From NCBI GenBank assembly GCA_944392235.1, contig CALXVZ010000003.1:1-64000 (forward strand): a stretch of DNA of 64,000 bases, given 5' to 3'. A program made the position numbers and the translations under genes. The notes beneath the pieces were generated by a model. That model was not told where the DNA came from and made no database searches. It was given only the letters and a program-made list of their open reading frames with translations. Position 1 is the first letter of the stretch, and every line of letters starts with the position of its first letter. Below, piece by piece: positions 1 through 64,000 of this stretch. The stretch is from an uncultured Alphaproteobacteria bacterium. Lineage in GTDB: Bacteria; Pseudomonadota; Alphaproteobacteria; RF32; CAG-239.

Positions 1-2474
1 GCATTTGCTGCGGCTGCTTTTGCTATAATACCTTTCTGCTTAGCCACTTGCTGAGCTGTTAATTTAACCGTATGCGTTCCTCCCTTTGCCGCTAACTTTT
101 GCTCCATTTTTTCTGCATTTTTATCTGCAACCTCTGTAATAGCTGCTATTTTCTGTTCTGTAGAAGATTTTGGAGAGGTTTCTAAAATGACATTGTCTAC
201 CTTTTTATTAGAAATATTCATTTCATCCGGAATTTGTTTTGTGCTTTCTGAAATGCTATTTGTATTTGAGGCTTGTTTTCCATAATCTATTTCTGTCTGC
301 TTACCAGAATTTAGTTTTTCTTGTTTTGTTAATATATAGTTTTCTTCTCTTATTTTTGGCATAATACCTTGCTGTAACTCTTCTCTCTGCTTTTGAAAAC
401 GCAATAAAATATCATTACGAACTCTGTTAAAAGTATTTGTCATATCCGCTTGTCGAGAATCTAGTATGGATTGGGTTACTTTGTCCGGAGTATCCGGCAC
501 TTTAATATAAATATCACGCATTATGTTATCTTTCGTTGTATAGGATAGATGCATAATCTTTGCTTTCAGCGGATTTTTCTCTGCTGTTACAAATGTTTCT
601 GCATCATAGCTAGGACGAAAATATTCTTTTCCATCAATTTGTAAACTATTACCTCTACCCAAATAGCCATTTATTGCTTGTTCCTTTGTTAAAAGGCTAT
701 TTCTAGGTTCTGTAGCTTGTCTGTTTAAAATAACAGCCTTACCTGTCGGTGAAGGTTCATAAAGGTCGAATTTTCTGGGGGCTTCCCATGTTTCTTTTTG
801 ACCTCGAATATAATCCTCTATTCCAAAATTACAGAAGAACTTATCTTGCGGATTCTGTTCATATACATTTATAAACCCCATATAGACCTTTTGATTATTA
901 TACGTTCCAATTGCCGTATCAATATAGTAATCTCCCGTTGCAGATGCACCTCTTGCGTTTCCAATATAATCAACTCCATCGTATATTGTTGCGTATTGTA
1001 AATCTGGTGTTGCATAAACCTTACCGTTTCGCCCAATTCGATTACTTAATTGGCAAAAATCATCCGAACTCATTGTTCCGGAAAATAAGTATTTGTCTTT
1101 GGGATACTCTTGCTTTAACTCTTCTAATGTGCTATATGACTGAGGCAATTCTTCCATGGAATTTATACCCAAACGTTGCATAATTTCCTTTTTATTTTCT
1201 TCTGTAATTATTACTCCATCCTTCAAGTCTTTATTAAATGATGCTGATAGAATTATTTGATTCAACTTTTTATCTATATCTTCTTGTGGTAAAACTTCTT
1301 TTTGTATACTTTTTAGCACGTCTTTTGCTTTTGCGGGAACAACAATACCTTTTGTAACGTCTGCTCTATCAAAATCATCGATTAGTTTAGGCATAATCTC
1401 TTTGGCTTCTTTTACGGTCATTACGGGAGAAAAAACTTCATGAAGTCCTTTATCTGAGTTATCTCTTATTTCTGTCCATATAAACCATTGATCTGTTTCT
1501 TTTCCTACCGACAATCCATTATATGCTAAAATATGTTCCGCTGCTTCTTTTTTTCCTCGTTTTATGTGTAGATTAAACATTACTTTCTCGTCGTCAGGAA
1601 GATTTTCAATGCCTTCAAGATATTCTGCCGGAGTATAGTGTTTAGGGGTGCGTATTTCTTCCCTGATTTCTGTGGCAAACTCTCTGATGAGCTTATCTTC
1701 TTTAGAAATCTTATTGCTTTCTTTAAAAGATGTTTTCAAATTTTCAATTCGCTCGGTTATTTCTTGAAGCCTTTCTTTGTCTCTGGATATCTTTTCTTGC
1801 ACATTCTCTTCTATCCTTAAAAATTCCTCTGTTTCGTATTGTAACATTTCTTTGTTTAATTCTGTTATTGCTTTAAATTTTCGTTGCAAAACTGATGTCA
1901 TTTCATCATTCTTCACTTGTTTAGAAAAATCTTCAAATTGTTTCTTTAAATTTATTTTCTGGTATTTTTCAACAAATGAGTCCCATTGCTGATTTGCTTT
2001 TTTAATTTTTCCCCCATTTTTAATTCTATTGAATATTCCTTGCGGAGGAGATGTCAGTTGATTAAAAAAATTTTTATTATCTTGATGTATAAACTCTCCT
2101 GTTTCTGCATAGTCTTCTAACATATATTTTATATATTTTTTGCGTTCCGGCGGATACTGGGCTATTAGATCTTCTGTATCTTTTATAAAAGTTTCTAATT
2201 GTTTATCCATATTCTTCGCTATTGATAAATCCTGATTTAACTGAGAGATGTTTTGGGTTATTTTATTTTTTTCCTCTTCCAAACCGGTTACATTTTCAGC
2301 TAAATATGTTTCATTTAATTTTTGATTTTTTTCTTTAATGAATTCTTCAATATCGCCATTTGTTTCAATCTTTTCAATCAAATCACCAAACCAACTGGCT
2401 TGCCATATTTCTTCTTTTTTAGAAATAGGCTTTTCTTTTTTATCACGTATCCAATTTTCAAAAAAATAATCCAC
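1..2474 (-). CDS. Large uncharacterised protein with ART-like core (3' end beyond window)
   Basis: The minus-strand frame is open from 2489 to the window edge, so the C-terminus is missing; about 824 residues are visible. I place the start at GTG 2474 rather than ATG 2489 because GGGGAGAAG (2487-2479) is a good Shine-Dalgarno for the GTG, and the promoter at 2499-2527 would leave ATG 2489 almost leaderless. Residues 1 to about 330 are charged and helical, coiled-coil-like. Around 463-640 comes a core with S-G-T (465-467), Y-A-T-P-D (487-491) and E-K-N-P-L-K-A (632-638), matching the next gene (2785-4584). The spacing resembles ADP-ribosyltransferase folds (inference), but the usual first-strand Arg is Ser here. 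The visible tail is polar. No signal peptide or TM is seen; an effector or toxin role is possible but unproven. Confidence 0.75.
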   Translation of the reverse strand, partial: MDYFFENWIRDKKEKPISKKEEIWQASWFGDLIEKIETNGDIEEFIKEKNQKLNETYLAENVTGLEEEKNKITQNISQLNQDLSIAKNMDKQLETFIKDTEDLIAQYPPERKKYIKYMLEDYAETGEFIHQDNKNFFNQLTSPPQGIFNRIKNGGKIKKANQQWDSFVEKYQKINLKKQFEDFSKQVKNDEMTSVLQRKFKAITELNKEMLQYETEEFLRIEENVQEKISRDKERLQEITERIENLKTSFKESNKISKEDKLIREFATEIREEIRTPKHYTPAEYLEGIENLPDDEKVMFNLHIKRGKKEAAEHILAYNGLSVGKETDQWFIWTEIRDNSDKGLHEVFSPVMTVKEAKEIMPKLIDDFDRADVTKGIVVPAKAKDVLKSIQKEVLPQEDIDKKLNQIILSASFNKDLKDGVIITEENKKEIMQRLGINSMEELPQSYSTLEELKQEYPKDKYLFSGTMSSDDFCQLSNRIGRNGKVYATPDLQYATIYDGVDYIGNARGASATGDYYIDTAIGTYNNQKVYMGFINVYEQNPQDKFFCNFGIEDYIRGQKETWEAPRKFDLYEPSPTGKAVILNRQATEPRNSLLTKEQAINGYLGRGNSLQIDGKEYFRPSYDAETFVTAEKNPLKAKIMHLSYTTKDNIMRDIYIKVPDTPDKVTQSILDSRQADMTNTFNRVRNDILLRFQKQREELQQGIMPKIREENYILTKQEKLNSGKQTEIDYGKQASNTNSISESTKQIPDEMNISNKKVDNVILETSPKSSTEQKIAAITEVADKNAEKMEQKLAAKGGTHTVKLTAQQVAKQKGIIAKAAAAN

Positions 2475-2498
2475 TGCTCTTCTCCCCATATTAGATAT

Positions 2499-2527
2499 AG
2501 TATATCAAATTGTGCTGATAGTGTCAA
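2499..2527 (-). promoter_or_regulatory. Strong sigma-70-type promoter for the 1-2474 gene
   Basis: On the minus strand TTGACA (2527-2522) is followed by exactly 17 bases and TATACT (2504-2499). Transcription would begin near 2492, leaving a leader of under 20 bases before the ribosome binding site and GTG 2474. It is the best-matching promoter in the window. Confidence 0.75.
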
Positions 2528-2784
2528 TAAATTTAACGATACAGCTCTTGAGCTCCTTGGTGTTTTTGATATTTTGTTATTTCTTTTTGCGATTTTTATA
2601 TATCAGAAAAAATTATTTTTCTTTGTTGAAATTTAGTTAATTTATTATGAAAATCTTGAAATTAAGTAGTTTCTGATTTCTTGTTTAGTCAGGATATATT
2701 TAATTTAAATAGCTGTGTTCACAACTGTTCTGACTTTTCCTATCTATTAATAGTTGTTTCTGTTTTCCTCTAAATTTTATCTTT
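2528..2784. other. AT-rich intergenic spacer
   Basis: Together with the promoter just downstream, this separates two minus-strand genes by about 310 bases (2475-2784). Apart from that promoter I see no ORF with a convincing ribosome binding site, no RNA gene and no clear terminator hairpin. Confidence 0.5.
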
Positions 2785-4584
2785 CTATTTTATTTTTTTT
2801 AAATTCTGTAACTTCTTCAAAAATAGCATAGTTTTTTTGGGGGGATTTTTCTCTGAAGTAAATAAATTTGTATCTTTTGACGATGCTTTTTCATTCTCTT
2901 TTTGATGAATATTTTTGATTTTCAAAGCCGATATTTTTCTTATTTGTTGATTATTTATATTTTTAGAAGCTTCTGCAGGTCTTCTTTTTAATATTTCAAC
3001 TTTCTCATGTATCCAAAAGCTGTCTTTAGTAATTAATTTTTCGGTTTTGCTAAAATCTAAATTTTCCTTTTCCTTTGCCTCTGTAATTACTGAAATATTT
3101 GAAATATCTACTGTTTGGGGCATTATATTTCTACCCCAAAAGCGTATTTTATTATTAACTCTAGGAAACTTGATTTTTTCTATACTAGATAAATCCTGAT
3201 TAAACAATATAAAATCGTTACATTTTTCTATATCAAGAGATTTTACGTTTTGGGGAAGTTTAACATTACTTAAACATAGTCTATTACACTGTTTTGGTAA
3301 AATAAGATTATCACATTCACTTAAATCAATATTTTCTAGAAAAATATCTCCATTACATTTGCTTAAGTCTAAAACTCTATGTTTTAATCCGGAGATATTT
3401 TTTAATGTTAAATTTCCTTCAAATTCTACTTTATTAAATACGTTAGGTAGATTGATTGATGATAAATTGGCATTCTTTATATGCAAATCATCAGAAATAT
3501 TTTGCCGAAAAATAAAATGCTCTAAAATTTCTATATCTGCTTGAGTTTTATTGATGTAAATCTCGTTATTTTCTATTGTTTGTTGAGAATATGGAACTAC
3601 ACATTCCCTCCCCGCATTTATATCTTCTTTTAAATTATTTATGCGATTTATCATTATATTGTTTTTTTCATTTTGCGAATAAACTTCATGTAATTGTGCA
3701 AATCGCTCCCAATCATTACTAAAATATCCTTTTTTATCTGCTATTTGTATAACATCCTCTCCATATTGCAGATAAATGGCTTTTAATGGATTTTTGTGTG
3801 GAAAAATGGGGGTTTCATGTATTTCTTCTCCAGCCTCCATTTCTTTACGATGTTCAATACCATATTCTGAATATTTTTTATACTTTCCATCCGTTTCAAA
3901 TTCATATATAAAACCATATTTTTTTCCATCAATTGGCAAATATCCTACACCTGTGCTAAATCCTCCATCTGCGTATTTTGATGCTATCATAATATCTGGT
4001 GTTGCATAACATACATTTCTAGCACATCTTGAACCCGTTATTGCATAGGGTTGATTACCTAATGTTCCTCCTCTATATAAAGATGTTTTGTTATCTGCTT
4101 TTGCTTTTATATCAATCTTTGGGGTTTCTTTAACTAAATTTAGTTGACGATATATAAAATCTTTTATTTCTTGATTACCGCAAATAATATCTATTTGCCT
4201 ATCATCTTTGGGAGTGATACATCTAGTTAGATTTTCTGCATTCATTGGTAAAGCATACCCTCGTATAGGAATTCCTTTTGCTTTTAGTGCATTATAAATA
4301 TCTTTGACTACTAGCAAGCTGTCATCTGCGGACACATATGGACTACGAATCCCTGTGTCGTCAACAATAAAACATGTATCGTCTATAGCCTTATCACTAT
4401 AGTATGGAACAGCTTTCATCCCAGCTTGCTGCAGAGTATTCACGACATCCTCTACTTTAGTATTTGGATTTATTCCTATTGAAATAACAACAGGATCCTT
4501 CAAATTTTCAAAATGATTAGATATAATTTCCTGAAATTCTTTTGAATCAATTACATTTTTCATAATATTACTAACTGCAGCCAT
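2785..4584 (-). CDS. Uncharacterised protein: ART-like core plus leucine-rich-like repeats
   Basis: 599 aa, starting at ATG 4584 after AGAGAGG with an 8-base spacer. Residues 30-150 form an alpha/beta-looking N-domain. The core at 168-290 has L-Y-R-G-G (169-173), C-Y-A-T-P-D (192-197) followed by A-S-K-Y-A, a run of Glu near 248-254, and N-P-L-K-A (265-269). These positions match the neighbouring gene and resemble ADP-ribosyltransferase motifs, here with the first-strand Arg kept (inference). Residues 370-520 show irregular L-x-L-x-N/C repeats typical of bacterial leucine-rich regions, which often bind proteins. The last 60 residues are Lys-rich. There is no signal peptide or TM. The whole suggests a secreted effector or a polymorphic-toxin-like protein, but no database match could be made. 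Confidence 0.75.
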   Translation of the reverse strand: MAAVSNIMKNVIDSKEFQEIISNHFENLKDPVVISIGINPNTKVEDVVNTLQQAGMKAVPYYSDKAIDDTCFIVDDTGIRSPYVSADDSLLVVKDIYNALKAKGIPIRGYALPMNAENLTRCITPKDDRQIDIICGNQEIKDFIYRQLNLVKETPKIDIKAKADNKTSLYRGGTLGNQPYAITGSRCARNVCYATPDIMIASKYADGGFSTGVGYLPIDGKKYGFIYEFETDGKYKKYSEYGIEHRKEMEAGEEIHETPIFPHKNPLKAIYLQYGEDVIQIADKKGYFSNDWERFAQLHEVYSQNEKNNIMINRINNLKEDINAGRECVVPYSQQTIENNEIYINKTQADIEILEHFIFRQNISDDLHIKNANLSSINLPNVFNKVEFEGNLTLKNISGLKHRVLDLSKCNGDIFLENIDLSECDNLILPKQCNRLCLSNVKLPQNVKSLDIEKCNDFILFNQDLSSIEKIKFPRVNNKIRFWGRNIMPQTVDISNISVITEAKEKENLDFSKTEKLITKDSFWIHEKVEILKRRPAEASKNINNQQIRKISALKIKNIHQKENEKASSKDTNLFTSEKNPPKKTMLFLKKLQNLKKIK

Positions 4585-4764
4585 CTATGCGACCTCTCTA
4601 TCTCTTTTTATACAAACGTCTATATAGAATTATGCTGAATATTTAGTTAAACGCATTATGTTATGTATTTTAAAAGTATTATACAACTTTATGATTTTTT
4701 ATATTTGAAATTTAAAATAAATAAACCACCTCTTTGGGCGGCTTTCCTTCATCTTAAAAAAAAA

Positions 4765-4839
4765 TGGAGCGGGCAATGGGATTCGGACCCACGACATCAA
4801 CCTTGGCAAGGTTGCGCTCTACCCCTGAGCTATACCCGC
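4765..4839 (-). tRNA. tRNA-Gly (anticodon GCC)
   Basis: The minus strand folds as a complete cloverleaf of 75 nt. The acceptor stem GCGGGTA pairs with TGCCCGC, the anticodon loop reads CTTGCCAAG (GCC), the T arm contains GGTCCGAATCC, and the 3' CCA is encoded (4767-4765). The discriminator base is T. Confidence 0.95.
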
Positions 4840-5042
4840 ATCACTTAACTGAACAGCTTTATAACATACTTTTTTTTTATTGCAAGAAAAATTTTTTATT
4901 TTTTTTGATAAACATACTATCTGCTTGTTTTTACTAAGATGTTTTTTATTATTTAATGACTCTTCTTATTGTTATTTTTAATAAAATATATACTATTCCT
5001 GTATTACTCTTTTCGTAACATTAATATCTGGGAATAATTGAT

Positions 5043-5189
5043 ATGAAAAAGGTTGTGACAACTAAATCTAAGAATCTTCGTTTCGAGAAAGAATCTAAAG
5101 CTCTTAAAAAAAATCTTGAAAAAAGAAAACAACAAGAAGCAGAGTTAAAAAAACTTAAAGAACAAAATGCTTCTTCTGATGCTAAATAA
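5043..5189 (+). CDS. Small basic coiled-coil-like protein upstream of murA
   Basis: A 48-aa frame beginning MKKVVTTKSK and ending NASSDAK, about one third Lys or Arg. Residues 13-43 look like a single highly charged helix with K-x-L-x-K repeats. It sits 15 bases upstream of murA on the same strand, so the two are probably co-transcribed. The ribosome binding site is weak (GGGAATA). I do not recognise a family. Small Lys-rich proteins of this kind can be nucleic-acid binding, but nothing here shows that. The codon-like A/T pattern and close coupling to murA support a real gene. Confidence 0.55.
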   Translation: MKKVVTTKSKNLRFEKESKALKKNLEKRKQQEAELKKLKEQNASSDAK

Positions 5190-5204
5190 TTTAAGGATAT
5201 ACAG

Positions 5205-6500
5205 ATGGATAAGATTAAAATTATTGGAGGCAATCCGCTATTTGGTAAAATTTATATTAGTGGCGCAAAAAATGCTGCTCTTCCTCTTGTTTGCGCTTCT
5301 TTGTTAACTGATGAGGCTGTTACTCTAAAAAATGTACCTCAACTTTCTGATATATCTTTTCTGAATAAGTTATTACTTTTTTTGGGAATGAATATTGATG
5401 AAAAACATGAGAATCTTGATACTTATCCATCAATGACTTATACATATAGAGCAAATGCCATATCTAATCTTATTGCTCCATATGACTTTGTTAGAAAAAT
5501 GAGAGCCTCATACTATGTCCTTGGTCCTCTTCTTGCTCGTTTTAAACATGCTGAACTCTCCTTACCCGGCGGTTGTGCAATCGGTGCAAGGCCTATTGAT
5601 ATTCATCTTTCCTCGCTGGAGCAAATGGGTGCTTCTATTGAAATTAAAAACGGCTATGTTATTGCTGATGCTCCTCAAGGCCTGAAAGGTGCTCATATTA
5701 TTTTTAGTAAAGCCTCTGTTGGTGCTACATGTAACATCTTAATGGCAGCCACTCTTGCTGAAGGTGTTACTAAAATTGAAAATGCTGCAAAAGAACCTGA
5801 AATTGCTAATCTAATTGATTTACTAAATGCAATGGGCGCTAAAATTGAAGGACGTGATACCTCTGTTTTAACAGTCTATGGTGTAAACAAACTTCATGGA
5901 GCTCAACTATCTGTTATTCCCGATAGAATTGAGGCTGGTTCTTATGCAATAGCTGCAGCTATTACTCATGGTAAACTTGAATTAATTAATGCAAATCCAG
6001 ATTTTCTTCAGCAACCTTTGCGTGTTCTTGAAAAAATGGGTGTCGAGATTCAAGAATTTGAGAACTCTATTATTGTTAATGCTGTTGGAAAAAATATTAT
6101 TGGTGATGATATTTATACAGATTATTATCCTGGTTTTCCCACAGATCTGCAGGCTCAGTTTATGGCTCTTATGACTGTGGCAGATGGAGCTTCTCTTGTT
6201 ACCGAAAGTATTTGGGAAAATCGATTTATGCATGTTCCGGAATTGTGCAGAATGGGAGCTAATATTAATATTCACGGGCATGCTTCAGCTATTGTTCGGG
6301 GAGTTAAAAAGCTTTCAGGCGCTCCTGTGATGGCTACAGATTTAAGAGCTTCTTTTGCGTTAATCCTTGCAGGTCTTGCTGCAGAGGGTGAAACAATCGT
6401 CAACAGAGTTTATCATTTAGACAGAGGTTATGAATGTCTTGAAGAAAAACTTCGAGCTGTGGGTGCAAATATCGAACGTATTAAAGAAAGTGATTATTGA
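5205..6500 (+). CDS. murA: UDP-N-acetylglucosamine 1-carboxyvinyltransferase MurA
   Basis: 431 aa, the normal family length. MurA transfers enolpyruvyl from PEP to UDP-GlcNAc, the first committed cytoplasmic step of peptidoglycan synthesis. Visible landmarks are Lys22-Asn23 in the A-K-N-A-A motif and the catalytic loop with Cys124 in P-G-G-C-A-I-G-A-R-P. Cys rather than Asp at this position predicts fosfomycin sensitivity (family knowledge). The final D-L-R-A-S-F-A-L-I-L-A-G-L-A-A motif is present. It begins 15 bases after the small basic protein, and its last 7 bases overlap the convergent glycosyltransferase gene. Confidence 0.97.
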   Translation: MDKIKIIGGNPLFGKIYISGAKNAALPLVCASLLTDEAVTLKNVPQLSDISFLNKLLLFLGMNIDEKHENLDTYPSMTYTYRANAISNLIAPYDFVRKMRASYYVLGPLLARFKHAELSLPGGCAIGARPIDIHLSSLEQMGASIEIKNGYVIADAPQGLKGAHIIFSKASVGATCNILMAATLAEGVTKIENAAKEPEIANLIDLLNAMGAKIEGRDTSVLTVYGVNKLHGAQLSVIPDRIEAGSYAIAAAITHGKLELINANPDFLQQPLRVLEKMGVEIQEFENSIIVNAVGKNIIGDDIYTDYYPGFPTDLQAQFMALMTVADGASLVTESIWENRFMHVPELCRMGANINIHGHASAIVRGVKKLSGAPVMATDLRASFALILAGLAAEGETIVNRVYHLDRGYECLEEKLRAVGANIERIKESDY

Positions 6501-7558
6501 TTAAATAAGAGAAGTCTAAGCTTCCCTAGGTTACGGCAGTTTTTTCTCTCTTCTTTGTTGTATATTGCAAAGGAATTATATACTTCATAAACCTTTTCAT
6601 ATGCGTCATTTATATTAATATCGTTATTTTGATTTTGACGCAATATATTGCTTATACCTAATATCGTCCATGATAACCATGCGTCTTTCAAATATATCTG
6701 TGTTCTACGATTTGCTTTTTTATATTCTTCGCTTTGTTGCAATATTTTCAAACCTTGCTCATTTTCAAATAATACTTTTTTAGATTTTGCAAGGCTATCT
6801 ATTCTATTGCGGTAATTATATAGTGGTGTTGCTATTACAGATATTTTGGGATTATTTAGAAAGGCTCTATACACAAACACATCATCTTCTCCGCAATTTA
6901 TTCCTTCTGGAAAGCTCAACTTTTTTTCTTCAATAAATTTTTTTGCGAAAACTTGTCCTCTGACGCCTGTTCCTGAATAAAATAAATCACTATATGCATC
7001 TACTCCATTAAACGGAGTGAATAACATTAATTTATCTAATTTTCTTGTCGGAAACTTCTCTTCCATTTCCTCTTTAGCAAATTCTTCTCCTTTAGTTTTA
7101 CGAACCCACTCTGTGTCGTAAACATCATAATATCCTGAAAGCACTATATCTGTATCATCTTTTTTTAGAGTAGTCATTATTTCCTTAAAAGCATTTTCTT
7201 CCAACCAATCATCACTATCTACAAATATTAAATATTTTCCTTTTGCCTCTTTTATCCCCTTATTTCTACTTGCCCCTACTCCTTGATTTTTTTGATTTAT
7301 AATTTTCATATTTGAATGTTTTTGAGAATATTTTTGCAAGATATCTAAACTTTTATCAGTAGATCCATCATTAATTGCAATTACCTCATAATTACCTGAT
7401 TGACTAAAAATACTATCTAAACATTGTGATAAAAACTTTTCTGAATTATATACGGGGACGATTACGCTTAATGTTGTTTTTGTGATGAAAAAAAGATATA
7501 TCGTGACTATTAATGCTACTCCTCCTGCTATTATAATATTTTGTTTTGATAATTTCAT
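6494..7558 (-). CDS. Membrane-anchored family 2 glycosyltransferase
   Basis: 354 aa. One N-terminal TM (residues 8-26) is followed immediately by a GT-A domain: S-V-I-V-P-V-Y-N-S-E, then A-I-N-D-G-S-T-D and the metal-binding F-V-D-S-D-D-W. GNKG-type residues follow D-G-S-T as in GT2 enzymes making capsule, LPS or teichoic-type glycans. The TM at the extreme N-terminus would hold the catalytic domain on the cytoplasmic side. It is the last gene of a minus-strand run after moxR and the DUF58 gene (48-base gap) and converges on murA with a 7-base overlap. The acceptor and donor cannot be told from sequence. Confidence 0.88.
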   Translation of the reverse strand: MKLSKQNIIIAGGVALIVTIYLFFITKTTLSVIVPVYNSEKFLSQCLDSIFSQSGNYEVIAINDGSTDKSLDILQKYSQKHSNMKIINQKNQGVGASRNKGIKEAKGKYLIFVDSDDWLEENAFKEIMTTLKKDDTDIVLSGYYDVYDTEWVRKTKGEEFAKEEMEEKFPTRKLDKLMLFTPFNGVDAYSDLFYSGTGVRGQVFAKKFIEEKKLSFPEGINCGEDDVFVYRAFLNNPKISVIATPLYNYRNRIDSLAKSKKVLFENEQGLKILQQSEEYKKANRRTQIYLKDAWLSWTILGISNILRQNQNNDININDAYEKVYEVYNSFAIYNKEERKNCRNLGKLRLLLFNQ

Positions 7559-7606
7559 TTGTAACGTTCTCCCTATTTATTTCTTAGGATATTTATTGCA
7601 TGGTTC

Positions 7607-8542
7607 TTATAGAATTTTCAGCTGTTCATATAGAGGAATATCTGTTCTTATATTTATATAGCTTCCCTTAATTCTTTTACAAAAACTCTCCATTTCTTTG
7701 CGCTTCTTCATAAAATATTGGTGATATATATCTTTAAACTCTTTCGAATACGTATCAAAAACAACTTTTTCACCATTATATTCTGCAATATATTTTCCAT
7801 CATATGGAGCGCTTTCTTCAATTGTGTCATAAATATTAATACAGTATAGTTGTGCGCGTCGACTTAGTGCTACTAATGTTCTTTTCGTATTCTCTGAAAT
7901 ATTATTGTAATCACTTATCACAAAAACCATTGCTTTCCCTTTAATACTGTATTGCAATAGTCGTAATGTATCCGAAAAATCTTTTGTTGTTTTTTCTATA
8001 TCTTTTCTTTTTACTTTTGATAGTATTTCTGTATGAACATCTGATATGTTTTTAAATATTGTCATTAAATGTTTTTGATTATTTTGTGGCTTAAATATTT
8101 TATTATTATAACCATCAAAAATAATTATACCAAATCTATCTTTATTTACTATGCTTTGCCAACCTAATAATGCCGATACCTTTGATGCTGATACAGATTT
8201 TAATTCTTTTTTTGTTCCGAAGAGCATATATGGCGATAAATCTAATACAACATAGACTTCTCTATCTTTTTCTTCTGAAAAAACTTTTGTATATGTTTCT
8301 CCTTTTCTTGCGGTTACACGCCAATCTATATCTCTTACATCATCACCATATCCATAGCTTCTAACTTCCTCTAATTCCATGCCTCTTCCCTTAAAGGCTG
8401 AACGAATATCTCCTGCTTGATAAGATGTTATATTATTATGGCGTTGGCGGACGTATGGTAGAAATTTGCGTTGTTCTATTAGATCGTCTACTTCAACCCT
8501 CAAGCCCTTTTCTTTATCTCTGATTTCTTGCTTAAAAAACAT
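7607..8542 (-). CDS. DUF58 domain protein, MoxR partner
   Basis: 311 aa. The family hallmark is seen at about residues 50-90: G-R-G-M-E-L-E-E-V-R-x-Y-x-x-G-D-D-V-R-x-I-D-W, followed by T-A-R, then a VWA-like region starting V-V-L-D-L-S. DUF58 proteins occur next to MoxR ATPases and are thought to act with them in metal-dependent assembly or envelope stress functions (family knowledge). It starts 27 bases after the moxR stop. The usual downstream VWA or BatA-type membrane genes are absent; a glycosyltransferase follows instead. Confidence 0.92.
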   Translation of the reverse strand: MFFKQEIRDKEKGLRVEVDDLIEQRKFLPYVRQRHNNITSYQAGDIRSAFKGRGMELEEVRSYGYGDDVRDIDWRVTARKGETYTKVFSEEKDREVYVVLDLSPYMLFGTKKELKSVSASKVSALLGWQSIVNKDRFGIIIFDGYNNKIFKPQNNQKHLMTIFKNISDVHTEILSKVKRKDIEKTTKDFSDTLRLLQYSIKGKAMVFVISDYNNISENTKRTLVALSRRAQLYCINIYDTIEESAPYDGKYIAEYNGEKVVFDTYSKEFKDIYHQYFMKKRKEMESFCKRIKGSYINIRTDIPLYEQLKIL

Positions 8543-8569
8543 TTAAATACACCGTTTAAATACATTGTA

Positions 8570-9553
8570 TCAAGGAAGTGGAACCATCTTTAATATTGAA
8601 GAAATCACATCATCGCTTCTTAGCCCCTCCGCTTGAGCTTCAAAACTTAATATTATACGGTGTCTCAAAACATCGTAGACTATATCATGAATATCTTCAG
8701 GAATAACAAAATCTCGTCCCTTTAACCAAGCATTTATTTTTGCGCATTTATCTAATGCTATTGTTGCTCGCGGACTTGCTCCGTATAATATTTTTTCCCT
8801 CAAAGATGAATCATACTTTTCAGGATGTCTTGTTGCCATAATAAGCTGAACAAGATAATTTTCTAAATTCTCATTCATATAGATTGACAACACTGTTTTT
8901 CTTGCCTCAATCACATCTTGTATATTAATTTTATTTATTTCTTTAGCTACCCTTTTATCCGTCTTATTATATTCGTTCTGTTGTTCTTCTCTTACAATTT
9001 TTAATATCTTATGTTCTGTTTCTGCATCTGGTTGATCTATTTTTATATACATCAAAAATCTATCTAATTGAGCTTCTGGCAGATTATAGGTTCCCTCTTG
9101 TTCTATAGGATTTTGTGTTGCTAAAACCATAAATAATTCTGGAAGGATATATTGTTTACCGCCTACACTAACTTGTCTCTCTGCCATAGCCTCTAACAAT
9201 GCCGATTGAACTTTTGCCGGCGCTCTATTTATTTCATCAGCCAAGACAAGATTTGCAAAGATAGGACCTTTACGAAACTCAAATTCACTTTTTTCTGCCA
9301 CATATATATCACTTCCCGTTATATCTGAAGGCAACAAATCCGGTGTAAATTGTATACGATTATATTGAGCCTGTATGCATTCCGACAATGTTTTTATAGC
9401 TTTTGTTTTTGCTAGTCCAGGAGCTCCTTCTAGGAGTGCATGTCCATCAGCCAACAGTGTTATCATTAGTTTTTTTACTAATTCTTGTTGTCCTACAATT
9501 CGGTCGTTTAAATAATCTTGTAAAGAAATTATTTTATCCCTAATTATACTCAT
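8570..9553 (-). CDS. MoxR family AAA+ ATPase
   Basis: 327 aa. Walker A G-A-P-G-L-A-K-T is at residues 43-50 and Walker B V-L-A-D-E-I-N-R-A-P follows near 105. Sensor and arginine-finger segments (A-T-Q-N-P-I-E-Q-E-G-T and L-D-R-F-L) match the MoxR family. These ATPases act as chaperones that insert cofactors or mature complexes together with VWA or DUF58 proteins. It is first in a three-gene minus-strand run with the DUF58 protein and a glycosyltransferase. An AGAGGG ribosome binding site precedes the ATG. Confidence 0.95.
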   Translation of the reverse strand: MSIIRDKIISLQDYLNDRIVGQQELVKKLMITLLADGHALLEGAPGLAKTKAIKTLSECIQAQYNRIQFTPDLLPSDITGSDIYVAEKSEFEFRKGPIFANLVLADEINRAPAKVQSALLEAMAERQVSVGGKQYILPELFMVLATQNPIEQEGTYNLPEAQLDRFLMYIKIDQPDAETEHKILKIVREEQQNEYNKTDKRVAKEINKINIQDVIEARKTVLSIYMNENLENYLVQLIMATRHPEKYDSSLREKILYGASPRATIALDKCAKINAWLKGRDFVIPEDIHDIVYDVLRHRIILSFEAQAEGLRSDDVISSILKMVPLP

Positions 9554-9671
9554 TACACCCTCTCTGTTTTATTTCTGTTCTAAAAAAAATAAAAAGCTTT
9601 TAATTCAAATTTTATTCTGTATAACTTCCTATATATGATTTTGATTAACAAAAAACAAGAAATTTTATGCG

Positions 9672-12065
9672 ATGAGTAACATTTTTGATTTTGATGAAAG
9701 CGATGACAATACATCACCAGCTCTTTATGATAATATTAGTGCCTTAAGACCATCTTTTCCTTTTTTAGATGGTTTAAATCCGGAACAATTACAAGCTGTT
9801 CAGAAAACTGAAGGTCCTTTGCTTGTTTTGGCTGGTGCAGGAACTGGTAAGACAAAAGTCTTAACTACACGACTTGCTTATATTTTGCAAAACAATTTTG
9901 CACAACCCTGGAATTGTCTTGTAGTCACTTTCACGAATCGTGCCGCTAATGAAATGAAAGAACGCGTTCGACTTTTTATTGGTGACGCAGTTAATGCTGT
10001 ATGGCTTGGAACATTTCACAGTATTTGCGTTAAAATATTGCGTAAATATCCCGAATATGTCGGTCTCAAAGCAAATTTTACAATTTTAGGAGAAGATGAT
10101 CAAAAGCGTCTTATAAAAAAAGTTTTACAAGAAAATTCTATTGATGAAAAGCAGTATCCACCGCAGTCTCTTTTAGAAAAGATTTCTCGGTTTAAAGATA
10201 AAGGGTATACTGTCGAAAAAATTATCACAGATTTCAAGTCTAATGTCACAGCGCTAATTTACAAAGAATATCAAAAAAAATTGCTTGAAATGAACTGTGT
10301 CGATTTCGGCGATATTCTACTTTACGTTCTTGATATACTTCTTAAAAAGCCGGAAGTTTTACAAGAATATCAGCAACGCTTTAAATATATTATGGTCGAC
10401 GAGTATCAAGATACAAATGTTACGCAATATCTACTTTTGCGCCTACTCTCTCAAGCTCATAGAAATATCTGTTGCGTTGGTGATGATGATCAATCTATTT
10501 ATTCTTGGAGAGGCGCTGAAATCGAAAATATTTTGAAGTTCACAGAAGATTTTCCAGATGCTGTCACTATTCGTCTTGAACGTAACTATCGTTCTGTTGC
10601 AAATATTCTTCAGGCCGCATCTGCCGTTATTAGCCATAACACTAAGCGTCTAGGAAAAACACTAAAAGTTGCTGAGCATAGTCCTGTTTCTGATTGCACA
10701 AATGAGAAGATAAAAGTAGTTAGCACTTACAGTGGTGACGATGAGGCAAAATATGTAACACAAGAAATTTCACGCTTAAAATTTAAAAATATTTCTTATG
10801 ATGAAATTGCTGTTCTTGTTAGAACTGCATCGCAAACTCGTGCATTTGAAGAGAGCTTCATCAAAGAATCTATCCCCTATAAAGTTGTTGGCGGACTAAA
10901 ATTCTATGAACGCGCAGAAATAAGGGATTTGTTAGCTTATTTTAGATTAATTTTACAACCTAGTGATGATTTAGCATTTGAGCGTATTATTAATAAACCT
11001 GCTCGCGGTATCGGTGACAAAACAGTTGATAAATTTAGAGAACGAGCAAAACTTGACAACTGTTCTCTTTATCAAGCAATGCTTTCTTTATTAGAAGAGA
11101 GTGTATTTTCTGGAAAAACACTTAATGCTCTTAATACTTTTATTTCCAAAATTAACGATTGGAAACGAATTTTACCAGCAATTCCCTTAAATGAGTTCGC
11201 CGAAACAGTAGCAGAGGAATCTGGATACCTTGCAATGCTTGAACAAGACAAATCTGTTGAAGCTCCGGGACGAATTGAAAACATAAAAGAACTTATAAAC
11301 GTGATGAGCGATACTGAAAACTATCCGTCTCTGTCTGAATTTTTAGAACATGTTAGTCTTGTTATTGATAATGAATATAGCGATAATTCAAATAAAGTCA
11401 TTATATCTACTTTACATGCAGCTAAAGGACTTGAATTTGATGTTGTTTTCTTACCTGGATGGGAAGAAGGACTTTTCCCTCACCAAAAATGTTTAGATGA
11501 AAATGAAAGTAGTATAGAGGAAGAACGTCGCTTAGCATATGTAGCTATCACACGAGCTAAAAAAATCTTATATATCACCTTAGCTTTTAATCGCAAACTT
11601 TATGGACAATGGCAGAATAATTTACCCTCTCGTTTTTTAAACGAGTTGCCACCTTCTTGCATTGAGTTAATTAACAATACCGGTTATGGATCTTTATCAA
11701 AAACCTCTTCTTCTCAAAGCTCTTCATATTCTCACTCAAATTCTTTTTCTGACAGATATAGCGAAAATTATCGTTATTCTAACCACTCAGATTTCTCACA
11801 GAATCGAAGCTCATATAAAAAAGAGCGTCACGGATATTTTGATAGCTATGAAGATGCTTATGATGAAGAATATGCCTCCTATTCAAAACCTAAAAGTGAC
11901 TATTTTTATCAAACTAAAAAGACTTCTCCACTTGTTGGGAAAAAAGTTCGTCATGCAACTTTTGGTATAGGAAAAATCACAGATGTTGATGGCAACAAAT
12001 GCGAGGTTTTATTTGAGGAATTTGGAAAGAAAAAAATAATGAAGAGTTTTCTTGACTTTTCTTAA
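9672..12065 (+). CDS. UvrD/PcrA/Rep-family ATP-dependent DNA helicase
   Basis: 797 aa, superfamily 1A 3'-5' helicase. Motif Q and motif I are at L-N-P-E-Q-L-Q-A-V and G-A-G-T-G-K-T (Lys60); motif II is V-D-E-Y-Q-D-T-N; motif III G-D-D-D-Q-S-I-Y-S-W-R-G-A; motif VI V-A-I-T-R-A-K. The role would be nucleotide-excision and mismatch repair and clearing of replication blocks. Between the helicase core and the C-terminal module (R-H-A-T-F-G-I-G-K-I, a UvrD/PcrA-type Tudor-like domain) lies about 80 residues of Ser/Tyr-rich low-complexity linker. The gene stands alone between a divergent moxR run and a convergent GtrA-like gene. Confidence 0.95.
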   Translation: MSNIFDFDESDDNTSPALYDNISALRPSFPFLDGLNPEQLQAVQKTEGPLLVLAGAGTGKTKVLTTRLAYILQNNFAQPWNCLVVTFTNRAANEMKERVRLFIGDAVNAVWLGTFHSICVKILRKYPEYVGLKANFTILGEDDQKRLIKKVLQENSIDEKQYPPQSLLEKISRFKDKGYTVEKIITDFKSNVTALIYKEYQKKLLEMNCVDFGDILLYVLDILLKKPEVLQEYQQRFKYIMVDEYQDTNVTQYLLLRLLSQAHRNICCVGDDDQSIYSWRGAEIENILKFTEDFPDAVTIRLERNYRSVANILQAASAVISHNTKRLGKTLKVAEHSPVSDCTNEKIKVVSTYSGDDEAKYVTQEISRLKFKNISYDEIAVLVRTASQTRAFEESFIKESIPYKVVGGLKFYERAEIRDLLAYFRLILQPSDDLAFERIINKPARGIGDKTVDKFRERAKLDNCSLYQAMLSLLEESVFSGKTLNALNTFISKINDWKRILPAIPLNEFAETVAEESGYLAMLEQDKSVEAPGRIENIKELINVMSDTENYPSLSEFLEHVSLVIDNEYSDNSNKVIISTLHAAKGLEFDVVFLPGWEEGLFPHQKCLDENESSIEEERRLAYVAITRAKKILYITLAFNRKLYGQWQNNLPSRFLNELPPSCIELINNTGYGSLSKTSSSQSSSYSHSNSFSDRYSENYRYSNHSDFSQNRSSYKKERHGYFDSYEDAYDEEYASYSKPKSDYFYQTKKTSPLVGKKVRHATFGIGKITDVDGNKCEVLFEEFGKKKIMKSFLDFS

Positions 12066-12074
12066 TTAAACGTT

Positions 12075-12563
12075 TTAGTCATTTTTCCTAAATGAAAAAT
12101 ATTTATGAACAAAAAAAGTTAGGACTGTAATTATTATAATACAGCAAAGTTGGGCAATTGCTTTATCTAAATTAGGAATCTCCTGCAAAATATTTTGAGG
12201 AGAAAGCTTTTCTTTTATTTTCACAATTTTTACGAAAAACGCCAGCAATCCCGTATTTATAAAATATAAAACAATATAAGAAGAAAAAGCCTTCAGATAT
12301 TCTTGTTTAAAGTTCCCTTGACTTTGAAACACATAATATCTCATCGTTGTTATTGATATATTTATATTTATTATATTCATTAAGAGTAGTGATACTTGTT
12401 CTCTTCCTTGTGTAAGATATAAAAACATATAATACAATAAAAACGAGGTTAAAGTATTAAAACCGCCTACCAGTATAAAGCGTATTTTTTGATTAATTTT
12501 AAACCATATACTTTCAATTATTTTATATGCCTTTATTATCACAACTCCCTCTCTTTCACTCAT
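12075..12563 (-). CDS. GtrA-like four-TM membrane protein
   Basis: 162 aa with about four hydrophobic segments (near residues 28-50, 58-75, 90-112, 135-155). The N-terminal pattern K-I-R-F-I-L-V-G-G-F-N-T is the classic start of the GtrA/DPMS fold, proteins thought to move or retain polyprenyl-linked sugars in the inner membrane. The end H-K-Y-F-S-F-R also fits the family. The first ATG lies only two bases after GGAG, so a slightly later start is possible. It is convergent with the helicase gene and has no sugar-transferase neighbour on its strand. Confidence 0.85.
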   Translation of the reverse strand: MSEREGVVIIKAYKIIESIWFKINQKIRFILVGGFNTLTSFLLYYMFLYLTQGREQVSLLLMNIININISITTMRYYVFQSQGNFKQEYLKAFSSYIVLYFINTGLLAFFVKIVKIKEKLSPQNILQEIPNLDKAIAQLCCIIIITVLTFFVHKYFSFRKND

Positions 12564-12793
12564 TTCTCCTTCATAATATTTCTTCTTCTTTGTTTTACTA
12601 TTCTTTTTTCATAAAACACACAAGTTTCTCCATGTTTAAATACAGCGTATTACATTTAAATACACCATTCATTTTTACTTCTCTATGTTTTTGCAAAAAA
12701 TATATCATCTCTTTAATTTTAATCTAAAAAATTATACTTGAAAAAAATACTTATAGTGCTAAAAATCTATGGTATTTTAAAAGGAGATTATTT

Positions 12794-13081
12794 ATGGCTG
12801 TTGATAATGAAACCGTTAGAAGGATTGCTTTTTTAGCCAGACTAAAAGTTGAACAAGAAAAGCTGGAAGATACTCAATCTGAATTTAATAAAATTTTAAA
12901 TTGGGTTGAAGAATTGGGTGAGGTTAATACGAATAATGTAGAGCCCCTCGTTTCCGTTAATGATGAAGCGTTATCTTTGCGACAAGATGAAATAACTGCC
13001 GGACATATCAGTGAAGAAATCTTAAAAAATGCTCCGGCTCAAGAATTTGGCTATTTTGTTGTACCTAAGGTTGTGGAGTAA
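12794..13081 (+). CDS. gatC: Asp-tRNA(Asn)/Glu-tRNA(Gln) amidotransferase subunit C
   Basis: 95 aa, normal size. The motif [12 protein letters not shown] starts at residue 8 and the clamp segment L-R-x-D-E follows near residue 74. GatC wraps around the GatA/GatB interface. AAAAGGAGATTATTT precedes the ATG, a strong ribosome binding site. It heads gatC-gatA-gatB, with 4 bases to the next start. The enzyme converts Glu-tRNA(Gln), and in many alphaproteobacteria also Asp-tRNA(Asn), to the amidated forms, replacing a direct glutaminyl-tRNA synthetase. Confidence 0.96.
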
Positions 13082-13085
13082 TATA

Positions 13086-14540
13086 ATGAGTGATTTAACA
13101 GATTTAACTATTGCAGAAAGTTTATCAAAATTAAAATCAAGAGAAATCTCTCCTGTTGAGTTAACTCAAGCTTATGTTCAAAAACTTAATGATAATCATA
13201 AATACAACGCTTTTGTTACTCTAACTGCTGAGAAAGCTTTATCTGATGCAGAAGAAGCCGAAAAACGTTATGCAAATAATACAAACCGCCTTTTAGAAGG
13301 TATTCCTCTCGGTATTAAAGATCTCTTTTGCACAAAGGGTATTAAAACAACAGCTTGTTCTCATATTTTAGATAATTTTATTCCACAATACGAGTCAACC
13401 GTTACACAAAATCTTCTTGATGATGGAGCCCTCTTTTTGGGGAAATTAAATATGGACGAATTTGCAATGGGGGGAAGTAATGAGACAAGTTATTTCGGCC
13501 CTGTGGTTAATCCTTGGAGTAAAAATACTCCTCTCGTTGCGGGTGGCTCTTCAGGTGGCTCTGCAGCTGCTGTTGCCGCTAAAATGTGCGCTGCCGCTAC
13601 TGCTACAGATACAGGAGGTTCGATTAGAGAACCTTCTGCGTTTTGTGGTGTAACCGGTATTAAACCTACTTATGGAAGATGTTCTCGTTATGGCATTGTT
13701 GCTTTTGCTTCTTCCTTAGATCAGGCAGGACCAATTTGTAAAGATGTTAGAGATTGTGCTTTGCTATTAAATTCTATGGCAGGTTATGATCCTAAAGATT
13801 CTACATCATCTAAGCGCGAAATACCCGACTTTTCTTTATCTCTTGGAAAAGATATTAAAGGGCTTAAGGTAGGTATTCCTGCTGAATATAGACCTGATGG
13901 GCTTAATCCTGAAATTGCTTCATATTGGGATAAAGCTGCTCAAATTCTTAAAGATTGTGGTGCAGAAATTATCAATATTAATTTACCACATACAAAATAT
14001 GCTCTTCCTGCTTATTATGTTATTGCTCCAGCTGAAGCTTCTTCAAACTTAGCTAGATATGATGGGGTTCGTTATGGTTTGAGAGTTGATGGTAATGGAC
14101 TTGATGAGCAATATATTAATACTAGAACTGAGGGATTTGGAGCTGAAGTTAAAAGACGTATTCTTATTGGTACATACGTTTTGTCTGCTGGATACTACGA
14201 TGCTTATTATCTCAAGGCACAAAAAGTTCGTCGTTTAATAAAAAATGATTTTGATAATGCTTTTCAAAAGTGCGATATTATTTTAACTCCTACTTCACCA
14301 ATTGAACCTTTTGCTATTGGTGATACAAAGATGTTAGAAAATCCTATTAATATGTATCTTAATGATGTCTTTACTGTTTCAGTTAATTTGGCTGGATTGC
14401 CTGCTATGAGTTTACCAATCGGGCTTTCTCAAAATAGTCTACCTCTGGGCATGCAATTAATTGGACGAGCTTTTGATGAAGATACTATATTTAAAGCTGC
14501 TTATCACCTTGAACGTGGTGCTAATTTTGTTAGGATGTAA
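13086..14540 (+). CDS. gatA: Asp-tRNA(Asn)/Glu-tRNA(Gln) amidotransferase subunit A
   Basis: 484 aa. I use ATG 13086, four bases after the gatC stop, rather than the longer frame from 13029, which overlaps gatC and adds 19 residues unlike the family. The amidase signature is clear: catalytic Lys in G-I-K-D-L-F, the cis-Ser in [11 protein letters not shown], and the nucleophile Ser in D-T-G-G-S-I-R-E-P. GatA releases ammonia from glutamine, which travels through a channel to GatB. It is followed by gatB after a 5-base gap. Confidence 0.97.
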
Positions 14541-14545
14541 GAAAA

Positions 14546-16000
14546 ATGGCTGATTTTATTATTGAAACTGAAAAAGGAAAATGGGAAATTATTTGCGGTT
14601 TAGAAATTCACTGCCAAATTATTTCTAAATCTAAAATTTTTAGTGGAGCTTCTACTGAATTTGGTGATGATGTAAATGAAAATGTTTCTTTTGTTGATGC
14701 TGGTATGCCCGGTATGCTTCCTACACTTAATCAAGAATGTGTTCATCAAGCTATTAAAACAGGTCTGGGCTTAAATGCTATTATTAATAAATACTCTGAA
14801 TTTTCGCGTAAAAACTATTTTTATGCCGACTTACCCCAGGGTTATCAGATAACACAATTCCAATACCCTATCGTTGGTGAGGGTTTTATTGATATTGATT
14901 TAGCAGATGGTTCAACTAAAAGAATTCGTATTGAAAGAATGCACATCGAACAAGATGCTGGTAAATCTATCCATGATATAGATCCTCATAAAAGTTTTAT
15001 TGATTTAAACCGCGCTGGTGTTGGTTTAATGGAAATTGTTACAAAACCAGATTTTCGTTCACCTGAAGAAGCTGGCGCTTTCCTTAGAAAATTACGTTCT
15101 ATTGTTCGTTATCTTGGAACTTGCGATGGAAATATGGATGAGGGTTCTATGCGTTGCGATGTTAACGTTTCAGTAAGACCGTTCGGCTCTAACGAATACA
15201 GAACTCGTTGCGAAATGAAAAATGTAAATAGCGTTAAATTTGTTATGCAAGCTATCGAAGTTGAAGCTAAGAGACATGTCGACGTTTATGAAAACGGTGG
15301 TGAAATTTGTCAGGAAACTCGTCAGTTTGATCCTGTTTCATTATCTACTAAAGTTATGCGTAAGAAAGAATTTGCTCATGATTATAGATACTTCCCTGAA
15401 CCAGATCTACCTCCTTTAATCTTAAGTGATGAATTAATTAATCATATTAAAGACGAGTTAATTGAATTGCCTGATGCCAAGAAAAATCGTTTTGTTAATC
15501 AACTTGGTTTAACTTCTTATGATGCGATGGTTATTTGTGAAAATAAAGAAGTTGCTGAATTTTTTGAGAAGGCATCTCAAGGAAGAGATGCTAAAAAAGT
15601 TGCAAATTGGTTAATGGGTGATTTTTTCGCTATGTTAAAAAAGAAGAACTTAGATATTAATTCTTCTCCAGTTTCTCCTGATAATCTTGGCAAATTAGTT
15701 GATTTAATTACCAAAGATATTATTTCCGGAAAAATTGCAAAAGATGTTTTTGAAATTATGTCCGAAACATCTGAGGATCCTGAGATTATTGTAGAAAAAA
15801 ATGGCTGGAAACAGGTTACAGATACTTCTGCTATTGAGACAATTGTTGATTCTGTTATTGCCGCTAATCCTGATAATGTTGCTAGCTATAAAGCTGGTAA
15901 AACAAATCTTTTGGGATGGTTTGTTGGACAAGTTATTAAACAATCTCAAGGAAAAGCAAATCCGGCTATTGTCAATAAATTACTTAGAGAGAAATTATAA
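14546..16000 (+). CDS. gatB: Asp-tRNA(Asn)/Glu-tRNA(Gln) amidotransferase subunit B
   Basis: 484 aa, full length. The cradle-domain signature [12 protein letters not shown] is at residues 13-24 and the second family signature appears as [13 protein letters not shown] (about residues 152-164). The C-terminal YqeY-like tail domain ends G-W-F-V-G-Q-V-I-K-x-S-Q-G-K-A-N-P. GatB phosphorylates the tRNA-bound Glu or Asp and amidates it with the ammonia from GatA. It closes the operon; a strong terminator follows at 16033. Confidence 0.97.
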
Positions 16001-16032
16001 TTCTTTCTTAATCTATTTAATCTCCTCTTTTC

Positions 16033-16067
16033 ATATAAAGCTGTCTAGCTTCTAGGCAGCTTTATAT
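16033..16067 (+). terminator. Long hairpin ending the gatCAB operon
   Basis: A stem of about 16 base pairs, ATATAAAGCTGTCTAG against CTAGGCAGCTTTATAT with one G-T pair and a 3-base loop. It lies 33 bases after the gatB stop. The following T-run is poor, so it may also protect the 3' end rather than terminate strictly. Confidence 0.6.
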
Positions 16068-16146
16068 ACATAGACATTAGTTTTATACATCTTTATTTTG
16101 CTATAAACATAATTATATAGTTTGTAGTACTTATGAGGAGATTTAT

Positions 16147-16320
16147 ATGACTAAATTTAATATTGTAAATTTTGTTATTTATGATCTCTCAACTAGATTT
16201 CATCTTGTTGAAAGTCATGATATTGATCATGATATTGTTAGTTTTATTGCAAATAGTTGGAATAGAAAGCATTTTGTATCTGGATTTTCTAAAGATACTC
16301 GACAGAAATTTATTATTTAA
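16147..16320 (+). CDS. Short hypothetical protein (57 aa)
   Basis: An ATG preceded by GAGGAG with a 6-base spacer, an excellent ribosome binding site, opens a 57-aa frame beginning MTKFNIVNFVIYDLSTRFHL and ending DTRQKFII. It has no TM and is rich in Asp, His and aromatic residues in the middle (H-D-I-D-H-D-I). It stands alone, between the gatB terminator and the secF terminator. I do not recognise a family. The strong ribosome binding site and isolated position argue that it is translated. Confidence 0.55.
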   Translation: MTKFNIVNFVIYDLSTRFHLVESHDIDHDIVSFIANSWNRKHFVSGFSKDTRQKFII

Positions 16321-16455
16321 TAATGTATCTCTAATTTATATATCTTAAATAATTTTAGCTTCATATTTTTTAAGAAAGCTTAAATCATATAAATAAAACT
16401 CTTTAATATACTTTTATATCTTTACTTTCTTATCTTTATATTCGGTAAATGATAT

Positions 16456-16480
16456 AAAAAAGGCCTCTTTTACGAGGCCC
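16456..16480 (-). terminator. Rho-independent terminator of yajC-secD-secF
   Basis: On the minus strand GGCCTC-GTAAAA-GAGGCC is followed by TTTTTT, starting a few bases after the secF stop at 16489. The opposite strand also has a T-rich tail, so it may work in both directions. Confidence 0.85.
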
Positions 16481-16488
16481 TTTCTTTT

Positions 16489-17445
16489 TTATCCGATTGT
16501 TCCGAAGTAATTCTCTTCTTCTTGATGATGGACTGCTCTTAAATCGAATAGATTTAATATTGCTGCAGACACATATATTGAAGAGTATGTTCCCACAATT
16601 AATCCAGATAATATTGTAAATGAAAAGCTCTCTAAAGCTTCCCCTCCCCATATATAAAGAGGGATAACGGCTATTAATGTTGTTACACCTGTCAATATTG
16701 TTCTAGAGAATATATCATTTACACTCTTATTAATAAGTTCTTCTTGTGGCATTTTACGATATTTCTTTAAATTTTCACGTATTCTATCGTAGGTCACCAC
16801 TTTATCATTTACAGAATAACCTACCAATGTTAAAATTGCTGCTATTGTTGTTAAACTGAAATCATATCTGAAAAATGAAAGCAAACCAACAACAATAACT
16901 GTATCGTGAAACAATCCCAAAAGTGCACCTATTGCAAATTGCCATTCAAAACGAACCCATATATAGATTGCTATTGCTAATATTGCTAATATTGAGGCAA
17001 TTGTTCCAGCTGTTTTTAATTCATCTCCTACCTGAGGTCCAACTGTTTCAACTCTACGATATTCATAATTATTACCAAGTATTTCTCTGATTTCTGCAAC
17101 TGCTTTTCTTTGTGCGACTTCGTTCGCATTATCAGCTTGTGCTCTTATCATTAGTTCCTTGCCTTCGGTTCCTATTGTTTGTAGATTTAGTTCATCTAAT
17201 TTAACAACACTTAATTTTGAACGAACTTCTTCTATATTAATAGGTTGCTCAGATTTTATCTCCATTAAAACACCACCGGAGAAATCTATTCCGAAGTTGA
17301 AACTTTTTATATACATACTTGCTACTGCTAATATTACCAATACAGATGACAAAATATATGTAAAGTATCTTGCCTTCATGAAATTGATATTTGTATCTTT
17401 TGTTATCCATTTTAATATTGTCATTTTTTTATTCCTTTTACTCAA
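16489..17445 (-). CDS. secF: Protein translocase accessory subunit SecF
   Basis: 318 aa, six TMs in the RND-like arrangement: one near residues 28-50, a periplasmic domain to about 140, then five TMs from 150. The signatures F-G-I-D-F-S-G-G and V-G-Y-S-V-N-D-K-V-V-T-Y-D-R-I-R-E are present. With SecD it uses the proton gradient to pull proteins through SecYEG late in export. Its start overlaps the secD stop by 4 bases, indicating translational coupling. Confidence 0.97.
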   Translation of the reverse strand: MSKRNKKMTILKWITKDTNINFMKARYFTYILSSVLVILAVASMYIKSFNFGIDFSGGVLMEIKSEQPINIEEVRSKLSVVKLDELNLQTIGTEGKELMIRAQADNANEVAQRKAVAEIREILGNNYEYRRVETVGPQVGDELKTAGTIASILAILAIAIYIWVRFEWQFAIGALLGLFHDTVIVVGLLSFFRYDFSLTTIAAILTLVGYSVNDKVVTYDRIRENLKKYRKMPQEELINKSVNDIFSRTILTGVTTLIAVIPLYIWGGEALESFSFTILSGLIVGTYSSIYVSAAILNLFDLRAVHHQEEENYFGTIG

Positions 17446-18989
17446 ATCGGTAATGTCTTTGGTTTATAGCGGTTAAACCATGCTGCTATTATCAATCTTG
17501 TTACTGTTACTGATGTAAACATTGATGTAGCAATACCTATTGATAAGGTTACAGCAAATCCTCTTACAGGTCCGCTTCCAAAATAGAATAAAACTGCTGC
17601 GGCTATTAATGTGGTTAAGTTTGAGTCGATAATTGTGCCCCATGCAATTGAAAATCCGCTTTCTATTGCATCTTTTATTGAGCGACCACTTTTTACTTCT
17701 TCTCTCATACGTTCAAAAATCAACACATTTGCATCAACAGCCATACCTATTGTCAAAATAATTCCGGCAATACCTGGCAATGTTAATGTTGCGCCTATTA
17801 TACTCAAGCCACCTAGCATTAAGAATAAGTTTAAGAAAACAGTTATTGTTGTAAACACTCCAAAGAGTCCGTATGCTAATACCAAGAATACTACAACGCC
17901 TATGAAACCTATAATTGATGCAAAGATACCTGCTTCAATAGAATCTGCACCAAGTCCGGCACCAACTGTTCTTTCTTCCAATATGTTTAATGGAGCTGGC
18001 AGAGCGCCTGAACGTAATAACAATGCTAATTCTTGAGCACTTTCAGATGTATAATTTCCTGTAATTACACCAGATCCGCCGGTAATCGCAGATTGTATTG
18101 TCGGTGCAGAAATTACTTCATCATCTAATACTATTGCTAATTGTTCGCCGATGTTATTTTTTGTAACTTCTCCAAACTTTTTAGCTCCTAAATTATTAAA
18201 CTTAAAGCTTACTGCCGGAGCTCCTTCTTGGAAAGATACTCCTGCATCTGTTAATGTTTCACCACCAACTGCTGGTTTTCTTACTATAACATATTGTTCA
18301 CCTTCAGATCCACGAATAATACGTGATGAACTTTTTAATTTTCCTCTTTTAGCTTCTGCAACTGATGTTGAACTATCTACCAAGTGGAATGTCATTTTTG
18401 CAGTTTTACCTAACAAAACTTTAACTTCTTCTGGATTTTGTATACCTGGAAGTTGAACCAAAATTCGACCTTCTCCTTGACTTTGTATAATAGGTTCATT
18501 TGTTCCGTATTCATCAATACGTTTACGAACTATTTCAATTGATTGATCAATCAATTTTCTTCTGATTTCATTTAGAGCTGGTTCATCATATGTAACAACA
18601 AGTACATCATTACCTGTATCTGTAACTTTCAATCCGTCATCCATTTTTCTTAATGGTGTTACTGCTTTTGCTCTTGAATTTGTGCTTTCTATTTTAACTT
18701 TCAAGCCATTTTCATCAGAGCTTATGCTTTGATAACGTATTCTTGCATCTTTTAATGCAGAACGTGCGGAATCCTCAAGATTTTGCATTCTATCTTTTAA
18801 TGCAGTTTTTAAGTCTACTTCCAATAATAGGCTTGATCCTCCCTGTAAATCCAATCCTAAATTTACCGGTTGCCACCATGATGGAAGTGTAGTTTTCGGA
18901 TCTTTAACAAAATTTGGTACTGCGAAGAAAATGCCTAGCAGACATATTGCCAAGATCATAATTATTCTTTGTAATGACAATTTATACAT
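17442..18989 (-). CDS. secD: Protein translocase accessory subunit SecD
   Basis: 515 aa. It has an N-terminal TM (8-25), L-G-L-D-L-Q-G-G near residue 45, a large periplasmic P1 domain, and five C-terminal TMs containing I-G-M-A-V-D-A-N-V-L-I-F-E-R-M-R-E-E, the conserved Asp motif for proton coupling. Its order in yajC-secD-secF is the usual one; the gap to yajC is 37 bases. Confidence 0.97.
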   Translation of the reverse strand: MYKLSLQRIIMILAICLLGIFFAVPNFVKDPKTTLPSWWQPVNLGLDLQGGSSLLLEVDLKTALKDRMQNLEDSARSALKDARIRYQSISSDENGLKVKIESTNSRAKAVTPLRKMDDGLKVTDTGNDVLVVTYDEPALNEIRRKLIDQSIEIVRKRIDEYGTNEPIIQSQGEGRILVQLPGIQNPEEVKVLLGKTAKMTFHLVDSSTSVAEAKRGKLKSSSRIIRGSEGEQYVIVRKPAVGGETLTDAGVSFQEGAPAVSFKFNNLGAKKFGEVTKNNIGEQLAIVLDDEVISAPTIQSAITGGSGVITGNYTSESAQELALLLRSGALPAPLNILEERTVGAGLGADSIEAGIFASIIGFIGVVVFLVLAYGLFGVFTTITVFLNLFLMLGGLSIIGATLTLPGIAGIILTIGMAVDANVLIFERMREEVKSGRSIKDAIESGFSIAWGTIIDSNLTTLIAAAVLFYFGSGPVRGFAVTLSIGIATSMFTSVTVTRLIIAAWFNRYKPKTLPI

Positions 18990-19026
18990 TATTGTTCTCT
19001 CTTTTCTATTTGCTTATACTTTAGCT

Positions 19027-19344
19027 TTACTGTTTTGAAACAACTTCTCTAACACTTGAACGAGATATTTTTATCTCAACTCCGTTAGCTATTTCTACGG
19101 TTAAAACACCTTCTTCTGCTTTAACAACTTTTGCATACACGCCACCCCCTGTGATTATTTCATCTTTGGGTTTTATTGCATTTAACATATCTTCATGCTC
19201 TTTCATCTTTTTCTGTTGTGGACGAATTAGCAAAAAGTAAAATATTGCAAAAACGATAACCAACTGAACAATAAAACCAACCATTGGATTGGGTTCCACC
19301 GTTGCAGTGGCTTCCGTTGCAGCAAGTGCTTCTGTTATAAACAT
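19027..19344 (-). CDS. yajC: Preprotein translocase subunit YajC
   Basis: 105 aa. I start at ATG 19344: GGAGAAAACA lies directly in front of it, whereas the in-frame ATG 12 bases upstream has no ribosome binding site and itself overlaps that GGAG. One TM (residues 22-43) ends in the signature F-L-L-I-R-P-Q-Q-K-K, followed by a small cytoplasmic domain with the G-G-V-Y-A-K-V segment. It is the first gene of the yajC-secD-secF operon. Confidence 0.95.
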   Translation of the reverse strand: MFITEALAATEATATVEPNPMVGFIVQLVIVFAIFYFLLIRPQQKKMKEHEDMLNAIKPKDEIITGGGVYAKVVKAEEGVLTVEIANGVEIKISRSSVREVVSKQ

Positions 19345-19476
19345 TGTTTTCTCCATTTTAAATTTAATATTTTCTTTGTGAGTTTATGTAAAAAAAATAC
19401 TTGATACAACCCTAATCACTAAGATTTACCACGAAAATTTATTTATTTTTCGTATTTATTTATATTTTTCTTTTCT

Positions 19477-20439
19477 TTATGGCAAGTATAGACGTGGATT
19501 TACAGCTTTCTTACCTGCTCTTACTTCAAAATGCAATTGTGGAAAATTAACACTTCCTGTACTTCCTACTGTCGCAATTTTTTCTCCGCGCAATACCTTT
19601 TGCCCTTTTTTGACATACAAACGCTGATTGTGAGCATACGCTGTTATATAGCCATCGCTATGTTTTATCAAAACTAAATTTCCAAAACCTTTTAATTCAT
19701 TTCCTGCATAAGCGACAACTCCTTTATCTGCTGCTTTTACATTTGTTCCCATTGCCGCTTTTATGTTTATCCCATCATTTTTGCGACCTTTACCAACTAT
19801 ACCAAAATTTGATACAATGCTTCCTTGAACTGGCCATATAAATTTACTTTTACGATATGTTGACACTTTAGGACGTGATGCTTGCTTTTTAATATTTTTC
19901 TTTGCTGTAACTTTTGTTTGTGTCTTCTTTGTTACTGTTGTCGGACTTTTAGATTGTGTCTTCTTTCCTTGAGAGTATGTATAACTTGAACTTCCTCCTG
20001 AACTACTTTTTTGTGCTACTTGATATTTCGTATCCGCAGCTAAGCTTTCAGGCAGCATTAGTACTTGTCCTACACTTATCGTATAAGGTTCGTCTAAATC
20101 ATTTAAGCGACTTAGTGATGTTATATCAACGTTATACTTTTTTGAGATGCTGTATAATGTATCCCCCTTGACTACTATATGTTTCTGACGTTTGGGAAGC
20201 TTAAGATTTTGTCCTACATTCAATGCATAAGGGGCTGATAAATTATTTTCTTCTATTAGTCCTCTCAGAGGAACTTGATACTTCCTTGATAAGCTATATA
20301 GCGTATCACCTTTTTGAACAATAACATTGTTTGGGGCATAATTATAGCCATAGCTGTTAAACAAAGGTATTCCACCGCTTCTTGCATAGCAACTTGCTAG
20401 AACCGGAATAAATAGTAATGTTATTAAACCTTTTCTCAT
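19477..20439 (-). CDS. nlpD: NlpD-like lipoprotein: two LysM domains and a degenerate LytM (M23) domain
   Basis: 320 aa. A lipobox L-A-S-C places the lipidated Cys at residue 17. Two LysM repeats (about 37-82 and 87-132, each with V-x-K-G-D-T-L-Y-S) should bind peptidoglycan. A Ser/Thr/Lys-rich linker leads to an M23 domain (205-320). Active M23 peptidases need H-x-x-x-D in the first motif; here the segment reads N-D-G-I-N-I, so that His and Asp are missing, while A-Y-A-H and L-H-F-E remain. This matches NlpD/EnvC-type factors that activate cell-wall amidases at division rather than cut the wall themselves. A monocistronic gene, divergent from sufB. Confidence 0.85.
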   Translation of the reverse strand: MRKGLITLLFIPVLASCYARSGGIPLFNSYGYNYAPNNVIVQKGDTLYSLSRKYQVPLRGLIEENNLSAPYALNVGQNLKLPKRQKHIVVKGDTLYSISKKYNVDITSLSRLNDLDEPYTISVGQVLMLPESLAADTKYQVAQKSSSGGSSSYTYSQGKKTQSKSPTTVTKKTQTKVTAKKNIKKQASRPKVSTYRKSKFIWPVQGSIVSNFGIVGKGRKNDGINIKAAMGTNVKAADKGVVAYAGNELKGFGNLVLIKHSDGYITAYAHNQRLYVKKGQKVLRGEKIATVGSTGSVNFPQLHFEVRAGKKAVNPRLYLP

Positions 20440-20513
20440 TGTTTTCCTTTGTCTTTTTCTATTATCTATCAGAAAAAAACTAAATATTCGTTAACCTCAA
20501 CTAGAATCTATTC

Positions 20514-20542
20514 TTGATTTTTACGACACATTATCCTATACA
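20514..20542 (+). promoter_or_regulatory. Candidate promoter for sufB
   Basis: TTGATT (20514-20519), a 17-base spacer, and TATACA (20537-20542). The sufB ATG follows at 20573 behind AAGGAAAAATTT. No obvious IscR- or RirA-like operator could be assigned by eye. Confidence 0.45.
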
Positions 20543-20572
20543 GAAATAAATTGTTTTTATAAGGAAAAATTT

Positions 20573-22018
20573 ATGAGCAGTATTCCTAATATTGTTGATG
20601 AAAGTGGTGATAAATATAAATTCGGCTTTGTTACCGATATTGATGCTGAAGTTGCTCCAAAAGGGCTTAATGATGATATTATTAAATTAATTTCTCAAAA
20701 AAAAGATGAGCCCGATTGGTTGTTACAGAATCGTCTTAAAGCATATCATTATTGGTTGACGCTCTACGAACCATCTTGGGCAAAGTTATCTTATGATAAA
20801 ATTGATTATCAGAATTTATATTACTATTCTGCTCCCAAACAATCTGTTAAACCTAAAAGTCTTGATGAAATTGATCCTAAAATTTTGGAAACATATAATA
20901 AATTAGGTATCCCTCTAAAAGAACAAGAAGTGCTTGCAGGTGTTGTTGCTGTTGATGCTGTATTTGATAGCGTTTCTGTTGCAACTACTTATAAAGCTCA
21001 ACTCAAAAAACAAGGTATTATATTTTGCTCTATCTCTGAGGCTATTAAAGAATATCCTGATTTAGTTAAAAAATATTTGGGTTCTGTTGTTCCTTATACG
21101 GATAATTTTTTTGCAGCACTCAATTCTGCCGTTTTTACTGATGGTTCTTTTGTATATATACCTAAAGGTGTTAAATGTCCAATGGAACTTTCTACCTATT
21201 TTAGAATTAATGCAAAAAACACTGGTCAGTTTGAAAGAACTCTCATTATTGCTGATGAAGATAGTTATGTTTCTTATTTGGAAGGTTGCACAGCTCCTCA
21301 ACGTGACGAAAATCAACTTCATGCCGCAATTGTTGAAATTTTTGTTCATAAAAACGCAGAAGTTAAATACTCTACTGTTCAAAACTGGTATCCTGGTGAT
21401 AAAGATGGTAAGGGTGGCGTTTATAACTTTGTTACTAAAAGAGCTCTTTGCAATGGTGATAATTCTAAAGTTTCTTGGACGCAAGTTGAAACAGGTTCTG
21501 CTATTACTTGGAAATATCCTTCATGTGTCCTTAAAGGTGATAATTCAAAAGGAGAATTCTATTCTGTCGCTATTACAAATAATAAACAACAGGCAGATAC
21601 CGGAACTAAAATGATACATTTAGGCAAAAATACAAGTTCCAGAATTATTTCGAAAGGTATTTCCGCCGGGTTTTCTAATCAAACATATCGAGGTTTGGTC
21701 AAAGTTAGTAAAAATGCTGATAATGCTAGAAATTATTCTCAATGTGATAGTCTTCTTATTGGGAAAACTTGTGGGTCTCATACAGTTCCTTATATCGAAA
21801 ATAGTAATAAGTCTGCAATACTTGAGCATGAAGCTACTACTTCCAAAATCAGTGAAGAACAACTCTTTTATTGTAAGCAGAGAGGGCTTTCTGAAGAAGA
21901 TGCCGTTAGCTTAATTGTAAATGGTTTTTGTAAAGAAGTTATGCAAAAACTTCCTATGGAATTTGCTATTGAAGCAGCCAAACTTATTGATATTTCTCTT
22001 GAAGGTAGTGTGGGCTAA
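20573..22018 (+). CDS. sufB: Fe-S cluster assembly scaffold SufB
   Basis: 481 aa. SufB forms the beta-helix scaffold of the SufBC2D complex on which Fe-S clusters are built. Family segments include the Y-S-A-P-K-Q region near residue 85, [14 protein letters not shown] (about 195-208), Y-L-E-G-C-T-A-P (237-244) and the C-terminal [15 protein letters not shown]. It is isolated: sufC and sufD do not follow, and sufS, sufT and sufE lie 12 kb away. A terminator follows within 30 bases. Confidence 0.96.
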
Positions 22019-22045
22019 TTAATCTTAATATTACATAAAAACTAA

Positions 22046-22076
22046 AAAGGCTCTTTTAGGAGCCTTTCTTTTTTTT
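22046..22076 (+). terminator. Terminator after sufB (shared with topA)
   Basis: AAAGGCTC and GAGCCTTT form an 8-bp stem around a 6-base loop (22046-22067), followed by a run of T. The same hairpin read on the minus strand lies just beyond the topA stop, so it can serve both convergent genes. Confidence 0.85.
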
Positions 22077-24537
22077 ATTTAGATTGCTTTGTATTATCTA
22101 TAACCTTGATTGCATCTTCTAGGTTTATTTCTTTTCCATGCAATTCATTCGGTATTCGATAATTATTTTTTCCACATTTTATATATAGTCCGTAACGTCC
22201 GGTTGCCAATAATATATCCGCTTTTAGTTTAGGATGTTGCCCTAAAACTTTTGCTTCGGGTTTTTCTGCCACATTTTTTAATATTTCTTCAGCTCTTTCC
22301 TTGGTGATATTAAAAATATTATCCGCTCCGGTCAGTGATTTTGATTTTAATCCTTGTTTTATATACTGTCCGAACTTTCCTATATTTGCACTTATTCCAT
22401 CACCTAAATCTCTTGGTAAACTTACTAGAATTTCGGCTTGTTCAAATGTAACTTCCTCTGGATTTAAAAATTTAGGTAATGCTATTCTTTTAGGTTTTTC
22501 TGTTGTTGCTGTTGCATCTTCACCTAATTGAACATAGTATCCATATGGACCTTTTTTAAGATATACATTCAGACCACCATGCTCTCCTAATACTTTGTCT
22601 TCAGGATTTGGCTGTTTCTCTGTGCTCTGTTCCTCTTCTTCCTTAATATCTGTTAGAGGCATTGTGTATTTACATTCCGGATAGTTCGAACACCCTAAAA
22701 AGGCTCCAAATTTACCTAATTTGATACTTAGATGTCCTTTATGACATTCTGGACATAAACGTGGATCTGATCCATCTTCTTTGGCTGGAAATAGATGATA
22801 TGCTAAAACTTCATCTATTTTGTTGATCACTTCACTTACTTGAAGAGGCTGAACTGCTTGTATATTTTTATAAAATTTAGTCCAGAACCCAGCTAATAGT
22901 TTTTTCCACTCCATCTCACCTGCTGAAATATCATCCAGATGTTCTTCCATCTGTGCTGTGAAATCGTATTCAACATATTTCTTAAAGAAGTTTTCCAAAA
23001 ATATTGTTACTATTCGCCCTCTGTCTTCTGGAATAAAACGTAATTTTTCCACCCTTACATATTTACGTTCTTGCAGTACTGCAATGATTGATGCATATGT
23101 TGATGGACGACCAATTCCCAATTCCTCCAGTTTCTTCACAAGACTTGCTTCCGTAAAACGTGGTGGCGGGGTTGTATAGTGTTGTTCTGGTTTGATTGCT
23201 TTTTTATCAACGGCTTCATCTACTTCAACATTCGGAAGCAATCTATTTTCATCATCATCATTTTCATCGTCTTTACTTTCTTGATATAATTTCAAGAAAC
23301 CATCAAATGCTATGACTTGTCCATTTGCTCGCAATAGAATCTGATTATCCGTAGATATCGTATCAATTACAACTTTATCTAAAATTGCAGGTTCCATTTG
23401 GCAGGCAATTGTTCTTTTCCATATTAATTCATATAATTTGTATGCATCCGAATCCAGCTTTCCTTCCATTTTTTTAGGCGTATTCATTACATCTGCTGGA
23501 CGAATTGCTTCGTGTGCTTCTTGGGCATTCTTAGATTTTGTTTTATACTCTTTTGCTTCTTTGGGGAGATATTTTTCACCAAAATATTTTACTATCGCTT
23601 CTCTGCAAGCACTGATTGCTTCTACTGATAAATTCACAGCATCTGTTCTCATGTATGTTATATAACCTGATTCATACAAATTTTGAGCAACTTGCATTGT
23701 CTTTTTTGCAGAAAAACGTAATTTTCTAGCAGCTTCTTGTTGTAGAGTAGATGTTGTAAATGGAGGAGCTGGATAACGATTAGCTTTCTTTCGTTCTATT
23801 TTGGAAATCTTAAAACTCTGAGCCTCTATTTTGGCTTTTGCTTCCTCTGCTTTTTCCTTCGTATTAATATCGAATTTTTCTAATTTTTTGCCATCCAAAT
23901 TTATCAGGTGTGACGGTATTATTGCCTTTTCAGATGTTTCTAAATCTACATCTATTGTCCAATATTCTTCCGGTTTGAACTTCTCAATTTCCATTTCTCT
24001 TTCGCAAATTAGTCGTAAGGCTACCGACTGAACACGGCCAGCGGACTTTGAACCTGGCAGTTTACGCCATAAAACCGGAGATAATGTAAAACCCACTAAA
24101 TAATCTAATGCACGACGTGCCATATATGCAGATACTAAATTATCATCTATCTGTCTTGGATTTTGAATAGCTTCTGTTACCGCATGTTTTGTAATTTCAT
24201 GAAAAACTACTCTTTCTATTTTTTTATCTTTTAATTTCTTTTTGGAACTTAATTCTTCTAATATATGCCATGCAATGGCCTCCCCTTCTCTATCCGGGTC
24301 GGATGCGAGGACTAACGTATCGCAATCTTTTAATGCTGTTATAATATCATTTAATCTTTTTTTCCCACCTGGGCTTAGTTCCCAAACCATACTAAAATCT
24401 TTGTCAGGATCAACAGAACCATCTTTGCTTGGTAAATCTCTGATGTGACCATAACTTGCCAATACCTTATAATCTTTTCCTAGATATTTATTTATTGTTT
24501 TGGCTTTTGCCGGTGATTCTACTACAACTAATTTCAT
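22075..24537 (-). CDS. topA: DNA topoisomerase I
   Basis: 820 aa. The Toprim domain begins K-L-V-V-V-E-S-P-A-K-A with the acidic D-P-D-R-E-G-E (80-86). The active-site Tyr is Y295 in I-T-Y-M-R-T-D. One four-Cys zinc ribbon (R-L-C-P-E-C ... G-C-S-N-Y-P-E-C) lies near residues 600-640, followed by two C-terminal topo-repeat units with G-x-Y-G-x-Y-x. It relaxes negative supercoils behind polymerases. The gene follows dprA by 11 bases, and plsY-dprA-topA look like one transcription unit. Confidence 0.97.
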   Translation of the reverse strand: MKLVVVESPAKAKTINKYLGKDYKVLASYGHIRDLPSKDGSVDPDKDFSMVWELSPGGKKRLNDIITALKDCDTLVLASDPDREGEAIAWHILEELSSKKKLKDKKIERVVFHEITKHAVTEAIQNPRQIDDNLVSAYMARRALDYLVGFTLSPVLWRKLPGSKSAGRVQSVALRLICEREMEIEKFKPEEYWTIDVDLETSEKAIIPSHLINLDGKKLEKFDINTKEKAEEAKAKIEAQSFKISKIERKKANRYPAPPFTTSTLQQEAARKLRFSAKKTMQVAQNLYESGYITYMRTDAVNLSVEAISACREAIVKYFGEKYLPKEAKEYKTKSKNAQEAHEAIRPADVMNTPKKMEGKLDSDAYKLYELIWKRTIACQMEPAILDKVVIDTISTDNQILLRANGQVIAFDGFLKLYQESKDDENDDDENRLLPNVEVDEAVDKKAIKPEQHYTTPPPRFTEASLVKKLEELGIGRPSTYASIIAVLQERKYVRVEKLRFIPEDRGRIVTIFLENFFKKYVEYDFTAQMEEHLDDISAGEMEWKKLLAGFWTKFYKNIQAVQPLQVSEVINKIDEVLAYHLFPAKEDGSDPRLCPECHKGHLSIKLGKFGAFLGCSNYPECKYTMPLTDIKEEEEQSTEKQPNPEDKVLGEHGGLNVYLKKGPYGYYVQLGEDATATTEKPKRIALPKFLNPEEVTFEQAEILVSLPRDLGDGISANIGKFGQYIKQGLKSKSLTGADNIFNITKERAEEILKNVAEKPEAKVLGQHPKLKADILLATGRYGLYIKCGKNNYRIPNELHGKEINLEDAIKVIDNTKQSK

Positions 24538-24548
24538 CTAAAAATCCC

Positions 24549-25688
24549 TCAAATTTTAGCTATTTTATTTCCAGGCAGACGTATTATTTTTCCATCCAAT
24601 TCCATCTCAACTATTATTGTTAATACTTCTTCTGTCGGAAGTTGCATCTCTCGGATAAGCTCATCTATATCCTCTCCATTTGTGGAAATTAATGATAATA
24701 ATTTTGTATATTTATCATCACTTTCCGCTTTTATACTATTTCCCTCTTTTTGCTCTGGAATATCTGCATTATTTTCTTGCTTGTCAAGTGAATATTCAAA
24801 TAAATCGAATATTTCCTCTTTTTTAGCAACAGTAAATTGTGTTTTTGAAAAATTAAAATTTTCCAAAATATCTGATGCTTTTTCTACTAAGACAGCACCT
24901 TCTTTGAGAAGTTTATTACACCCAGATGACCTTTCATCGTAAGGTGCTCCAGGAACAGCGTATACATCTCGGCCTTGCTCCAATCCTTGATGGGCTGTAA
25001 TTAAAGATCCTGAATGTAATCCTGCCTCCATCACTAATATACCTTTACTTAAGCCGGAAACTATTCTGTTCCGACGTGGGAAATTAGTTGCTTGAGGACG
25101 AGTTTGAAAAGGATATTCTGTAATTATTAATCCATTATTTTGAACTATTTCTTTATATAATTCTGTATTTTCTTGAGGATATATTACATCTATTCCTGTT
25201 CCAATAACAGCTATTGTTCCCCCTACTTCATTTAGTGCCCCTTTGTGAGCAGCCTTATCTATTCCTCTCGCTAACCCAGAAACAATTGTTATTCTTTGTT
25301 TAGCTATATCTCTTGATATATTCTCTGCGAGCTTTGTCGCACTTAATGACGCTGTTCTCGCTCCAACAATTGCTAAGGCATTATCGTTCTTTAGCAATTC
25401 AACGTTTCCTTTTGCATAAAAAATTGGCGGACAATCTTCTATTTGTCTTAAATTATATGGATACAATTCATCTTCTATACAAATTAATTTTACATCTCGT
25501 AACTCTGACAGCATAACTTCTTCTTCGGCTTTTTTACGAGAAAATAGCTCTTTCTTTTTAGAGATTTCCTTTAATGCGCTTTCTACATTACCATAGCGAT
25601 TGATTAACTTTTTAAAACCAATAGGTCCTATCCCATTTGTATTTATTAATTGAATATAGGATATAAGCTTTTCTTTTTCTACCATCAT
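24549..25688 (-). CDS. dprA: DNA-processing protein DprA
   Basis: 379 aa. An N-terminal SAM-like helical part leads to a Rossmann DNA-binding domain with I-V-G-A-R-T-A-S, V-S-G-L-A-R-G-I-D and F-P-R-R-N-R-I-V-S-G-L-S (about residues 105-265). A C-terminal winged-helix DML1 domain (about 315-379) ends the protein. DprA loads RecA on incoming single strands during transformation; the gene is kept widely even in bacteria not known to be competent. Tandem ATGs start it, the first overlapping the plsY stop. A comF homologue is at 38467. Confidence 0.95.
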   Translation of the reverse strand: MMVEKEKLISYIQLINTNGIGPIGFKKLINRYGNVESALKEISKKKELFSRKKAEEEVMLSELRDVKLICIEDELYPYNLRQIEDCPPIFYAKGNVELLKNDNALAIVGARTASLSATKLAENISRDIAKQRITIVSGLARGIDKAAHKGALNEVGGTIAVIGTGIDVIYPQENTELYKEIVQNNGLIITEYPFQTRPQATNFPRRNRIVSGLSKGILVMEAGLHSGSLITAHQGLEQGRDVYAVPGAPYDERSSGCNKLLKEGAVLVEKASDILENFNFSKTQFTVAKKEEIFDLFEYSLDKQENNADIPEQKEGNSIKAESDDKYTKLLSLISTNGEDIDELIREMQLPTEEVLTIIVEMELDGKIIRLPGNKIAKI

Positions 25689-26314
25689 TCTTTATGCTGC
25701 TTTTTTAATGAAATTTTGCTTTCTTCACCTCTCAAAAGTCTCTTTATATTAGCATGATGTCTTACTATCACCAAAAGAACTATCAAGGTATATACAAACG
25801 TATACTCCATAGTAGGAGCTAAAAAATATGATATTAGAGGAACACAAACAGCTGCTGTTAATGCTGATAATGATGAATATTTAAAAGTAAATGCCATAAT
25901 AAGCCAGATTGCAAATGCTATTAAAGCTATAGGGTAGCATGTTACCAAAATAAAACCAAAAGTAGATGCAACACCTTTTCCACCTTTAAATTTCAACCAT
26001 ATCGGGAAATTATGTCCAAGAACCCCAAAGGCTCCGGCAATTAACATTGCTGTAACACACATACTATTTTCAACCCCAACAGCATATTTAGCTATAATCG
26101 CTGCAACACCGGCTTTAAATGCATCTAATAACACTGTCAAAAATGCCAACATTTTATTTCCGGTTCTTAAAACATTTGTCGCTCCAATATTTCCTGAACC
26201 AATTTTACGAATATCCCCATAGCCTGCAATCTTTGTTAAAATCAATCCAAATGGAATCGATCCTATAACATAACCAAATAAACCACTTAGTAAATATACT
26301 CCAGCAATAGGCAT
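25685..26314 (-). CDS. plsY: Acyl-phosphate:glycerol-3-phosphate acyltransferase PlsY
   Basis: 209 aa, multi-TM inner-membrane enzyme making lysophosphatidic acid from acyl-phosphate. The three family motifs are visible: G-S-I-P-F-G (about 17-22) with G-S-G-N-I-G-A-T-N (42-50), then K-F-K-G-G-K-G-V-A-S-T-F-G and the C-terminal R-H-H-A-N-I-K-R-L-L-R-G-E-E. It leads the minus-strand unit with dprA and topA. Confidence 0.96.
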   Translation of the reverse strand: MPIAGVYLLSGLFGYVIGSIPFGLILTKIAGYGDIRKIGSGNIGATNVLRTGNKMLAFLTVLLDAFKAGVAAIIAKYAVGVENSMCVTAMLIAGAFGVLGHNFPIWLKFKGGKGVASTFGFILVTCYPIALIAFAIWLIMAFTFKYSSLSALTAAVCVPLISYFLAPTMEYTFVYTLIVLLVIVRHHANIKRLLRGEESKISLKKQHKE

Positions 26315-26425
26315 CCTTTTTCTCCTAAATTTTTTTGATATGTTAAATGATAGAGTTAAAAATTCAACTTATTTTGTATCTAATGTGTATTTTATCTTTA
26401 TTTGTATATTAGACTTAAAAAAATA

Positions 26426-26453
26426 ATGACATTCCAATTTATTTGTTTATTAT
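26426..26453 (+). promoter_or_regulatory. Candidate promoter for the pyrH-fabZ operon
   Basis: ATGACA (26426-26431), a 16-base spacer and TATTAT (26448-26453), each one mismatch from consensus. The pyrH ATG follows at 26483 behind CGAGG. No other clear promoter appears before fabZ, whose 3' terminator is at 34270. Confidence 0.5.
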
Positions 26454-26482
26454 AGCTTCAAATATCATTACTCGAGGCAATT

Positions 26483-27193
26483 ATGAAAAAAATTTTTAAA
26501 AGGATACTTTTGAAACTTTCAGGCGAAGGTTTAATGGGACAGCACCCCTTCGGCATTGATGAAAGTGTTTTAGACACTATAACCGATAGTATTAAACAAG
26601 TTCATTCTTCTGGAATACAAATATGTATTGTTATTGGTGGCGGAAATTTTTATCGAGGAGTTAATAACACTAATAAAAATGTAAGCAGACCTATTGCCGA
26701 TCAGGCGGGAATGATTGCTACAGTTATAAATGCTTTATTCCTTAAAAGTGCTCTTAACAGTAAAGGTATTAATTCTGAAATTTTATCGGGATTATCTATT
26801 CCTCAAGTTGCAGAAACTTATTCTTATAGAGAAGCAAAGAAATTATTAGATCAGGGATTTGTAGTTATTTTTGCAGGTGGGACAGGGAATCCTTACTTCA
26901 CTACAGATACAGGAGCCACTTTACGTGCTCTTGAAACTGAATGTGACGCTCTTTTTAAAGCAACACAAGTTGATGGCGTTTATAACTGCGACCCTAAAAA
27001 GAATCCAGATGCCGTTAGATATCAAGAAATTTCTTATGATGACGTTATCGCTAAAGAACTTAAAGTTATGGATATGACCGCTATTTCGATGGCTAGAGAA
27101 AATAAATTACCTATTGTCATATTTAAACAATCTGATGTAAACTCTTTAACGAATGTGTTAAAGAAAAAAGGAAATTATACAGTTATAAAATAA
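26483..27193 (+). CDS. pyrH: UMP kinase PyrH
   Basis: 236 aa. The amino-acid-kinase fold starts L-L-K-L-S-G-E-G, with I-G-G-G-N-F-Y-R-G (about 53-61) and F-A-G-G-T-G-N-P-Y-F-T-T-D-T (about 131-144) as nucleotide-binding loops. It phosphorylates UMP for RNA, DNA and UDP-sugar synthesis. It opens the eight-gene run to fabZ; frr follows after 16 bases. The usual upstream rpsB-tsf genes are not here. Confidence 0.97.
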   Translation: MKKIFKRILLKLSGEGLMGQHPFGIDESVLDTITDSIKQVHSSGIQICIVIGGGNFYRGVNNTNKNVSRPIADQAGMIATVINALFLKSALNSKGINSEILSGLSIPQVAETYSYREAKKLLDQGFVVIFAGGTGNPYFTTDTGATLRALETECDALFKATQVDGVYNCDPKKNPDAVRYQEISYDDVIAKELKVMDMTAISMARENKLPIVIFKQSDVNSLTNVLKKKGNYTVIK

Positions 27194-27209
27194 TTTATGA
27201 GAGGCTCAA

Positions 27210-27773
27210 ATGACCGATTTTAATGAAATAAAAAAAGACACTTCAGAACGTATGGAAAAGACTTTGGAAACCTTAAGAGCTGATTTTGGCGGCTTACGTG
27301 CGGGAAGAGCTCACGCTAGTTTATTAGACAACATTATGGTGGAAGCTTATGGCAATCTTTCTCCTATTTCTCAAGTTGGAACCATTAGTGTTCCTGATGC
27401 CAGAACTTTATCTGTCAGCGTATGGGATAAAGGTTTAGCTAAATCCGTTGAGAAAGCTTTGAGAGAATCTGATTTAGGCCTTAATCCTGTTTCTGATGGA
27501 CAGCTCATTCGTATTCCAATCCCTCCTCTTTCTGAAGAAAGAAGAAAAGAATTGAGTAAAGTGGCTGGGAAATATGCGGAACAGTCAAAGGTTGCTATTC
27601 GTAATATCCGTAGAGATGCTTTGGATGATGTTAAAAAATTAAAGAAAGATAACCTAATTTCTGAAGATGATGAGAAGAAATATGGAAATGAAATTCAGAA
27701 ATTAACAGACGAATCTATTAAGAAAATAGATGATATGCTTTCTCAAAAAGAAAAAGATATTTTGCAAGTATAA
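27210..27773 (+). CDS. frr: Ribosome recycling factor
   Basis: 187 aa, normal length. Family segments are L-R-A-G-R-A-H-A-S-L-L-D (about residues 30-41), the V-P-D-A-R-T-L motif, and I-P-I-P-P-L-S-E-E-R-R-K-E-L in the hinge, followed by I-R-N-I-R-R-D-A. RRF and EF-G split the post-termination ribosome. It sits in the conserved pyrH-frr-uppS order. Confidence 0.97.
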   Translation: MTDFNEIKKDTSERMEKTLETLRADFGGLRAGRAHASLLDNIMVEAYGNLSPISQVGTISVPDARTLSVSVWDKGLAKSVEKALRESDLGLNPVSDGQLIRIPIPPLSEERRKELSKVAGKYAEQSKVAIRNIRRDALDDVKKLKKDNLISEDDEKKYGNEIQKLTDESIKKIDDMLSQKEKDILQV

Positions 27774-27780
27774 AAAAATT

Positions 27781-28488
27781 ATGGGAACAGAGAATATTTG
27801 TAAACATATCGCTATCATTATGGATGGTAACGGTCGGTGGGCTAAAAAGAGAGGTATGCCTAGAACTTTTGGCCATAAAAAAGGTGCAGAGAATGTTATT
27901 AAAATTACACGTGCGATGAAAGAATCCGGTGTAAAATATTTGACTTTATATGCTTTTTCTACTGAAAATTGGCAACGTTCAAAAGATGAAGTGGATGCCT
28001 TAATGCAGCTCCTTAATGAGTATCTTGACAAAGAAATGAAAGAAATTATGGAAAATAATGTCCGCATTATTTTTATTGGTGAAAAATATATGCTTTCTAA
28101 AGATATTCAAGAAAAGATGGATTCCTTAGAAAAAGAATCTGCTCAAAACTCCGACTTAACGTTATGTATTGCTCTTTCTTATGGTTCTCGCCAAGAAATC
28201 ATTGCAGCAGTCCAAAATATCGCAAAAGATGTTCAAGATGGTAAGTTATCACTTAGCGATATCTCTATTGAAAATTTTGCCGAGAGATTATACACAAAAG
28301 ATGTTCCTGACCCAGACATCTTAATCAGAACAAGCGGAGAACAACGTATTAGTAATTATCTGCTATGGCAACTTGCTTATACTGAATTGTTTTTCACTGA
28401 TACATTATGGCCAGATTTTAATTCTGATGAATTAAATGGCATTATTGATACATTCAAATCAAGGGAGAGAAGATATGGTAAAAACTGA
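27781..28488 (+). CDS. uppS: Undecaprenyl diphosphate synthase (isoprenyl transferase)
   Basis: 235 aa from ATG 27781; the longer frame from 27730 would overlap frr and adds unrelated Lys-rich residues. The signature I-M-D-G-N-G-R-W-A appears at about 13-21, with catalytic Asp in D-G-N-G-R-W, then S-T-E-N-W-R/Q-R near 63 and the C-terminal R-T-S-G-E-Q-R-I-S-N-Y-L-L-W-Q. The enzyme makes the C55 lipid carrier for peptidoglycan and other glycans. The start has only a weak ribosome binding site and probably relies on coupling with frr, 7 bases upstream. Confidence 0.95.
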   Translation: MGTENICKHIAIIMDGNGRWAKKRGMPRTFGHKKGAENVIKITRAMKESGVKYLTLYAFSTENWQRSKDEVDALMQLLNEYLDKEMKEIMENNVRIIFIGEKYMLSKDIQEKMDSLEKESAQNSDLTLCIALSYGSRQEIIAAVQNIAKDVQDGKLSLSDISIENFAERLYTKDVPDPDILIRTSGEQRISNYLLWQLAYTELFFTDTLWPDFNSDELNGIIDTFKSRERRYGKN

Positions 28489-29317
28489 ATTTTCATCACT
28501 GCAAAAACGAATCCTTGCTTCTGTTGTTATGGTTCCTTTTGTAATAGGTGCTTTATATGCAGGACACCCCTATCTTGATACTTTAATCTTTCTCGTTGGA
28601 ACAATCCTTTCTTGGGAATGGTCTTCAATGATCCCCAATCAAAAACAAAATGTTTATGCTACTGCTTATACTTTTGCTCTTGGATGCTCTCTTCTTATTT
28701 TTGATAAATACTTTTTAGCTTTTTCAATTCTTGCAACTGCTGTTTTTATTTATATTAAGGCAGCAAAGGAAAAACATCGTCTCTTATTAGCTCTTGGCGC
28801 ACCCTATATTTCTATCGGTATAGGCGCTCTTTATTGGATTTATTATCTATTTGATTCATTAGGAGATGTTGTTTATGAAAATGCCGGATTTGTTATGACT
28901 TTATGGTATTTACTTATGGTTTGGAGTGTTGATATTGGTGCTTATATTGTTGGCTCATCCCTAAGAGGTCCTAAATTAGCTCCTAAAATTAGTCCAAACA
29001 AAACATGGTCTGGTCTAATTGGAGGCGTTCTTTCATCCATTATTGTTAGTTGCATTTTTTGGTTTAGCACAGCTTCATTGCTTGCTTTGCAAATGACTCT
29101 TATTGCACAGATTAAATTTGCCGTATTTGGTGCTGTTATTGCTGTTGTTGCTCAAATTGGCGATCTTATAGAATCCTCTATTAAAAGACATCTGAATGTT
29201 AAAGATAGCAGTTCTTTAATTCCAGGACATGGCGGAATATTTGATAGAGTTGACGGTTTGATTTTTGCAGCTCCGTTTGTTTATATTATTTTTATTTTAA
29301 CTTCATTTGGAAATTAA
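28475..29317 (+). CDS. cdsA: Phosphatidate cytidylyltransferase
   Basis: 280 aa from ATG 28475 behind AAGGGAG; the earlier frame start at 28436 lies within uppS and lacks a ribosome binding site. It overlaps uppS by 14 bases. About eight TMs are present, and the C-terminal signature K-D-S-S-S-L-I-P-G-H-G-G-I-F-D-R-V-D is intact. CdsA makes CDP-diacylglycerol. In most alphaproteobacteria dxr comes between cdsA and rseP; here rseP follows after 12 bases. Confidence 0.95.
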   Translation: MVKTEFSSLQKRILASVVMVPFVIGALYAGHPYLDTLIFLVGTILSWEWSSMIPNQKQNVYATAYTFALGCSLLIFDKYFLAFSILATAVFIYIKAAKEKHRLLLALGAPYISIGIGALYWIYYLFDSLGDVVYENAGFVMTLWYLLMVWSVDIGAYIVGSSLRGPKLAPKISPNKTWSGLIGGVLSSIIVSCIFWFSTASLLALQMTLIAQIKFAVFGAVIAVVAQIGDLIESSIKRHLNVKDSSSLIPGHGGIFDRVDGLIFAAPFVYIIFILTSFGN

Positions 29318-29329
29318 GGATTTTAGGCT

Positions 29330-30466
29330 ATGGAATGGTTATTTAATGTTATTCACTACGTTGTTCCTTTTCTCATCCTTCTTGGTGTCTTAGTTTTTGT
29401 TCACGAATTCGGTCATTTTATTGTTGCTAGACTTGCCGGAGTTTCTGTTAGTGCATTTTCTATTGGATTTGGAAAAGAACTTTGGAGTAAAACAGATAGT
29501 AAAGGGACTGTATGGAAAATTTCAGCCATCCCTTTAGGGGGATATTGCCAATTTCTGGGTGATGCAGATGAATCATCATCAACTTCAGATGTTGATTTAA
29601 GTAAATATTCTGATGAAGAAAAAAAGCATCTCTTTGCAACACAATCTCCTTATAAAAAACTTGCCATTGCTGTTGCAGGACCTTTGTTTAACTATCTATT
29701 CGCGTTTGTTGTTTTCTTTGGTTTGTTTTTTTGTGTAGGCAGTTATGATATTCCACCTGTTGTTTCTGATGTAATAGAAAATAGTCCAGCAAAAGCGGCT
29801 GGCATCATGAAAAATGATACAATTCTGGAAATAAACGGAAAAAAAGTAAGTGATTGGTCAGATATCAATAAAGAAGTTAGTATTGCCGTAGATAAAGTTA
29901 CTTTGAAAATTAGTCGTGGTGAGCAAACTTTGGATATTAATGTTCCTCTTGTCGATATGGAATATGCCTACGACGAATCTGAAAAACCAATTAAACGTAG
30001 AATGATTGGTATTAAAGGTGAAGCAAAACAGTTTAAAATTGTTAAAGATAATTTTCAGTTTATTCCTTCTTTGAAAAAATCTGCAGAAGAAGTTTACAAT
30101 ATTACAGATATGACGTTGCGTGGTGTTTGGCAAATGCTCACAGGCAAACGTTCTGGTGAAGATGTTGGAGGAATTATTCGTATCGCTGAAATGTCTGGAG
30201 ATATATCTCGGACTCGAGGTGCTTTAGATTTCCTTTATTTCATGGCTCTATTGTCTATAAATTTGGGACTTATCAACTTATTCCCAATCCCTGTATTAGA
30301 TGGTGGACATGTTGTAATTTATTTGTTAGAAATAGTTTCAAGACGCGAACTTAATACTAAAATCAGAGATGGTTTATTTAAAATGGGTCTTAGTTTTATT
30401 TTGTTTTTGATGGTGTTTGCTACTTGGAATGATATTAGACACCTCATTACACGATGGTTTGATTAA
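29330..30466 (+). CDS. rseP: RIP zinc metalloprotease RseP (site-2 protease)
   Basis: 378 aa. H-E-F-G-H at residues 25-29 lies in the first TM, and the third zinc ligand in N-L-F-P-I-P-V-L-D-G-G-H near residue 318. One PDZ domain (about 140-210) sits in the periplasmic part. The protease cuts membrane anchors such as anti-sigma factors and signal-peptide remnants. It is placed in the conserved cdsA-rseP-bamA order, 16 bases before bamA. Confidence 0.96.
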   Translation: MEWLFNVIHYVVPFLILLGVLVFVHEFGHFIVARLAGVSVSAFSIGFGKELWSKTDSKGTVWKISAIPLGGYCQFLGDADESSSTSDVDLSKYSDEEKKHLFATQSPYKKLAIAVAGPLFNYLFAFVVFFGLFFCVGSYDIPPVVSDVIENSPAKAAGIMKNDTILEINGKKVSDWSDINKEVSIAVDKVTLKISRGEQTLDINVPLVDMEYAYDESEKPIKRRMIGIKGEAKQFKIVKDNFQFIPSLKKSAEEVYNITDMTLRGVWQMLTGKRSGEDVGGIIRIAEMSGDISRTRGALDFLYFMALLSINLGLINLFPIPVLDGGHVVIYLLEIVSRRELNTKIRDGLFKMGLSFILFLMVFATWNDIRHLITRWFD

Positions 30467-30482
30467 TTTGAAGGATTGAAAG

Positions 30483-32735
30483 ATGAAGCTTAATTTAGCA
30501 GGTATTTCATTATTAACATTGGCTTTGTGTTCAAATGCTATGGCTCAAGGTGTGATAAAAAATATTAATATTAATGGACTGCAGAGGGTTGAACGTGAAA
30601 CGGCTTTATCCTATGCTGGTATTGATACAAATACACAAGTTTCTTCTGAAGAACTTAATCAGGCTCTAAAACGTTTGTATGATACTGGATTATTTAGTGA
30701 TATTAGTTTTGATACTAAAGGTGATACTTTAGTTATTAATGTTACAGAGAATCCTGTTATCAGTATTATGGCTTTTGATGGTAATGATAAAATTGATGAT
30801 AAAATATTAGAATCCGAAGTTCAATCAGCTCCGCGTTCTGTATTTAGTAAAACAAAAGTTCAGCAAGATGTTCAACGTATCCTTGAAGTTTATAAAAGAG
30901 CTGGTCGTTATGGTGTTTCTGTAGAACCTAAAATTATTAAAAAATCAGAAAATCGTGTAGATTTAATTTTTGAAATTGAAGAAGGCCCTGAAGCTAAGAT
31001 TGATACCATTAACTTTATTGGTAATAAACATTATACCGCTGATGATTTGCAAAACGAAATTATGAGCAAAGAAAGCCGCTGGTATAGATTATTCTCAAGT
31101 GCAGAAAATTTTGACCGTGAAAAAATGAATTATGACCAAGAATTACTAAGACGCTTTTATAATCGTCATGGTTATGCTGATTTTGCAGTTGTTTCTGCCA
31201 TTGCAGAATTATCCCGTGATAAGACCTCTTTCATTTTGACTTTTACTATTGATGAAGGACAACGCTATAAAGTTAATGATATTCAGATTAAGTCCGTAGT
31301 TCCTGATATTGATGCTAATATGTGGTATAAATATGTTACATTCAAAACAGGTGCTTGGTATAATTCTGATGAAATTGAAAAAACAGTTAATGCTTTAACA
31401 GAAGAATTATCTCGTAAAGGATTTGTATTTGTTGAAGTTGTTCCTAACATTTATAAAGATCGTGAAAGTGGTAAATTAAGCGTTGTTTTTGATATTAAAG
31501 AAAATGCAAAAGTTTTTGTTAATAGAATTAATATCGCAGGAAACACAAGAACCTTAGATGAGGTTATCAGACGTGAATTCCGTATTTCTGAGGGTAATGT
31601 ATTCAATGTTGCTAAAATCAGAGAATCCAGAAGAAATGTTGAACGCTTAAATTATTTTAGCAAAGTTGATATAGATACACAACGTGTTGATTATGATAAA
31701 GCTGATATCAATGTTAATGTTGAAGAAAAATCAACCGGATATTTCAATGTGGGTGTTGGTTACTCAACTGTTAATGGAGCTTTGGTTCGTGCAGGCATTA
31801 CTGAAAACAACTTCCTTGGAAAAGGACAACAAGTTAGCTTGAATGCTGGCGTTTCTCAGCGCTCTACTGATTATAGTTTCAGTTTCACTGAACCTTATTT
31901 CTTAGATCGTCGTTTAAGCGCTGGAACTGATTTATTCTACCAAACAGAAGATTATCAAGATGAAAGTAATTATGATATGGATACTATGGGTGGTAGAATC
32001 AGATTTGGTTGGGATTATACCGATGATTTAAGTCAATATGTTCGCTATACATTGAAGCAGGATAAAATTAAAAATGTAAGCAGTGCTTCTAAATACATTC
32101 AAGAAGAAGAAGGTGATGCAATCGACTCCGTAATTGGACAAACGATTGTTTACGATAAGAGAGATAACATCCTTAAACCTCGTGAAGGTTATTACTTATC
32201 ATTTGGTAATGATGTTTCCGGTTTGGGTGGTGATGATAAATACTTAAAATTTGATGCCAAAGCCTACAAATTTTACACTCTTAACGATTACTACACATTC
32301 AAATTCTTCATCAATGGTGGATATATCGCTGGTTATGGTGGAGAAGATGTTCGTCTAGCTCAAAGATACTTCTTAGGTGGTAATACTATGCGTGGATTTG
32401 AAACAGGTGGTATTAGTGCTCGTGATAAAGTTACTAAAGATGCTTTGGGTGGTAACTGGATGTTGTATGGTGGTGCTGAATTGGCATTTCCAATGGGATT
32501 GGATGAGCTTGGCATTCGCGGACGTACATTCGTTGATATTGGTACAACAGGTAAACCTGATAATATTGACACAAATGATGTTGATTACTCTTCTAGTCCT
32601 CGTGTTGCTGTTGGTTTTGGTTTCGAATGGACCTCACCTATGGGTAAAATTGATATCGACTTCGGTTTCCCGATTGTTAAACAAGACTACGATGAAACAG
32701 AAGTATTCCGTTTGAATTTCGGTACAAGTTTGTAA
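30483..32735 (+). CDS. bamA: Outer membrane protein assembly factor BamA
   Basis: 750 aa. A signal peptide ends near A-M-A-Q (about residue 22). Five POTRA domains cover about 23-420, then the 16-strand barrel with the L6 loop motif R-G-F (M-R-G-F-E-T-G). BamA inserts barrel proteins in the outer membrane. The last residues are F-R-L-N-F-G-T-S-L: the final position is Leu, while the beta-signal of most proteobacterial barrels ends in Phe. The periplasmic chaperone gene skp, common just downstream, is absent; lpxD follows. Confidence 0.97.
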
Positions 32736-32754
32736 TTTAGCAAAGGATTTTGAT

Positions 32755-33768
32755 ATGGTTGATACTGTCTTTTATAAATATAATGGTACCAAAACAATTA
32801 AAGAGATTTCAGCAATTGCTGATGCTACTTTGATTACTAGCGGAAAGGAAAATGAAATAATAGAAAATGTTGCCTCCATTGATTCTGCCGGGAGCAACGA
32901 CCTTTGCTTCTTTTATGATAAAAAAAGTAAAGATAAGGCGGCTTTAATAAAAGCTAAAGCTTGTATCACTACAGAAGATTTGGCTCGCTTTATTCCTGAA
33001 AATGTTATTATTTTAACGACATCAAATCCAAAACTTTCTTTTATTAAACTAGTAAGTAGTTTCTATTCAGAAAATAGACCTTCTCCGCAGATCTCTCCTA
33101 ATGCTACAATTGCTAGTACAGCAAAAATAGGTAAGGACTGTTCAATAGCTTCTGGCGTTGTTATTGAAGATGATGTTGTCATTGGAGATAACTGTATAAT
33201 AGAACCTAATGCAGTTATTGCTAGAGGTTGTAAAATTGGTAACAATTGTCGAATCGGAAATAATGCAAGTATTGCTTATTGCTTAATGGGAAATGATTGT
33301 TATATCTATACCGGTGCAAGAATCGGACAAGATGGCTTTGGTTTTTCTGTCGTTAATGGTCAGCATAAACGTATTCCACAAATTGGTCGAGTTATAATTG
33401 GCAATGATGTTGAAATCGGTGCTAATACATGTATTGATAGAGGAGCTCTTGATGATACAATCATTGGTGATGGTTGTCGAGTAGATAATCTTGTTCAAAT
33501 TGCACACAACGATAAAATTGGAAAATGTTGTATTTTAGTTGCTCAAACAGGTATTGCCGGTAGTTGTACCTTTGGAGATTATGTTGTTTGTGGTGGGCAA
33601 ACAGGCTTTGCTGACCACTTAAATGTTGGTAGCGGAGCTCAAGTTGGTGCGCAATCTGGTGTTATGCGCGATATTGAACCTGGTGCTATTGTTATGGGAA
33701 CTCCTACTGTTCCTTTCAAAGATTTTATGCGTCAAGTTGCGTTTTTACAAAAAAATAGTAAAAAATAA
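32755..33768 (+). CDS. lpxD: UDP-3-O-(3-hydroxyacyl)glucosamine N-acyltransferase LpxD
   Basis: 337 aa. An N-terminal uridine-binding domain (1-110) precedes a left-handed beta helix of hexapeptide repeats (I-G-x-x-C/V-x) from about 120 to 310. The catalytic His lies in V-Q-I-A-H-N. The enzyme adds the second acyl chain in lipid A synthesis, so this organism probably makes lipid A. LpxA and LpxB, which usually follow fabZ, are not in the window. Confidence 0.96.
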
Positions 33769-33783
33769 AATAGGAGATTTGTT

Positions 33784-34236
33784 ATGTCAGAAAATGTTAA
33801 AACTTATCAAATTGAAGAAATTATGAAAATGCTTCCCCACCGCTATCCTTTTTTGTTGGTTGATCGTCTTGAAGTAGAAGTTCCTGGCGAAAAAGGTGTT
33901 GGTATTAAAAACGTTACAATGAATGAGGAATTTTTCCAAGGTCATTTTCCAGGAAATCCTGTTATGCCAGGTGTTTTACAAATTGAAGCTATGGCGCAAA
34001 CCGCTGGTGCTGTTGTTATCTCTCAAGATGAAAATTATGCTGCTTCTAAACGCAATGTTTTATTTATGGCTGTTGATGGTGTTAAATTTAGAAAGCAAGT
34101 TAAACCAGGTGATCAGCTAAGAATGCATGTTGAGAAAATTAAAGCTCGCAGAAATATTTTTGTATTCAAAGGAACAGCTATGGTTGATGGTCAAGTTGCT
34201 TCTGAAGCAGAGTTAACAGCTATGATCCTTGAATAA
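33784..34236 (+). CDS. fabZ: 3-hydroxyacyl-ACP dehydratase FabZ
   Basis: 150 aa hot-dog fold. L-P-H-R-Y-P-F-L-L-V-D (about 17-27) carries the catalytic His, and G-H-F-P-G-N-P-V-M-P-G-V-L-Q-I-E-A-M the catalytic Glu on the central helix. It removes water in fatty acid elongation. The strong terminator at 34270-34304 shows it is the last gene of the pyrH operon. Confidence 0.97.
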   Translation: MSENVKTYQIEEIMKMLPHRYPFLLVDRLEVEVPGEKGVGIKNVTMNEEFFQGHFPGNPVMPGVLQIEAMAQTAGAVVISQDENYAASKRNVLFMAVDGVKFRKQVKPGDQLRMHVEKIKARRNIFVFKGTAMVDGQVASEAELTAMILE

Positions 34237-34269
34237 TTTTAATTTTATACTGTTTTAGTGTTGAAAAAA

Positions 34270-34304
34270 TTAGAGATAAGTTCTATCTTATCTCTAATTT
34301 TTTT
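34270..34304 (+). terminator. Rho-independent terminator between fabZ and sufS
   Basis: TTAGAGATAAG (34270-34280) pairs with CTTATCTCTAA (34287-34297), followed by seven T. It lies inside the artificially long frame that begins at GTG 34258, so it also argues that translation of SufS starts downstream at 34315. Confidence 0.9.
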
Positions 34305-34314
34305 GAGGTGTAAA

Positions 34315-35538
34315 ATGTTTGATGCTCATATTGTAAAAAAAGATTTTCCAATTCTGAATAGATTAATTGATGGGAAAAAAAATATATATATGGATACTGC
34401 TGCATCTGCGCAGAAGCCTTTATCCTTAATCAAAACTCTTGAACGAGCTTATTTAGAAGAATATGCTAATGTTCATCGTGGAAGCTATTGGCTTTCTGAG
34501 ACGGCAACAGAAAATTATGAACATGCTAGAAATGTTGCTGCCAAATTTATCAATGCACCTACTGCTGATTCTATCATCTTTACAAGAAGTGCTACTGAGG
34601 GTATTAATCTTGTTGCTGCTACTTATGGATGTGCTAACTTAACTTCTGGTGATGAAATTGTTCTATCTAGAGCGGAACATCATGCAAATTTTGTAACTTG
34701 GCAACAAACCGCTCTTAAGACTGGTGCTAAAATTGTTTATTTCGATTTAGATAAAGATGGAAACTTTGTTTGGGAAAACTTTGAAAAGTCTTTGTCTGGA
34801 AGAACTAAAATTGTTGCTGTAACAGCAATGTCCAATGTCTTAGGAACAATCTTTCCTGTTGAGCGGATTTGTGCGGCTGCTCATAATTTTGGGGCTAAAG
34901 TTCTAATCGACGCTTGTCAGTTTGCTGTTCATAAAAAAATAGATGTTCAGAAATTTGATTGTGATTTTTTGGCATTCTCTGGTCATAAAGTATATGGTCC
35001 TACCGGCATTGGTGTTCTGTATGGAAAATATGATCTCCTTAAAGAAATGCCTCCCTATCAATATGGTGGAGATATGATTGAAAATGTTAGTTATGAAAAA
35101 ACATCTTTCGCTCTTCCTCCTGCTCGTTTTGAAGCAGGGACTCCTGCTATTGTTCAAGCTATTGGACTTGCTTCCTCTCTTGAGTATCTTATGAAATTTG
35201 ATTTTAACGAAATTGAAAAGTATGAAGCTGAATTAATTTCTTATACCTCAAAACTGTTGTTAGATATTCCTAATCTAAAAATTTTAGGTACAGCCCATGA
35301 AAAAGGTGGCGTTTTTTCTTTTGCTATTGATGGAATCCATCCTCAGGATTTAGCTTTTATCCTTTCAAAAGAAGGAGTAGCTATTAGAACTGGGCATTTT
35401 TGCGCACAACCTCTTGTTAATGCTCTGGGGTATACCTCTCTTGCTCGTGCATCTTTAGGTATATATACAACCAAAGAAGATGTTGATGATTTTGTTTCCG
35501 CCTTAGTAAAAGCTAAATTTTTTTTTGAAAATGACTAA
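34315..35538 (+). CDS. sufS: Cysteine desulfurase SufS
   Basis: 407 aa from ATG 34315, preceded by TTGAGGTG; the longer frame from 34258 runs through a terminator. PLP Lys is K225 in S-G-H-K-V-Y-G-P-T, and the persulfide Cys is C363 in R-T-G-H-F-C-A-Q-P, as in group II desulfurases. It takes sulfur from cysteine and passes it to SufE, two genes downstream. The two-base spacing to sufT suggests coupling. sufB is 12 kb away and sufC/sufD are not in the window. Confidence 0.96.
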   Translation: MFDAHIVKKDFPILNRLIDGKKNIYMDTAASAQKPLSLIKTLERAYLEEYANVHRGSYWLSETATENYEHARNVAAKFINAPTADSIIFTRSATEGINLVAATYGCANLTSGDEIVLSRAEHHANFVTWQQTALKTGAKIVYFDLDKDGNFVWENFEKSLSGRTKIVAVTAMSNVLGTIFPVERICAAAHNFGAKVLIDACQFAVHKKIDVQKFDCDFLAFSGHKVYGPTGIGVLYGKYDLLKEMPPYQYGGDMIENVSYEKTSFALPPARFEAGTPAIVQAIGLASSLEYLMKFDFNEIEKYEAELISYTSKLLLDIPNLKILGTAHEKGGVFSFAIDGIHPQDLAFILSKEGVAIRTGHFCAQPLVNALGYTSLARASLGIYTTKEDVDDFVSALVKAKFFFEND

Positions 35539-35540
35539 TA

Positions 35541-35969
35541 ATGACTGATAATGAAAACTTAAATGAACTTGATGAAAACGAAGCTCAACTTTTAGCTGCA
35601 ATGAGTGTTGATGAATTGCCTGTATATAAAGCATATGCCGGCACAGAACTCTCCTCTACGTCTCAAAAAGCTAAAATGTTTGATATTGTTGAAGCTATAA
35701 AAAAAGTTTGCGATCCGGAAATTCCTATTAATGTTTATGATTTAGGATTAATCTATAAAATCGATCAAAATGACAATGGCGACTTACATATTGATATGTC
35801 TTTAACTGCACCAGGATGTCCTGTGGCAGGAGTTTTACCTCAGCAAGTTGCAGATGCAGCAGCTGGTGTCGGAGGTGTTGGAAGAGTTGAAGTTGAAGTT
35901 GTTTGGGAACCTGCTTGGTCTTTGGAACGATTAAGTGATGAAGCTCGTATGATGCTAGAAATGATTTAA
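35541..35969 (+). CDS. sufT: SufT-like Fe-S maturation protein (MIP18/DUF59 family)
   Basis: 142 aa. The DUF59 core begins near residue 48: I-K-K-V-C-D-P-E-I-P-I-N-V-Y-D-L-G-L-I-Y, then L-T-A-P-G-C-P-V-A with the conserved Cys. SufT-type proteins assist Fe-S maturation under high demand. The N-terminal 45 residues are acidic and unrelated to the core. It is flanked by sufS and sufE, which supports the call. Confidence 0.9.
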   Translation: MTDNENLNELDENEAQLLAAMSVDELPVYKAYAGTELSSTSQKAKMFDIVEAIKKVCDPEIPINVYDLGLIYKIDQNDNGDLHIDMSLTAPGCPVAGVLPQQVADAAAGVGGVGRVEVEVVWEPAWSLERLSDEARMMLEMI

Positions 35970-35985
35970 TTTAAGGACTAAAAAT

Positions 35986-36393
35986 ATGTCTATCGAATCG
36001 TTAATTGATGATTTTTCTTTTTTGGATGATTGGGAAGATCGCTATAAATATCTTATTGAACTAGGCTCACAATTACCGCATTTTAATGATGCTCAAAAAG
36101 TAGATCAATGGAAAATATCTGGCTGTCAATCTCAAGTGTGGATTATTCCTCATTTTAATCAGCATACGCTTTCTTTTCAAGGTGACAGCGATGCTATTAT
36201 TGTTCGTGGTATTATTGCCGTTGTTTTAACCATATTTAATGATAAATCTGCACAAGAGATTTTAGATATTGATGTTGAAGAAATTTTTGATAAAATGGGC
36301 TTAAAAGAACATATTACCCCAAATCGTCGAAGTGGTATGCTTTCGATGGTAGAGAAAATTAAATTTTATGCACGAGAGGCTTTAGTAAAATAG
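35986..36393 (+). CDS. sufE: Sulfur acceptor protein SufE
   Basis: 135 aa. The sulfur-accepting Cys is C47 in K-I-S-G-C-Q-S-Q-V-W, and R-x-L-I-E-L-G-type residues precede it. SufE relieves SufS of its persulfide and carries sulfur to SufB. It is followed two bases later by the sucC-like gene, so a metabolic-looking pair is transcribed with the SUF genes. Confidence 0.94.
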   Translation: MSIESLIDDFSFLDDWEDRYKYLIELGSQLPHFNDAQKVDQWKISGCQSQVWIIPHFNQHTLSFQGDSDAIIVRGIIAVVLTIFNDKSAQEILDIDVEEIFDKMGLKEHITPNRRSGMLSMVEKIKFYAREALVK

Positions 36394-36395
36394 GA

Positions 36396-37604
36396 ATGAA
36401 TATTCACGAGTATCAAGCTAAGAAAATTTTTAAACAGTTTGGCATTAACGTTCCTAAGGGACTTATTGCCTATACTCCTCTTGAGGCGAAAGAGGTTGCT
36501 GAAAAAGTTTCTGAGTTTGGGCCTTGGGTTGTAAAAGCTCAAATACAATCAAGTTCTCGTGATGCTGGGCGCTTTTCTGATAAAAGAGCTGGTAAAAAAG
36601 GTGGTATTAGGTTATCTAAAAGTCTTGATGAGGTATTCGATAACGCTGATGATATGTTAGAGAATCTTTTAGTTACAAATCAAACTGGTGCTAAAGGTAG
36701 ACTTGTTAGTCGGGTTTATGTTGAAGAATTTATTAAAACTACTAAAAAATTTTATCTAAGTTTGGTTATTGATTGGACTGTGGCTTCTACTGTTTTATTG
36801 GTTGCCCCTATTTCTGATAAAGATGATGAAAATATTATTCAGATTGCAAGTGATAATCCTGAGAGAATCCTGAAAGTTAATCTAGGTCTTCAAAAAAAAA
36901 TTAATTCCGAACAATTGCAGCAAATTATCTCTTTCATGAATATGCCTGTTGAGGTATCTATCTTAAAATCTTTTCTTAATAAAATGCTCAATCTTTTCTA
37001 TACTTGTGATGTTACTCTTTTGGAAATTAATCCTATAGGTATTGCTAAAAATGGTAATATATGGGCCTTAGATGCTAAAATTGTTTTTGATGAAAATGCT
37101 CTTTATAGACATCCAGAAATTCCCCCTCTATTTGATGATTCTGAAATAGAAGAAAGAGAACTAATCGCATCTAAGTTTGGTTTTCAATATAGAGAACTTG
37201 AAAGTGGTATGGGTATTATCGTTAACGGTGATGGACTTGCTCTTAGCACTATTAATCAAGCAAAACAGATTGGTTTAGATACCGCATGTTTTCTTAATCT
37301 AAAAGGCGGAGTTGATCGCGATAAGATTGCGGCAGGAATAAAACTCATTATGACGAATCCAGGTGTTGATGGTATTTTTATTAATATCTTAGGTGGTTTT
37401 TCTCGTTGTGATCTTATTGCTGATGGAATTATTACCGTTGCAAATGATTTAGGGTTAAATATTCCTTTAGTTGCTCGTTTTGAGGGAACTAATAAAGATG
37501 AAGCAACTGCTATTTTACAAAAATCCGGTCTGCCGTTAGCTATTGCCTCAAATACAGAAAAGGGCTTACTACTTTTGAAAAATGCTATTGCGGAGGATAT
37601 TTAA
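36396..37604 (+). CDS. Divergent succinyl-CoA ligase beta-subunit-like protein
   Basis: 402 aa, normal SucC length. The ATP-grasp start M-N-I-H-E-Y-Q-A-K and the Mg-binding L-E-I-N-P-I (near 210) are kept. Other sites are changed: the glycine-rich H-A-G-G-R-G-K nucleotide loop becomes S-S-S-R-D-A-G-R-F with an insertion, the usual D-V-G-G-G becomes N-L-K-G-G, and the G-G-I-V-R-C-D motif is G-G-F-S-R-C-D. The true SucC makes ATP or GTP from succinyl-CoA with SucD. Given these changes and those in the next gene, ordinary ligase activity is doubtful. Its last base is the first base of the alpha-like gene. Confidence 0.85.
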   Translation: MNIHEYQAKKIFKQFGINVPKGLIAYTPLEAKEVAEKVSEFGPWVVKAQIQSSSRDAGRFSDKRAGKKGGIRLSKSLDEVFDNADDMLENLLVTNQTGAKGRLVSRVYVEEFIKTTKKFYLSLVIDWTVASTVLLVAPISDKDDENIIQIASDNPERILKVNLGLQKKINSEQLQQIISFMNMPVEVSILKSFLNKMLNLFYTCDVTLLEINPIGIAKNGNIWALDAKIVFDENALYRHPEIPPLFDDSEIEERELIASKFGFQYRELESGMGIIVNGDGLALSTINQAKQIGLDTACFLNLKGGVDRDKIAAGIKLIMTNPGVDGIFINILGGFSRCDLIADGIITVANDLGLNIPLVARFEGTNKDEATAILQKSGLPLAIASNTEKGLLLLKNAIAEDI

Positions 37605-38473
37605 TGTCAATTCTTGTTGATAAAAACACCAAAATTCTAGTGCAAGGTATTACTGGCGCCCAAGCTTCATTTCATGTTCAAAGAGCTCTTAAATATGGAT
37701 CTAAAATTGTTGCAGGTGTTGCTCCTAATAAAAATGATAAAACTTATTTAGGTCTTCCTTTGTTTGGTTCCGTTAATGAAGCTGCTGAAAAAACAGGGGC
37801 TACTGCATCTATCGTTTTTGTTCCAGCTAAATATGCTAAATCCGCTATCATTGAAGCTATTCATGCTCATTTAAGTCTTGTTGTGGTTATAACTTCTGGA
37901 ATTCCTGTCAGAGATATGATGGAAATTCGTGAAGAACTTTCTAAATCTTCTACAATTCTTGTTGGACCTAATACGCCTGGGATTATTACCCCTCAAGAAG
38001 CTTATATGGGAATCTTTCCTAGTGATTTTCATCAAAAAGGAAAAATTGGTATTATTTCTCGTTCTTCCACTCTTACATATGAAGTTGTTCTTGAAATTAA
38101 TCAGCTTGGATTTGGCGAATCTACTATTGTAGGTCTTGGTGATGATCTTATTCTTGGCTCAAATTTTATAGAGATGATTAAACTATTCAATAGTGATACT
38201 GATACAGATGCTGTTATTCTCATTGGTGGTATTGGCGGAAATTATGAACTTGAAATTGCTGATTACTATTCTGCTATAGACTTTAAAAAGCCTATCTTTG
38301 CCCTTATTCAGGATGATTTTTCTCTTCTTTCTCAAAATGTAGGACTTGCTTCTGATATTATGTGTAGAGGAATCTCTTCATCTGAAGATAAACGTAAAAT
38401 ATTAGAAAAAGCTGGGATTTGCGTTGTAGATACTATTTCTTCACTTAAAGAAAAATTGGCAGAATTATGCTAA
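37604..38473 (+). CDS. Succinyl-CoA ligase alpha-like protein lacking the catalytic histidine
   Basis: 289 aa, normal SucD length and fold. The CoA-binding N-domain (I-L-V-D-K-N-T-K) and S-R-S-S-T-L-T-Y-E are present. In SucD the phosphorylated His lies in R-M-G-H-A-G-A; here the aligned segment is N-V-G-L-A-S-D, with Leu248 in its place. The supporting Glu of I-G-E-I-G-G is Gly209 (I-G-G-I-G-G), and N-C-P-G is N-T-P-G. So two catalytic residues known from the E. coli enzyme are gone while the fold is kept. A CoA- or acyl-CoA-binding role, or different chemistry, is possible. It overlaps comF by 7 bases. Confidence 0.85.
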   Translation: MSILVDKNTKILVQGITGAQASFHVQRALKYGSKIVAGVAPNKNDKTYLGLPLFGSVNEAAEKTGATASIVFVPAKYAKSAIIEAIHAHLSLVVVITSGIPVRDMMEIREELSKSSTILVGPNTPGIITPQEAYMGIFPSDFHQKGKIGIISRSSTLTYEVVLEINQLGFGESTIVGLGDDLILGSNFIEMIKLFNSDTDTDAVILIGGIGGNYELEIADYYSAIDFKKPIFALIQDDFSLLSQNVGLASDIMCRGISSSEDKRKILEKAGICVVDTISSLKEKLAELC

Positions 38474-39186
38474 AATGGTTAAAAATATTTTTTAATTTAA
38501 TTCTTCCTCCTCGTTGTCCTGTTTGTGGAAAGGTTGTTGCCAACAGTGATGCTTTATGCCCGAAATGTTTTGCAAATATTACTTTTATTAGTTTCCCTTA
38601 TTGTAAAAAATGCGGAAAACCTTTAGAACTATTTATCTCTGAAGATGAATTATATTGCGAAGATTGTCTTATCAAGAAATCTCCTTTTCGTTTTTGTCGC
38701 TCTGCTGTTGTGTATGATGATTTTTCAAAAAAAATTATTCTTGATTTTAAATTTTTTGATCATCTTGAAAATAAAAAATTACTGGCAAAATGGTTATTTA
38801 TGGCTGGAAAAGATATTTTTAACGAAGGAGTTGATTATATTATTCCTGTCCCTTTACACTACTCGAGACTCTTTAAACGCAAGTATAATCAATCAGCAGT
38901 CTTATCTGCTACTCTTTCAAAAATGTGTTCAATTCCAGTATTGTATACTACTTTAAAAAAAGTCAAAAAGACTTTACCTCAAGTACATTGTTCCGGTAAA
39001 CAACGTTTAAAAAATATCAAGGGTGCTTTCCAAGTTATTAATCCAGATTCTATTAAAGATAAACGAATCGTTCTTATTGATGATGTTTATACTACAGGCT
39101 CTACATTACGCGAATGTGCTAAAGTTTTAATTAGAGCTGGCGCTAAATCTGTTGACACACTTACCGTTGCTCGTGTTTGTGATTAG
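38467..39186 (+). CDS. comF: ComF family phosphoribosyltransferase-like protein
   Basis: 239 aa. The N-terminus has two Cys pairs (C-P-V-C and C-P-K-C) and a second group (C-K-K-C, C-E-D-C), a zinc ribbon. The C-terminus is a PRTase fold with the PRPP loop V-L-I-D-D-V-Y-T-T-G-S-T. ComF proteins act in DNA uptake for transformation, or in related DNA handling where competence is absent. It is last in the sufS to comF run. Confidence 0.92.
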   Translation: MLKWLKIFFNLILPPRCPVCGKVVANSDALCPKCFANITFISFPYCKKCGKPLELFISEDELYCEDCLIKKSPFRFCRSAVVYDDFSKKIILDFKFFDHLENKKLLAKWLFMAGKDIFNEGVDYIIPVPLHYSRLFKRKYNQSAVLSATLSKMCSIPVLYTTLKKVKKTLPQVHCSGKQRLKNIKGAFQVINPDSIKDKRIVLIDDVYTTGSTLRECAKVLIRAGAKSVDTLTVARVCD

Positions 39187-39204
39187 ATTATATTTCTACA
39201 TAAA

Positions 39205-39237
39205 AATAAGAACCTCTTAATGAGGTTCTTATTCTTT
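39205..39237. terminator. Bidirectional terminator between comF and the aldolase gene
   Basis: AATAAGAACCTC and GAGGTTCTTATT form a 12-bp stem around a 5-base loop (39205-39233). Both flanks are T-rich in their own direction, and convergent genes end on either side. Confidence 0.85.
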
Positions 39238-39250
39238 TGCTTTTTCTTGA

Positions 39251-40291
39251 TTATTTAGCGTACTTCTTTGCCATTACTGAAAGAGGAACAGGCTTAATTT
39301 TATCAGCTTGTCCTGCTGCACCAAATGCAACATAGCGATCAATACATACTTTTTTCATTTCTTCAATTGCTGGCTTTAAGTACTTACGAGGATCAAATTC
39401 TTTTGGATTTTCTGCAAATAACTTTCTGATTGCACCAGTAATTGCCATGCGGCAGTCTGTATCTACATTCACTTTGCGAACACCTGATTTGATGCCTCTT
39501 ACAATTTCTTCAACAGGAACTCCAAATGTTTGTGGAATTGCTCCGCCATATGCATTTATTAAATCTTGCAACTCTTGTGGAACAGATGATGAGCCATGCA
39601 TAACCATGTGTGTATTAGGTAATTTTGCATGTATTTTTTCGATTACATCAATTGCTAAAATATCTCCTGTTGGCTTACGTGTAAATTTATATGCTCCGTG
39701 AGACGTTCCTACAGCAACTGCTAATGCATCGATATTTGTTTCTGCTACAAATTTAGCGGCTTCATCTGGATCTGTCACTAAGCGTTTTTTATCAATTACG
39801 CCTTCTGCTCCGTGACCATCTTCTTTATCTCCTTTTCCTGTCTCTAATGAGCCGATAACACCTAATTCACCTTCTACAGAAGCTCCAACAGCATGAGCTC
39901 TTGCAACTACTTCTTTTGTTACTTGAACATTATATTCAAATGATGATGGAGTTTTTCCATCTGCTTCTAATGAACCGTCCATCATTACTGATGAGTAGCC
40001 ATTAACTAATGCTGATTGACAGATATCTACTGATGAACCATGATCTTGATGTAAACATATTGGCAATTCAGGATACATTTCAATTCCTGCTGCAATCATA
40101 TGACGAATCATTGGATCTCCAGCAAATTTTCTTGCACCTGTTGATGTTTGAATAATTACAGGTGCGTTAACTTCTTTTGCTGCTTCTAATACAGCTATAA
40201 TTTGTTCCATGTCATTAATGTTAAAAGCCGGAACACCATAGTTATTTTCGGCTGCGTGATCTAAAATTTGACGCATTGAAACTAAAGGCAT
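39251..40291 (-). CDS. fba: Class II fructose-bisphosphate aldolase
   Basis: 346 aa from ATG 40291, behind GGGAG and a 6-base spacer. A longer frame to 40420 would cross a terminator and a promoter. The start [13 protein letters not shown] and the metal motif [12 protein letters not shown] mark the class II type common in alphaproteobacteria (CbbA/Fba). D-G-S-L and V-N-V-D-T-D-C-R-M are further active-site segments. It splits fructose-1,6-bisphosphate in glycolysis or makes it in gluconeogenesis. Confidence 0.96.
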
Positions 40292-40329
40292 TATAATCTC
40301 CCTTTCATAAATATTAATTCTCGTTTCTG

Positions 40330-40357
40330 AATATATAAATTTAGGATATTTTTGCAA
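40330..40357 (-). promoter_or_regulatory. Candidate promoter for fba
   Basis: On the minus strand TTGCAA (40357-40352), 16 bases, then TATATT (40335-40330). Transcription would start about 30 bases upstream of the fba ATG and downstream of the terminator at 40379. Confidence 0.5.
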
Positions 40358-40378
40358 GCAATTTTTATTTTGCCTAAT

Positions 40379-40405
40379 AAAAAAAGTCCGATATTCGGAC
40401 TTTTT
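40379..40405 (-). terminator. Terminator of the 40413-40628 gene
   Basis: Minus-strand GTCCGA-ATA-TCGGAC (paired 40386-40391 with 40395-40400), followed by seven T. It begins 8 bases after the stop of the 71-aa gene. Confidence 0.85.
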
Positions 40406-40412
40406 TCTACTT

Positions 40413-40628
40413 TTATGCAACTTCTTTTTGTTTTTTAAACATTAATACATTTTTTAGCTCTGTATGAATTTGTCTATCTAAACATTTTCCTGTTGCAATA
40501 ACTTTATAGTGATCAAGGATTATTCCATTTATATTTTTACCAGTTCTACTCATACCTGTTGCTATTTTTTTTGTTCCAGATCTGGCAAAGATTTCTCTTT
40601 TTGTTTCTTTAATTGTAGCCTTAATCAT
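40413..40628 (-). CDS. Small basic hypothetical protein (71 aa)
   Basis: 71 aa, strongly basic, starting [20 protein letters not shown] and ending F-K-K-Q-K-E-V-A. A central stretch ([16 protein letters not shown]) looks like beta strands. It has its own ribosome binding site (AAGGAAAT) and an immediate terminator, so it is a compact single-gene unit. I do not recognise a family. The composition would suit binding to RNA or DNA, but that is only inference. Confidence 0.65.
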
Positions 40629-40812
40629 ATTTATTTCCTTTCTTACTTATTGACACAATAAATGACACCTATAATTATTTTTGTCAATAAATATTTTATA
40701 TAATCCTGTAAAATTTCTCTTTATATGTATAATATATATTCGAAATGCTTAAATTAAAGTAAATTTTTTTTGCTTTTTGTCAATCTTATTTTCTTTTAAT
40801 TGCTTTATATAT

Positions 40813-40842
40813 AAAAAAAAGACCTAACGAAAGGTCTTTTTT
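40813..40842 (-). terminator. Terminator of tRNA-Ser
   Basis: Minus-strand AAAAGACCT and AGGTCTTTT pair around a 6-base loop and are followed by eight T. The hairpin lies directly downstream of the tRNA CCA end at 40844. Confidence 0.85.
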
Positions 40843-40843
40843 A

Positions 40844-40931
40844 TGGCGGAGTGTACAGGACTCGAACCTGTGCATCCTTATTCGGGATGACGGATTAGCA
40901 ATCCGCTGCATTACCGCTCTGCCAACACTCC
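40844..40931 (-). tRNA. tRNA-Ser (anticodon GCT)
   Basis: An 88-nt class II tRNA with long variable arm. The acceptor GGAGTGT pairs with ACACTCC, the anticodon loop reads TTGCTAA (GCT), the variable arm CATCCCGAATAAGGATG forms a stem, and the T loop GTTCGAGTC is standard. CCA is encoded at 40846-40844. Confidence 0.95.
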
Positions 40932-41056
40932 GTGTGCTTCATATCTTTACATTATGTTTTTTCTAACGTCAATATTTTTTTTTGTTTTTTCTATTATTGA
41001 AAAATTCACAATTTTATATTTTTTACTGCTTTTTAAATAAATTGAACTATTATTAC

Positions 41057-41062
41057 TATAAT
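41057..41062 (+). promoter_or_regulatory. Candidate -10 element upstream of the TerB-like gene
   Basis: A perfect TATAAT lies 20 bases before the ATG at 41082, which has GGAG in the right place. I cannot assign a good -35 element. Confidence 0.3.
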
Positions 41063-41081
41063 AATTTTTTGGAGAAAAAGT

Positions 41082-41513
41082 ATGAATCATGAATATGAAT
41101 ATATTTCAACGTTGAATCCTGATGAAAGAAAACTTTTTGTTGAAAGTTTTTGTTGTATGGTTTGCTCTGATAAAAAAGTTTCAAAAGAGGAAATTGATTT
41201 TTTAAAAAGTATCGGTAAAATGTATGATATTCCTGAAGCAGATATCGTATATATTATGAAAAACTTAAATAAAGATAGTATCTTAAATAGAATTCAAGCA
41301 ATTACTGAAAGAAGAAAAGCTTTACAATTAATTAAAGAATTGTGCTATCTTGCTAATTCTGATAGTGGATTAGATGAAGATGAAATTGATTTTATTATTG
41401 ATATTGCTGAAAAGCTTAATGTTGAAAATGATAAAATTAAACAAATCAATAAATGGGTTTTAGATAAATTGGTATTACTGAAAACTGGTGATATTATTTT
41501 AGAAAATGAATAA
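41082..41513 (+). CDS. TerB-like helical protein
   Basis: 143 aa, all-helical, acidic. The repeated pattern of a helix pair with C-C-M-V-C-S-D-K-K-V-S-K-E-E and later L-A-N-S-D-S-G-L-D-E-D-E resembles the TerB/DjlA-N fold, where such Asp-rich turns may bind metal. The function of TerB-type proteins is poorly known (tellurite resistance, membrane-linked chaperone modules). No ter genes are near. Confidence in the family is moderate, and in the gene itself high. Confidence 0.7.
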   Translation: MNHEYEYISTLNPDERKLFVESFCCMVCSDKKVSKEEIDFLKSIGKMYDIPEADIVYIMKNLNKDSILNRIQAITERRKALQLIKELCYLANSDSGLDEDEIDFIIDIAEKLNVENDKIKQINKWVLDKLVLLKTGDIILENE

Positions 41514-41541
41514 GATCTTTTAGCTCTTCATTATTTTTCCT

Positions 41542-41569
41542 TTGATTTTGCCTATTTTTTTGGTATACT
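41542..41569 (+). promoter_or_regulatory. Extended -10 promoter for the 41597 gene
   Basis: TTGATT (41542-41547), 16 bases, and TATACT (41564-41569) preceded by TGG, an extended -10. The ATG follows 28 bases later with GGAG upstream. Confidence 0.55.
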
Positions 41570-41596
41570 AGCTATGTTAGTGATGGAGCATAGCTG

Positions 41597-42478
41597 ATGT
41601 CTTTCGAGTGGTTTGATAAAGAATTATCTAGAGTTATTAATAGGGCAATTGCTAATTGCTCTAATTTTGGTGTTGTATCTCATGATACAGACCTTCTTCT
41701 TTTGAAAAATAAAGTAGCACATCTTCACACTTCTGCTTTTTCTGATTTATCTAATTATTATTACTCTATTACAAAGGCTTCTTGTTTTTGTGATAGACTT
41801 GAGGAGTATGCTCATTCTTTGGATGTTGATGTAAAAGAAAATATTATTTTAACTGAAGATAATTATAGGGAAATTTTAGGTGGAATTAATTTTTTTCGTT
41901 CTTTGATACATCCCGATAATATTCCTATCTCTAAGACTATTGAGCATAATGCTAAAAGACATTTACCCGAATTTAAAAATATATTACTCCTCGAAGAATA
42001 TAATCAGCAAGCTCTTCGAATTCATGATATGAAACGTGGGTATACTCGGCTTAAACGCAAAAATCAACAGCCTTCAAAAGATTATGAAAGAAGTGCTTCT
42101 TCTTTCTTTGAAGATGTTTTGAACGATGATAATTTAAAAGAAATAAAACCGTGTCATGAAAAGCTTATGTTGTATATAAATTGTTTAAAAATTGTGGATT
42201 GTCTTCCCTCTGACAAATATGGGAGATTATCTAAATTTCAGTTGAAGAAAAAGTTTAATTTAGCTATTAAAGTTACAGCAAATATATTAGAAAATACTTT
42301 ACCTGCTCAATCTTCCTTATATCATGATTTATCTCTTAAAGCTGCTTATGAAGAAAATAAATATCATAATGCAATTGTAAAATTAAAACAATATACTAAC
42401 TCTCAACAGAAGACTCCTAAATTACGTTCTATTGATATTCGAAATAAAAAGGCTTTTGATGAATGGTATTATAAATAA
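41597..42478 (+). CDS. Hypothetical helical protein (293 aa)
   Basis: 293 aa, no signal peptide or TM. It begins MSFEWFDKELSRVINRAIAN and is predicted mostly helical and basic towards the C-terminus (ending D-E-W-Y-Y-K). There is a short H-D-T-D-L motif near residue 29. It has its own promoter and terminator, so it is a single-gene unit between the TerB-like gene and glycogen phosphorylase. I do not recognise a family; an intracellular regulatory or host-directed role cannot be told apart. Confidence 0.7.
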   Translation: MSFEWFDKELSRVINRAIANCSNFGVVSHDTDLLLLKNKVAHLHTSAFSDLSNYYYSITKASCFCDRLEEYAHSLDVDVKENIILTEDNYREILGGINFFRSLIHPDNIPISKTIEHNAKRHLPEFKNILLLEEYNQQALRIHDMKRGYTRLKRKNQQPSKDYERSASSFFEDVLNDDNLKEIKPCHEKLMLYINCLKIVDCLPSDKYGRLSKFQLKKKFNLAIKVTANILENTLPAQSSLYHDLSLKAAYEENKYHNAIVKLKQYTNSQQKTPKLRSIDIRNKKAFDEWYYK

Positions 42479-42512
42479 AAAATCCTTTAGTTTTGACTAA
42501 AGGATTTTTTAT
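42479..42512 (+). terminator. Terminator after the 41597 gene
   Basis: AAAATCCTTTAG (42479-42490) pairs with CTAAAGGATTTT (42497-42508), with a T-run after the stem. The gene stop is at 42478, so the hairpin begins at once. On the minus strand it could also serve glycogen phosphorylase. Confidence 0.85.
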
Positions 42513-42531
42513 TATTAGTATCTCTAATTTT

Positions 42532-45039
42532 CTATGCCGACTTTGCATCTCCAACATATAAATCTTTCTCTATTTGATTTATACTCTTGATATGCCAAAT
42601 CTTTTCTGCATATTCTTTTACAGCTCTGTCACTGGAAAAATATCCTACTCTAGCAACATTGTATATTGCTTTTTTTGCCCACTCTTCTTTTCTTAGATAA
42701 GCTTTTTCAGCCTCTCTCATTGATTTATTAAAGGCCTCTAAATCTGCTAATACGAAGAAGTAATCACGATTAAGTAGTTCATCAAAAATTGGCTTAAATA
42801 ATGATGGAGCATCTTTTTCGCAAAATAAATTTGATGTCAAAGTATTTAAAATTCTCTTTATATACTCAGAATCCTCATATATCTTTCTAGGATTATATGT
42901 TGGACGCATTGCTTGAATTTCATGCTCTCGCAAACCGAATAAGAAGAAATTATCTTCTCCAACAGCTTCGCGAATCTCAATATTTGCCCCATCATATGTT
43001 CCTACAGTGAGAGCGCCATTAAGTGCAAATTTCATATTACCCGTCCCGGATGCTTCAAATCCTGCTGTAGAAATTTGCAAACTTACATCTGCCGCAGGAA
43101 TTAAAATTTCTGCTAATGATACTTTATAGTCAGGAACAAAAACAACTTTCAATGCATCTCCAACTTTCGGATCATTATTAACAACTTTTGCCACATTATT
43201 TATTAATTTAATAATGAGCTTTGCAAATGTATACGATGGAGCGGCTTTTCCTGCAAAAATATATGTTTTAGGACATATTGGGCGGACATTATCTCTTACT
43301 ATAGCAAGATAATCTCCAATTACTTGTAGGATTGCCATTAATTGTCTCTTATATTCATGGATACGTTTTGCTTGAACAACAAACATACTACTTGTTGTTA
43401 TGGCTACATTTGTTTTCTTAAATACTTCATGACGAAGTAATTCTTTATTTGCTTTTTTAATTTTCATAAATTGCTTAACAAAATCTGTATCTTCTGCGTA
43501 TTCTACAATTTTTTCTAATAAATCAAGATTTGATATCCAGTCTTTTCCTATCTTATCCGAAATTAATGTTGCTAAATTTGTATTTGCATGAAGTAACCAT
43601 CTCCTTGGTGTTATGCCATTAGTGATATTCATGAATTTTTCTGGCCATAATTCATAAAATTCTGGTACTAATGATGTTTTAATTAATTCTGAGTGTATTT
43701 TTGCTACCCCATTTACTGAAAATGATCCAACTATTGATAAATTTGCCATCCTAATAATTTGTGCATCACCTTCTCCGGAAACGATTGAAACTTTAGCTAA
43801 TTTCTCACTTGTCTCTCCAAATTTTGTCTTTGCAAATTCTATGAAACGACGATTTATTTCATAGATTATTTGTAAATGTCTTGGCAACATGTGTTGGAAA
43901 TATTTAACTGGCCATGTTTCCAAAGCTTCTGGTAATAAAGTATGGTTTGTATATGCGAATACTTTTGTAACGATATTCCATGAACTTTCCCACTCTTGTC
44001 CGTATACATCAATCAAAAGTCTCATCATTTCTACAATTGCCAAAGCTGGGTGTGTATCATTTAATTGAATACTTATCGAATCTGGCATCTTGTCAAAATC
44101 ATTGCTTTTTTCTAAAAATCGTCTGAATATATCTTGTATAGCACATGATACAAAGAAATATTGTTGAGATAGTCTTAGAGCTTTTCCTGATTCAATCGCA
44201 TCTGATGGATATAAAACTTTAGAAATTGCCTCTGTTTTTATTTTATCTTCAACTGCTTCTATATAGCCACCATTATTGAAGATATCTATATCGAATTCAT
44301 CATCTGTTTTGGCTGAGAATAGACGCAAATAGTTCACAGCTTTACCATCATAGCCAACTACCGGAAAATCATATGGAACACCATATAATGTTTGCGTGTT
44401 TGCCCAAACGTAGGTATCTTTTCCATTTACATCTTTATAAGTTTCTACATTGCCAAACAATGGTATTGTGACTTGTCTATCCGGTCTTGCGAGCTCCCAC
44501 GGAGAAAAATCCGAAAACCAGTTATCTGCTTGTTCTATCTGCCAGCCATTCTCAAATTTTTGCTTAAATAAGCCAAATTGGTAATTAATACCATAACCGA
44601 ATCCAGGTAATCCTAATGTTGCCATAGAATCTAGATAACATGCTGCTAATCGTCCTAATCCGCCGTTTCCAAGTGCTGGGTCGTATTCTGTATCAAAAAT
44701 TTCCTCTAAGGAAATATCTGGGAAGCCTTCTATCTTTATGTCTTTTAGTAGATTATACAAACCTAAATTATGTAAATTATTCTCCAATGAGCGTCCTATT
44801 AAGTATTCAATTGATAAATAGTAAACTCGTTTAGCTGAATGTTGATTATATTGCGCCATGGTTTTATACATCTCATCCATCGCAAATTCTCTTACAGCTA
44901 ATGAAATTGCATATAAAGCCTCTTCCTTAGTTATCTCACAACTTCTTTTTCCTATAAAATATTTTATATAATGCTCTATCGAAAGTTTTAATCGTGCTTT
45001 TCTCATTTCATCGCTAATTTCTAGATTTTCTTTTTTCAA
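42532..45039 (-). CDS. glgP: Glycogen/maltodextrin phosphorylase
   Basis: 835 aa, GT35 family. The PLP Lys lies in E-A-S-G-T-G-N-M-K-F-A-L-N-G-A-L, and G-N-G-G-L-G-R-L-A-A-C-Y (about 110-121) is the N-terminal signature. It releases glucose-1-phosphate from alpha-1,4-glucans with phosphate. No other glycogen gene (glgA, glgB, glgC, malQ) is in the window. glgP and malP cannot be separated without comparison. It is divergent from the TolC-family gene. Confidence 0.93.
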   Translation of the reverse strand: MKKENLEISDEMRKARLKLSIEHYIKYFIGKRSCEITKEEALYAISLAVREFAMDEMYKTMAQYNQHSAKRVYYLSIEYLIGRSLENNLHNLGLYNLLKDIKIEGFPDISLEEIFDTEYDPALGNGGLGRLAACYLDSMATLGLPGFGYGINYQFGLFKQKFENGWQIEQADNWFSDFSPWELARPDRQVTIPLFGNVETYKDVNGKDTYVWANTQTLYGVPYDFPVVGYDGKAVNYLRLFSAKTDDEFDIDIFNNGGYIEAVEDKIKTEAISKVLYPSDAIESGKALRLSQQYFFVSCAIQDIFRRFLEKSNDFDKMPDSISIQLNDTHPALAIVEMMRLLIDVYGQEWESSWNIVTKVFAYTNHTLLPEALETWPVKYFQHMLPRHLQIIYEINRRFIEFAKTKFGETSEKLAKVSIVSGEGDAQIIRMANLSIVGSFSVNGVAKIHSELIKTSLVPEFYELWPEKFMNITNGITPRRWLLHANTNLATLISDKIGKDWISNLDLLEKIVEYAEDTDFVKQFMKIKKANKELLRHEVFKKTNVAITTSSMFVVQAKRIHEYKRQLMAILQVIGDYLAIVRDNVRPICPKTYIFAGKAAPSYTFAKLIIKLINNVAKVVNNDPKVGDALKVVFVPDYKVSLAEILIPAADVSLQISTAGFEASGTGNMKFALNGALTVGTYDGANIEIREAVGEDNFFLFGLREHEIQAMRPTYNPRKIYEDSEYIKRILNTLTSNLFCEKDAPSLFKPIFDELLNRDYFFVLADLEAFNKSMREAEKAYLRKEEWAKKAIYNVARVGYFSSDRAVKEYAEKIWHIKSINQIEKDLYVGDAKSA

Positions 45040-45146
45040 TGTATAATCTCCCTAATTAAACATACTTTACTATTCACAAAATTAAGGCAAAATAGTTTGA
45101 ATTTTCGTTAATAATATAAGATTATTAGTAAAAATATAAATGGTAA

Positions 45147-45175
45147 TTGATTTTTTTTTAACATTTCGATGTTAT
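45147..45175 (+). promoter_or_regulatory. Candidate promoter for the TolC-family gene
   Basis: TTGATT (45147-45152), 17 bases, TGTTAT (45170-45175). Each hexamer has two mismatches, so support is modest. Confidence 0.3.
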
Positions 45176-45227
45176 TACAAACTTGAAGGAATTTTTATTT
45201 ATAAAAAATGGGAAAAGGATTTTTGAT

Positions 45228-46598
45228 ATGAAAAAGCTAGGTGTTTTTGCTTTGGCTCTCACGGTCTCAACTGCTCTTTCTGCTCAGGCTGATACTCTTG
45301 AAACAGCTTTGGCCAAGGCTTATGAATATAATCCTGCATTAAAAGCAGCTAGAGCTGCGACTAGTGCTGTCGATGAAAATGTGGCTATTGCTAAATCAGG
45401 ATATCGTCCGACTTTAAGTATTGATGGGGGATATAGCGACTCTAAAATAAATACAAATAGAATGGAAAATGGCATTGCCCAGCGTCCTATTGATGGATAT
45501 GAAAGAACTCTTGCTGCAACAATTTCTCAACCTATTTTTAGCGGTTTTCAAACTATAAATTCTGTTAGTTCGGCTAAAAGTTCTGTTAAAGCAGCTCAAG
45601 CTAGTCTTATGTCTACTGAACAAAGTTTATTGTTAAATGCTGCTACTGCTTATTTGAATGTATTGAGAGATGAGGCTATTGTTAAACTTCAGAAAAATAA
45701 TGAAAAACTTTTAAAAAAAGAATTAGAAGAAACTCGTGAACGTTTTAAAGTTGGTGAGGTTACAACGACTGACGTTTCTCAGGCTGAAGCTAGTTACGCT
45801 TCTGCTCAATCTCAAAGAATTTCCGCAGAAGGTGATTTAGAAGCTTCTAAAGCTGTTTATAAACAAATTATTGGTGAGGATCCTAAGGAAACAAAAGATC
45901 CTAAAGAAATTGTAAAAATGTTTCCTAAAAGTATCGATGAAGCTTTAGAATATGCTAAAGTGCATAACTATGATTTAAATGCCGCAAAGCATACCTTAAA
46001 ATCGAAAAAATATGATGTAAAAACTAAACAAGGTGAATTGCTTCCTTCTATTAACGCTTATGCTTCTGCTGGACGCTTAAAGAGCCAAGACTATACTTTA
46101 GATAAAAATCCAACTGATAATTCTGTTGAATTGGGTGTTAATTTCTCTATTCCTCTTTATAATGCAGGCTCTAGTCGTGCAAAAATTCGTCAAAGCAAAT
46201 ATTATCGTTGGCAGGCTCAAGAGGATCTCTTAAATACACAAGATATTTTACACTCTGAAATTACAAGCTATTGGGAATATTTATGCGCTAATAAAGCTAA
46301 AATAGAATCTGTAAAAGCTCAAATTAAAGCTTATCAAGTTGCCTTAAATGGTGTTCGAGAAGAAGAAGCTTTAGGTAATAGAACAGTGCTTGATGTGTTA
46401 AATCAATATCAGTATCTTCTTGATTCTGAAGTAGAAGAAGTAACAACTCGGCATGGTTACTATGTTGCAGGATTGCAACTTCTTCAAGCTATGGGTAAAT
46501 TGACAGCAAAAGATTTAAAATTAAATGTTGATTTATATGATGCTGATGCTAAATATAAAGAGACTTCTGGAAAATGGTTGTCTACAAGTATTGATTAA
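45228..46598 (+). CDS. tolC: TolC-family outer membrane efflux protein
   Basis: 456 aa from ATG 45228 behind AAGGA; this start gives a clean signal peptide ending A-Q-A before D-T-L-E-T-A-L. A longer frame from 45183 would add 15 residues in front of the signal peptide. Two OEP repeats are seen, each with the R-x-x-F/Y-x-x-G-x-x-T/S-x-x-D-V motif (E-R-F-K-V-G-E-V-T-T-T-D-V and E-E-A-L-G-N-R-T-V-L-D-V). It would form the trimeric outer-membrane tunnel for tripartite pumps or type I secretion. No pump genes are adjacent. Confidence 0.93.
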   Translation: MKKLGVFALALTVSTALSAQADTLETALAKAYEYNPALKAARAATSAVDENVAIAKSGYRPTLSIDGGYSDSKINTNRMENGIAQRPIDGYERTLAATISQPIFSGFQTINSVSSAKSSVKAAQASLMSTEQSLLLNAATAYLNVLRDEAIVKLQKNNEKLLKKELEETRERFKVGEVTTTDVSQAEASYASAQSQRISAEGDLEASKAVYKQIIGEDPKETKDPKEIVKMFPKSIDEALEYAKVHNYDLNAAKHTLKSKKYDVKTKQGELLPSINAYASAGRLKSQDYTLDKNPTDNSVELGVNFSIPLYNAGSSRAKIRQSKYYRWQAQEDLLNTQDILHSEITSYWEYLCANKAKIESVKAQIKAYQVALNGVREEEALGNRTVLDVLNQYQYLLDSEVEEVTTRHGYYVAGLQLLQAMGKLTAKDLKLNVDLYDADAKYKETSGKWLSTSID

Positions 46599-46614
46599 CT
46601 CATAGGATTTTTAA

Positions 46615-46851
46615 ATGTCTGAACTAAAAAATAATACTGACGATAATATAACTGAATTTGTGCGTCAAAGTATTGTGCAGAACAAAGGAAATAAAGACTG
46701 CATTCGTGATTTTTCTGGTGATGTCTTTGAATTGACATCAGATATGCGTATTAAAGACTATTATTTTGATCAAGATAATAAACCAGAGATTAACGGTATT
46801 GCAGAAAGTATTTTACATAAATATGCAAGATTACTTTGTATTTCTAAATAA
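46615..46851 (+). CDS. Small acidic hypothetical protein downstream of tolC
   Basis: 78 aa, acidic (Asn, Asp and Glu rich in the first half), no TM. It starts 16 bases after the tolC stop behind AGGATTTTTA and is followed by a terminator, so it belongs to the tolC transcription unit. In many alphaproteobacteria a PopZ-like (DUF2497) gene follows tolC, but the C-terminal PopZ motif is not seen here, so I do not name it. Confidence 0.6.
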   Translation: MSELKNNTDDNITEFVRQSIVQNKGNKDCIRDFSGDVFELTSDMRIKDYYFDQDNKPEINGIAESILHKYARLLCISK

Positions 46852-46868
46852 GTTTTGACTTTTCTTAT

Positions 46869-46899
46869 AAAGGTTCTAAGTTCTTCTTAGGGCCTTTTT
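46869..46899 (+). terminator. Terminator of the tolC unit
   Basis: AAAGGTTCTAAG pairs with CTTAGGGCCTTT (two G-T pairs) around a 5-base loop, followed by T-rich sequence, 17 bases after the stop. Confidence 0.65.
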
Positions 46900-46925
46900 C
46901 TATATCATCGGCATTTTATATACAC

Positions 46926-46957
46926 AAAAAAAGAGCAAGATTTTCTCTTGCTCTTTT
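46926..46957 (-). terminator. Terminator of infC
   Basis: Minus-strand AAAAGAGCAAGA and TCTTGCTCTTTT (12 bp, 5-base loop) followed by TTTTTTT. It ends the transcript shortly after infC, so rpmI and rplT are not co-transcribed here. Confidence 0.9.
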
Positions 46958-46972
46958 CTTTATTTTTCTTTT

Positions 46973-47512
46973 TTAAGCTGGAGATATAATCATAAACATT
47001 TGCTTTCCTTCTAACTTTGGAGCAGCATCTACTTTACATACTCCTTCAAGATCTTCCAACAACCTGTTTAAGACTTCTTTTCCCATATCATTAGCGCTCA
47101 TTTCTCTTCCTTTATAGCGCATTGTAAATTTTACTTTATCCCCTTGCTCTAAGAATTTTTTTGCTTGTTTTACTTTTACCTCATAGTCATGAGTATCTAT
47201 CATAGGACGTAATTTTAATTCTTTAATATTTACGATTTTTTGATTCTTTTTCGCTTCATTTTTCTTTTTCTGCATTTCATATTTATATTTTCCATAGTCT
47301 AATACTTTGCAGACAGGAGGATTTACTTGTGGGGATATTTCTATTAAATCGAGCCCTACTTCTTGAGCTATCTTTAGTGCTTCTGTTATTGAAACTATGC
47401 CTAAATTTTCCCCATTATAATTTATTAAGCGAACTTCTTTTGATTTTATCTCTCTATTTATGCGCGGTCCGTCACTTTCACGTACTGGTGCATTTGTATT
47501 TTCTGTAGCTAT
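46973..47512 (-). CDS. infC: Translation initiation factor IF-3, probable AUA start
   Basis: 179 aa from codon ATA at 47512. The frame has no ATG near the N-terminus. GGAGG (47522-47518) sits 5 bases before the in-frame ATA, whereas the TTG at 47524 has no upstream ribosome binding site and overlaps that GGAGG. Unusual AUU, AUC or AUA starts are well known for infC, where IF-3 rejects its own start codon and so limits its level. The N-domain (G-P-R-I-N-R-E-I), the linker and the C-domain (K-F-T-M-R-Y-K-G-R-E) are complete. The customary rpmI-rplT genes do not follow. Confidence 0.9.
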   Translation of the reverse strand: MATENTNAPVRESDGPRINREIKSKEVRLINYNGENLGIVSITEALKIAQEVGLDLIEISPQVNPPVCKVLDYGKYKYEMQKKKNEAKKNQKIVNIKELKLRPMIDTHDYEVKVKQAKKFLEQGDKVKFTMRYKGREMSANDMGKEVLNRLLEDLEGVCKVDAAPKLEGKQMFMIISPA

Positions 47513-47602
47513 GACTGCCTCCAATAAAAAATTAATGTTACTCTCTTATATATAAGGAAATTTATTGTATTTCGCAACAAAAATCTTTATTTAATTTTTA
47601 AC

Positions 47603-48463
47603 CTATAAAGCTTTTGTCATTCTTTGTTTTATTTGTAGCTGTTTGTAATTTTGAACCATCATCCTTTGTGCTTGTCTATAGTATTGTGTGTGTGCAAATA
47701 GAACTTCACCATTCTCCCTATTAAACTCTACACCGACAAAACCTTTTGATATCATGTAATCTATTAATTCTAATCTTTCAAATGGTATTGATACTCTTGG
47801 CTTAAAGCATGATAAGACACTATCCTTTTCTATAGGCTTATGTAACAATGAAATTTTTCCACCATCTGAGGGATCTATAGCTGTTGAAAATAAATTAAAT
47901 CGACATGCAAAATACGGTCCCATATTCCAGCGATTTTTTCTATCTACTATAGATGTGCAATCTGTGCACCCTAATTTTTGGGCTTGTTCTATACGATAAT
48001 TTATCATAATGGTATTTAGTGCATTTCCCCTATAATTCGGAAGAACAGAATCACCCCCCATTGATGCTATTTTGTTTTTCCCATTATTTCTTTCTGTTTC
48101 AAAAAAATTATATTCGGAGTTGGGCAATTCTTCTTGCAATTCCTCTTTTGTTTCACAAACCCTAATGTAAGACATTCCTATTAAATGGTTTCCAACGAAT
48201 ACTCCTATATAGTTTATTTGTGTATTATTGAAAACCTCGTGGAAATACTCCTGACTATGCTTGTGAATAAAGCATTCCTCCCCATTTTTTAGATGCTTAT
48301 ATATGTTTTCAGAAAGTTTACCCATCTGCTCCGCATCATCGGGAGTTAATGGGCGGATATGATATTTTATTGGGTTTCTCTGTTTCTCGTTATTAACCTT
48401 GTAAAGATACCCTTGCCATACATCTTTGCCATTTATTACATATTTTTTTATTTCTGAAACCAT
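47603..48463 (-). CDS. GNAT-family N-acetyltransferase-like protein
   Basis: 286 aa. Residues 35-190 fit a GNAT fold: I-R-P-L-T-P-D-D-A-E-Q near 36, a V-G-N-H-L-I-G-M-S-Y strand pair, then S-V-L-P-N-Y-R-G-N-A-L-N-T-I-M-I as the acetyl-CoA loop and helix. The C-terminal 90 residues are an extension with no match I can name. The substrate is unknown. It lies downstream of a promoter and an intervening terminator-like hairpin (48477-48668), so readthrough may control it. Confidence 0.75.
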   Translation of the reverse strand: MVSEIKKYVINGKDVWQGYLYKVNNEKQRNPIKYHIRPLTPDDAEQMGKLSENIYKHLKNGEECFIHKHSQEYFHEVFNNTQINYIGVFVGNHLIGMSYIRVCETKEELQEELPNSEYNFFETERNNGKNKIASMGGDSVLPNYRGNALNTIMINYRIEQAQKLGCTDCTSIVDRKNRWNMGPYFACRFNLFSTAIDPSDGGKISLLHKPIEKDSVLSCFKPRVSIPFERLELIDYMISKGFVGVEFNRENGEVLFAHTQYYRQAQRMMVQNYKQLQIKQRMTKAL

Positions 48464-48476
48464 TTTTCTTTTCCAT

Positions 48477-48504
48477 AAAAAATGAGGGGAGTTACCCCGC
48501 CCTC
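48477..48504 (-). terminator. Attenuator-like terminator in front of the GNAT gene
   Basis: On the minus strand a G/C-rich hairpin, GGGG-TAACT-CCCC with flanking GAGGG/CCCTC alternatives, is followed by six T. The GNAT ATG lies 14 bases further on, so the hairpin separates promoter and gene. Confidence 0.6.
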
Positions 48505-48632
48505 TAATTTTCTTCTAATCAATTTAAATCAACAGAATCTATTAATCGGCGGGATGGCTATATCCTGACGTTTCATTTTCATCTGTTTTATCATTATTGA
48601 ATAGATCATTTTTATTTCCTAATAAACATTTT
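48477..48632 (-). ncRNA. Candidate leader or small RNA upstream of the GNAT gene
   Basis: The promoter at 48639-48668 and the terminator at 48477-48504 define a transcript of about 155 nt on the minus strand. It contains a possible 26-aa frame (48609-48529, beginning MIYSIMIKQM) with AGGAAA in front. It could be an attenuated leader or a small RNA. I see no known riboswitch motif. Confidence 0.35.
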
Positions 48633-48638
48633 GGGGGT

Positions 48639-48668
48639 ATTCTAAATTGTATATTGGTATTTTGTCAA
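48639..48668 (-). promoter_or_regulatory. Promoter on the minus strand, back to back with ligA
   Basis: TTGACA (48668-48663), 18 bases, TAGAAT (48644-48639). The -35 bases read TTGTCA on the plus strand (48662-48667), so a divergent ligA promoter may share them, though its -10 is not clear. Confidence 0.6.
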
Positions 48669-48689
48669 TATATTTTATATATCTAATAG

Positions 48690-51589
<2,900 letters not shown>

Positions 51590-53780
51590 AATCTATACCT
51601 AATTTAGATAAGATATCCTCGTTTTCATCCGTTCTTTGAGCTACAATCCAATCTGGAACCCAGGGTGAATGAGGTAATTTAGACATAGCTAACATTTTCT
51701 TATCCAAATAGAAACGTGGAGCATCTGCCATAATTGGTGTATCAATTGCACCTTGCATCAATACTACTTGTTTAAGCATTGGCAAGCTTAATAAATCATT
51801 TGCACTAATTGCTGAAACACCTTGTAATTGGTAACTTACATTTTTTGCAAATGGATTATATTCCTTGGCAAGACTTCCTTCATTTCTACTGTAAGATGTT
51901 GTTTGAACGGTCTTGTTACCAATCATCTTTGAGAAACGTTGAGCTGTCTGCTCATTGTTTTGTGATAGAATAATTTTGCATGCAGTTGTTGATATCACTG
52001 TTTCCAAGTCATCTTTACCATATTTACCGGAAATTTGGCCTAAGTCTTGACCAATGAGCAAATATGATACTTTTTGACCACGTCCCACCGCTGGTCCATC
52101 AATTACCGCTTTTAATTTTGGCATTTGTGGAAACTCGTCGAGCACAAACAATGCTGGGAATGGGCCCATTTTTCCATCTGTAGGATTTACTGAATTCGGC
52201 TTATTTGAAATTAAATATGAACTGATTAAATCTACAAATGTCGCACTAATTGGGTTTAATGCTTGGGCGTCTGTTTGGTTAACTGACAGATATACAGAAA
52301 TTGGTTTCCACTCTCCTGTTACAGGATCTTTCATTCCTCGCAAATCCTTAAACTGGATGTCTGAGAAACTTGTTCTTGCAACCACCGCAGAGTTCTTAAA
52401 AATACCAATACCTGTTAAACCTGTTGAAAGAACGGACCCTCTTTCTTTATCCGGCATCGCACTTAATGCACTCAATTCAGTTACACAACGACGTGAGTAG
52501 CCATAATTATTTGCTTCTTCAACAGCGGCATCTAACAAATCTCGCATCGGATCTGCCATTGCAGCCATTTGATCTCCTTCTTCAAGACGACGCTTAATTT
52601 CATTCGCTTGCTCAATTTGTGAAGATGTAATCCATTCCAAAATCATTGCCATACATGGTTCATGATTTACCCACTTCTCCGGGAGTAAGTTCCATGTTCC
52701 AATTGGCAAATAATTTTCTATTGTTAAATTGCCACTTTGCAAATCCTGAATTGCTCTTGCAGCATTTGCTCGTAATCCGCCTATGCTCATATCATCATAA
52801 TATTGCATGAGCTCTGCTTTATCCTCAGCGGTCATTGAACCTTCATATATCTTTTGTATAAAGCGTTCATTGGCTAATGCTCTCTCACACTTTGATGAAA
52901 TAAAGTGAATAAAACCACAGAGTGCGCTACGACCTGTTTTAGACCAGTGTGGATCTGCTCCGCCTTTTGGATCTTCTACTAAAGTATTACACATAGAATC
53001 GACATACAAGTCTCTATCAGGTCCTGGTTTAGGTAGAGCTCCTGGCGATAAAGGGTTCCAGCTTGGATAATACTCTCCTGTTGCTGGATTATCTTCTTTA
53101 CCCCAGTTAATAACAAATACTGGACCGACTTTGTTTCTTGCTCCTGTTGTTTGATAGCACAATTCCGGTTTTGGGTCATTCACAATTATGCTTAATCCTT
53201 CAGAATTAAAAATTGTCGGTATCACAACTCCCGCTGTTTTACCTGTTCCCGGAGGTGCACAGCACAATGTTGATAATGTCTCTTTTAATTTCAACATCCT
53301 ACCTTGAAACTTACCAACAACCATACAAAAACCATCAAACCCTAATAATGGCATATTTTCAATATCTCGTAACGTAGCTATATGGGCCGAACCATGAATA
53401 TTTGATTGGAATTTATATGGGCATTTAACACCACCTACAATCAAAATTGTTGGAAAAGATATAAATGGTAATATCGGCGGCCATAAGCTAATTTTAAATT
53501 CTCCACTATATTGGTATATTTTCCTGAACCATCTCATATACCAATCCCAGAGAAAACCAAAATCCATAAATGATTTCTTTAAAAATAGCCCTGCGATATC
53601 CATGCTCTTTTTAGATATTCCATTTTGCATTAAAAATGCTAATATAGGCGCTAGATACATTAAGACTATCGTGACGGCTACGGAAATTATGAATGTTGTC
53701 GTCATCCATCTTACCGCATTGTCATATTCTTCCCACTCTTTTCCTCTTTCTTTTGCCATTTTTCCCTCTGTGTCTCGATG

Positions 53781-55097
53781 TTATGCCATACTACGAATTA
53801 GTTTTTTTAACTTTTCTAAAGTGTTTTTATCAACCTTTTCTTCACAATTGTCTATTGATTTAGAAAATAACCGTATTTCTTTTGGACTTCCTCTATTTAT
53901 ACGTGTTACATTTATATTCATATTATTCCATATTTCAAACATATCTTCTGCATTTATTATATTACCTGATTGTATTATTAAATATGAAACAATTTCAAAA
54001 TTCATATCTCCAACTGCTAATTTTGTCTTTAATATATCTCTAGCTATATCTAATTTTCTCACAGGAGATATTCTATGACTACTTTCTGAAAACCATAATG
54101 GCTCCTCATCATTAAATTTTTCTTCATCTGCTAACCAATCCCCTATTTCCTTATCTACCAAGCACAGATATAATTGTTTTTTTGATACCGCAATATAATC
54201 AATTGTTGTATTTTTAATTATTGCCGAAGATATTACATCATATCCTTTTTGATTTAATATATCTAATACTGGTGTATGTGATTCTTTATTCGGAGTTCCT
54301 TGACTCAACTCTTGTTGCTTGTTCTTGTTTTGATTGTCTTTTTTGTTATTTTGGCTTATATCTTTATCTTGATATTTAGAAGGTGGTGTAGATTTTTGTT
54401 CGTTTTTTTCTTCCGGTTTTATAATTTCTGCTTCAACAACCTCTGGTTTATCCGTCATTAACGCAGATGGTATCTGTTCTTCTTGTTCTGGCTTTTTATC
54501 TTTCTTTTCAAAATCAAAATCTAAATCAAAATCGTCGTCATCAAAATTAAATAAAGCATGACTTAATGGGGCTTCTTGCTCTTTTTTAGCTGGCGAATAT
54601 GATGTTGTTGGATGGGTGCTCATTGTCGTCAAATTACTGTTTCGATTTGACTGAAGCAGCGTTGCCGATGGTAATGGAGGACGTTTTACTGGTGCTTTCT
54701 TTATTATCGGTGTCTTTTTTACAGGTGCTACTTCTTCGCTTATAGATTTTTTCTTAATAACAACTGGTGCTTGAGTTTTTAGTTTTATTTTTCTATAAGC
54801 ATATATAGGACTCATCACTATTCGCTTAACTAAGCGTTCCCACTTTAATAAACATAACCCTACCCATCCTGTTAGCCATAATGGAATTGAACTTACAATG
54901 ACTATAAAAAAACCTATCTCTGAATTGCTAATTGGGGCTCCGCTGTTCCACTTATATTTTAGCAAACGCCAATGTTCTGATAATAAAAGATCAAAATGCC
55001 AGTTTATAAGCAATAAAACTCGAATGCCATCTATGAAGATTATACTCCATAAATATCCTACTATTAATGTTTTTAATATTATTGTTAATGGCTTCAA
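53781..55097 (-). CDS. Two-TM protein with Pro/Gln-rich linker and possible nuclease-fold C-terminus
   Basis: 438 aa. Two TMs (about 8-32 and 62-88) enclose a short loop W-H-F-D-L-L-L-S-E-H-W-R. This part aligns by eye with the gene at 55152. A low-complexity cytoplasmic linker (120-270; Pro, Lys, then Asp/Glu and Gln/Asn) follows. Residues 275-438 form a compact domain: G-Y-D-V-I-S-S-A then I-D-Y-I-A-V and L-Y-L-C-L-V-D-K-E, reminiscent of restriction-endonuclease-like folds, though a full catalytic set is not clear. It ends 22 bases before the VirD4-like gene. Confidence 0.75.
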   Translation of the reverse strand: MKPLTIILKTLIVGYLWSIIFIDGIRVLLLINWHFDLLLSEHWRLLKYKWNSGAPISNSEIGFFIVIVSSIPLWLTGWVGLCLLKWERLVKRIVMSPIYAYRKIKLKTQAPVVIKKKSISEEVAPVKKTPIIKKAPVKRPPLPSATLLQSNRNSNLTTMSTHPTTSYSPAKKEQEAPLSHALFNFDDDDFDLDFDFEKKDKKPEQEEQIPSALMTDKPEVVEAEIIKPEEKNEQKSTPPSKYQDKDISQNNKKDNQNKNKQQELSQGTPNKESHTPVLDILNQKGYDVISSAIIKNTTIDYIAVSKKQLYLCLVDKEIGDWLADEEKFNDEEPLWFSESSHRISPVRKLDIARDILKTKLAVGDMNFEIVSYLIIQSGNIINAEDMFEIWNNMNINVTRINRGSPKEIRLFSKSIDNCEEKVDKNTLEKLKKLIRSMA

Positions 55098-55151
55098 GTC
55101 TTTCTCCGATATCTATTCTTTCATACTATTCCTTTATTAGTTAATAAGTCA

Positions 55152-55643
55152 TTATTCTTTTTCATTTTCTTCTATTTTTGCAGCTACTTGCTTACGAATA
55201 TCTACAACATTATTGCCTAGATGCTGCTTCTCCTCTTGTTTCTCTATTTTTTCTTTTATTATTTCTTCTATACTTTTGTCTCTTCCTCCCAAATTTTTTA
55301 TGGAAACATGTTCTACTTCCATATTTTTGGGACGTGTCAAACGACGATATAGTTTTGATACCGGCAAGGTTATGAGCTTGAATAATCCAAATTTGTATAA
55401 TTTATAACTTAAACATAACCATACGATGGGGAGAATTAGTAATCCAAAACCTAGACTGCAATCTCTAAATGTATTAAATACTCCGCCTCTTTCCCAGTAT
55501 TCATACATTATCCTATATGATTTTGAATCCAATATATCAAAAGCCCAAATTAATTTAAATAAAATTCTGCTTATATAAATTACTGCCACTAAAACAATAA
55601 TACTTATCATTATAAATCTTATGAGATTTTTTATTTTTTTCAT
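55152..55643 (-). CDS. Two-TM membrane protein, paralogue of the next gene's N-terminus
   Basis: 163 aa from ATG 55643, ten bases after the stop of the upstream gene; a longer frame from 55691 overlaps that gene by 38 bases. Two TMs (about 8-32 and 66-88) with W-A-F-D-I-L-D-S-K-S-Y-R between them match W-H-F-D-L-L-L-S-E-H-W-R in the 53781 gene, and both continue with Y-x-W-x-x-G and a Y-R-R/K-like end. The C-terminal 60 residues are charged and helical. Unknown function; part of the VirD4-centred operon. Confidence 0.72.
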   Translation of the reverse strand: MKKIKNLIRFIMISIIVLVAVIYISRILFKLIWAFDILDSKSYRIMYEYWERGGVFNTFRDCSLGFGLLILPIVWLCLSYKLYKFGLFKLITLPVSKLYRRLTRPKNMEVEHVSIKNLGGRDKSIEEIIKEKIEKQEEKQHLGNNVVDIRKQVAAKIEENEKE

Positions 55644-55653
55644 TGTATTCTGC

Positions 55654-57258
55654 CTATCTGCTAAATCTATATTCTCTAATTGCTTTTGCAAATTGCTTTT
55701 CTGTTAAAACAAATTCATCTTTTTGTGCGGCTTCGTGCCTTGATGATATCCCTGTTCCATCAAGATCAAATTCGTTAATCGCTTTCCCTATATTTTCAAC
55801 GGCTTTTTTTGCTTTTGTATTTTTACTTCTTTTTTCTATATCTAGATTTATTATCTTATCTGTTTCAACTTTTGCAGCTTTACCTGCTTCGTTAATTGAT
55901 ATCAGATAATTTTTTATTGTTTCTTTTGTTAAATTTTCATCATTTGGATATGTTTCGTGTATTTTATCGATATTACCCATTATTTGAGAATAAATTTCTT
56001 TACTTCTATTTAAAATATGGGGTTTTACTACATCCTCACTATCTATCGCTTCTTTATTAATTTCCTTTATTTCTTTTATTGTTTTTTGTGCATCTTTCTT
56101 TATGTGAGAAATATCTGGCCCTCCTATTGCACTTTGTTTCAATGCTTCTAGTTTTTGTAAAATTTTTGTATTTGTAACGTTTTCTTCTCCTATTTCCGAC
56201 GTAAGCGTATTTATGTATAAAACAACATCTTGCTTAAAGGCATCTAAATCATTACTGCGTTGATTTACCTTATTCTCTAAATTTTTTAAATTTCTAGAAA
56301 ATGTTGGTGATATTACATGCATTTCATCATTAACAACCTCTTCTATTGTTGCCATTCGAACGGCTAATGTAAATATCTTTTCTTCTTTTGCAAAACGTCC
56401 GTCTATAATTTCTTTTTCTGCTCCTAGGCTATACTTATGAATAAATCTTGCTTCTGCAGAATGTGGATCATCCATTGCTTGATTATATATTTGTTTTAAT
56501 TTATTATAAAATTCAGGCTCTTTGTTCCAAGCATTCCACGTTGGGTTTATTCCATCTCTTTGCTTTGCTAAGTTTTCATTTAATTCGCATAGCTTTTCTT
56601 TTTCTTTTGCTAAGTTAGCCATTCTTTCTTTATGAAATTCACTTCCAATCATATAAATGTTTTTCTTTTTTTCTTCTTTGGGTTCTTTTACATCTTCTGA
56701 TTTATATTTTGCAAACAAAACCCATTCTGCAAAATCTAAGGTATTATCAACTATTGTATCAATACTCCATGCATAAAAAGCCATAATACAATCATTCCAG
56801 AAAACTTCCATAATATTATCACCACCGGACTTACCTTTTGTTCCTCCTCTTTCTCTTTTAGGAGGTGTCACTCCCGATGATGTTTTTGTTTTGAAATCTT
56901 CTTTACTTTTAGGAGCTTTATTATCAAAATCGCCTATATCTGCATCTCCATATGCTCTTGATATTCCGTCAAAATGTTCACTTGAAGCTCCGTGATTATC
57001 ATTTTCTTGGTTTGTTTCTTCTTCCTGTGCTTGTTCTTCTTGATTTTGAGCAGAATTGTCTTCTTTATTCTCTTCTTCATTTTCAGAATTTTGATCGTTA
57101 TTTTGCTCTTGATTTTCTGTGTCTTCCTGATTTTCATTTAAAATATCATTATTTTCAGAGCTTTCTGCTTGAAGATTTGCTTCTATCTGCTGTTCCATTT
57201 CTTCATTTGCTCTTCTTATTTCTTCATCTAATTTGTTTTCTTCTTTATCTTCTTCCAT
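55654..57258 (-). CDS. Large acidic coiled-coil protein
   Basis: 534 aa. Residues 1-90 are nearly all Glu, Asn, Gln and Asp. A central region (about 150-175, F-W-N-D-C-I-M-A-F-Y-A-W) is hydrophobic enough for peripheral contact but not a standard TM. From 190 to the end it is helical with long charged heptads. No signal peptide. I do not recognise a family. Its position in the VirD4-centred operon, with an acidic start like the next gene upstream, suggests a shared cytoplasmic platform, an inference only. Confidence 0.7.
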   Translation of the reverse strand: MEEDKEENKLDEEIRRANEEMEQQIEANLQAESSENNDILNENQEDTENQEQNNDQNSENEEENKEDNSAQNQEEQAQEEETNQENDNHGASSEHFDGISRAYGDADIGDFDNKAPKSKEDFKTKTSSGVTPPKRERGGTKGKSGGDNIMEVFWNDCIMAFYAWSIDTIVDNTLDFAEWVLFAKYKSEDVKEPKEEKKKNIYMIGSEFHKERMANLAKEKEKLCELNENLAKQRDGINPTWNAWNKEPEFYNKLKQIYNQAMDDPHSAEARFIHKYSLGAEKEIIDGRFAKEEKIFTLAVRMATIEEVVNDEMHVISPTFSRNLKNLENKVNQRSNDLDAFKQDVVLYINTLTSEIGEENVTNTKILQKLEALKQSAIGGPDISHIKKDAQKTIKEIKEINKEAIDSEDVVKPHILNRSKEIYSQIMGNIDKIHETYPNDENLTKETIKNYLISINEAGKAAKVETDKIINLDIEKRSKNTKAKKAVENIGKAINEFDLDGTGISSRHEAAQKDEFVLTEKQFAKAIREYRFSR

Positions 57259-57339
57259 TTTAGCTCTCCTCTAATCTATTTTGTTTATATTAACACAAAA
57301 TTAGAGCTTTGTCTACTTAAATAATCCCTTAATTTAGCT

Positions 57340-58380
57340 TTATACTTTTAATTTCTTTATGAATTCTCCAATTTTTTGATTTGCCTTTATTCCATCTTCT
57401 GGAGTAACTTTTATTAATCCAAAAAATTTTGGATGTATTTTTTCAAACTCTATTGGTGAAAACATTGCAGGATTTTTAGTCAAGGCCTTAAATGCACCTT
57501 CAGCATCTTTTTGAGCTGCCTTAAAATAATTTCCTATTAATTTCTCAACATTTATTGGAAAATTTTTTTCTTTTAGCTTTTTTATAAATAAAGCCTTTCT
57601 TTCTTGTAAACTCATGTATTCTTCATACAATTCTTTTTTTATTCTGTTCTTTTGTAATATTTCTTTCTTCTGTCTGTAATTTACTTCACAAATTTCCATA
57701 TTTATTAGTATTTCTATGTATGATATTATTGACAATTGCAAGTCTGTATCTGTTAAACTTTCTGCAAAGTTCAAATACTCTTCATCTCCTGCATTCTTGG
57801 GTAATTTTTTCATATTTTCTGGATCATATCTATTTATGACATCCCAACAAGATATTAAATATTTTGCAATCTTCTGGCCTATACTAGGTTTATAATTTGG
57901 ATATAACATATTTAAATTATAGTCTGTTATAGGCATTTTTAAATTTTTTTTATCTGCTAAAGCTGTTACACCATCTTGAAAATTGATTACAGCTCTTGCC
58001 AATTCTTGTTCTTCTGCTTTTAATTGAGGCATTTCTTCTTTGGATGCTTCTTTTTCTACTTCCTTATTTATTTGCAAATTTGCAAAATCATTCAATGTTT
58101 CTTCAGGTCTTATATTGGCAGGCATTTCTCCTTTGGATTTATTTTCTATGTCTCCTCTCTTTTCGTCCTCTATCTCTTCTTGCTCATCATTACCAGTATC
58201 TGTTAAAAAACTATCTAATCCTTCTTGTGAATGTTGTTCTGCTTTATCTTGCTTATCCTGATTTATGAAATCATTTAACAATCTTGCAAACTCATCTTCT
58301 ATTTTTTCCTTTTGTTCTTCTGTTTTTACTTGATTTTCTTGTTTAATAAAAGAATCTAATGTTTCGTTTTCTTCACTCAT
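57340..58380 (-). CDS. Acidic hypothetical protein
   Basis: 346 aa from ATG 58380 (the GTG one codon earlier is an alternative) behind AAGGA. The first 120 residues are acidic low complexity with repeated L-x-x-F segments (L-D-S-F, L-N-D-F, L-D-S-F, L-N-D-F), a regular short-motif array. The rest is helical, around I-A-K-Y-L-I-S-C-W-D-V-I. It overlaps the small upstream gene by 8 bases. No family recognised. The repeated L-[DN]-[SD]-F motifs may be docking sites. Confidence 0.7.
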   Translation of the reverse strand: MSEENETLDSFIKQENQVKTEEQKEKIEDEFARLLNDFINQDKQDKAEQHSQEGLDSFLTDTGNDEQEEIEDEKRGDIENKSKGEMPANIRPEETLNDFANLQINKEVEKEASKEEMPQLKAEEQELARAVINFQDGVTALADKKNLKMPITDYNLNMLYPNYKPSIGQKIAKYLISCWDVINRYDPENMKKLPKNAGDEEYLNFAESLTDTDLQLSIISYIEILINMEICEVNYRQKKEILQKNRIKKELYEEYMSLQERKALFIKKLKEKNFPINVEKLIGNYFKAAQKDAEGAFKALTKNPAMFSPIEFEKIHPKFFGLIKVTPEDGIKANQKIGEFIKKLKV

Positions 58381-58675
58381 CACAATTTTCCTTTGTTAAT
58401 ATTTTAATTCTTTGGACTTCCTTTTCTTTTTTCTCATTAATAATGACTATACTCTCTCCTTCTATGGATTTTACTAATAAATATATTTTTCCGCCATTAA
58501 TTTGGAAACTTTTTATTTCTGCAGCTTTTCCTGATACTTGAATATTTATTTCCTTAAAATCTTCTCCTCCATCTCTCATTTTATTAAGTATTTTTACAAT
58601 GATTAAAAATGTGCAGATAATGATACTAATACTTAATATTATCACTATTCCTTTTATTATATTATTTTTTTCCAT
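58373..58675 (-). CDS. Small N-anchored membrane protein (DUF6476-like by context)
   Basis: 100 aa. One TM (residues 8-30) then a small soluble domain with paired beta-strand-like segments (I-K-S-F-Q-I-N-G-G-K-I-Y-L-L-V and S-I-V-I-I-N-E-K). A similar short anchored protein, DUF6476, sits next to rluD and rpoH in other alphaproteobacteria as far as I recall; the sequence alone does not prove it. It is divergent from rluD and the first gene of the minus-strand cluster. Confidence 0.65.
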   Translation of the reverse strand: MEKNNIIKGIVIILSISIIICTFLIIVKILNKMRDGGEDFKEINIQVSGKAAEIKSFQINGGKIYLLVKSIEGESIVIINEKKEKEVQRIKILTKENCDE

Positions 58676-58753
58676 ATTATGTCCTTGATTTTATCCTATG
58701 TTATGGTTTATTTTATATTAAAAATGATGAACATATATTTAACGTGATATTCT

Positions 58754-59725
58754 ATGATTAAAGAAAATAGTAAAGTTTTTTATACACATCCTGTTTCTGA
58801 TATTCAGCGTATTGATAAATTTATTGCAGCTCAAATTCCTGAATTATCTCGCTCTCAAATTCAAAGACTTATTGAGCAAGGATGCGTGTTTACTGATGAT
58901 GAAACTGTTATTGATAAAAATTGCAAAACAAGATTAGGTGATGTTTATCAAATTGTTATTCCTGAACCTTCTGAAGCAAAACCTCTTCCTGAAAATATTT
59001 CTCTAGACATTTTATTTGAAGATGACGACTTAATTGTTATTAATAAACCTGCTGGTATGACTGTCCATCCCGCTGCTGGAGTTCATTCTGGCACTCTTGT
59101 AAATGCCTTACTCTACCATTGCAAAGACTCTCTATCAGGTATTGGCGGTGTTGCTCGCCCAGGAATTGTCCACAGAATTGACAGAAATACTAGTGGTATT
59201 CTTGTTATTGCTAAAAACGATTTTGCTCATAGGGCACTCGCTGAACAGTTCTACAATCATTCTATTGAACGGACTTATTATGCTGTTGTTTACAGCTCTC
59301 CCTCCCCTTTAGAGGGAACAATATCAGGTAATATTGCGAGAAGTCCTTATGATAGAAAAAAAATGGCTATTGTTAATATAGGTGGAAAATATGCTGTTAC
59401 TCATTATAAAACTATAGAACAATATGCTAATGGGGTTATTTCTTTAGTAAAATGCAACCTTGAAACAGGACGAACTCATCAAATACGTGTTCATCTCTCT
59501 TCTATTGGTTGTAACTTAGTTGGTGATGATGTTTATGTAAAATCTAAAAAAACCATGGTTAAGCTTCCCAATGAGGCCAAACTTTTTGTAAATAACTTTC
59601 CGCGTCAGGCTCTCCATGCCGCTTCTTTGGGGTTTGTTCATCCGCGTTCCTCCCAATTTTTATCATTTAATGCAGATTTCCCTGAAGATATGCAAGAACT
59701 TATCTCTATATTGAGAAAACTTTGA
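58754..59725 (+). CDS. rluD: 23S rRNA pseudouridine synthase, RluD type
   Basis: 323 aa. An N-terminal S4 RNA-binding domain (R-I-D-K-F-I-A-A ... S-R-S-Q-I-Q-R-L-I) leads to the RluA catalytic fold with the active Asp in H-R-I-D-R-N-T-S-G. The segment L-E-T-G-R-T-H-Q-I-R-V-H follows. RluD-type enzymes modify the helix 69 loop of 23S rRNA. rpoH follows on the same strand, separated by a probable promoter. Confidence 0.94.
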   Translation: MIKENSKVFYTHPVSDIQRIDKFIAAQIPELSRSQIQRLIEQGCVFTDDETVIDKNCKTRLGDVYQIVIPEPSEAKPLPENISLDILFEDDDLIVINKPAGMTVHPAAGVHSGTLVNALLYHCKDSLSGIGGVARPGIVHRIDRNTSGILVIAKNDFAHRALAEQFYNHSIERTYYAVVYSSPSPLEGTISGNIARSPYDRKKMAIVNIGGKYAVTHYKTIEQYANGVISLVKCNLETGRTHQIRVHLSSIGCNLVGDDVYVKSKKTMVKLPNEAKLFVNNFPRQALHAASLGFVHPRSSQFLSFNADFPEDMQELISILRKL

Positions 59726-59804
59726 TTTGTAGATTTTAGTTATATTTGTTATTACTTTTATTTGGTTTTTATTAAAACTATTGTCTAGGTTGTGGAAAAT
59801 TTTT

Positions 59805-59813
59805 TGTTATAAT
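59805..59813 (+). promoter_or_regulatory. Extended -10 promoter for rpoH
   Basis: TGT followed by a perfect TATAAT (59808-59813), an extended -10; no good -35 stands 16-18 bases upstream. The rpoH ATG lies at 59848 behind AGGAGAAG. A transcript start near 59820 gives a short leader, too short for a large RNA thermometer. Confidence 0.55.
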
Positions 59814-59847
59814 ATTCTCTCCTTAGTCAACTTTTAGGAGAAGAATT

Positions 59848-60723
59848 ATGGAAAAACAACTTACTCTAAATGGACTTGACTTTTCACCTGAGGAAAATTT
59901 ATCTCGTTATTTACAATCTATAAAAAAATTTCCTCTTCTTTCTTTTGATGAAGAATATAGTTTAGCTTTGAAATATCAATCTACAAAAGATAAAGAAATA
60001 GCTTATAAGCTTATTACTTCTCATTTGAGACTTGTTGTTAAAGTTGTTGTAAAGTATCGTGGATATGGATTGCCTATTGGCGAAATGATTTCTGAAGGTA
60101 ATATTGGCTTAATGTATGCTATTGATAAGTTTGAACCGGAAAAAGGATTTAGATTTTCAACTTATGCCCTCTGGTGGATTAAGGCTTCTATTCAAAAATA
60201 TATTCTGAATTCTTGGTCTCTGGTTAAACTGGGAACGACTGCTGCTCAGAAAAAACTTTTCTTTAATCTTCGAAAAATAAAAAATAAATTAAATCTTATT
60301 GATGATAGAGAACTTTCTCAAAATGTGCTTACTGATATTGCTAAATCTCTTGATGTAAGTGTTCAAGATGTCTCTGATATGAATATGAGATTGAAATCTC
60401 ATGATGGATCTCTTAATGCAATTATTGATAGTGATTCAGATGGTGCTACTGAGTGGATGGATTTTATTTCGGATTCTAAACCTAGTCAAGAAGAGTGCCT
60501 TGCTCATGCTGAAATCATGAAATATAGAAAACAGATGTTTTATAAAGCTCTTTATGTTTTAAATAAACGAGAAAAGGATATTTTATTTAAACGTAGACTT
60601 TATGAAAAAACTATCACTCTTGATGATTTAAGTAAAACTTATAATATTTCTAAGGAACGTGTGCGGCAAATAGAACTTAATTCTATAAAAAAAATTACAA
60701 AAGCTATAGAACTTATGCAATAG
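59848..60723 (+). CDS. rpoH: RNA polymerase sigma factor RpoH (sigma-32)
   Basis: 291 aa. Region 2 (Y-R-G-Y-G-L-P-I-G-E-M-I-S-E-G-N-I-G-L-M) and 2.4 (R-F-S-T-Y-A-L-W-W-I-K-A-S-I-Q) are intact, and the RpoH box Q-K-K-L-F-F-N-L-R (about 134-142) identifies the heat-shock group. Region 4.2 ends S-K-E-R-V-R-Q-I-E. It directs transcription of chaperones and proteases during heat stress. Confidence 0.95.
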   Translation: MEKQLTLNGLDFSPEENLSRYLQSIKKFPLLSFDEEYSLALKYQSTKDKEIAYKLITSHLRLVVKVVVKYRGYGLPIGEMISEGNIGLMYAIDKFEPEKGFRFSTYALWWIKASIQKYILNSWSLVKLGTTAAQKKLFFNLRKIKNKLNLIDDRELSQNVLTDIAKSLDVSVQDVSDMNMRLKSHDGSLNAIIDSDSDGATEWMDFISDSKPSQEECLAHAEIMKYRKQMFYKALYVLNKREKDILFKRRLYEKTITLDDLSKTYNISKERVRQIELNSIKKITKAIELMQ

Positions 60724-60768
60724 GTCTTCATCTTTATTTATAGCTTTGATATTTAAAAATATTGTCCT

Positions 60769-60866
60769 AAAGTATGACTTCTTTATTATTAGTTTTTGAA
60801 TATTGTTCAAAATTCTTAATTCTAAAGAAGTCTGTCTATTTTATTCTGTGTTATACGTCATACTTT
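60769..60866. repeat. Nested inverted-repeat element between rpoH and the lipoprotein gene
   Basis: AAAGTATGAC (60769-60778) pairs perfectly with GTCATACTTT (60857-60866). Overlapping it, GACTTCTTTA (60776-60785) pairs with TAAAGAAGTC (60823-60832), and TTTTGAA (60794-60800) with TTCAAAA (60806-60812). This could be a structured RNA, a complex terminator for the convergent genes, or a short MITE-like element; no target-site duplication is clear. Confidence 0.5.
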
Positions 60867-60906
60867 GTTATATAGAACCTATAAATATTTATGGTGCTAT
60901 ATTTTA

Positions 60907-61359
60907 TCAAGGATAGGTGCTATCTAAAGGGGCATCTTGATTAACGCTTTGCGGTTTGTATATAAATAAATTTGTCGTTCCAGGTATATCTGTTGTCCTT
61001 TCAACATATCCTTTTTTTAACATGCATTTCTGGTATTTTCTCGGACTTGCGTCAGTATCATCTCTAACAGAATTTACCAATATAGGCATAGCTCCAGGAT
61101 ATGGAACAAAACTTGCCCATATGCCATGCTCTTTATGCCATTTTACAACAATATTATACCTCTGCTCTTCTGTATAAAACCAACTTCTAAAATTTGGCAT
61201 CAATTTTAGGGCTTCTGCTTCTCTCATACATTCTGAGTGATCTCTTGCAAACTTTATTCCTCCGGTATTATATCTATCCCAATGGAAAACAACTTGTCCT
61301 TTCGTTGTAGTGCAGGATGTTATTATCATTAGTATTAGTATTATATAAAACCGTTTCAT
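60907..61359 (-). CDS. Predicted lipoprotein, unknown function
   Basis: 150 aa. The signal M-K-R-F-Y-I-I-L-I-L-M-I-I-T-S-C is a lipobox with Cys16 as lipidation site. The mature part has two further Cys (C-M-R-E-A-E and K-C-M-L-K-K-G-Y), which could form a disulfide, as in small outer-membrane-associated lipoproteins. It follows fzlA by 2 bases, so the two are probably coupled. The C-M-x-x-K-G-Y end is seen in many lipoproteins of unknown function. Confidence 0.75.
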   Translation of the reverse strand: MKRFYIILILMIITSCTTTKGQVVFHWDRYNTGGIKFARDHSECMREAEALKLMPNFRSWFYTEEQRYNIVVKWHKEHGIWASFVPYPGAMPILVNSVRDDTDASPRKYQKCMLKKGYVERTTDIPGTTNLFIYKPQSVNQDAPLDSTYP

Positions 61360-61361
61360 CT

Positions 61362-62027
61362 TTAAAAATCCAAATTTGTATAATTTTTTGAAGGAATTAT
61401 CCCTCTTATATTGTCCTTTAATATTTCTTTGAAACTTGGTCTTGATTTTATTTTAGCATACCAAATTTTTGCATTGGGATATTCTGACCATGGGATATCT
61501 CCTAAATAATCAACTATTGATAAATGGGCTGCGGCGGTTAAGTCTGCTAAACTAAGATCCTTTCCTGTTATATAATTATCTCTATCTGCCAAATAATCAA
61601 TATATTCCATATGATATCTCAAATTATTCAGACCCGCTTTTAAAACCTTTGAGTTAGGAGCTTGTTTATACTGAAAGCGTTTTACTATTTTTTCAATGAC
61701 AATATACTTATAAACTTCATTATAAAATTTTACATCAAACCAATCCATAACGCGTCGAACTTCTGCTTTCTGAATTAGATCTTCCGGTAATAATTTATAT
61801 TGAGGATTACTCTCTTCCAAATATTCCGTTATTGCATAATTTCCTGATATTACTTTTCCATCGAAAATCAAGATAGGTAGATCTCCAGACGGATTTATCT
61901 CAGATATCTCTTGCGATAAATTCCAAGGCTCTTCTTCCTTTAATACAAAAAGCATCTTTTTTTCCGCCATTATTAATCTTATTTTTCTTGATTGAGGGGA
62001 TATACTATGATGAACTAATAAAACCAT
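61362..62027 (-). CDS. fzlA: FzlA-like GST-fold FtsZ-binding protein
   Basis: 221 aa with a thioredoxin-like N-domain (H-H-S-I-S-P-Q-S-R-K-I-R; I-N-P-S-G-D-L-P-I-L) and helical GST C-domain (S-L-A-D-L-T-A-A-A). The end N-Y-T-N-L-D-F resembles the C-terminal tail of alphaproteobacterial FzlA, which is needed to bind curved FtsZ filaments (family knowledge). That tail and R-P-S-F set it apart from ordinary glutathione transferases. In Caulobacter FzlA is essential for division. Here it lies between a lipoprotein and a solute-binding-like gene. Confidence 0.78.
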   Translation of the reverse strand: MVLLVHHSISPQSRKIRLIMAEKKMLFVLKEEEPWNLSQEISEINPSGDLPILIFDGKVISGNYAITEYLEESNPQYKLLPEDLIQKAEVRRVMDWFDVKFYNEVYKYIVIEKIVKRFQYKQAPNSKVLKAGLNNLRYHMEYIDYLADRDNYITGKDLSLADLTAAAHLSIVDYLGDIPWSEYPNAKIWYAKIKSRPSFKEILKDNIRGIIPSKNYTNLDF

Positions 62028-62086
62028 ATTTTTTGTTTCTCCAATTTTCCGCTATTTTATCGTTCCTTTTTTGCTTTTTCAAGCTT

Positions 62087-63013
62087 TTATTCCTTACTCT
62101 CTAAAGTATTATTTGTTTCTTTGTTTTGATTGATGTATGTTGGTGGAACAATTCCTTTTGTATTTTCTCTGTATATTTCAATTAGCTCTTGAAATGCTTT
62201 ATCTCTGATTGTTTTATATCTTTCACTTTTTAAATATTTTTTCAAATTATTTACCCTTTCTTGTTGCGCTACTGATGACTTAATGCGGATAAACATTGGC
62301 ATTTTCCATACTGGATTTTTACTGTATGCTACATAGTCTCTTATTCCTAGTTTATATAGCTCTATTTGACTTTTATGATAACTTGCAACAATAAAATCAA
62401 CTTTTCCTGTTAATAGTTCTTTATATCCTTCTGGAAAATTACTTATTCCTCTTATTCCTAGATCTTCCATATTTTTCTTCACAAATTTTGATATATAATC
62501 TTCCTCTATATATACTCCTTGATATTTCCTTAAATCTTCTTTTTGTGAAACTAATAAGTTTTTATCTGTCGTCGTTATTAAGTAAATTTCATTTTCAAAA
62601 ATTGCTGGATATAAATACTCGTTTTTAGAATATGGAATATTTTCATAATATGTTGCAATTATTCCATCTACAACTGTTGTTCCTGTTTCTATTTGCTTTT
62701 CAAATTTTTGTTCATAAAGTTTATATCCGCCATATGGGATTTTTATATTTATTGCGATATGTTCCTTGTTTGCTATATCTTCAAAAATTTTAGAAAATAT
62801 TGATCCTTGTTCTACTGATGACCATGGAAAATTATTTTCAGGACCTATTAATTCTATTTGAAATAGATCAGGCCAATCATATAAATGTTTTACATATCTT
62901 GGAATGCTATACCCATATTCCTCTTTCCCTATCATTCTTATTGAATCATATGCATAACTTGGGCTAAAGTATATTAATGATAATAATACTGCACATATTA
63001 TTTTTTTTCTCAT
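62087..63013 (-). CDS. Periplasmic solute-binding-like protein (SBP family 3)
   Basis: 308 aa. A signal peptide ends near S-Y-A (about residue 21). The mature part shows the alternating alpha/beta pattern of type II solute-binding proteins, with segments Y-P-A-I-F-E-N-E-I-Y-L and G-K-V-D-F-I-V-A-S-Y. No transporter permease or ATPase gene is near, so it may act as a sensor or an orphan. The usual amino-acid-binding residues are hard to assign. Confidence 0.72.
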   Translation of the reverse strand: MRKKIICAVLLSLIYFSPSYAYDSIRMIGKEEYGYSIPRYVKHLYDWPDLFQIELIGPENNFPWSSVEQGSIFSKIFEDIANKEHIAINIKIPYGGYKLYEQKFEKQIETGTTVVDGIIATYYENIPYSKNEYLYPAIFENEIYLITTTDKNLLVSQKEDLRKYQGVYIEEDYISKFVKKNMEDLGIRGISNFPEGYKELLTGKVDFIVASYHKSQIELYKLGIRDYVAYSKNPVWKMPMFIRIKSSVAQQERVNNLKKYLKSERYKTIRDKAFQELIEIYRENTKGIVPPTYINQNKETNNTLESKE

Positions 63014-63133
63014 TTTTCCCCCACAGCTTTAAAAGAATCTTTGAATGTTTTAAGTATAGTGTTATAGTGTTAAAAAATAATTTATTCATTTTATCTTTTT
63101 TTTATTGTAACTCTATGTAATTAAAAAATAGGT

Positions 63134-63946
63134 GTGTTGTCGTTGAATAATGATTCTTTGTTAATTTATAATAGTTTGTTTCTTGATTCTTCCATTCAAC
63201 AGAATATTTCTATCTTGATTTCTGGTGCAGAAAGAATTGGTTCTTCTTGGTGCTCTCTTTCTTTGGCTCATGCTCTTAATTTAGAAAAAAAAAGAATCCT
63301 TTTGGTTGATGGAAATGGTAAATTTTCTAATATTTCATCTTATATTTTACTAAACACACCCCCTGATCTTAGCGAATATTTTAGCGGAAATAAAACATTG
63401 GCGCAACTTATTATTCAATATAGATATAGAAATTTTCATATTATCACGGCTGAGCAAGGTAGTAATTATTTGTCTTATCTTCCTTTGGGGAGAATCCAAA
63501 TTTTTGCAAATGATTTAAAAATACTTGCTCAAAATTATGATCATGTCTTTATTGATATTGGAACGGAATTAAATGAAAAAAATTTAAGTCTTTGCCAAAT
63601 CGCTAATAATGTTTTAATTTTATCTTCCGAAAACAATGAGGATTTAATTAAAACTTTTGATTTAATTAAATTCTTAAATTCTATTGATTTTAACGCTAAT
63701 TATGGTTTAATAATTAATAAGGTGAATTCTTTTGAGGATGGGTATAAAATTTATGAAAAACTTTGCAAAGCTTCTGATCGGATTTTTTTGAAATGTCCTG
63801 ATTTATTAGGTATTGTTCGTGTTGATACTAGAATTCGCGACACTATCCGTAATAAAGAACTTTTGCTAACTCGTTATCCTTCTTCAGAAGCTGCTTTAGA
63901 TATTTGTCAAATTGCTCAAAAACTCTCTCAAGGAAACTTAAAATGA
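63134..63946 (+). CDS. MinD/ParA-like protein with degenerate Walker A
   Basis: 270 aa if GTG 63134 is used; TTG 63143 is also possible, and no good ribosome binding site decides. The fold is that of MinD/FlhG: the P-loop strand I-L-I-S-G, helix, then I-L-L-V-D-G-N-G. The deviant Walker A (normally K-G-G-x-G-K-T/S) reads S-G-A-E-R-I-G-S-S, so both Lys are missing, while the Asp of the A' motif and D-H-V-F-I-D-I-G remain. ATP hydrolysis is thus doubtful. It overlaps the next gene by ATGA, pointing to a joint role with a J-domain protein. Confidence 0.78.
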   Translation: MLSLNNDSLLIYNSLFLDSSIQQNISILISGAERIGSSWCSLSLAHALNLEKKRILLVDGNGKFSNISSYILLNTPPDLSEYFSGNKTLAQLIIQYRYRNFHIITAEQGSNYLSYLPLGRIQIFANDLKILAQNYDHVFIDIGTELNEKNLSLCQIANNVLILSSENNEDLIKTFDLIKFLNSIDFNANYGLIINKVNSFEDGYKIYEKLCKASDRIFLKCPDLLGIVRVDTRIRDTIRNKELLLTRYPSSEAALDICQIAQKLSQGNLK

Positions 63947-64000
63947 GTAGTAATTATAAATATGATAGACTAGGATATTATCAGGTCTTAAATGTAACAT
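63943..64000 (+). CDS. J-domain (DnaJ-like) protein, start only
   Basis: Only the first 19 residues lie in the window: MSSNYKYDRLGYYQVLNVT. The Y-Y-Q-V-L-N-V segment is the typical start of a J domain (compare D-Y-Y-x-V-L-G-V). The ATG overlaps the stop of the MinD-like gene by four bases, so the two are coupled. The rest is beyond the right edge. Confidence 0.6.
   Translation, partial: MSSNYKYDRLGYYQVLNVT

What the first reader, a model, noticed from the sequence alone, without database searches (positions are those of the whole stretch)
36396..38473. SUF-linked succinyl-CoA-ligase-like pair without the catalytic histidine
In the alpha-like protein, aligned by eye to SucD, the phospho-His is Leu248 (N-V-G-L-A-S-D for R-M-G-H-A-G-A), the partner Glu is Gly209, and N-C-P-G is N-T-P-G. 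The beta-like partner has an altered ATP-grasp glycine loop. Both genes are full length and tightly packed behind sufS-sufT-sufE (2 bases after sufE, one-base overlap between them), so they are unlikely to be decaying. A CoA- or nucleotide-binding pair tied to Fe-S assembly would be new.
Basis: partly seen in the sequence, partly recalled or inferred. Interest (0 to 1): 0.8.

Follow-up and report, generated by a model that had tools for sequence, protein, structure and literature searches.

The report
Succinyl-CoA-ligase-like pair without catalytic histidine
Gut bacteria of one order keep a succinyl-CoA-ligase-like protein pair that has lost the residues needed for its normal reaction yet stays intact and tightly packed behind an iron-sulfur-cluster assembly gene, which points to an old enzyme kept for a new, still unknown job.

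Summary
It is not a one-genome oddity. In the window's order (uncultured gut Alphaproteobacteria such as 'Azospirillum sp. CAG:239'), 148 of 154 genomes carry the alpha gene. In 114 alpha rows read, the phospho-His is present in 0 (Tyr in all 95 outside the window's genus; Leu/Ile/Phe in the 19 within it) and its partner Glu in 0; 47 alphaproteobacterial outgroup rows and E. coli have both. sufE directly precedes the pair in 109 of 113 loci; the other four are cut by contig ends. In 27 genomes tested there is no other gene of this ligase family, no citrate synthase and no 2-oxoglutarate dehydrogenase E1, but SufBD genes are present. The CoA motif and most ATP-grasp residues remain, while the phosphate cradle gained fixed acidic, Lys and Ser residues. 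Best reading: a succinyl-CoA synthetase freed by loss of the TCA cycle and repurposed, probably as a CoA/nucleotide-binding partner of SUF. Repurposing is well supported; the SUF role rests on linkage only. The glycine-loop insertion also occurs in His-bearing relatives.

The parts
36396..37604 (+). beta-like subunit (SucC homologue, ATP-grasp + CoA-ligase domain), 402 aa
   Evidence: AlphaFold mean pLDDT 89.1, pTM 0.70
37604..38473 (+). alpha-like subunit (SucD homologue, CoA-binding + CoA-ligase domain), 289 aa
   Evidence: AlphaFold mean pLDDT 86.4, pTM 0.85, with the stretch 239-252 around the missing His under 50
38345..38347 (+). codon of alpha Leu248, the place of the SCS phospho-histidine
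   Evidence: His in 22 of 22 canonical rows; Tyr 95, Leu 15, Ile 3, Phe 1, His 0 of 114 in the order
38228..38230 (+). codon of alpha Gly209, the place of Glu208-alpha of SCS (mature numbering)
   Evidence: Glu 22 of 22 canonical, 0 of 114 in the order
38066..38068 (+). alpha Ser155 in SRSSTLTYE, at the phosphate-cradle helix tip (canonical Gly)
   Evidence: Gly 22 of 22 canonical; Ser 113 of 114 in the order; place mapped by me via 8wzu
38141..38143 (+). alpha Asp180 in LGDD (canonical IGGD)
   Evidence: Gly 22 of 22 canonical; Asp 114 of 114 in the order
37230..37232 (+). beta Asp279 in NGDG (canonical NGAG, E. coli Ala266), the second phosphate-cradle helix tip
   Evidence: Ala 20 of 20 canonical; Asp 89 and Glu 10 of 111 in the order
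37302..37304 (+). beta Lys303 in KGG (canonical GGG, E. coli Gly290)
   Evidence: Lys 112 and Arg 1 of 113 in the order; Gly 17 and Ala 2 of 19 canonical
36534..36605 (+). beta ATP-grasp glycine loop with an insertion of about 10 residues
   Evidence: an insertion is also found in His-bearing outgroup pairs
35986..36393 (+). sufE, directly upstream
   Evidence: PF02657 E 4.8e-45; directly upstream of beta in 109 of 113 loci
35541..35969 (+). sufT-like (FeS_assembly_P / SUF_assoc, the latter below its cut-off)
34258..35538 (+). sufS (GTG start as listed; the true start may be an ATG about 19 codons in)
   Evidence: TIGR01979 531 bits over cut-off 475
38467..39186 (+). comF-like (double zinc ribbon + phosphoribosyltransferase), overlapping the end of alpha
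   Evidence: downstream in 112 of 113 loci
20573..22018 (+). SufBD-family protein (probably sufB) of the same genome, about 14 kb upstream
   Evidence: PF01458 E 7.2e-82

Best explanation
The pair is a former succinyl-CoA synthetase (SCS) repurposed in an ancestor of this gut alphaproteobacterial order, after or while the TCA cycle was lost. It still folds and very likely still assembles as an alpha/beta SCS-like complex. It has lost the phospho-His shuttle and its partner Glu, and the cradle that held the phosphate now carries fixed acidic, Lys and Ser side chains, so it should not be able to run the SCS cycle in which ATP phosphorylates His, His activates succinate and CoA takes it over. The CoA-binding motif and the Lys/Glu/Asn/Asp set of the ATP-grasp site are kept. 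I think it most likely works as a CoA or acyl-CoA (and nucleotide) binding module, made together with SufE in one operon, that tunes or scaffolds sulfur delivery to SUF by the cell's acyl-CoA/energy state. The inactive acyl-CoA-synthetase domain of Pat-type acetyltransferases would be the model. Shown here: residue losses, intactness, one clade in the trees, low dN/dS, operon-like linkage, absence of the TCA genes tested. Inferred: complex formation, CoA and nucleotide binding, any effect on SUF. My probabilities: not an SCS any more 0.9; repurposed rather than decaying 0.85; role tied to SUF 0.45; ligand-sensing partner rather than new enzyme 0.5.
For: His 0 of 114 and Glu209 0 of 114 in the order, against 22 of 22 canonical; the 27 best outside-order matches of the clade profile all keep His, Glu, NCPG, SxSGT, GGDP and NGAG. 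The clade is one side of one branch, support 100/100. 148 of 154 order genomes carry alpha, 107 of 109 good-quality ones; no true loss was demonstrated among the six misses. sufE-beta-alpha in 109 of 113 loci, the others cut by contig ends. Gap of -38 to +28 bases to sufE in 107 of 109; one-base beta/alpha overlap in 94 of 112. 27 genomes: 0 OGDH E1, 0 citrate synthase, 0 DapD and 0 ALAS over cut-off, PF00549 only in the pair, SUFBD in 27. Median dN/dS 0.03 outside and 0.09-0.16 inside the window's genus. Cradle mapping. Retained GxTGxQ 113 of 113; beta Lys46 110/110, Glu99 111/111, Glu197 112/112, Asp213 112/112, Asn199 108/112. Pat precedent: PMC8556138 passages.
Against: No binding or activity data. 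comF is linked as tightly as sufE (112 of 113), so the partner could be ComF or neither. In the window's genus part of the CoA loop is also changed (PGKGG, with the first Gly mostly Asn and the last Glu or Asp), and alpha evolves faster there than sufE (median dN/dS 0.162 against 0.114). Beta Glu107 (1 of 111) and mostly His50 are lost, so nucleotide binding is uncertain. In 17 loci only sufE of the suf genes is seen in the fetched stretch (some stretches are short). In two loci beta is split into two frames. Need for succinyl-CoA is not fully excluded: G030 has a 311-bit match to the 5-aminolevulinate synthase model, below its cut-off of 339. Fixed charged residues in the pocket fit a new enzyme as well as a binding module.
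Confidence: 0.4

Rival explanations
1. A new enzyme. The rebuilt pocket at the CoA thiol (alpha Thr124, Ser155, Asp180; beta Asp/Glu266, Asn288, Lys290, Asp294 in E. coli numbering) carries out different, phosphohistidine-free chemistry on a CoA thioester or another small molecule, as AllF did when it became part of a transcarbamylase.
For: Several radical substitutions around the pocket are fixed over the 17 genera read (alpha Gly180Asp 114/114; beta Asp288Asn 113/113, Thr294Asp 113/113, Gly290Lys 112/113), which fits selection for new chemistry better than passive loss. AllF(FdrA)GH, once annotated with PF00549, was found to be oxamic transcarbamylase (PMC11326118, passages), and no SCS activity was detected from FdrA (PMC8550087, passage).
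Against: No substrate suggested by context; no AllG/AllH-like third subunit noticed beside the pair (not searched for by model); the Tyr at the His place is not kept in the window's own genus.
Confidence: 0.3
2. Operon passenger. The pair has a role of its own (for example with ComF or in fermentation) and sits behind sufE only because the operon is old and stable.
For: comF is linked in 112 of 113 loci; in G202, an outgroup genome with intact sucCD and a loop insertion, comF lies about 2.2 kb downstream on the same strand and no sufE is found in the 9.6 kb contig, so part of the neighbourhood may predate the loss of His.
Against: The sufE junction stays within -38 to +28 bases in 107 of 109 loci while sufS, sufT, lpxD and fabZ vary around it.
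Confidence: 0.2
3. Residual ligase: another residue (the Tyr at the His place, or a His a few residues upstream as in FGHKMGYAGD) takes over the phosphate and the pair is still an acyl-CoA ligase.
For: Tyr in 95 of 95 rows outside the window's genus; a His four residues upstream in 64 of 114 rows. Beta Glu197 and Asp213 are kept.
Against: Tyr is absent in all 19 rows of the window's genus, and the upstream His is not general; Glu208-alpha, described as stabilizing the phospho-His and, by a cited title, crucial for its phosphorylation, is lost in all (PMC10342173); the cradle carries acids; makers and users of succinyl-CoA tested were not found over cut-off.
Confidence: 0.06
4. Slow decay: the genes are relics of SCS that have not yet been lost.
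For: Citrate synthase and OGDH are gone; two beta genes are split (G013, G123); faster evolution in the window's genus.
Against: Intact over an order at about 50% identity, clade-specific residues fixed at 90-100%, low dN/dS, no genome shown to have lost it.
Confidence: 0.04

Closest known systems
Succinyl-CoA synthetase (SucCD; TIGR01016 / TIGR01019)
   Same: Same two-gene order and one-base overlap as E. coli, full-length homology (E 5e-79 to an E. coli SucD chain; E 1.4e-68 to 6mel beta), CoA motif, ATP-grasp core, beta Glu197
   Different: No phospho-His, no Glu208-alpha, cradle and neighbouring loops changed, below NCBIfam cut-offs, sits behind sufE in genomes without citrate synthase or OGDH
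[quoted passage not shown]
   Same: SCS-superfamily domain that lacks the catalytic His and is thought to sense acetyl-CoA (PMC8556138, passages)
   Different: There it is one domain fused to a GNAT; here two separate SucC/SucD-like subunits, no GNAT domain in the Pfam scan, next to sufE
AllF (FdrA) of oxamic transcarbamylase AllFGH
   Same: PF00549-annotated protein with no SCS activity detected, found to serve other chemistry (PMC11326118, PMC8550087, passages)
   Different: Window alpha scores only 29 bits against 433 on the FdrA model; AllG/AllH partners not noticed beside the pair, not searched for by model
SUF accessory genes (sufE, sufT)
   Same: Co-located, co-directional, nearly no spacing
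   Different: No SCS-like subunit among SUF components known to me (recall); my searches showed no paper linking the two in their listings

Membership tests
Succinyl-CoA synthetase | alpha phospho-histidine | tested here: not met
   0 of 114 rows of the order; 22 of 22 canonical rows have it
Succinyl-CoA synthetase | alpha Glu208 partner | tested here: not met
   0 of 114; 22 of 22 canonical
Succinyl-CoA synthetase | beta Glu197 | tested here: met
   112 of 112 rows with a letter
Succinyl-CoA synthetase | CoA-binding motif GxTGxQ in alpha | tested here: met
   113 of 113 rows with a letter; binding itself untested
Succinyl-CoA synthetase | ATP-grasp nucleotide/metal residues in beta | tested here: inconclusive
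   Lys46, Glu99 and Asp213 kept in every row with a letter, Asn199 in 108 of 112; Glu107 in 1 of 111, His50 in 14 of 110; role of single residues recalled
Succinyl-CoA synthetase | over the NCBIfam cut-off | tested here: not met
   beta 342.6 < 370; alpha 331.7 < 336
Succinyl-CoA synthetase | catalytic activity | not testable with these tools
   needs purified protein
FdrA/AllF-type | match to the FdrA model over cut-off | tested here: not met
   PRK06091 29.1 bits, cut-off 433
Malate-CoA ligase (beta) | match to PRK14046 over cut-off | tested here: not met
   297 bits, cut-off 604
ADP-forming acetyl-CoA synthetase | match to TIGR02717 over cut-off | tested here: not met
   66 bits, cut-off 567
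SUF accessory protein | conserved operon-like arrangement with suf genes | tested here: met
   sufE directly upstream in 109 of 113 loci, the other four cut by contig ends
SUF accessory protein | physical or genetic action on Fe-S assembly | not testable with these tools

The most novel reading that the evidence does not exclude
A previously undescribed SUF component: a phosphohistidine-free SCS-derived complex that reads CoA/acyl-CoA (and nucleotide) levels, or performs new chemistry at the CoA thiol, and thereby controls or assists sulfur transfer by SufS-SufE in a whole order of gut bacteria.
Probability: 0.35. Interest if true: 0.85.

Novelty: new variant of a known kind. Interest (0 to 1): 0.66.

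Why it matters
It is a clean natural case of a central TCA enzyme losing its defining catalytic residue and being kept, with a rebuilt pocket, by an order whose tested members lack citrate synthase and 2-oxoglutarate dehydrogenase. If the SUF link is functional, it would join CoA metabolism to Fe-S cluster assembly, a connection I know of no precedent for (recall). Annotating the pair as succinate-CoA ligase would also put a doubtful TCA step into metabolic models of these gut bacteria.

Tried and rejected
Rejected: (1) the His is only misaligned: full-length alignments and 114 rows agree. (2) A second, canonical sucCD exists elsewhere: none in 27 of 27 genomes with PF00549, and one alpha match per genome in 147 of the 148 order genomes with a match. 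The exception G118 holds two sufE-beta-alpha-comF sets; one alpha is 99.7% identical to that of G159, of another genus, so I take G118 for a mixed bin. (3) Real loss in the six genomes without a match: in G033 sufE is followed by beta cut at the contig end, in G170 sufE is cut at a contig end, and in the other four no sufE was found either; for these four, one of them 93% complete, loss cannot be excluded. (4) The glycine-loop insertion as a mark of inactivity: found in His-bearing pairs. (5) NTPG as strong evidence by itself: a deposited E. coli chain with Thr there (2nu8) is the best phmmer hit, and one His-bearing outgroup row has Thr too. (6) Other orders with the same loss: the 27 best outside matches of the clade profile in a 190-genome class sample all keep the catalytic motifs; the other outside matches were not read, apart from the 20 further rows.

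Led nowhere: genome-contig scan with the single window protein (nothing confirmed). The second scan gave 405 relatives but keeps only the best 80, so I cannot say where the remaining 325 lie. Fold searches never ran, so fold identity rests on sequence and on the predicted secondary structure. Literature searches showed no paper on this pair or on a sucCD-suf link in their listings; the library is open access only.

Dropped rows or limits: 113 loci from 112 relatives plus the window were read; 35 order genomes with a match were not. The second tree (64 rows) left out two outgroup rows, a duplicate and the very divergent L268; L063 and L065 sit on long branches there. The first tree (49 rows) used 26 relatives of the clade plus the window. 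dN/dS pairs (46: 17 in the genus, 29 outside) are not independent and dS is near saturation in the window's genus. The beta alignment is uncertain inside the glycine loop. Canonical beta rows number 20 plus E. coli, some truncated by the fetched stretch. The DapD search gave weak matches in 5 of 27 genomes (18-31 bits, cut-off 375), and its cut-off, like that of the ALAS model, is reached by few control genomes (2 and 1 of 14), so these two absences are weaker evidence than those of citrate synthase (13 of 14 controls) and OGDH (6 of 14).
Full report
What is there. The two ORFs at 36396-37604 and 37604-38473 are intact SucC- and SucD-like genes. They follow sufS, a sufT-like gene and sufE, and are followed by an overlapping comF-like gene. 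In the SCS cycle the His is phosphorylated and stabilised by Glu208-alpha and Glu197-beta (PMC10342173, passages read). The superfamily's loop is proposed to swing about 30 A between the ATP site and the CoA site (PMC11494057, passages read). Of these three residues only Glu197-beta remains.

How far it extends. The window's genome (G000, 1.29 Mb, 77% complete) has no other Ligase_CoA gene. In the order, 148 of 154 genomes carry the alpha gene, 107 of 109 good-quality ones. Of the six misses, G033 has sufE followed by beta at a contig end and G170 has sufE at a contig end; in the other four sufE is not found either, so a missing stretch is likely but loss is not excluded. I read 113 loci from 112 relatives (33), covering all 17 genera of the order, plus the window. 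Named relatives include Azospirillum sp. CAG:239 and uncultured Alphaproteobacteria from deer, sheep and water buffalo guts; the GTDB names order RF32 and family CAG-239 are recalled, not from a call.

Residues. At the His place: Tyr in 95 of 95 rows outside the window's genus, Leu 15, Ile 3 and Phe 1 in the 19 rows of the genus, His in none. Glu209: none of 114. Canonical rows (21 from other Alphaproteobacteria plus E. coli) have both in 22 of 22. The 27 best outside-order matches of a profile of the clade, drawn from a 190-genome sample of the class, all keep His, Glu and NCPG, and Gly, Gly and Ala at the cradle and loop places discussed below. One genome, G040, is in both sets, so 47 distinct alphaproteobacterial outgroup rows were read. 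In trees the clade is one side of a single branch with support 100/100, so one origin suffices.

A rebuilt pocket, not random decay. Sulfate in the related 4-hydroxybutyryl-CoA synthetase 8wzu contacts G163, A164, G310 and G311 at the tips of two helices. Using the residue numbers printed I map these to SucD Gly155-Thr156 and SucC Ala266-Gly267 (my mapping by motif, numbering with the initial Met). In the order, Gly155 is Ser in 113 of 114 and Ala266 is Asp or Glu in 99 of 111. Nearby, alpha Gly180 is Asp in 114 of 114, beta Gly290 is Lys in 112 of 113, beta Asp288 is Asn and beta Thr294 is Asp in 113 of 113. In contrast GxTGxQ of the CoA site is kept in 113 of 113 and beta Lys46, Glu99, Glu197 and Asp213 in every row with a letter, Asn199 in 108 of 112; the role of single ATP-grasp residues is recalled. 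Beta Glu107 is kept in only 1 of 111 rows and His50 in 14 of 110, where 93 have Gln.

Selection. Over 46 pairs with 0.1<dS<1.5 in alpha, beta, sufE and comF, median dN/dS outside the window's genus (29 pairs) is 0.031 (alpha) and 0.030 (beta), below sufE at 0.050. Inside the genus (17 pairs) it is 0.162 (alpha) and 0.093 (beta), against 0.114 for sufE, 0.078 for sufS and 0.196 for comF. So the pair is constrained in both sets, but alpha is looser in the window's genus, where the Tyr and part of the CoA loop have also changed. Predicted single-chain models are good (alpha pLDDT 86.4, beta 89.1); in alpha only 239-252, the old phospho-His loop, falls below 50.

Linkage. sufE-beta-alpha stand in this order in 109 of 113 loci; the other four are cut by contig ends. 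The sufE-beta gap is -38 to +28 bases in 107 of 109; the two outliers (841, 848) fit the two loci where beta is split into two frames. beta and alpha overlap by one base in 94 of 112. comF follows in 112 of 113. sufS, sufT, lpxD and fabZ vary around this core, though some fetched stretches are too short to show them. Nine outgroup loci with His-bearing sucCD show no suf gene within 5.8-13.9 kb (L066-L072, L274, L305), nor does a tenth of 4.3 kb (L306). But G202 (L305) has comF 2.2 kb downstream of its sucCD and carries a loop insertion. So the comF neighbourhood may be the older one, and the sufE link may have arisen along with the loss of His; this rests on few outgroups.

Metabolic setting. 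Of 27 genomes from 15 genera, none has a match to 2-oxoglutarate dehydrogenase E1 or citrate synthase. None reaches the cut-off for DapD (weak matches in 5) or for 5-aminolevulinate synthase (G030 scores 311 bits against 339 and may have one). PF00549 is found only in the pair, and all have SufBD-type genes. The Cys motif is kept in 109 of 109 sufE and 56 of 56 full-length sufS copies checked. So the usual TCA makers of succinyl-CoA are gone while the SUF parts checked look functional.

Interpretation. That the pair has left SCS chemistry is very likely from the sequence and rests on established SCS mechanism. That it was repurposed rather than abandoned follows from intactness, constraint and fixed new residues. 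What it now does is inference. The operon-like arrangement suggests SUF; the retained CoA and partial nucleotide sites suggest a binding or sensing role, as described for the His-less acyl-CoA-synthetase domain of Pat acetyltransferases (PMC8556138, passages). AllF, annotated with PF00549 and without detectable SCS activity, shows that the superfamily can also move to quite different chemistry (PMC11326118 and PMC8550087, passages), which is the main rival. A paper on reduced gut lineages (PMC12306168, passages) deals with another alphaproteobacterial order, Rs-D84, reported there to lack the TCA cycle.

Correction to the finding. A glycine-loop insertion occurs in seven His-bearing outgroup pairs, and NTPG alone is mild (2nu8; one His-bearing outgroup row). 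The strong evidence is the joint loss of His and Glu, the new cradle residues and the order-wide linkage.

Noticed in passing
window 20573-22018 and G000:C22:4509-5192: In four of the five genomes of the window's genus searched (G000, G005, G008, G018) the two SufBD-family genes lie far apart or on different contigs, while in many other genera they are neighbours; in the fifth, G010 (100% complete), only one was found.
   Followed up: no
L305 (G202) 682-2829 and 5000-5764: Outgroup genome with His-bearing sucCD, a glycine-loop insertion, and comF about 2.2 kb downstream: a possible picture of the ancestral neighbourhood.
   Followed up: partly
L045 (G013) and L101 (G123): The beta gene is split into two reading frames while an alpha ORF follows; assembly error or real.
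   Followed up: partly
L078 and L079 (G118): Two sufE-beta-alpha-comF sets in one assembly, one alpha 99.7% identical to that of another genus; probably a mixed bin.
   Followed up: partly
L063 (G031): The only one of 113 loci with no comF match after alpha; its alpha also has a long branch in the larger tree.
   Followed up: no
window 41082-42478: TerB-domain protein (PF05099) next to a 293-aa protein with no Pfam match.
   Followed up: no
window 51540-55097: Type IV secretion coupling protein (TraD/TraG-like) next to a 438-aa protein without a Pfam match: possible conjugative or secretion locus.
   Followed up: no
window 2785-4584: 599-aa protein with no Pfam match.
   Followed up: no
L232: Record JAISVX010000002.1 is titled Lactobacillaceae but carries this order's type of alpha gene; probably mislabelled.
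   Followed up: no
L062 (G030) 1277-4746 and 27 genomes: No DapD over cut-off although genes that look by eye like dapB, asd, dapA and aspartate kinase stand next to the unit in L062, so another diaminopimelate branch is possible.
   Followed up: no
G030:C2:532556-533677: 311-bit match to the 5-aminolevulinate synthase model, just below its cut-off; the only one of 27 genomes with a match.
   Followed up: no
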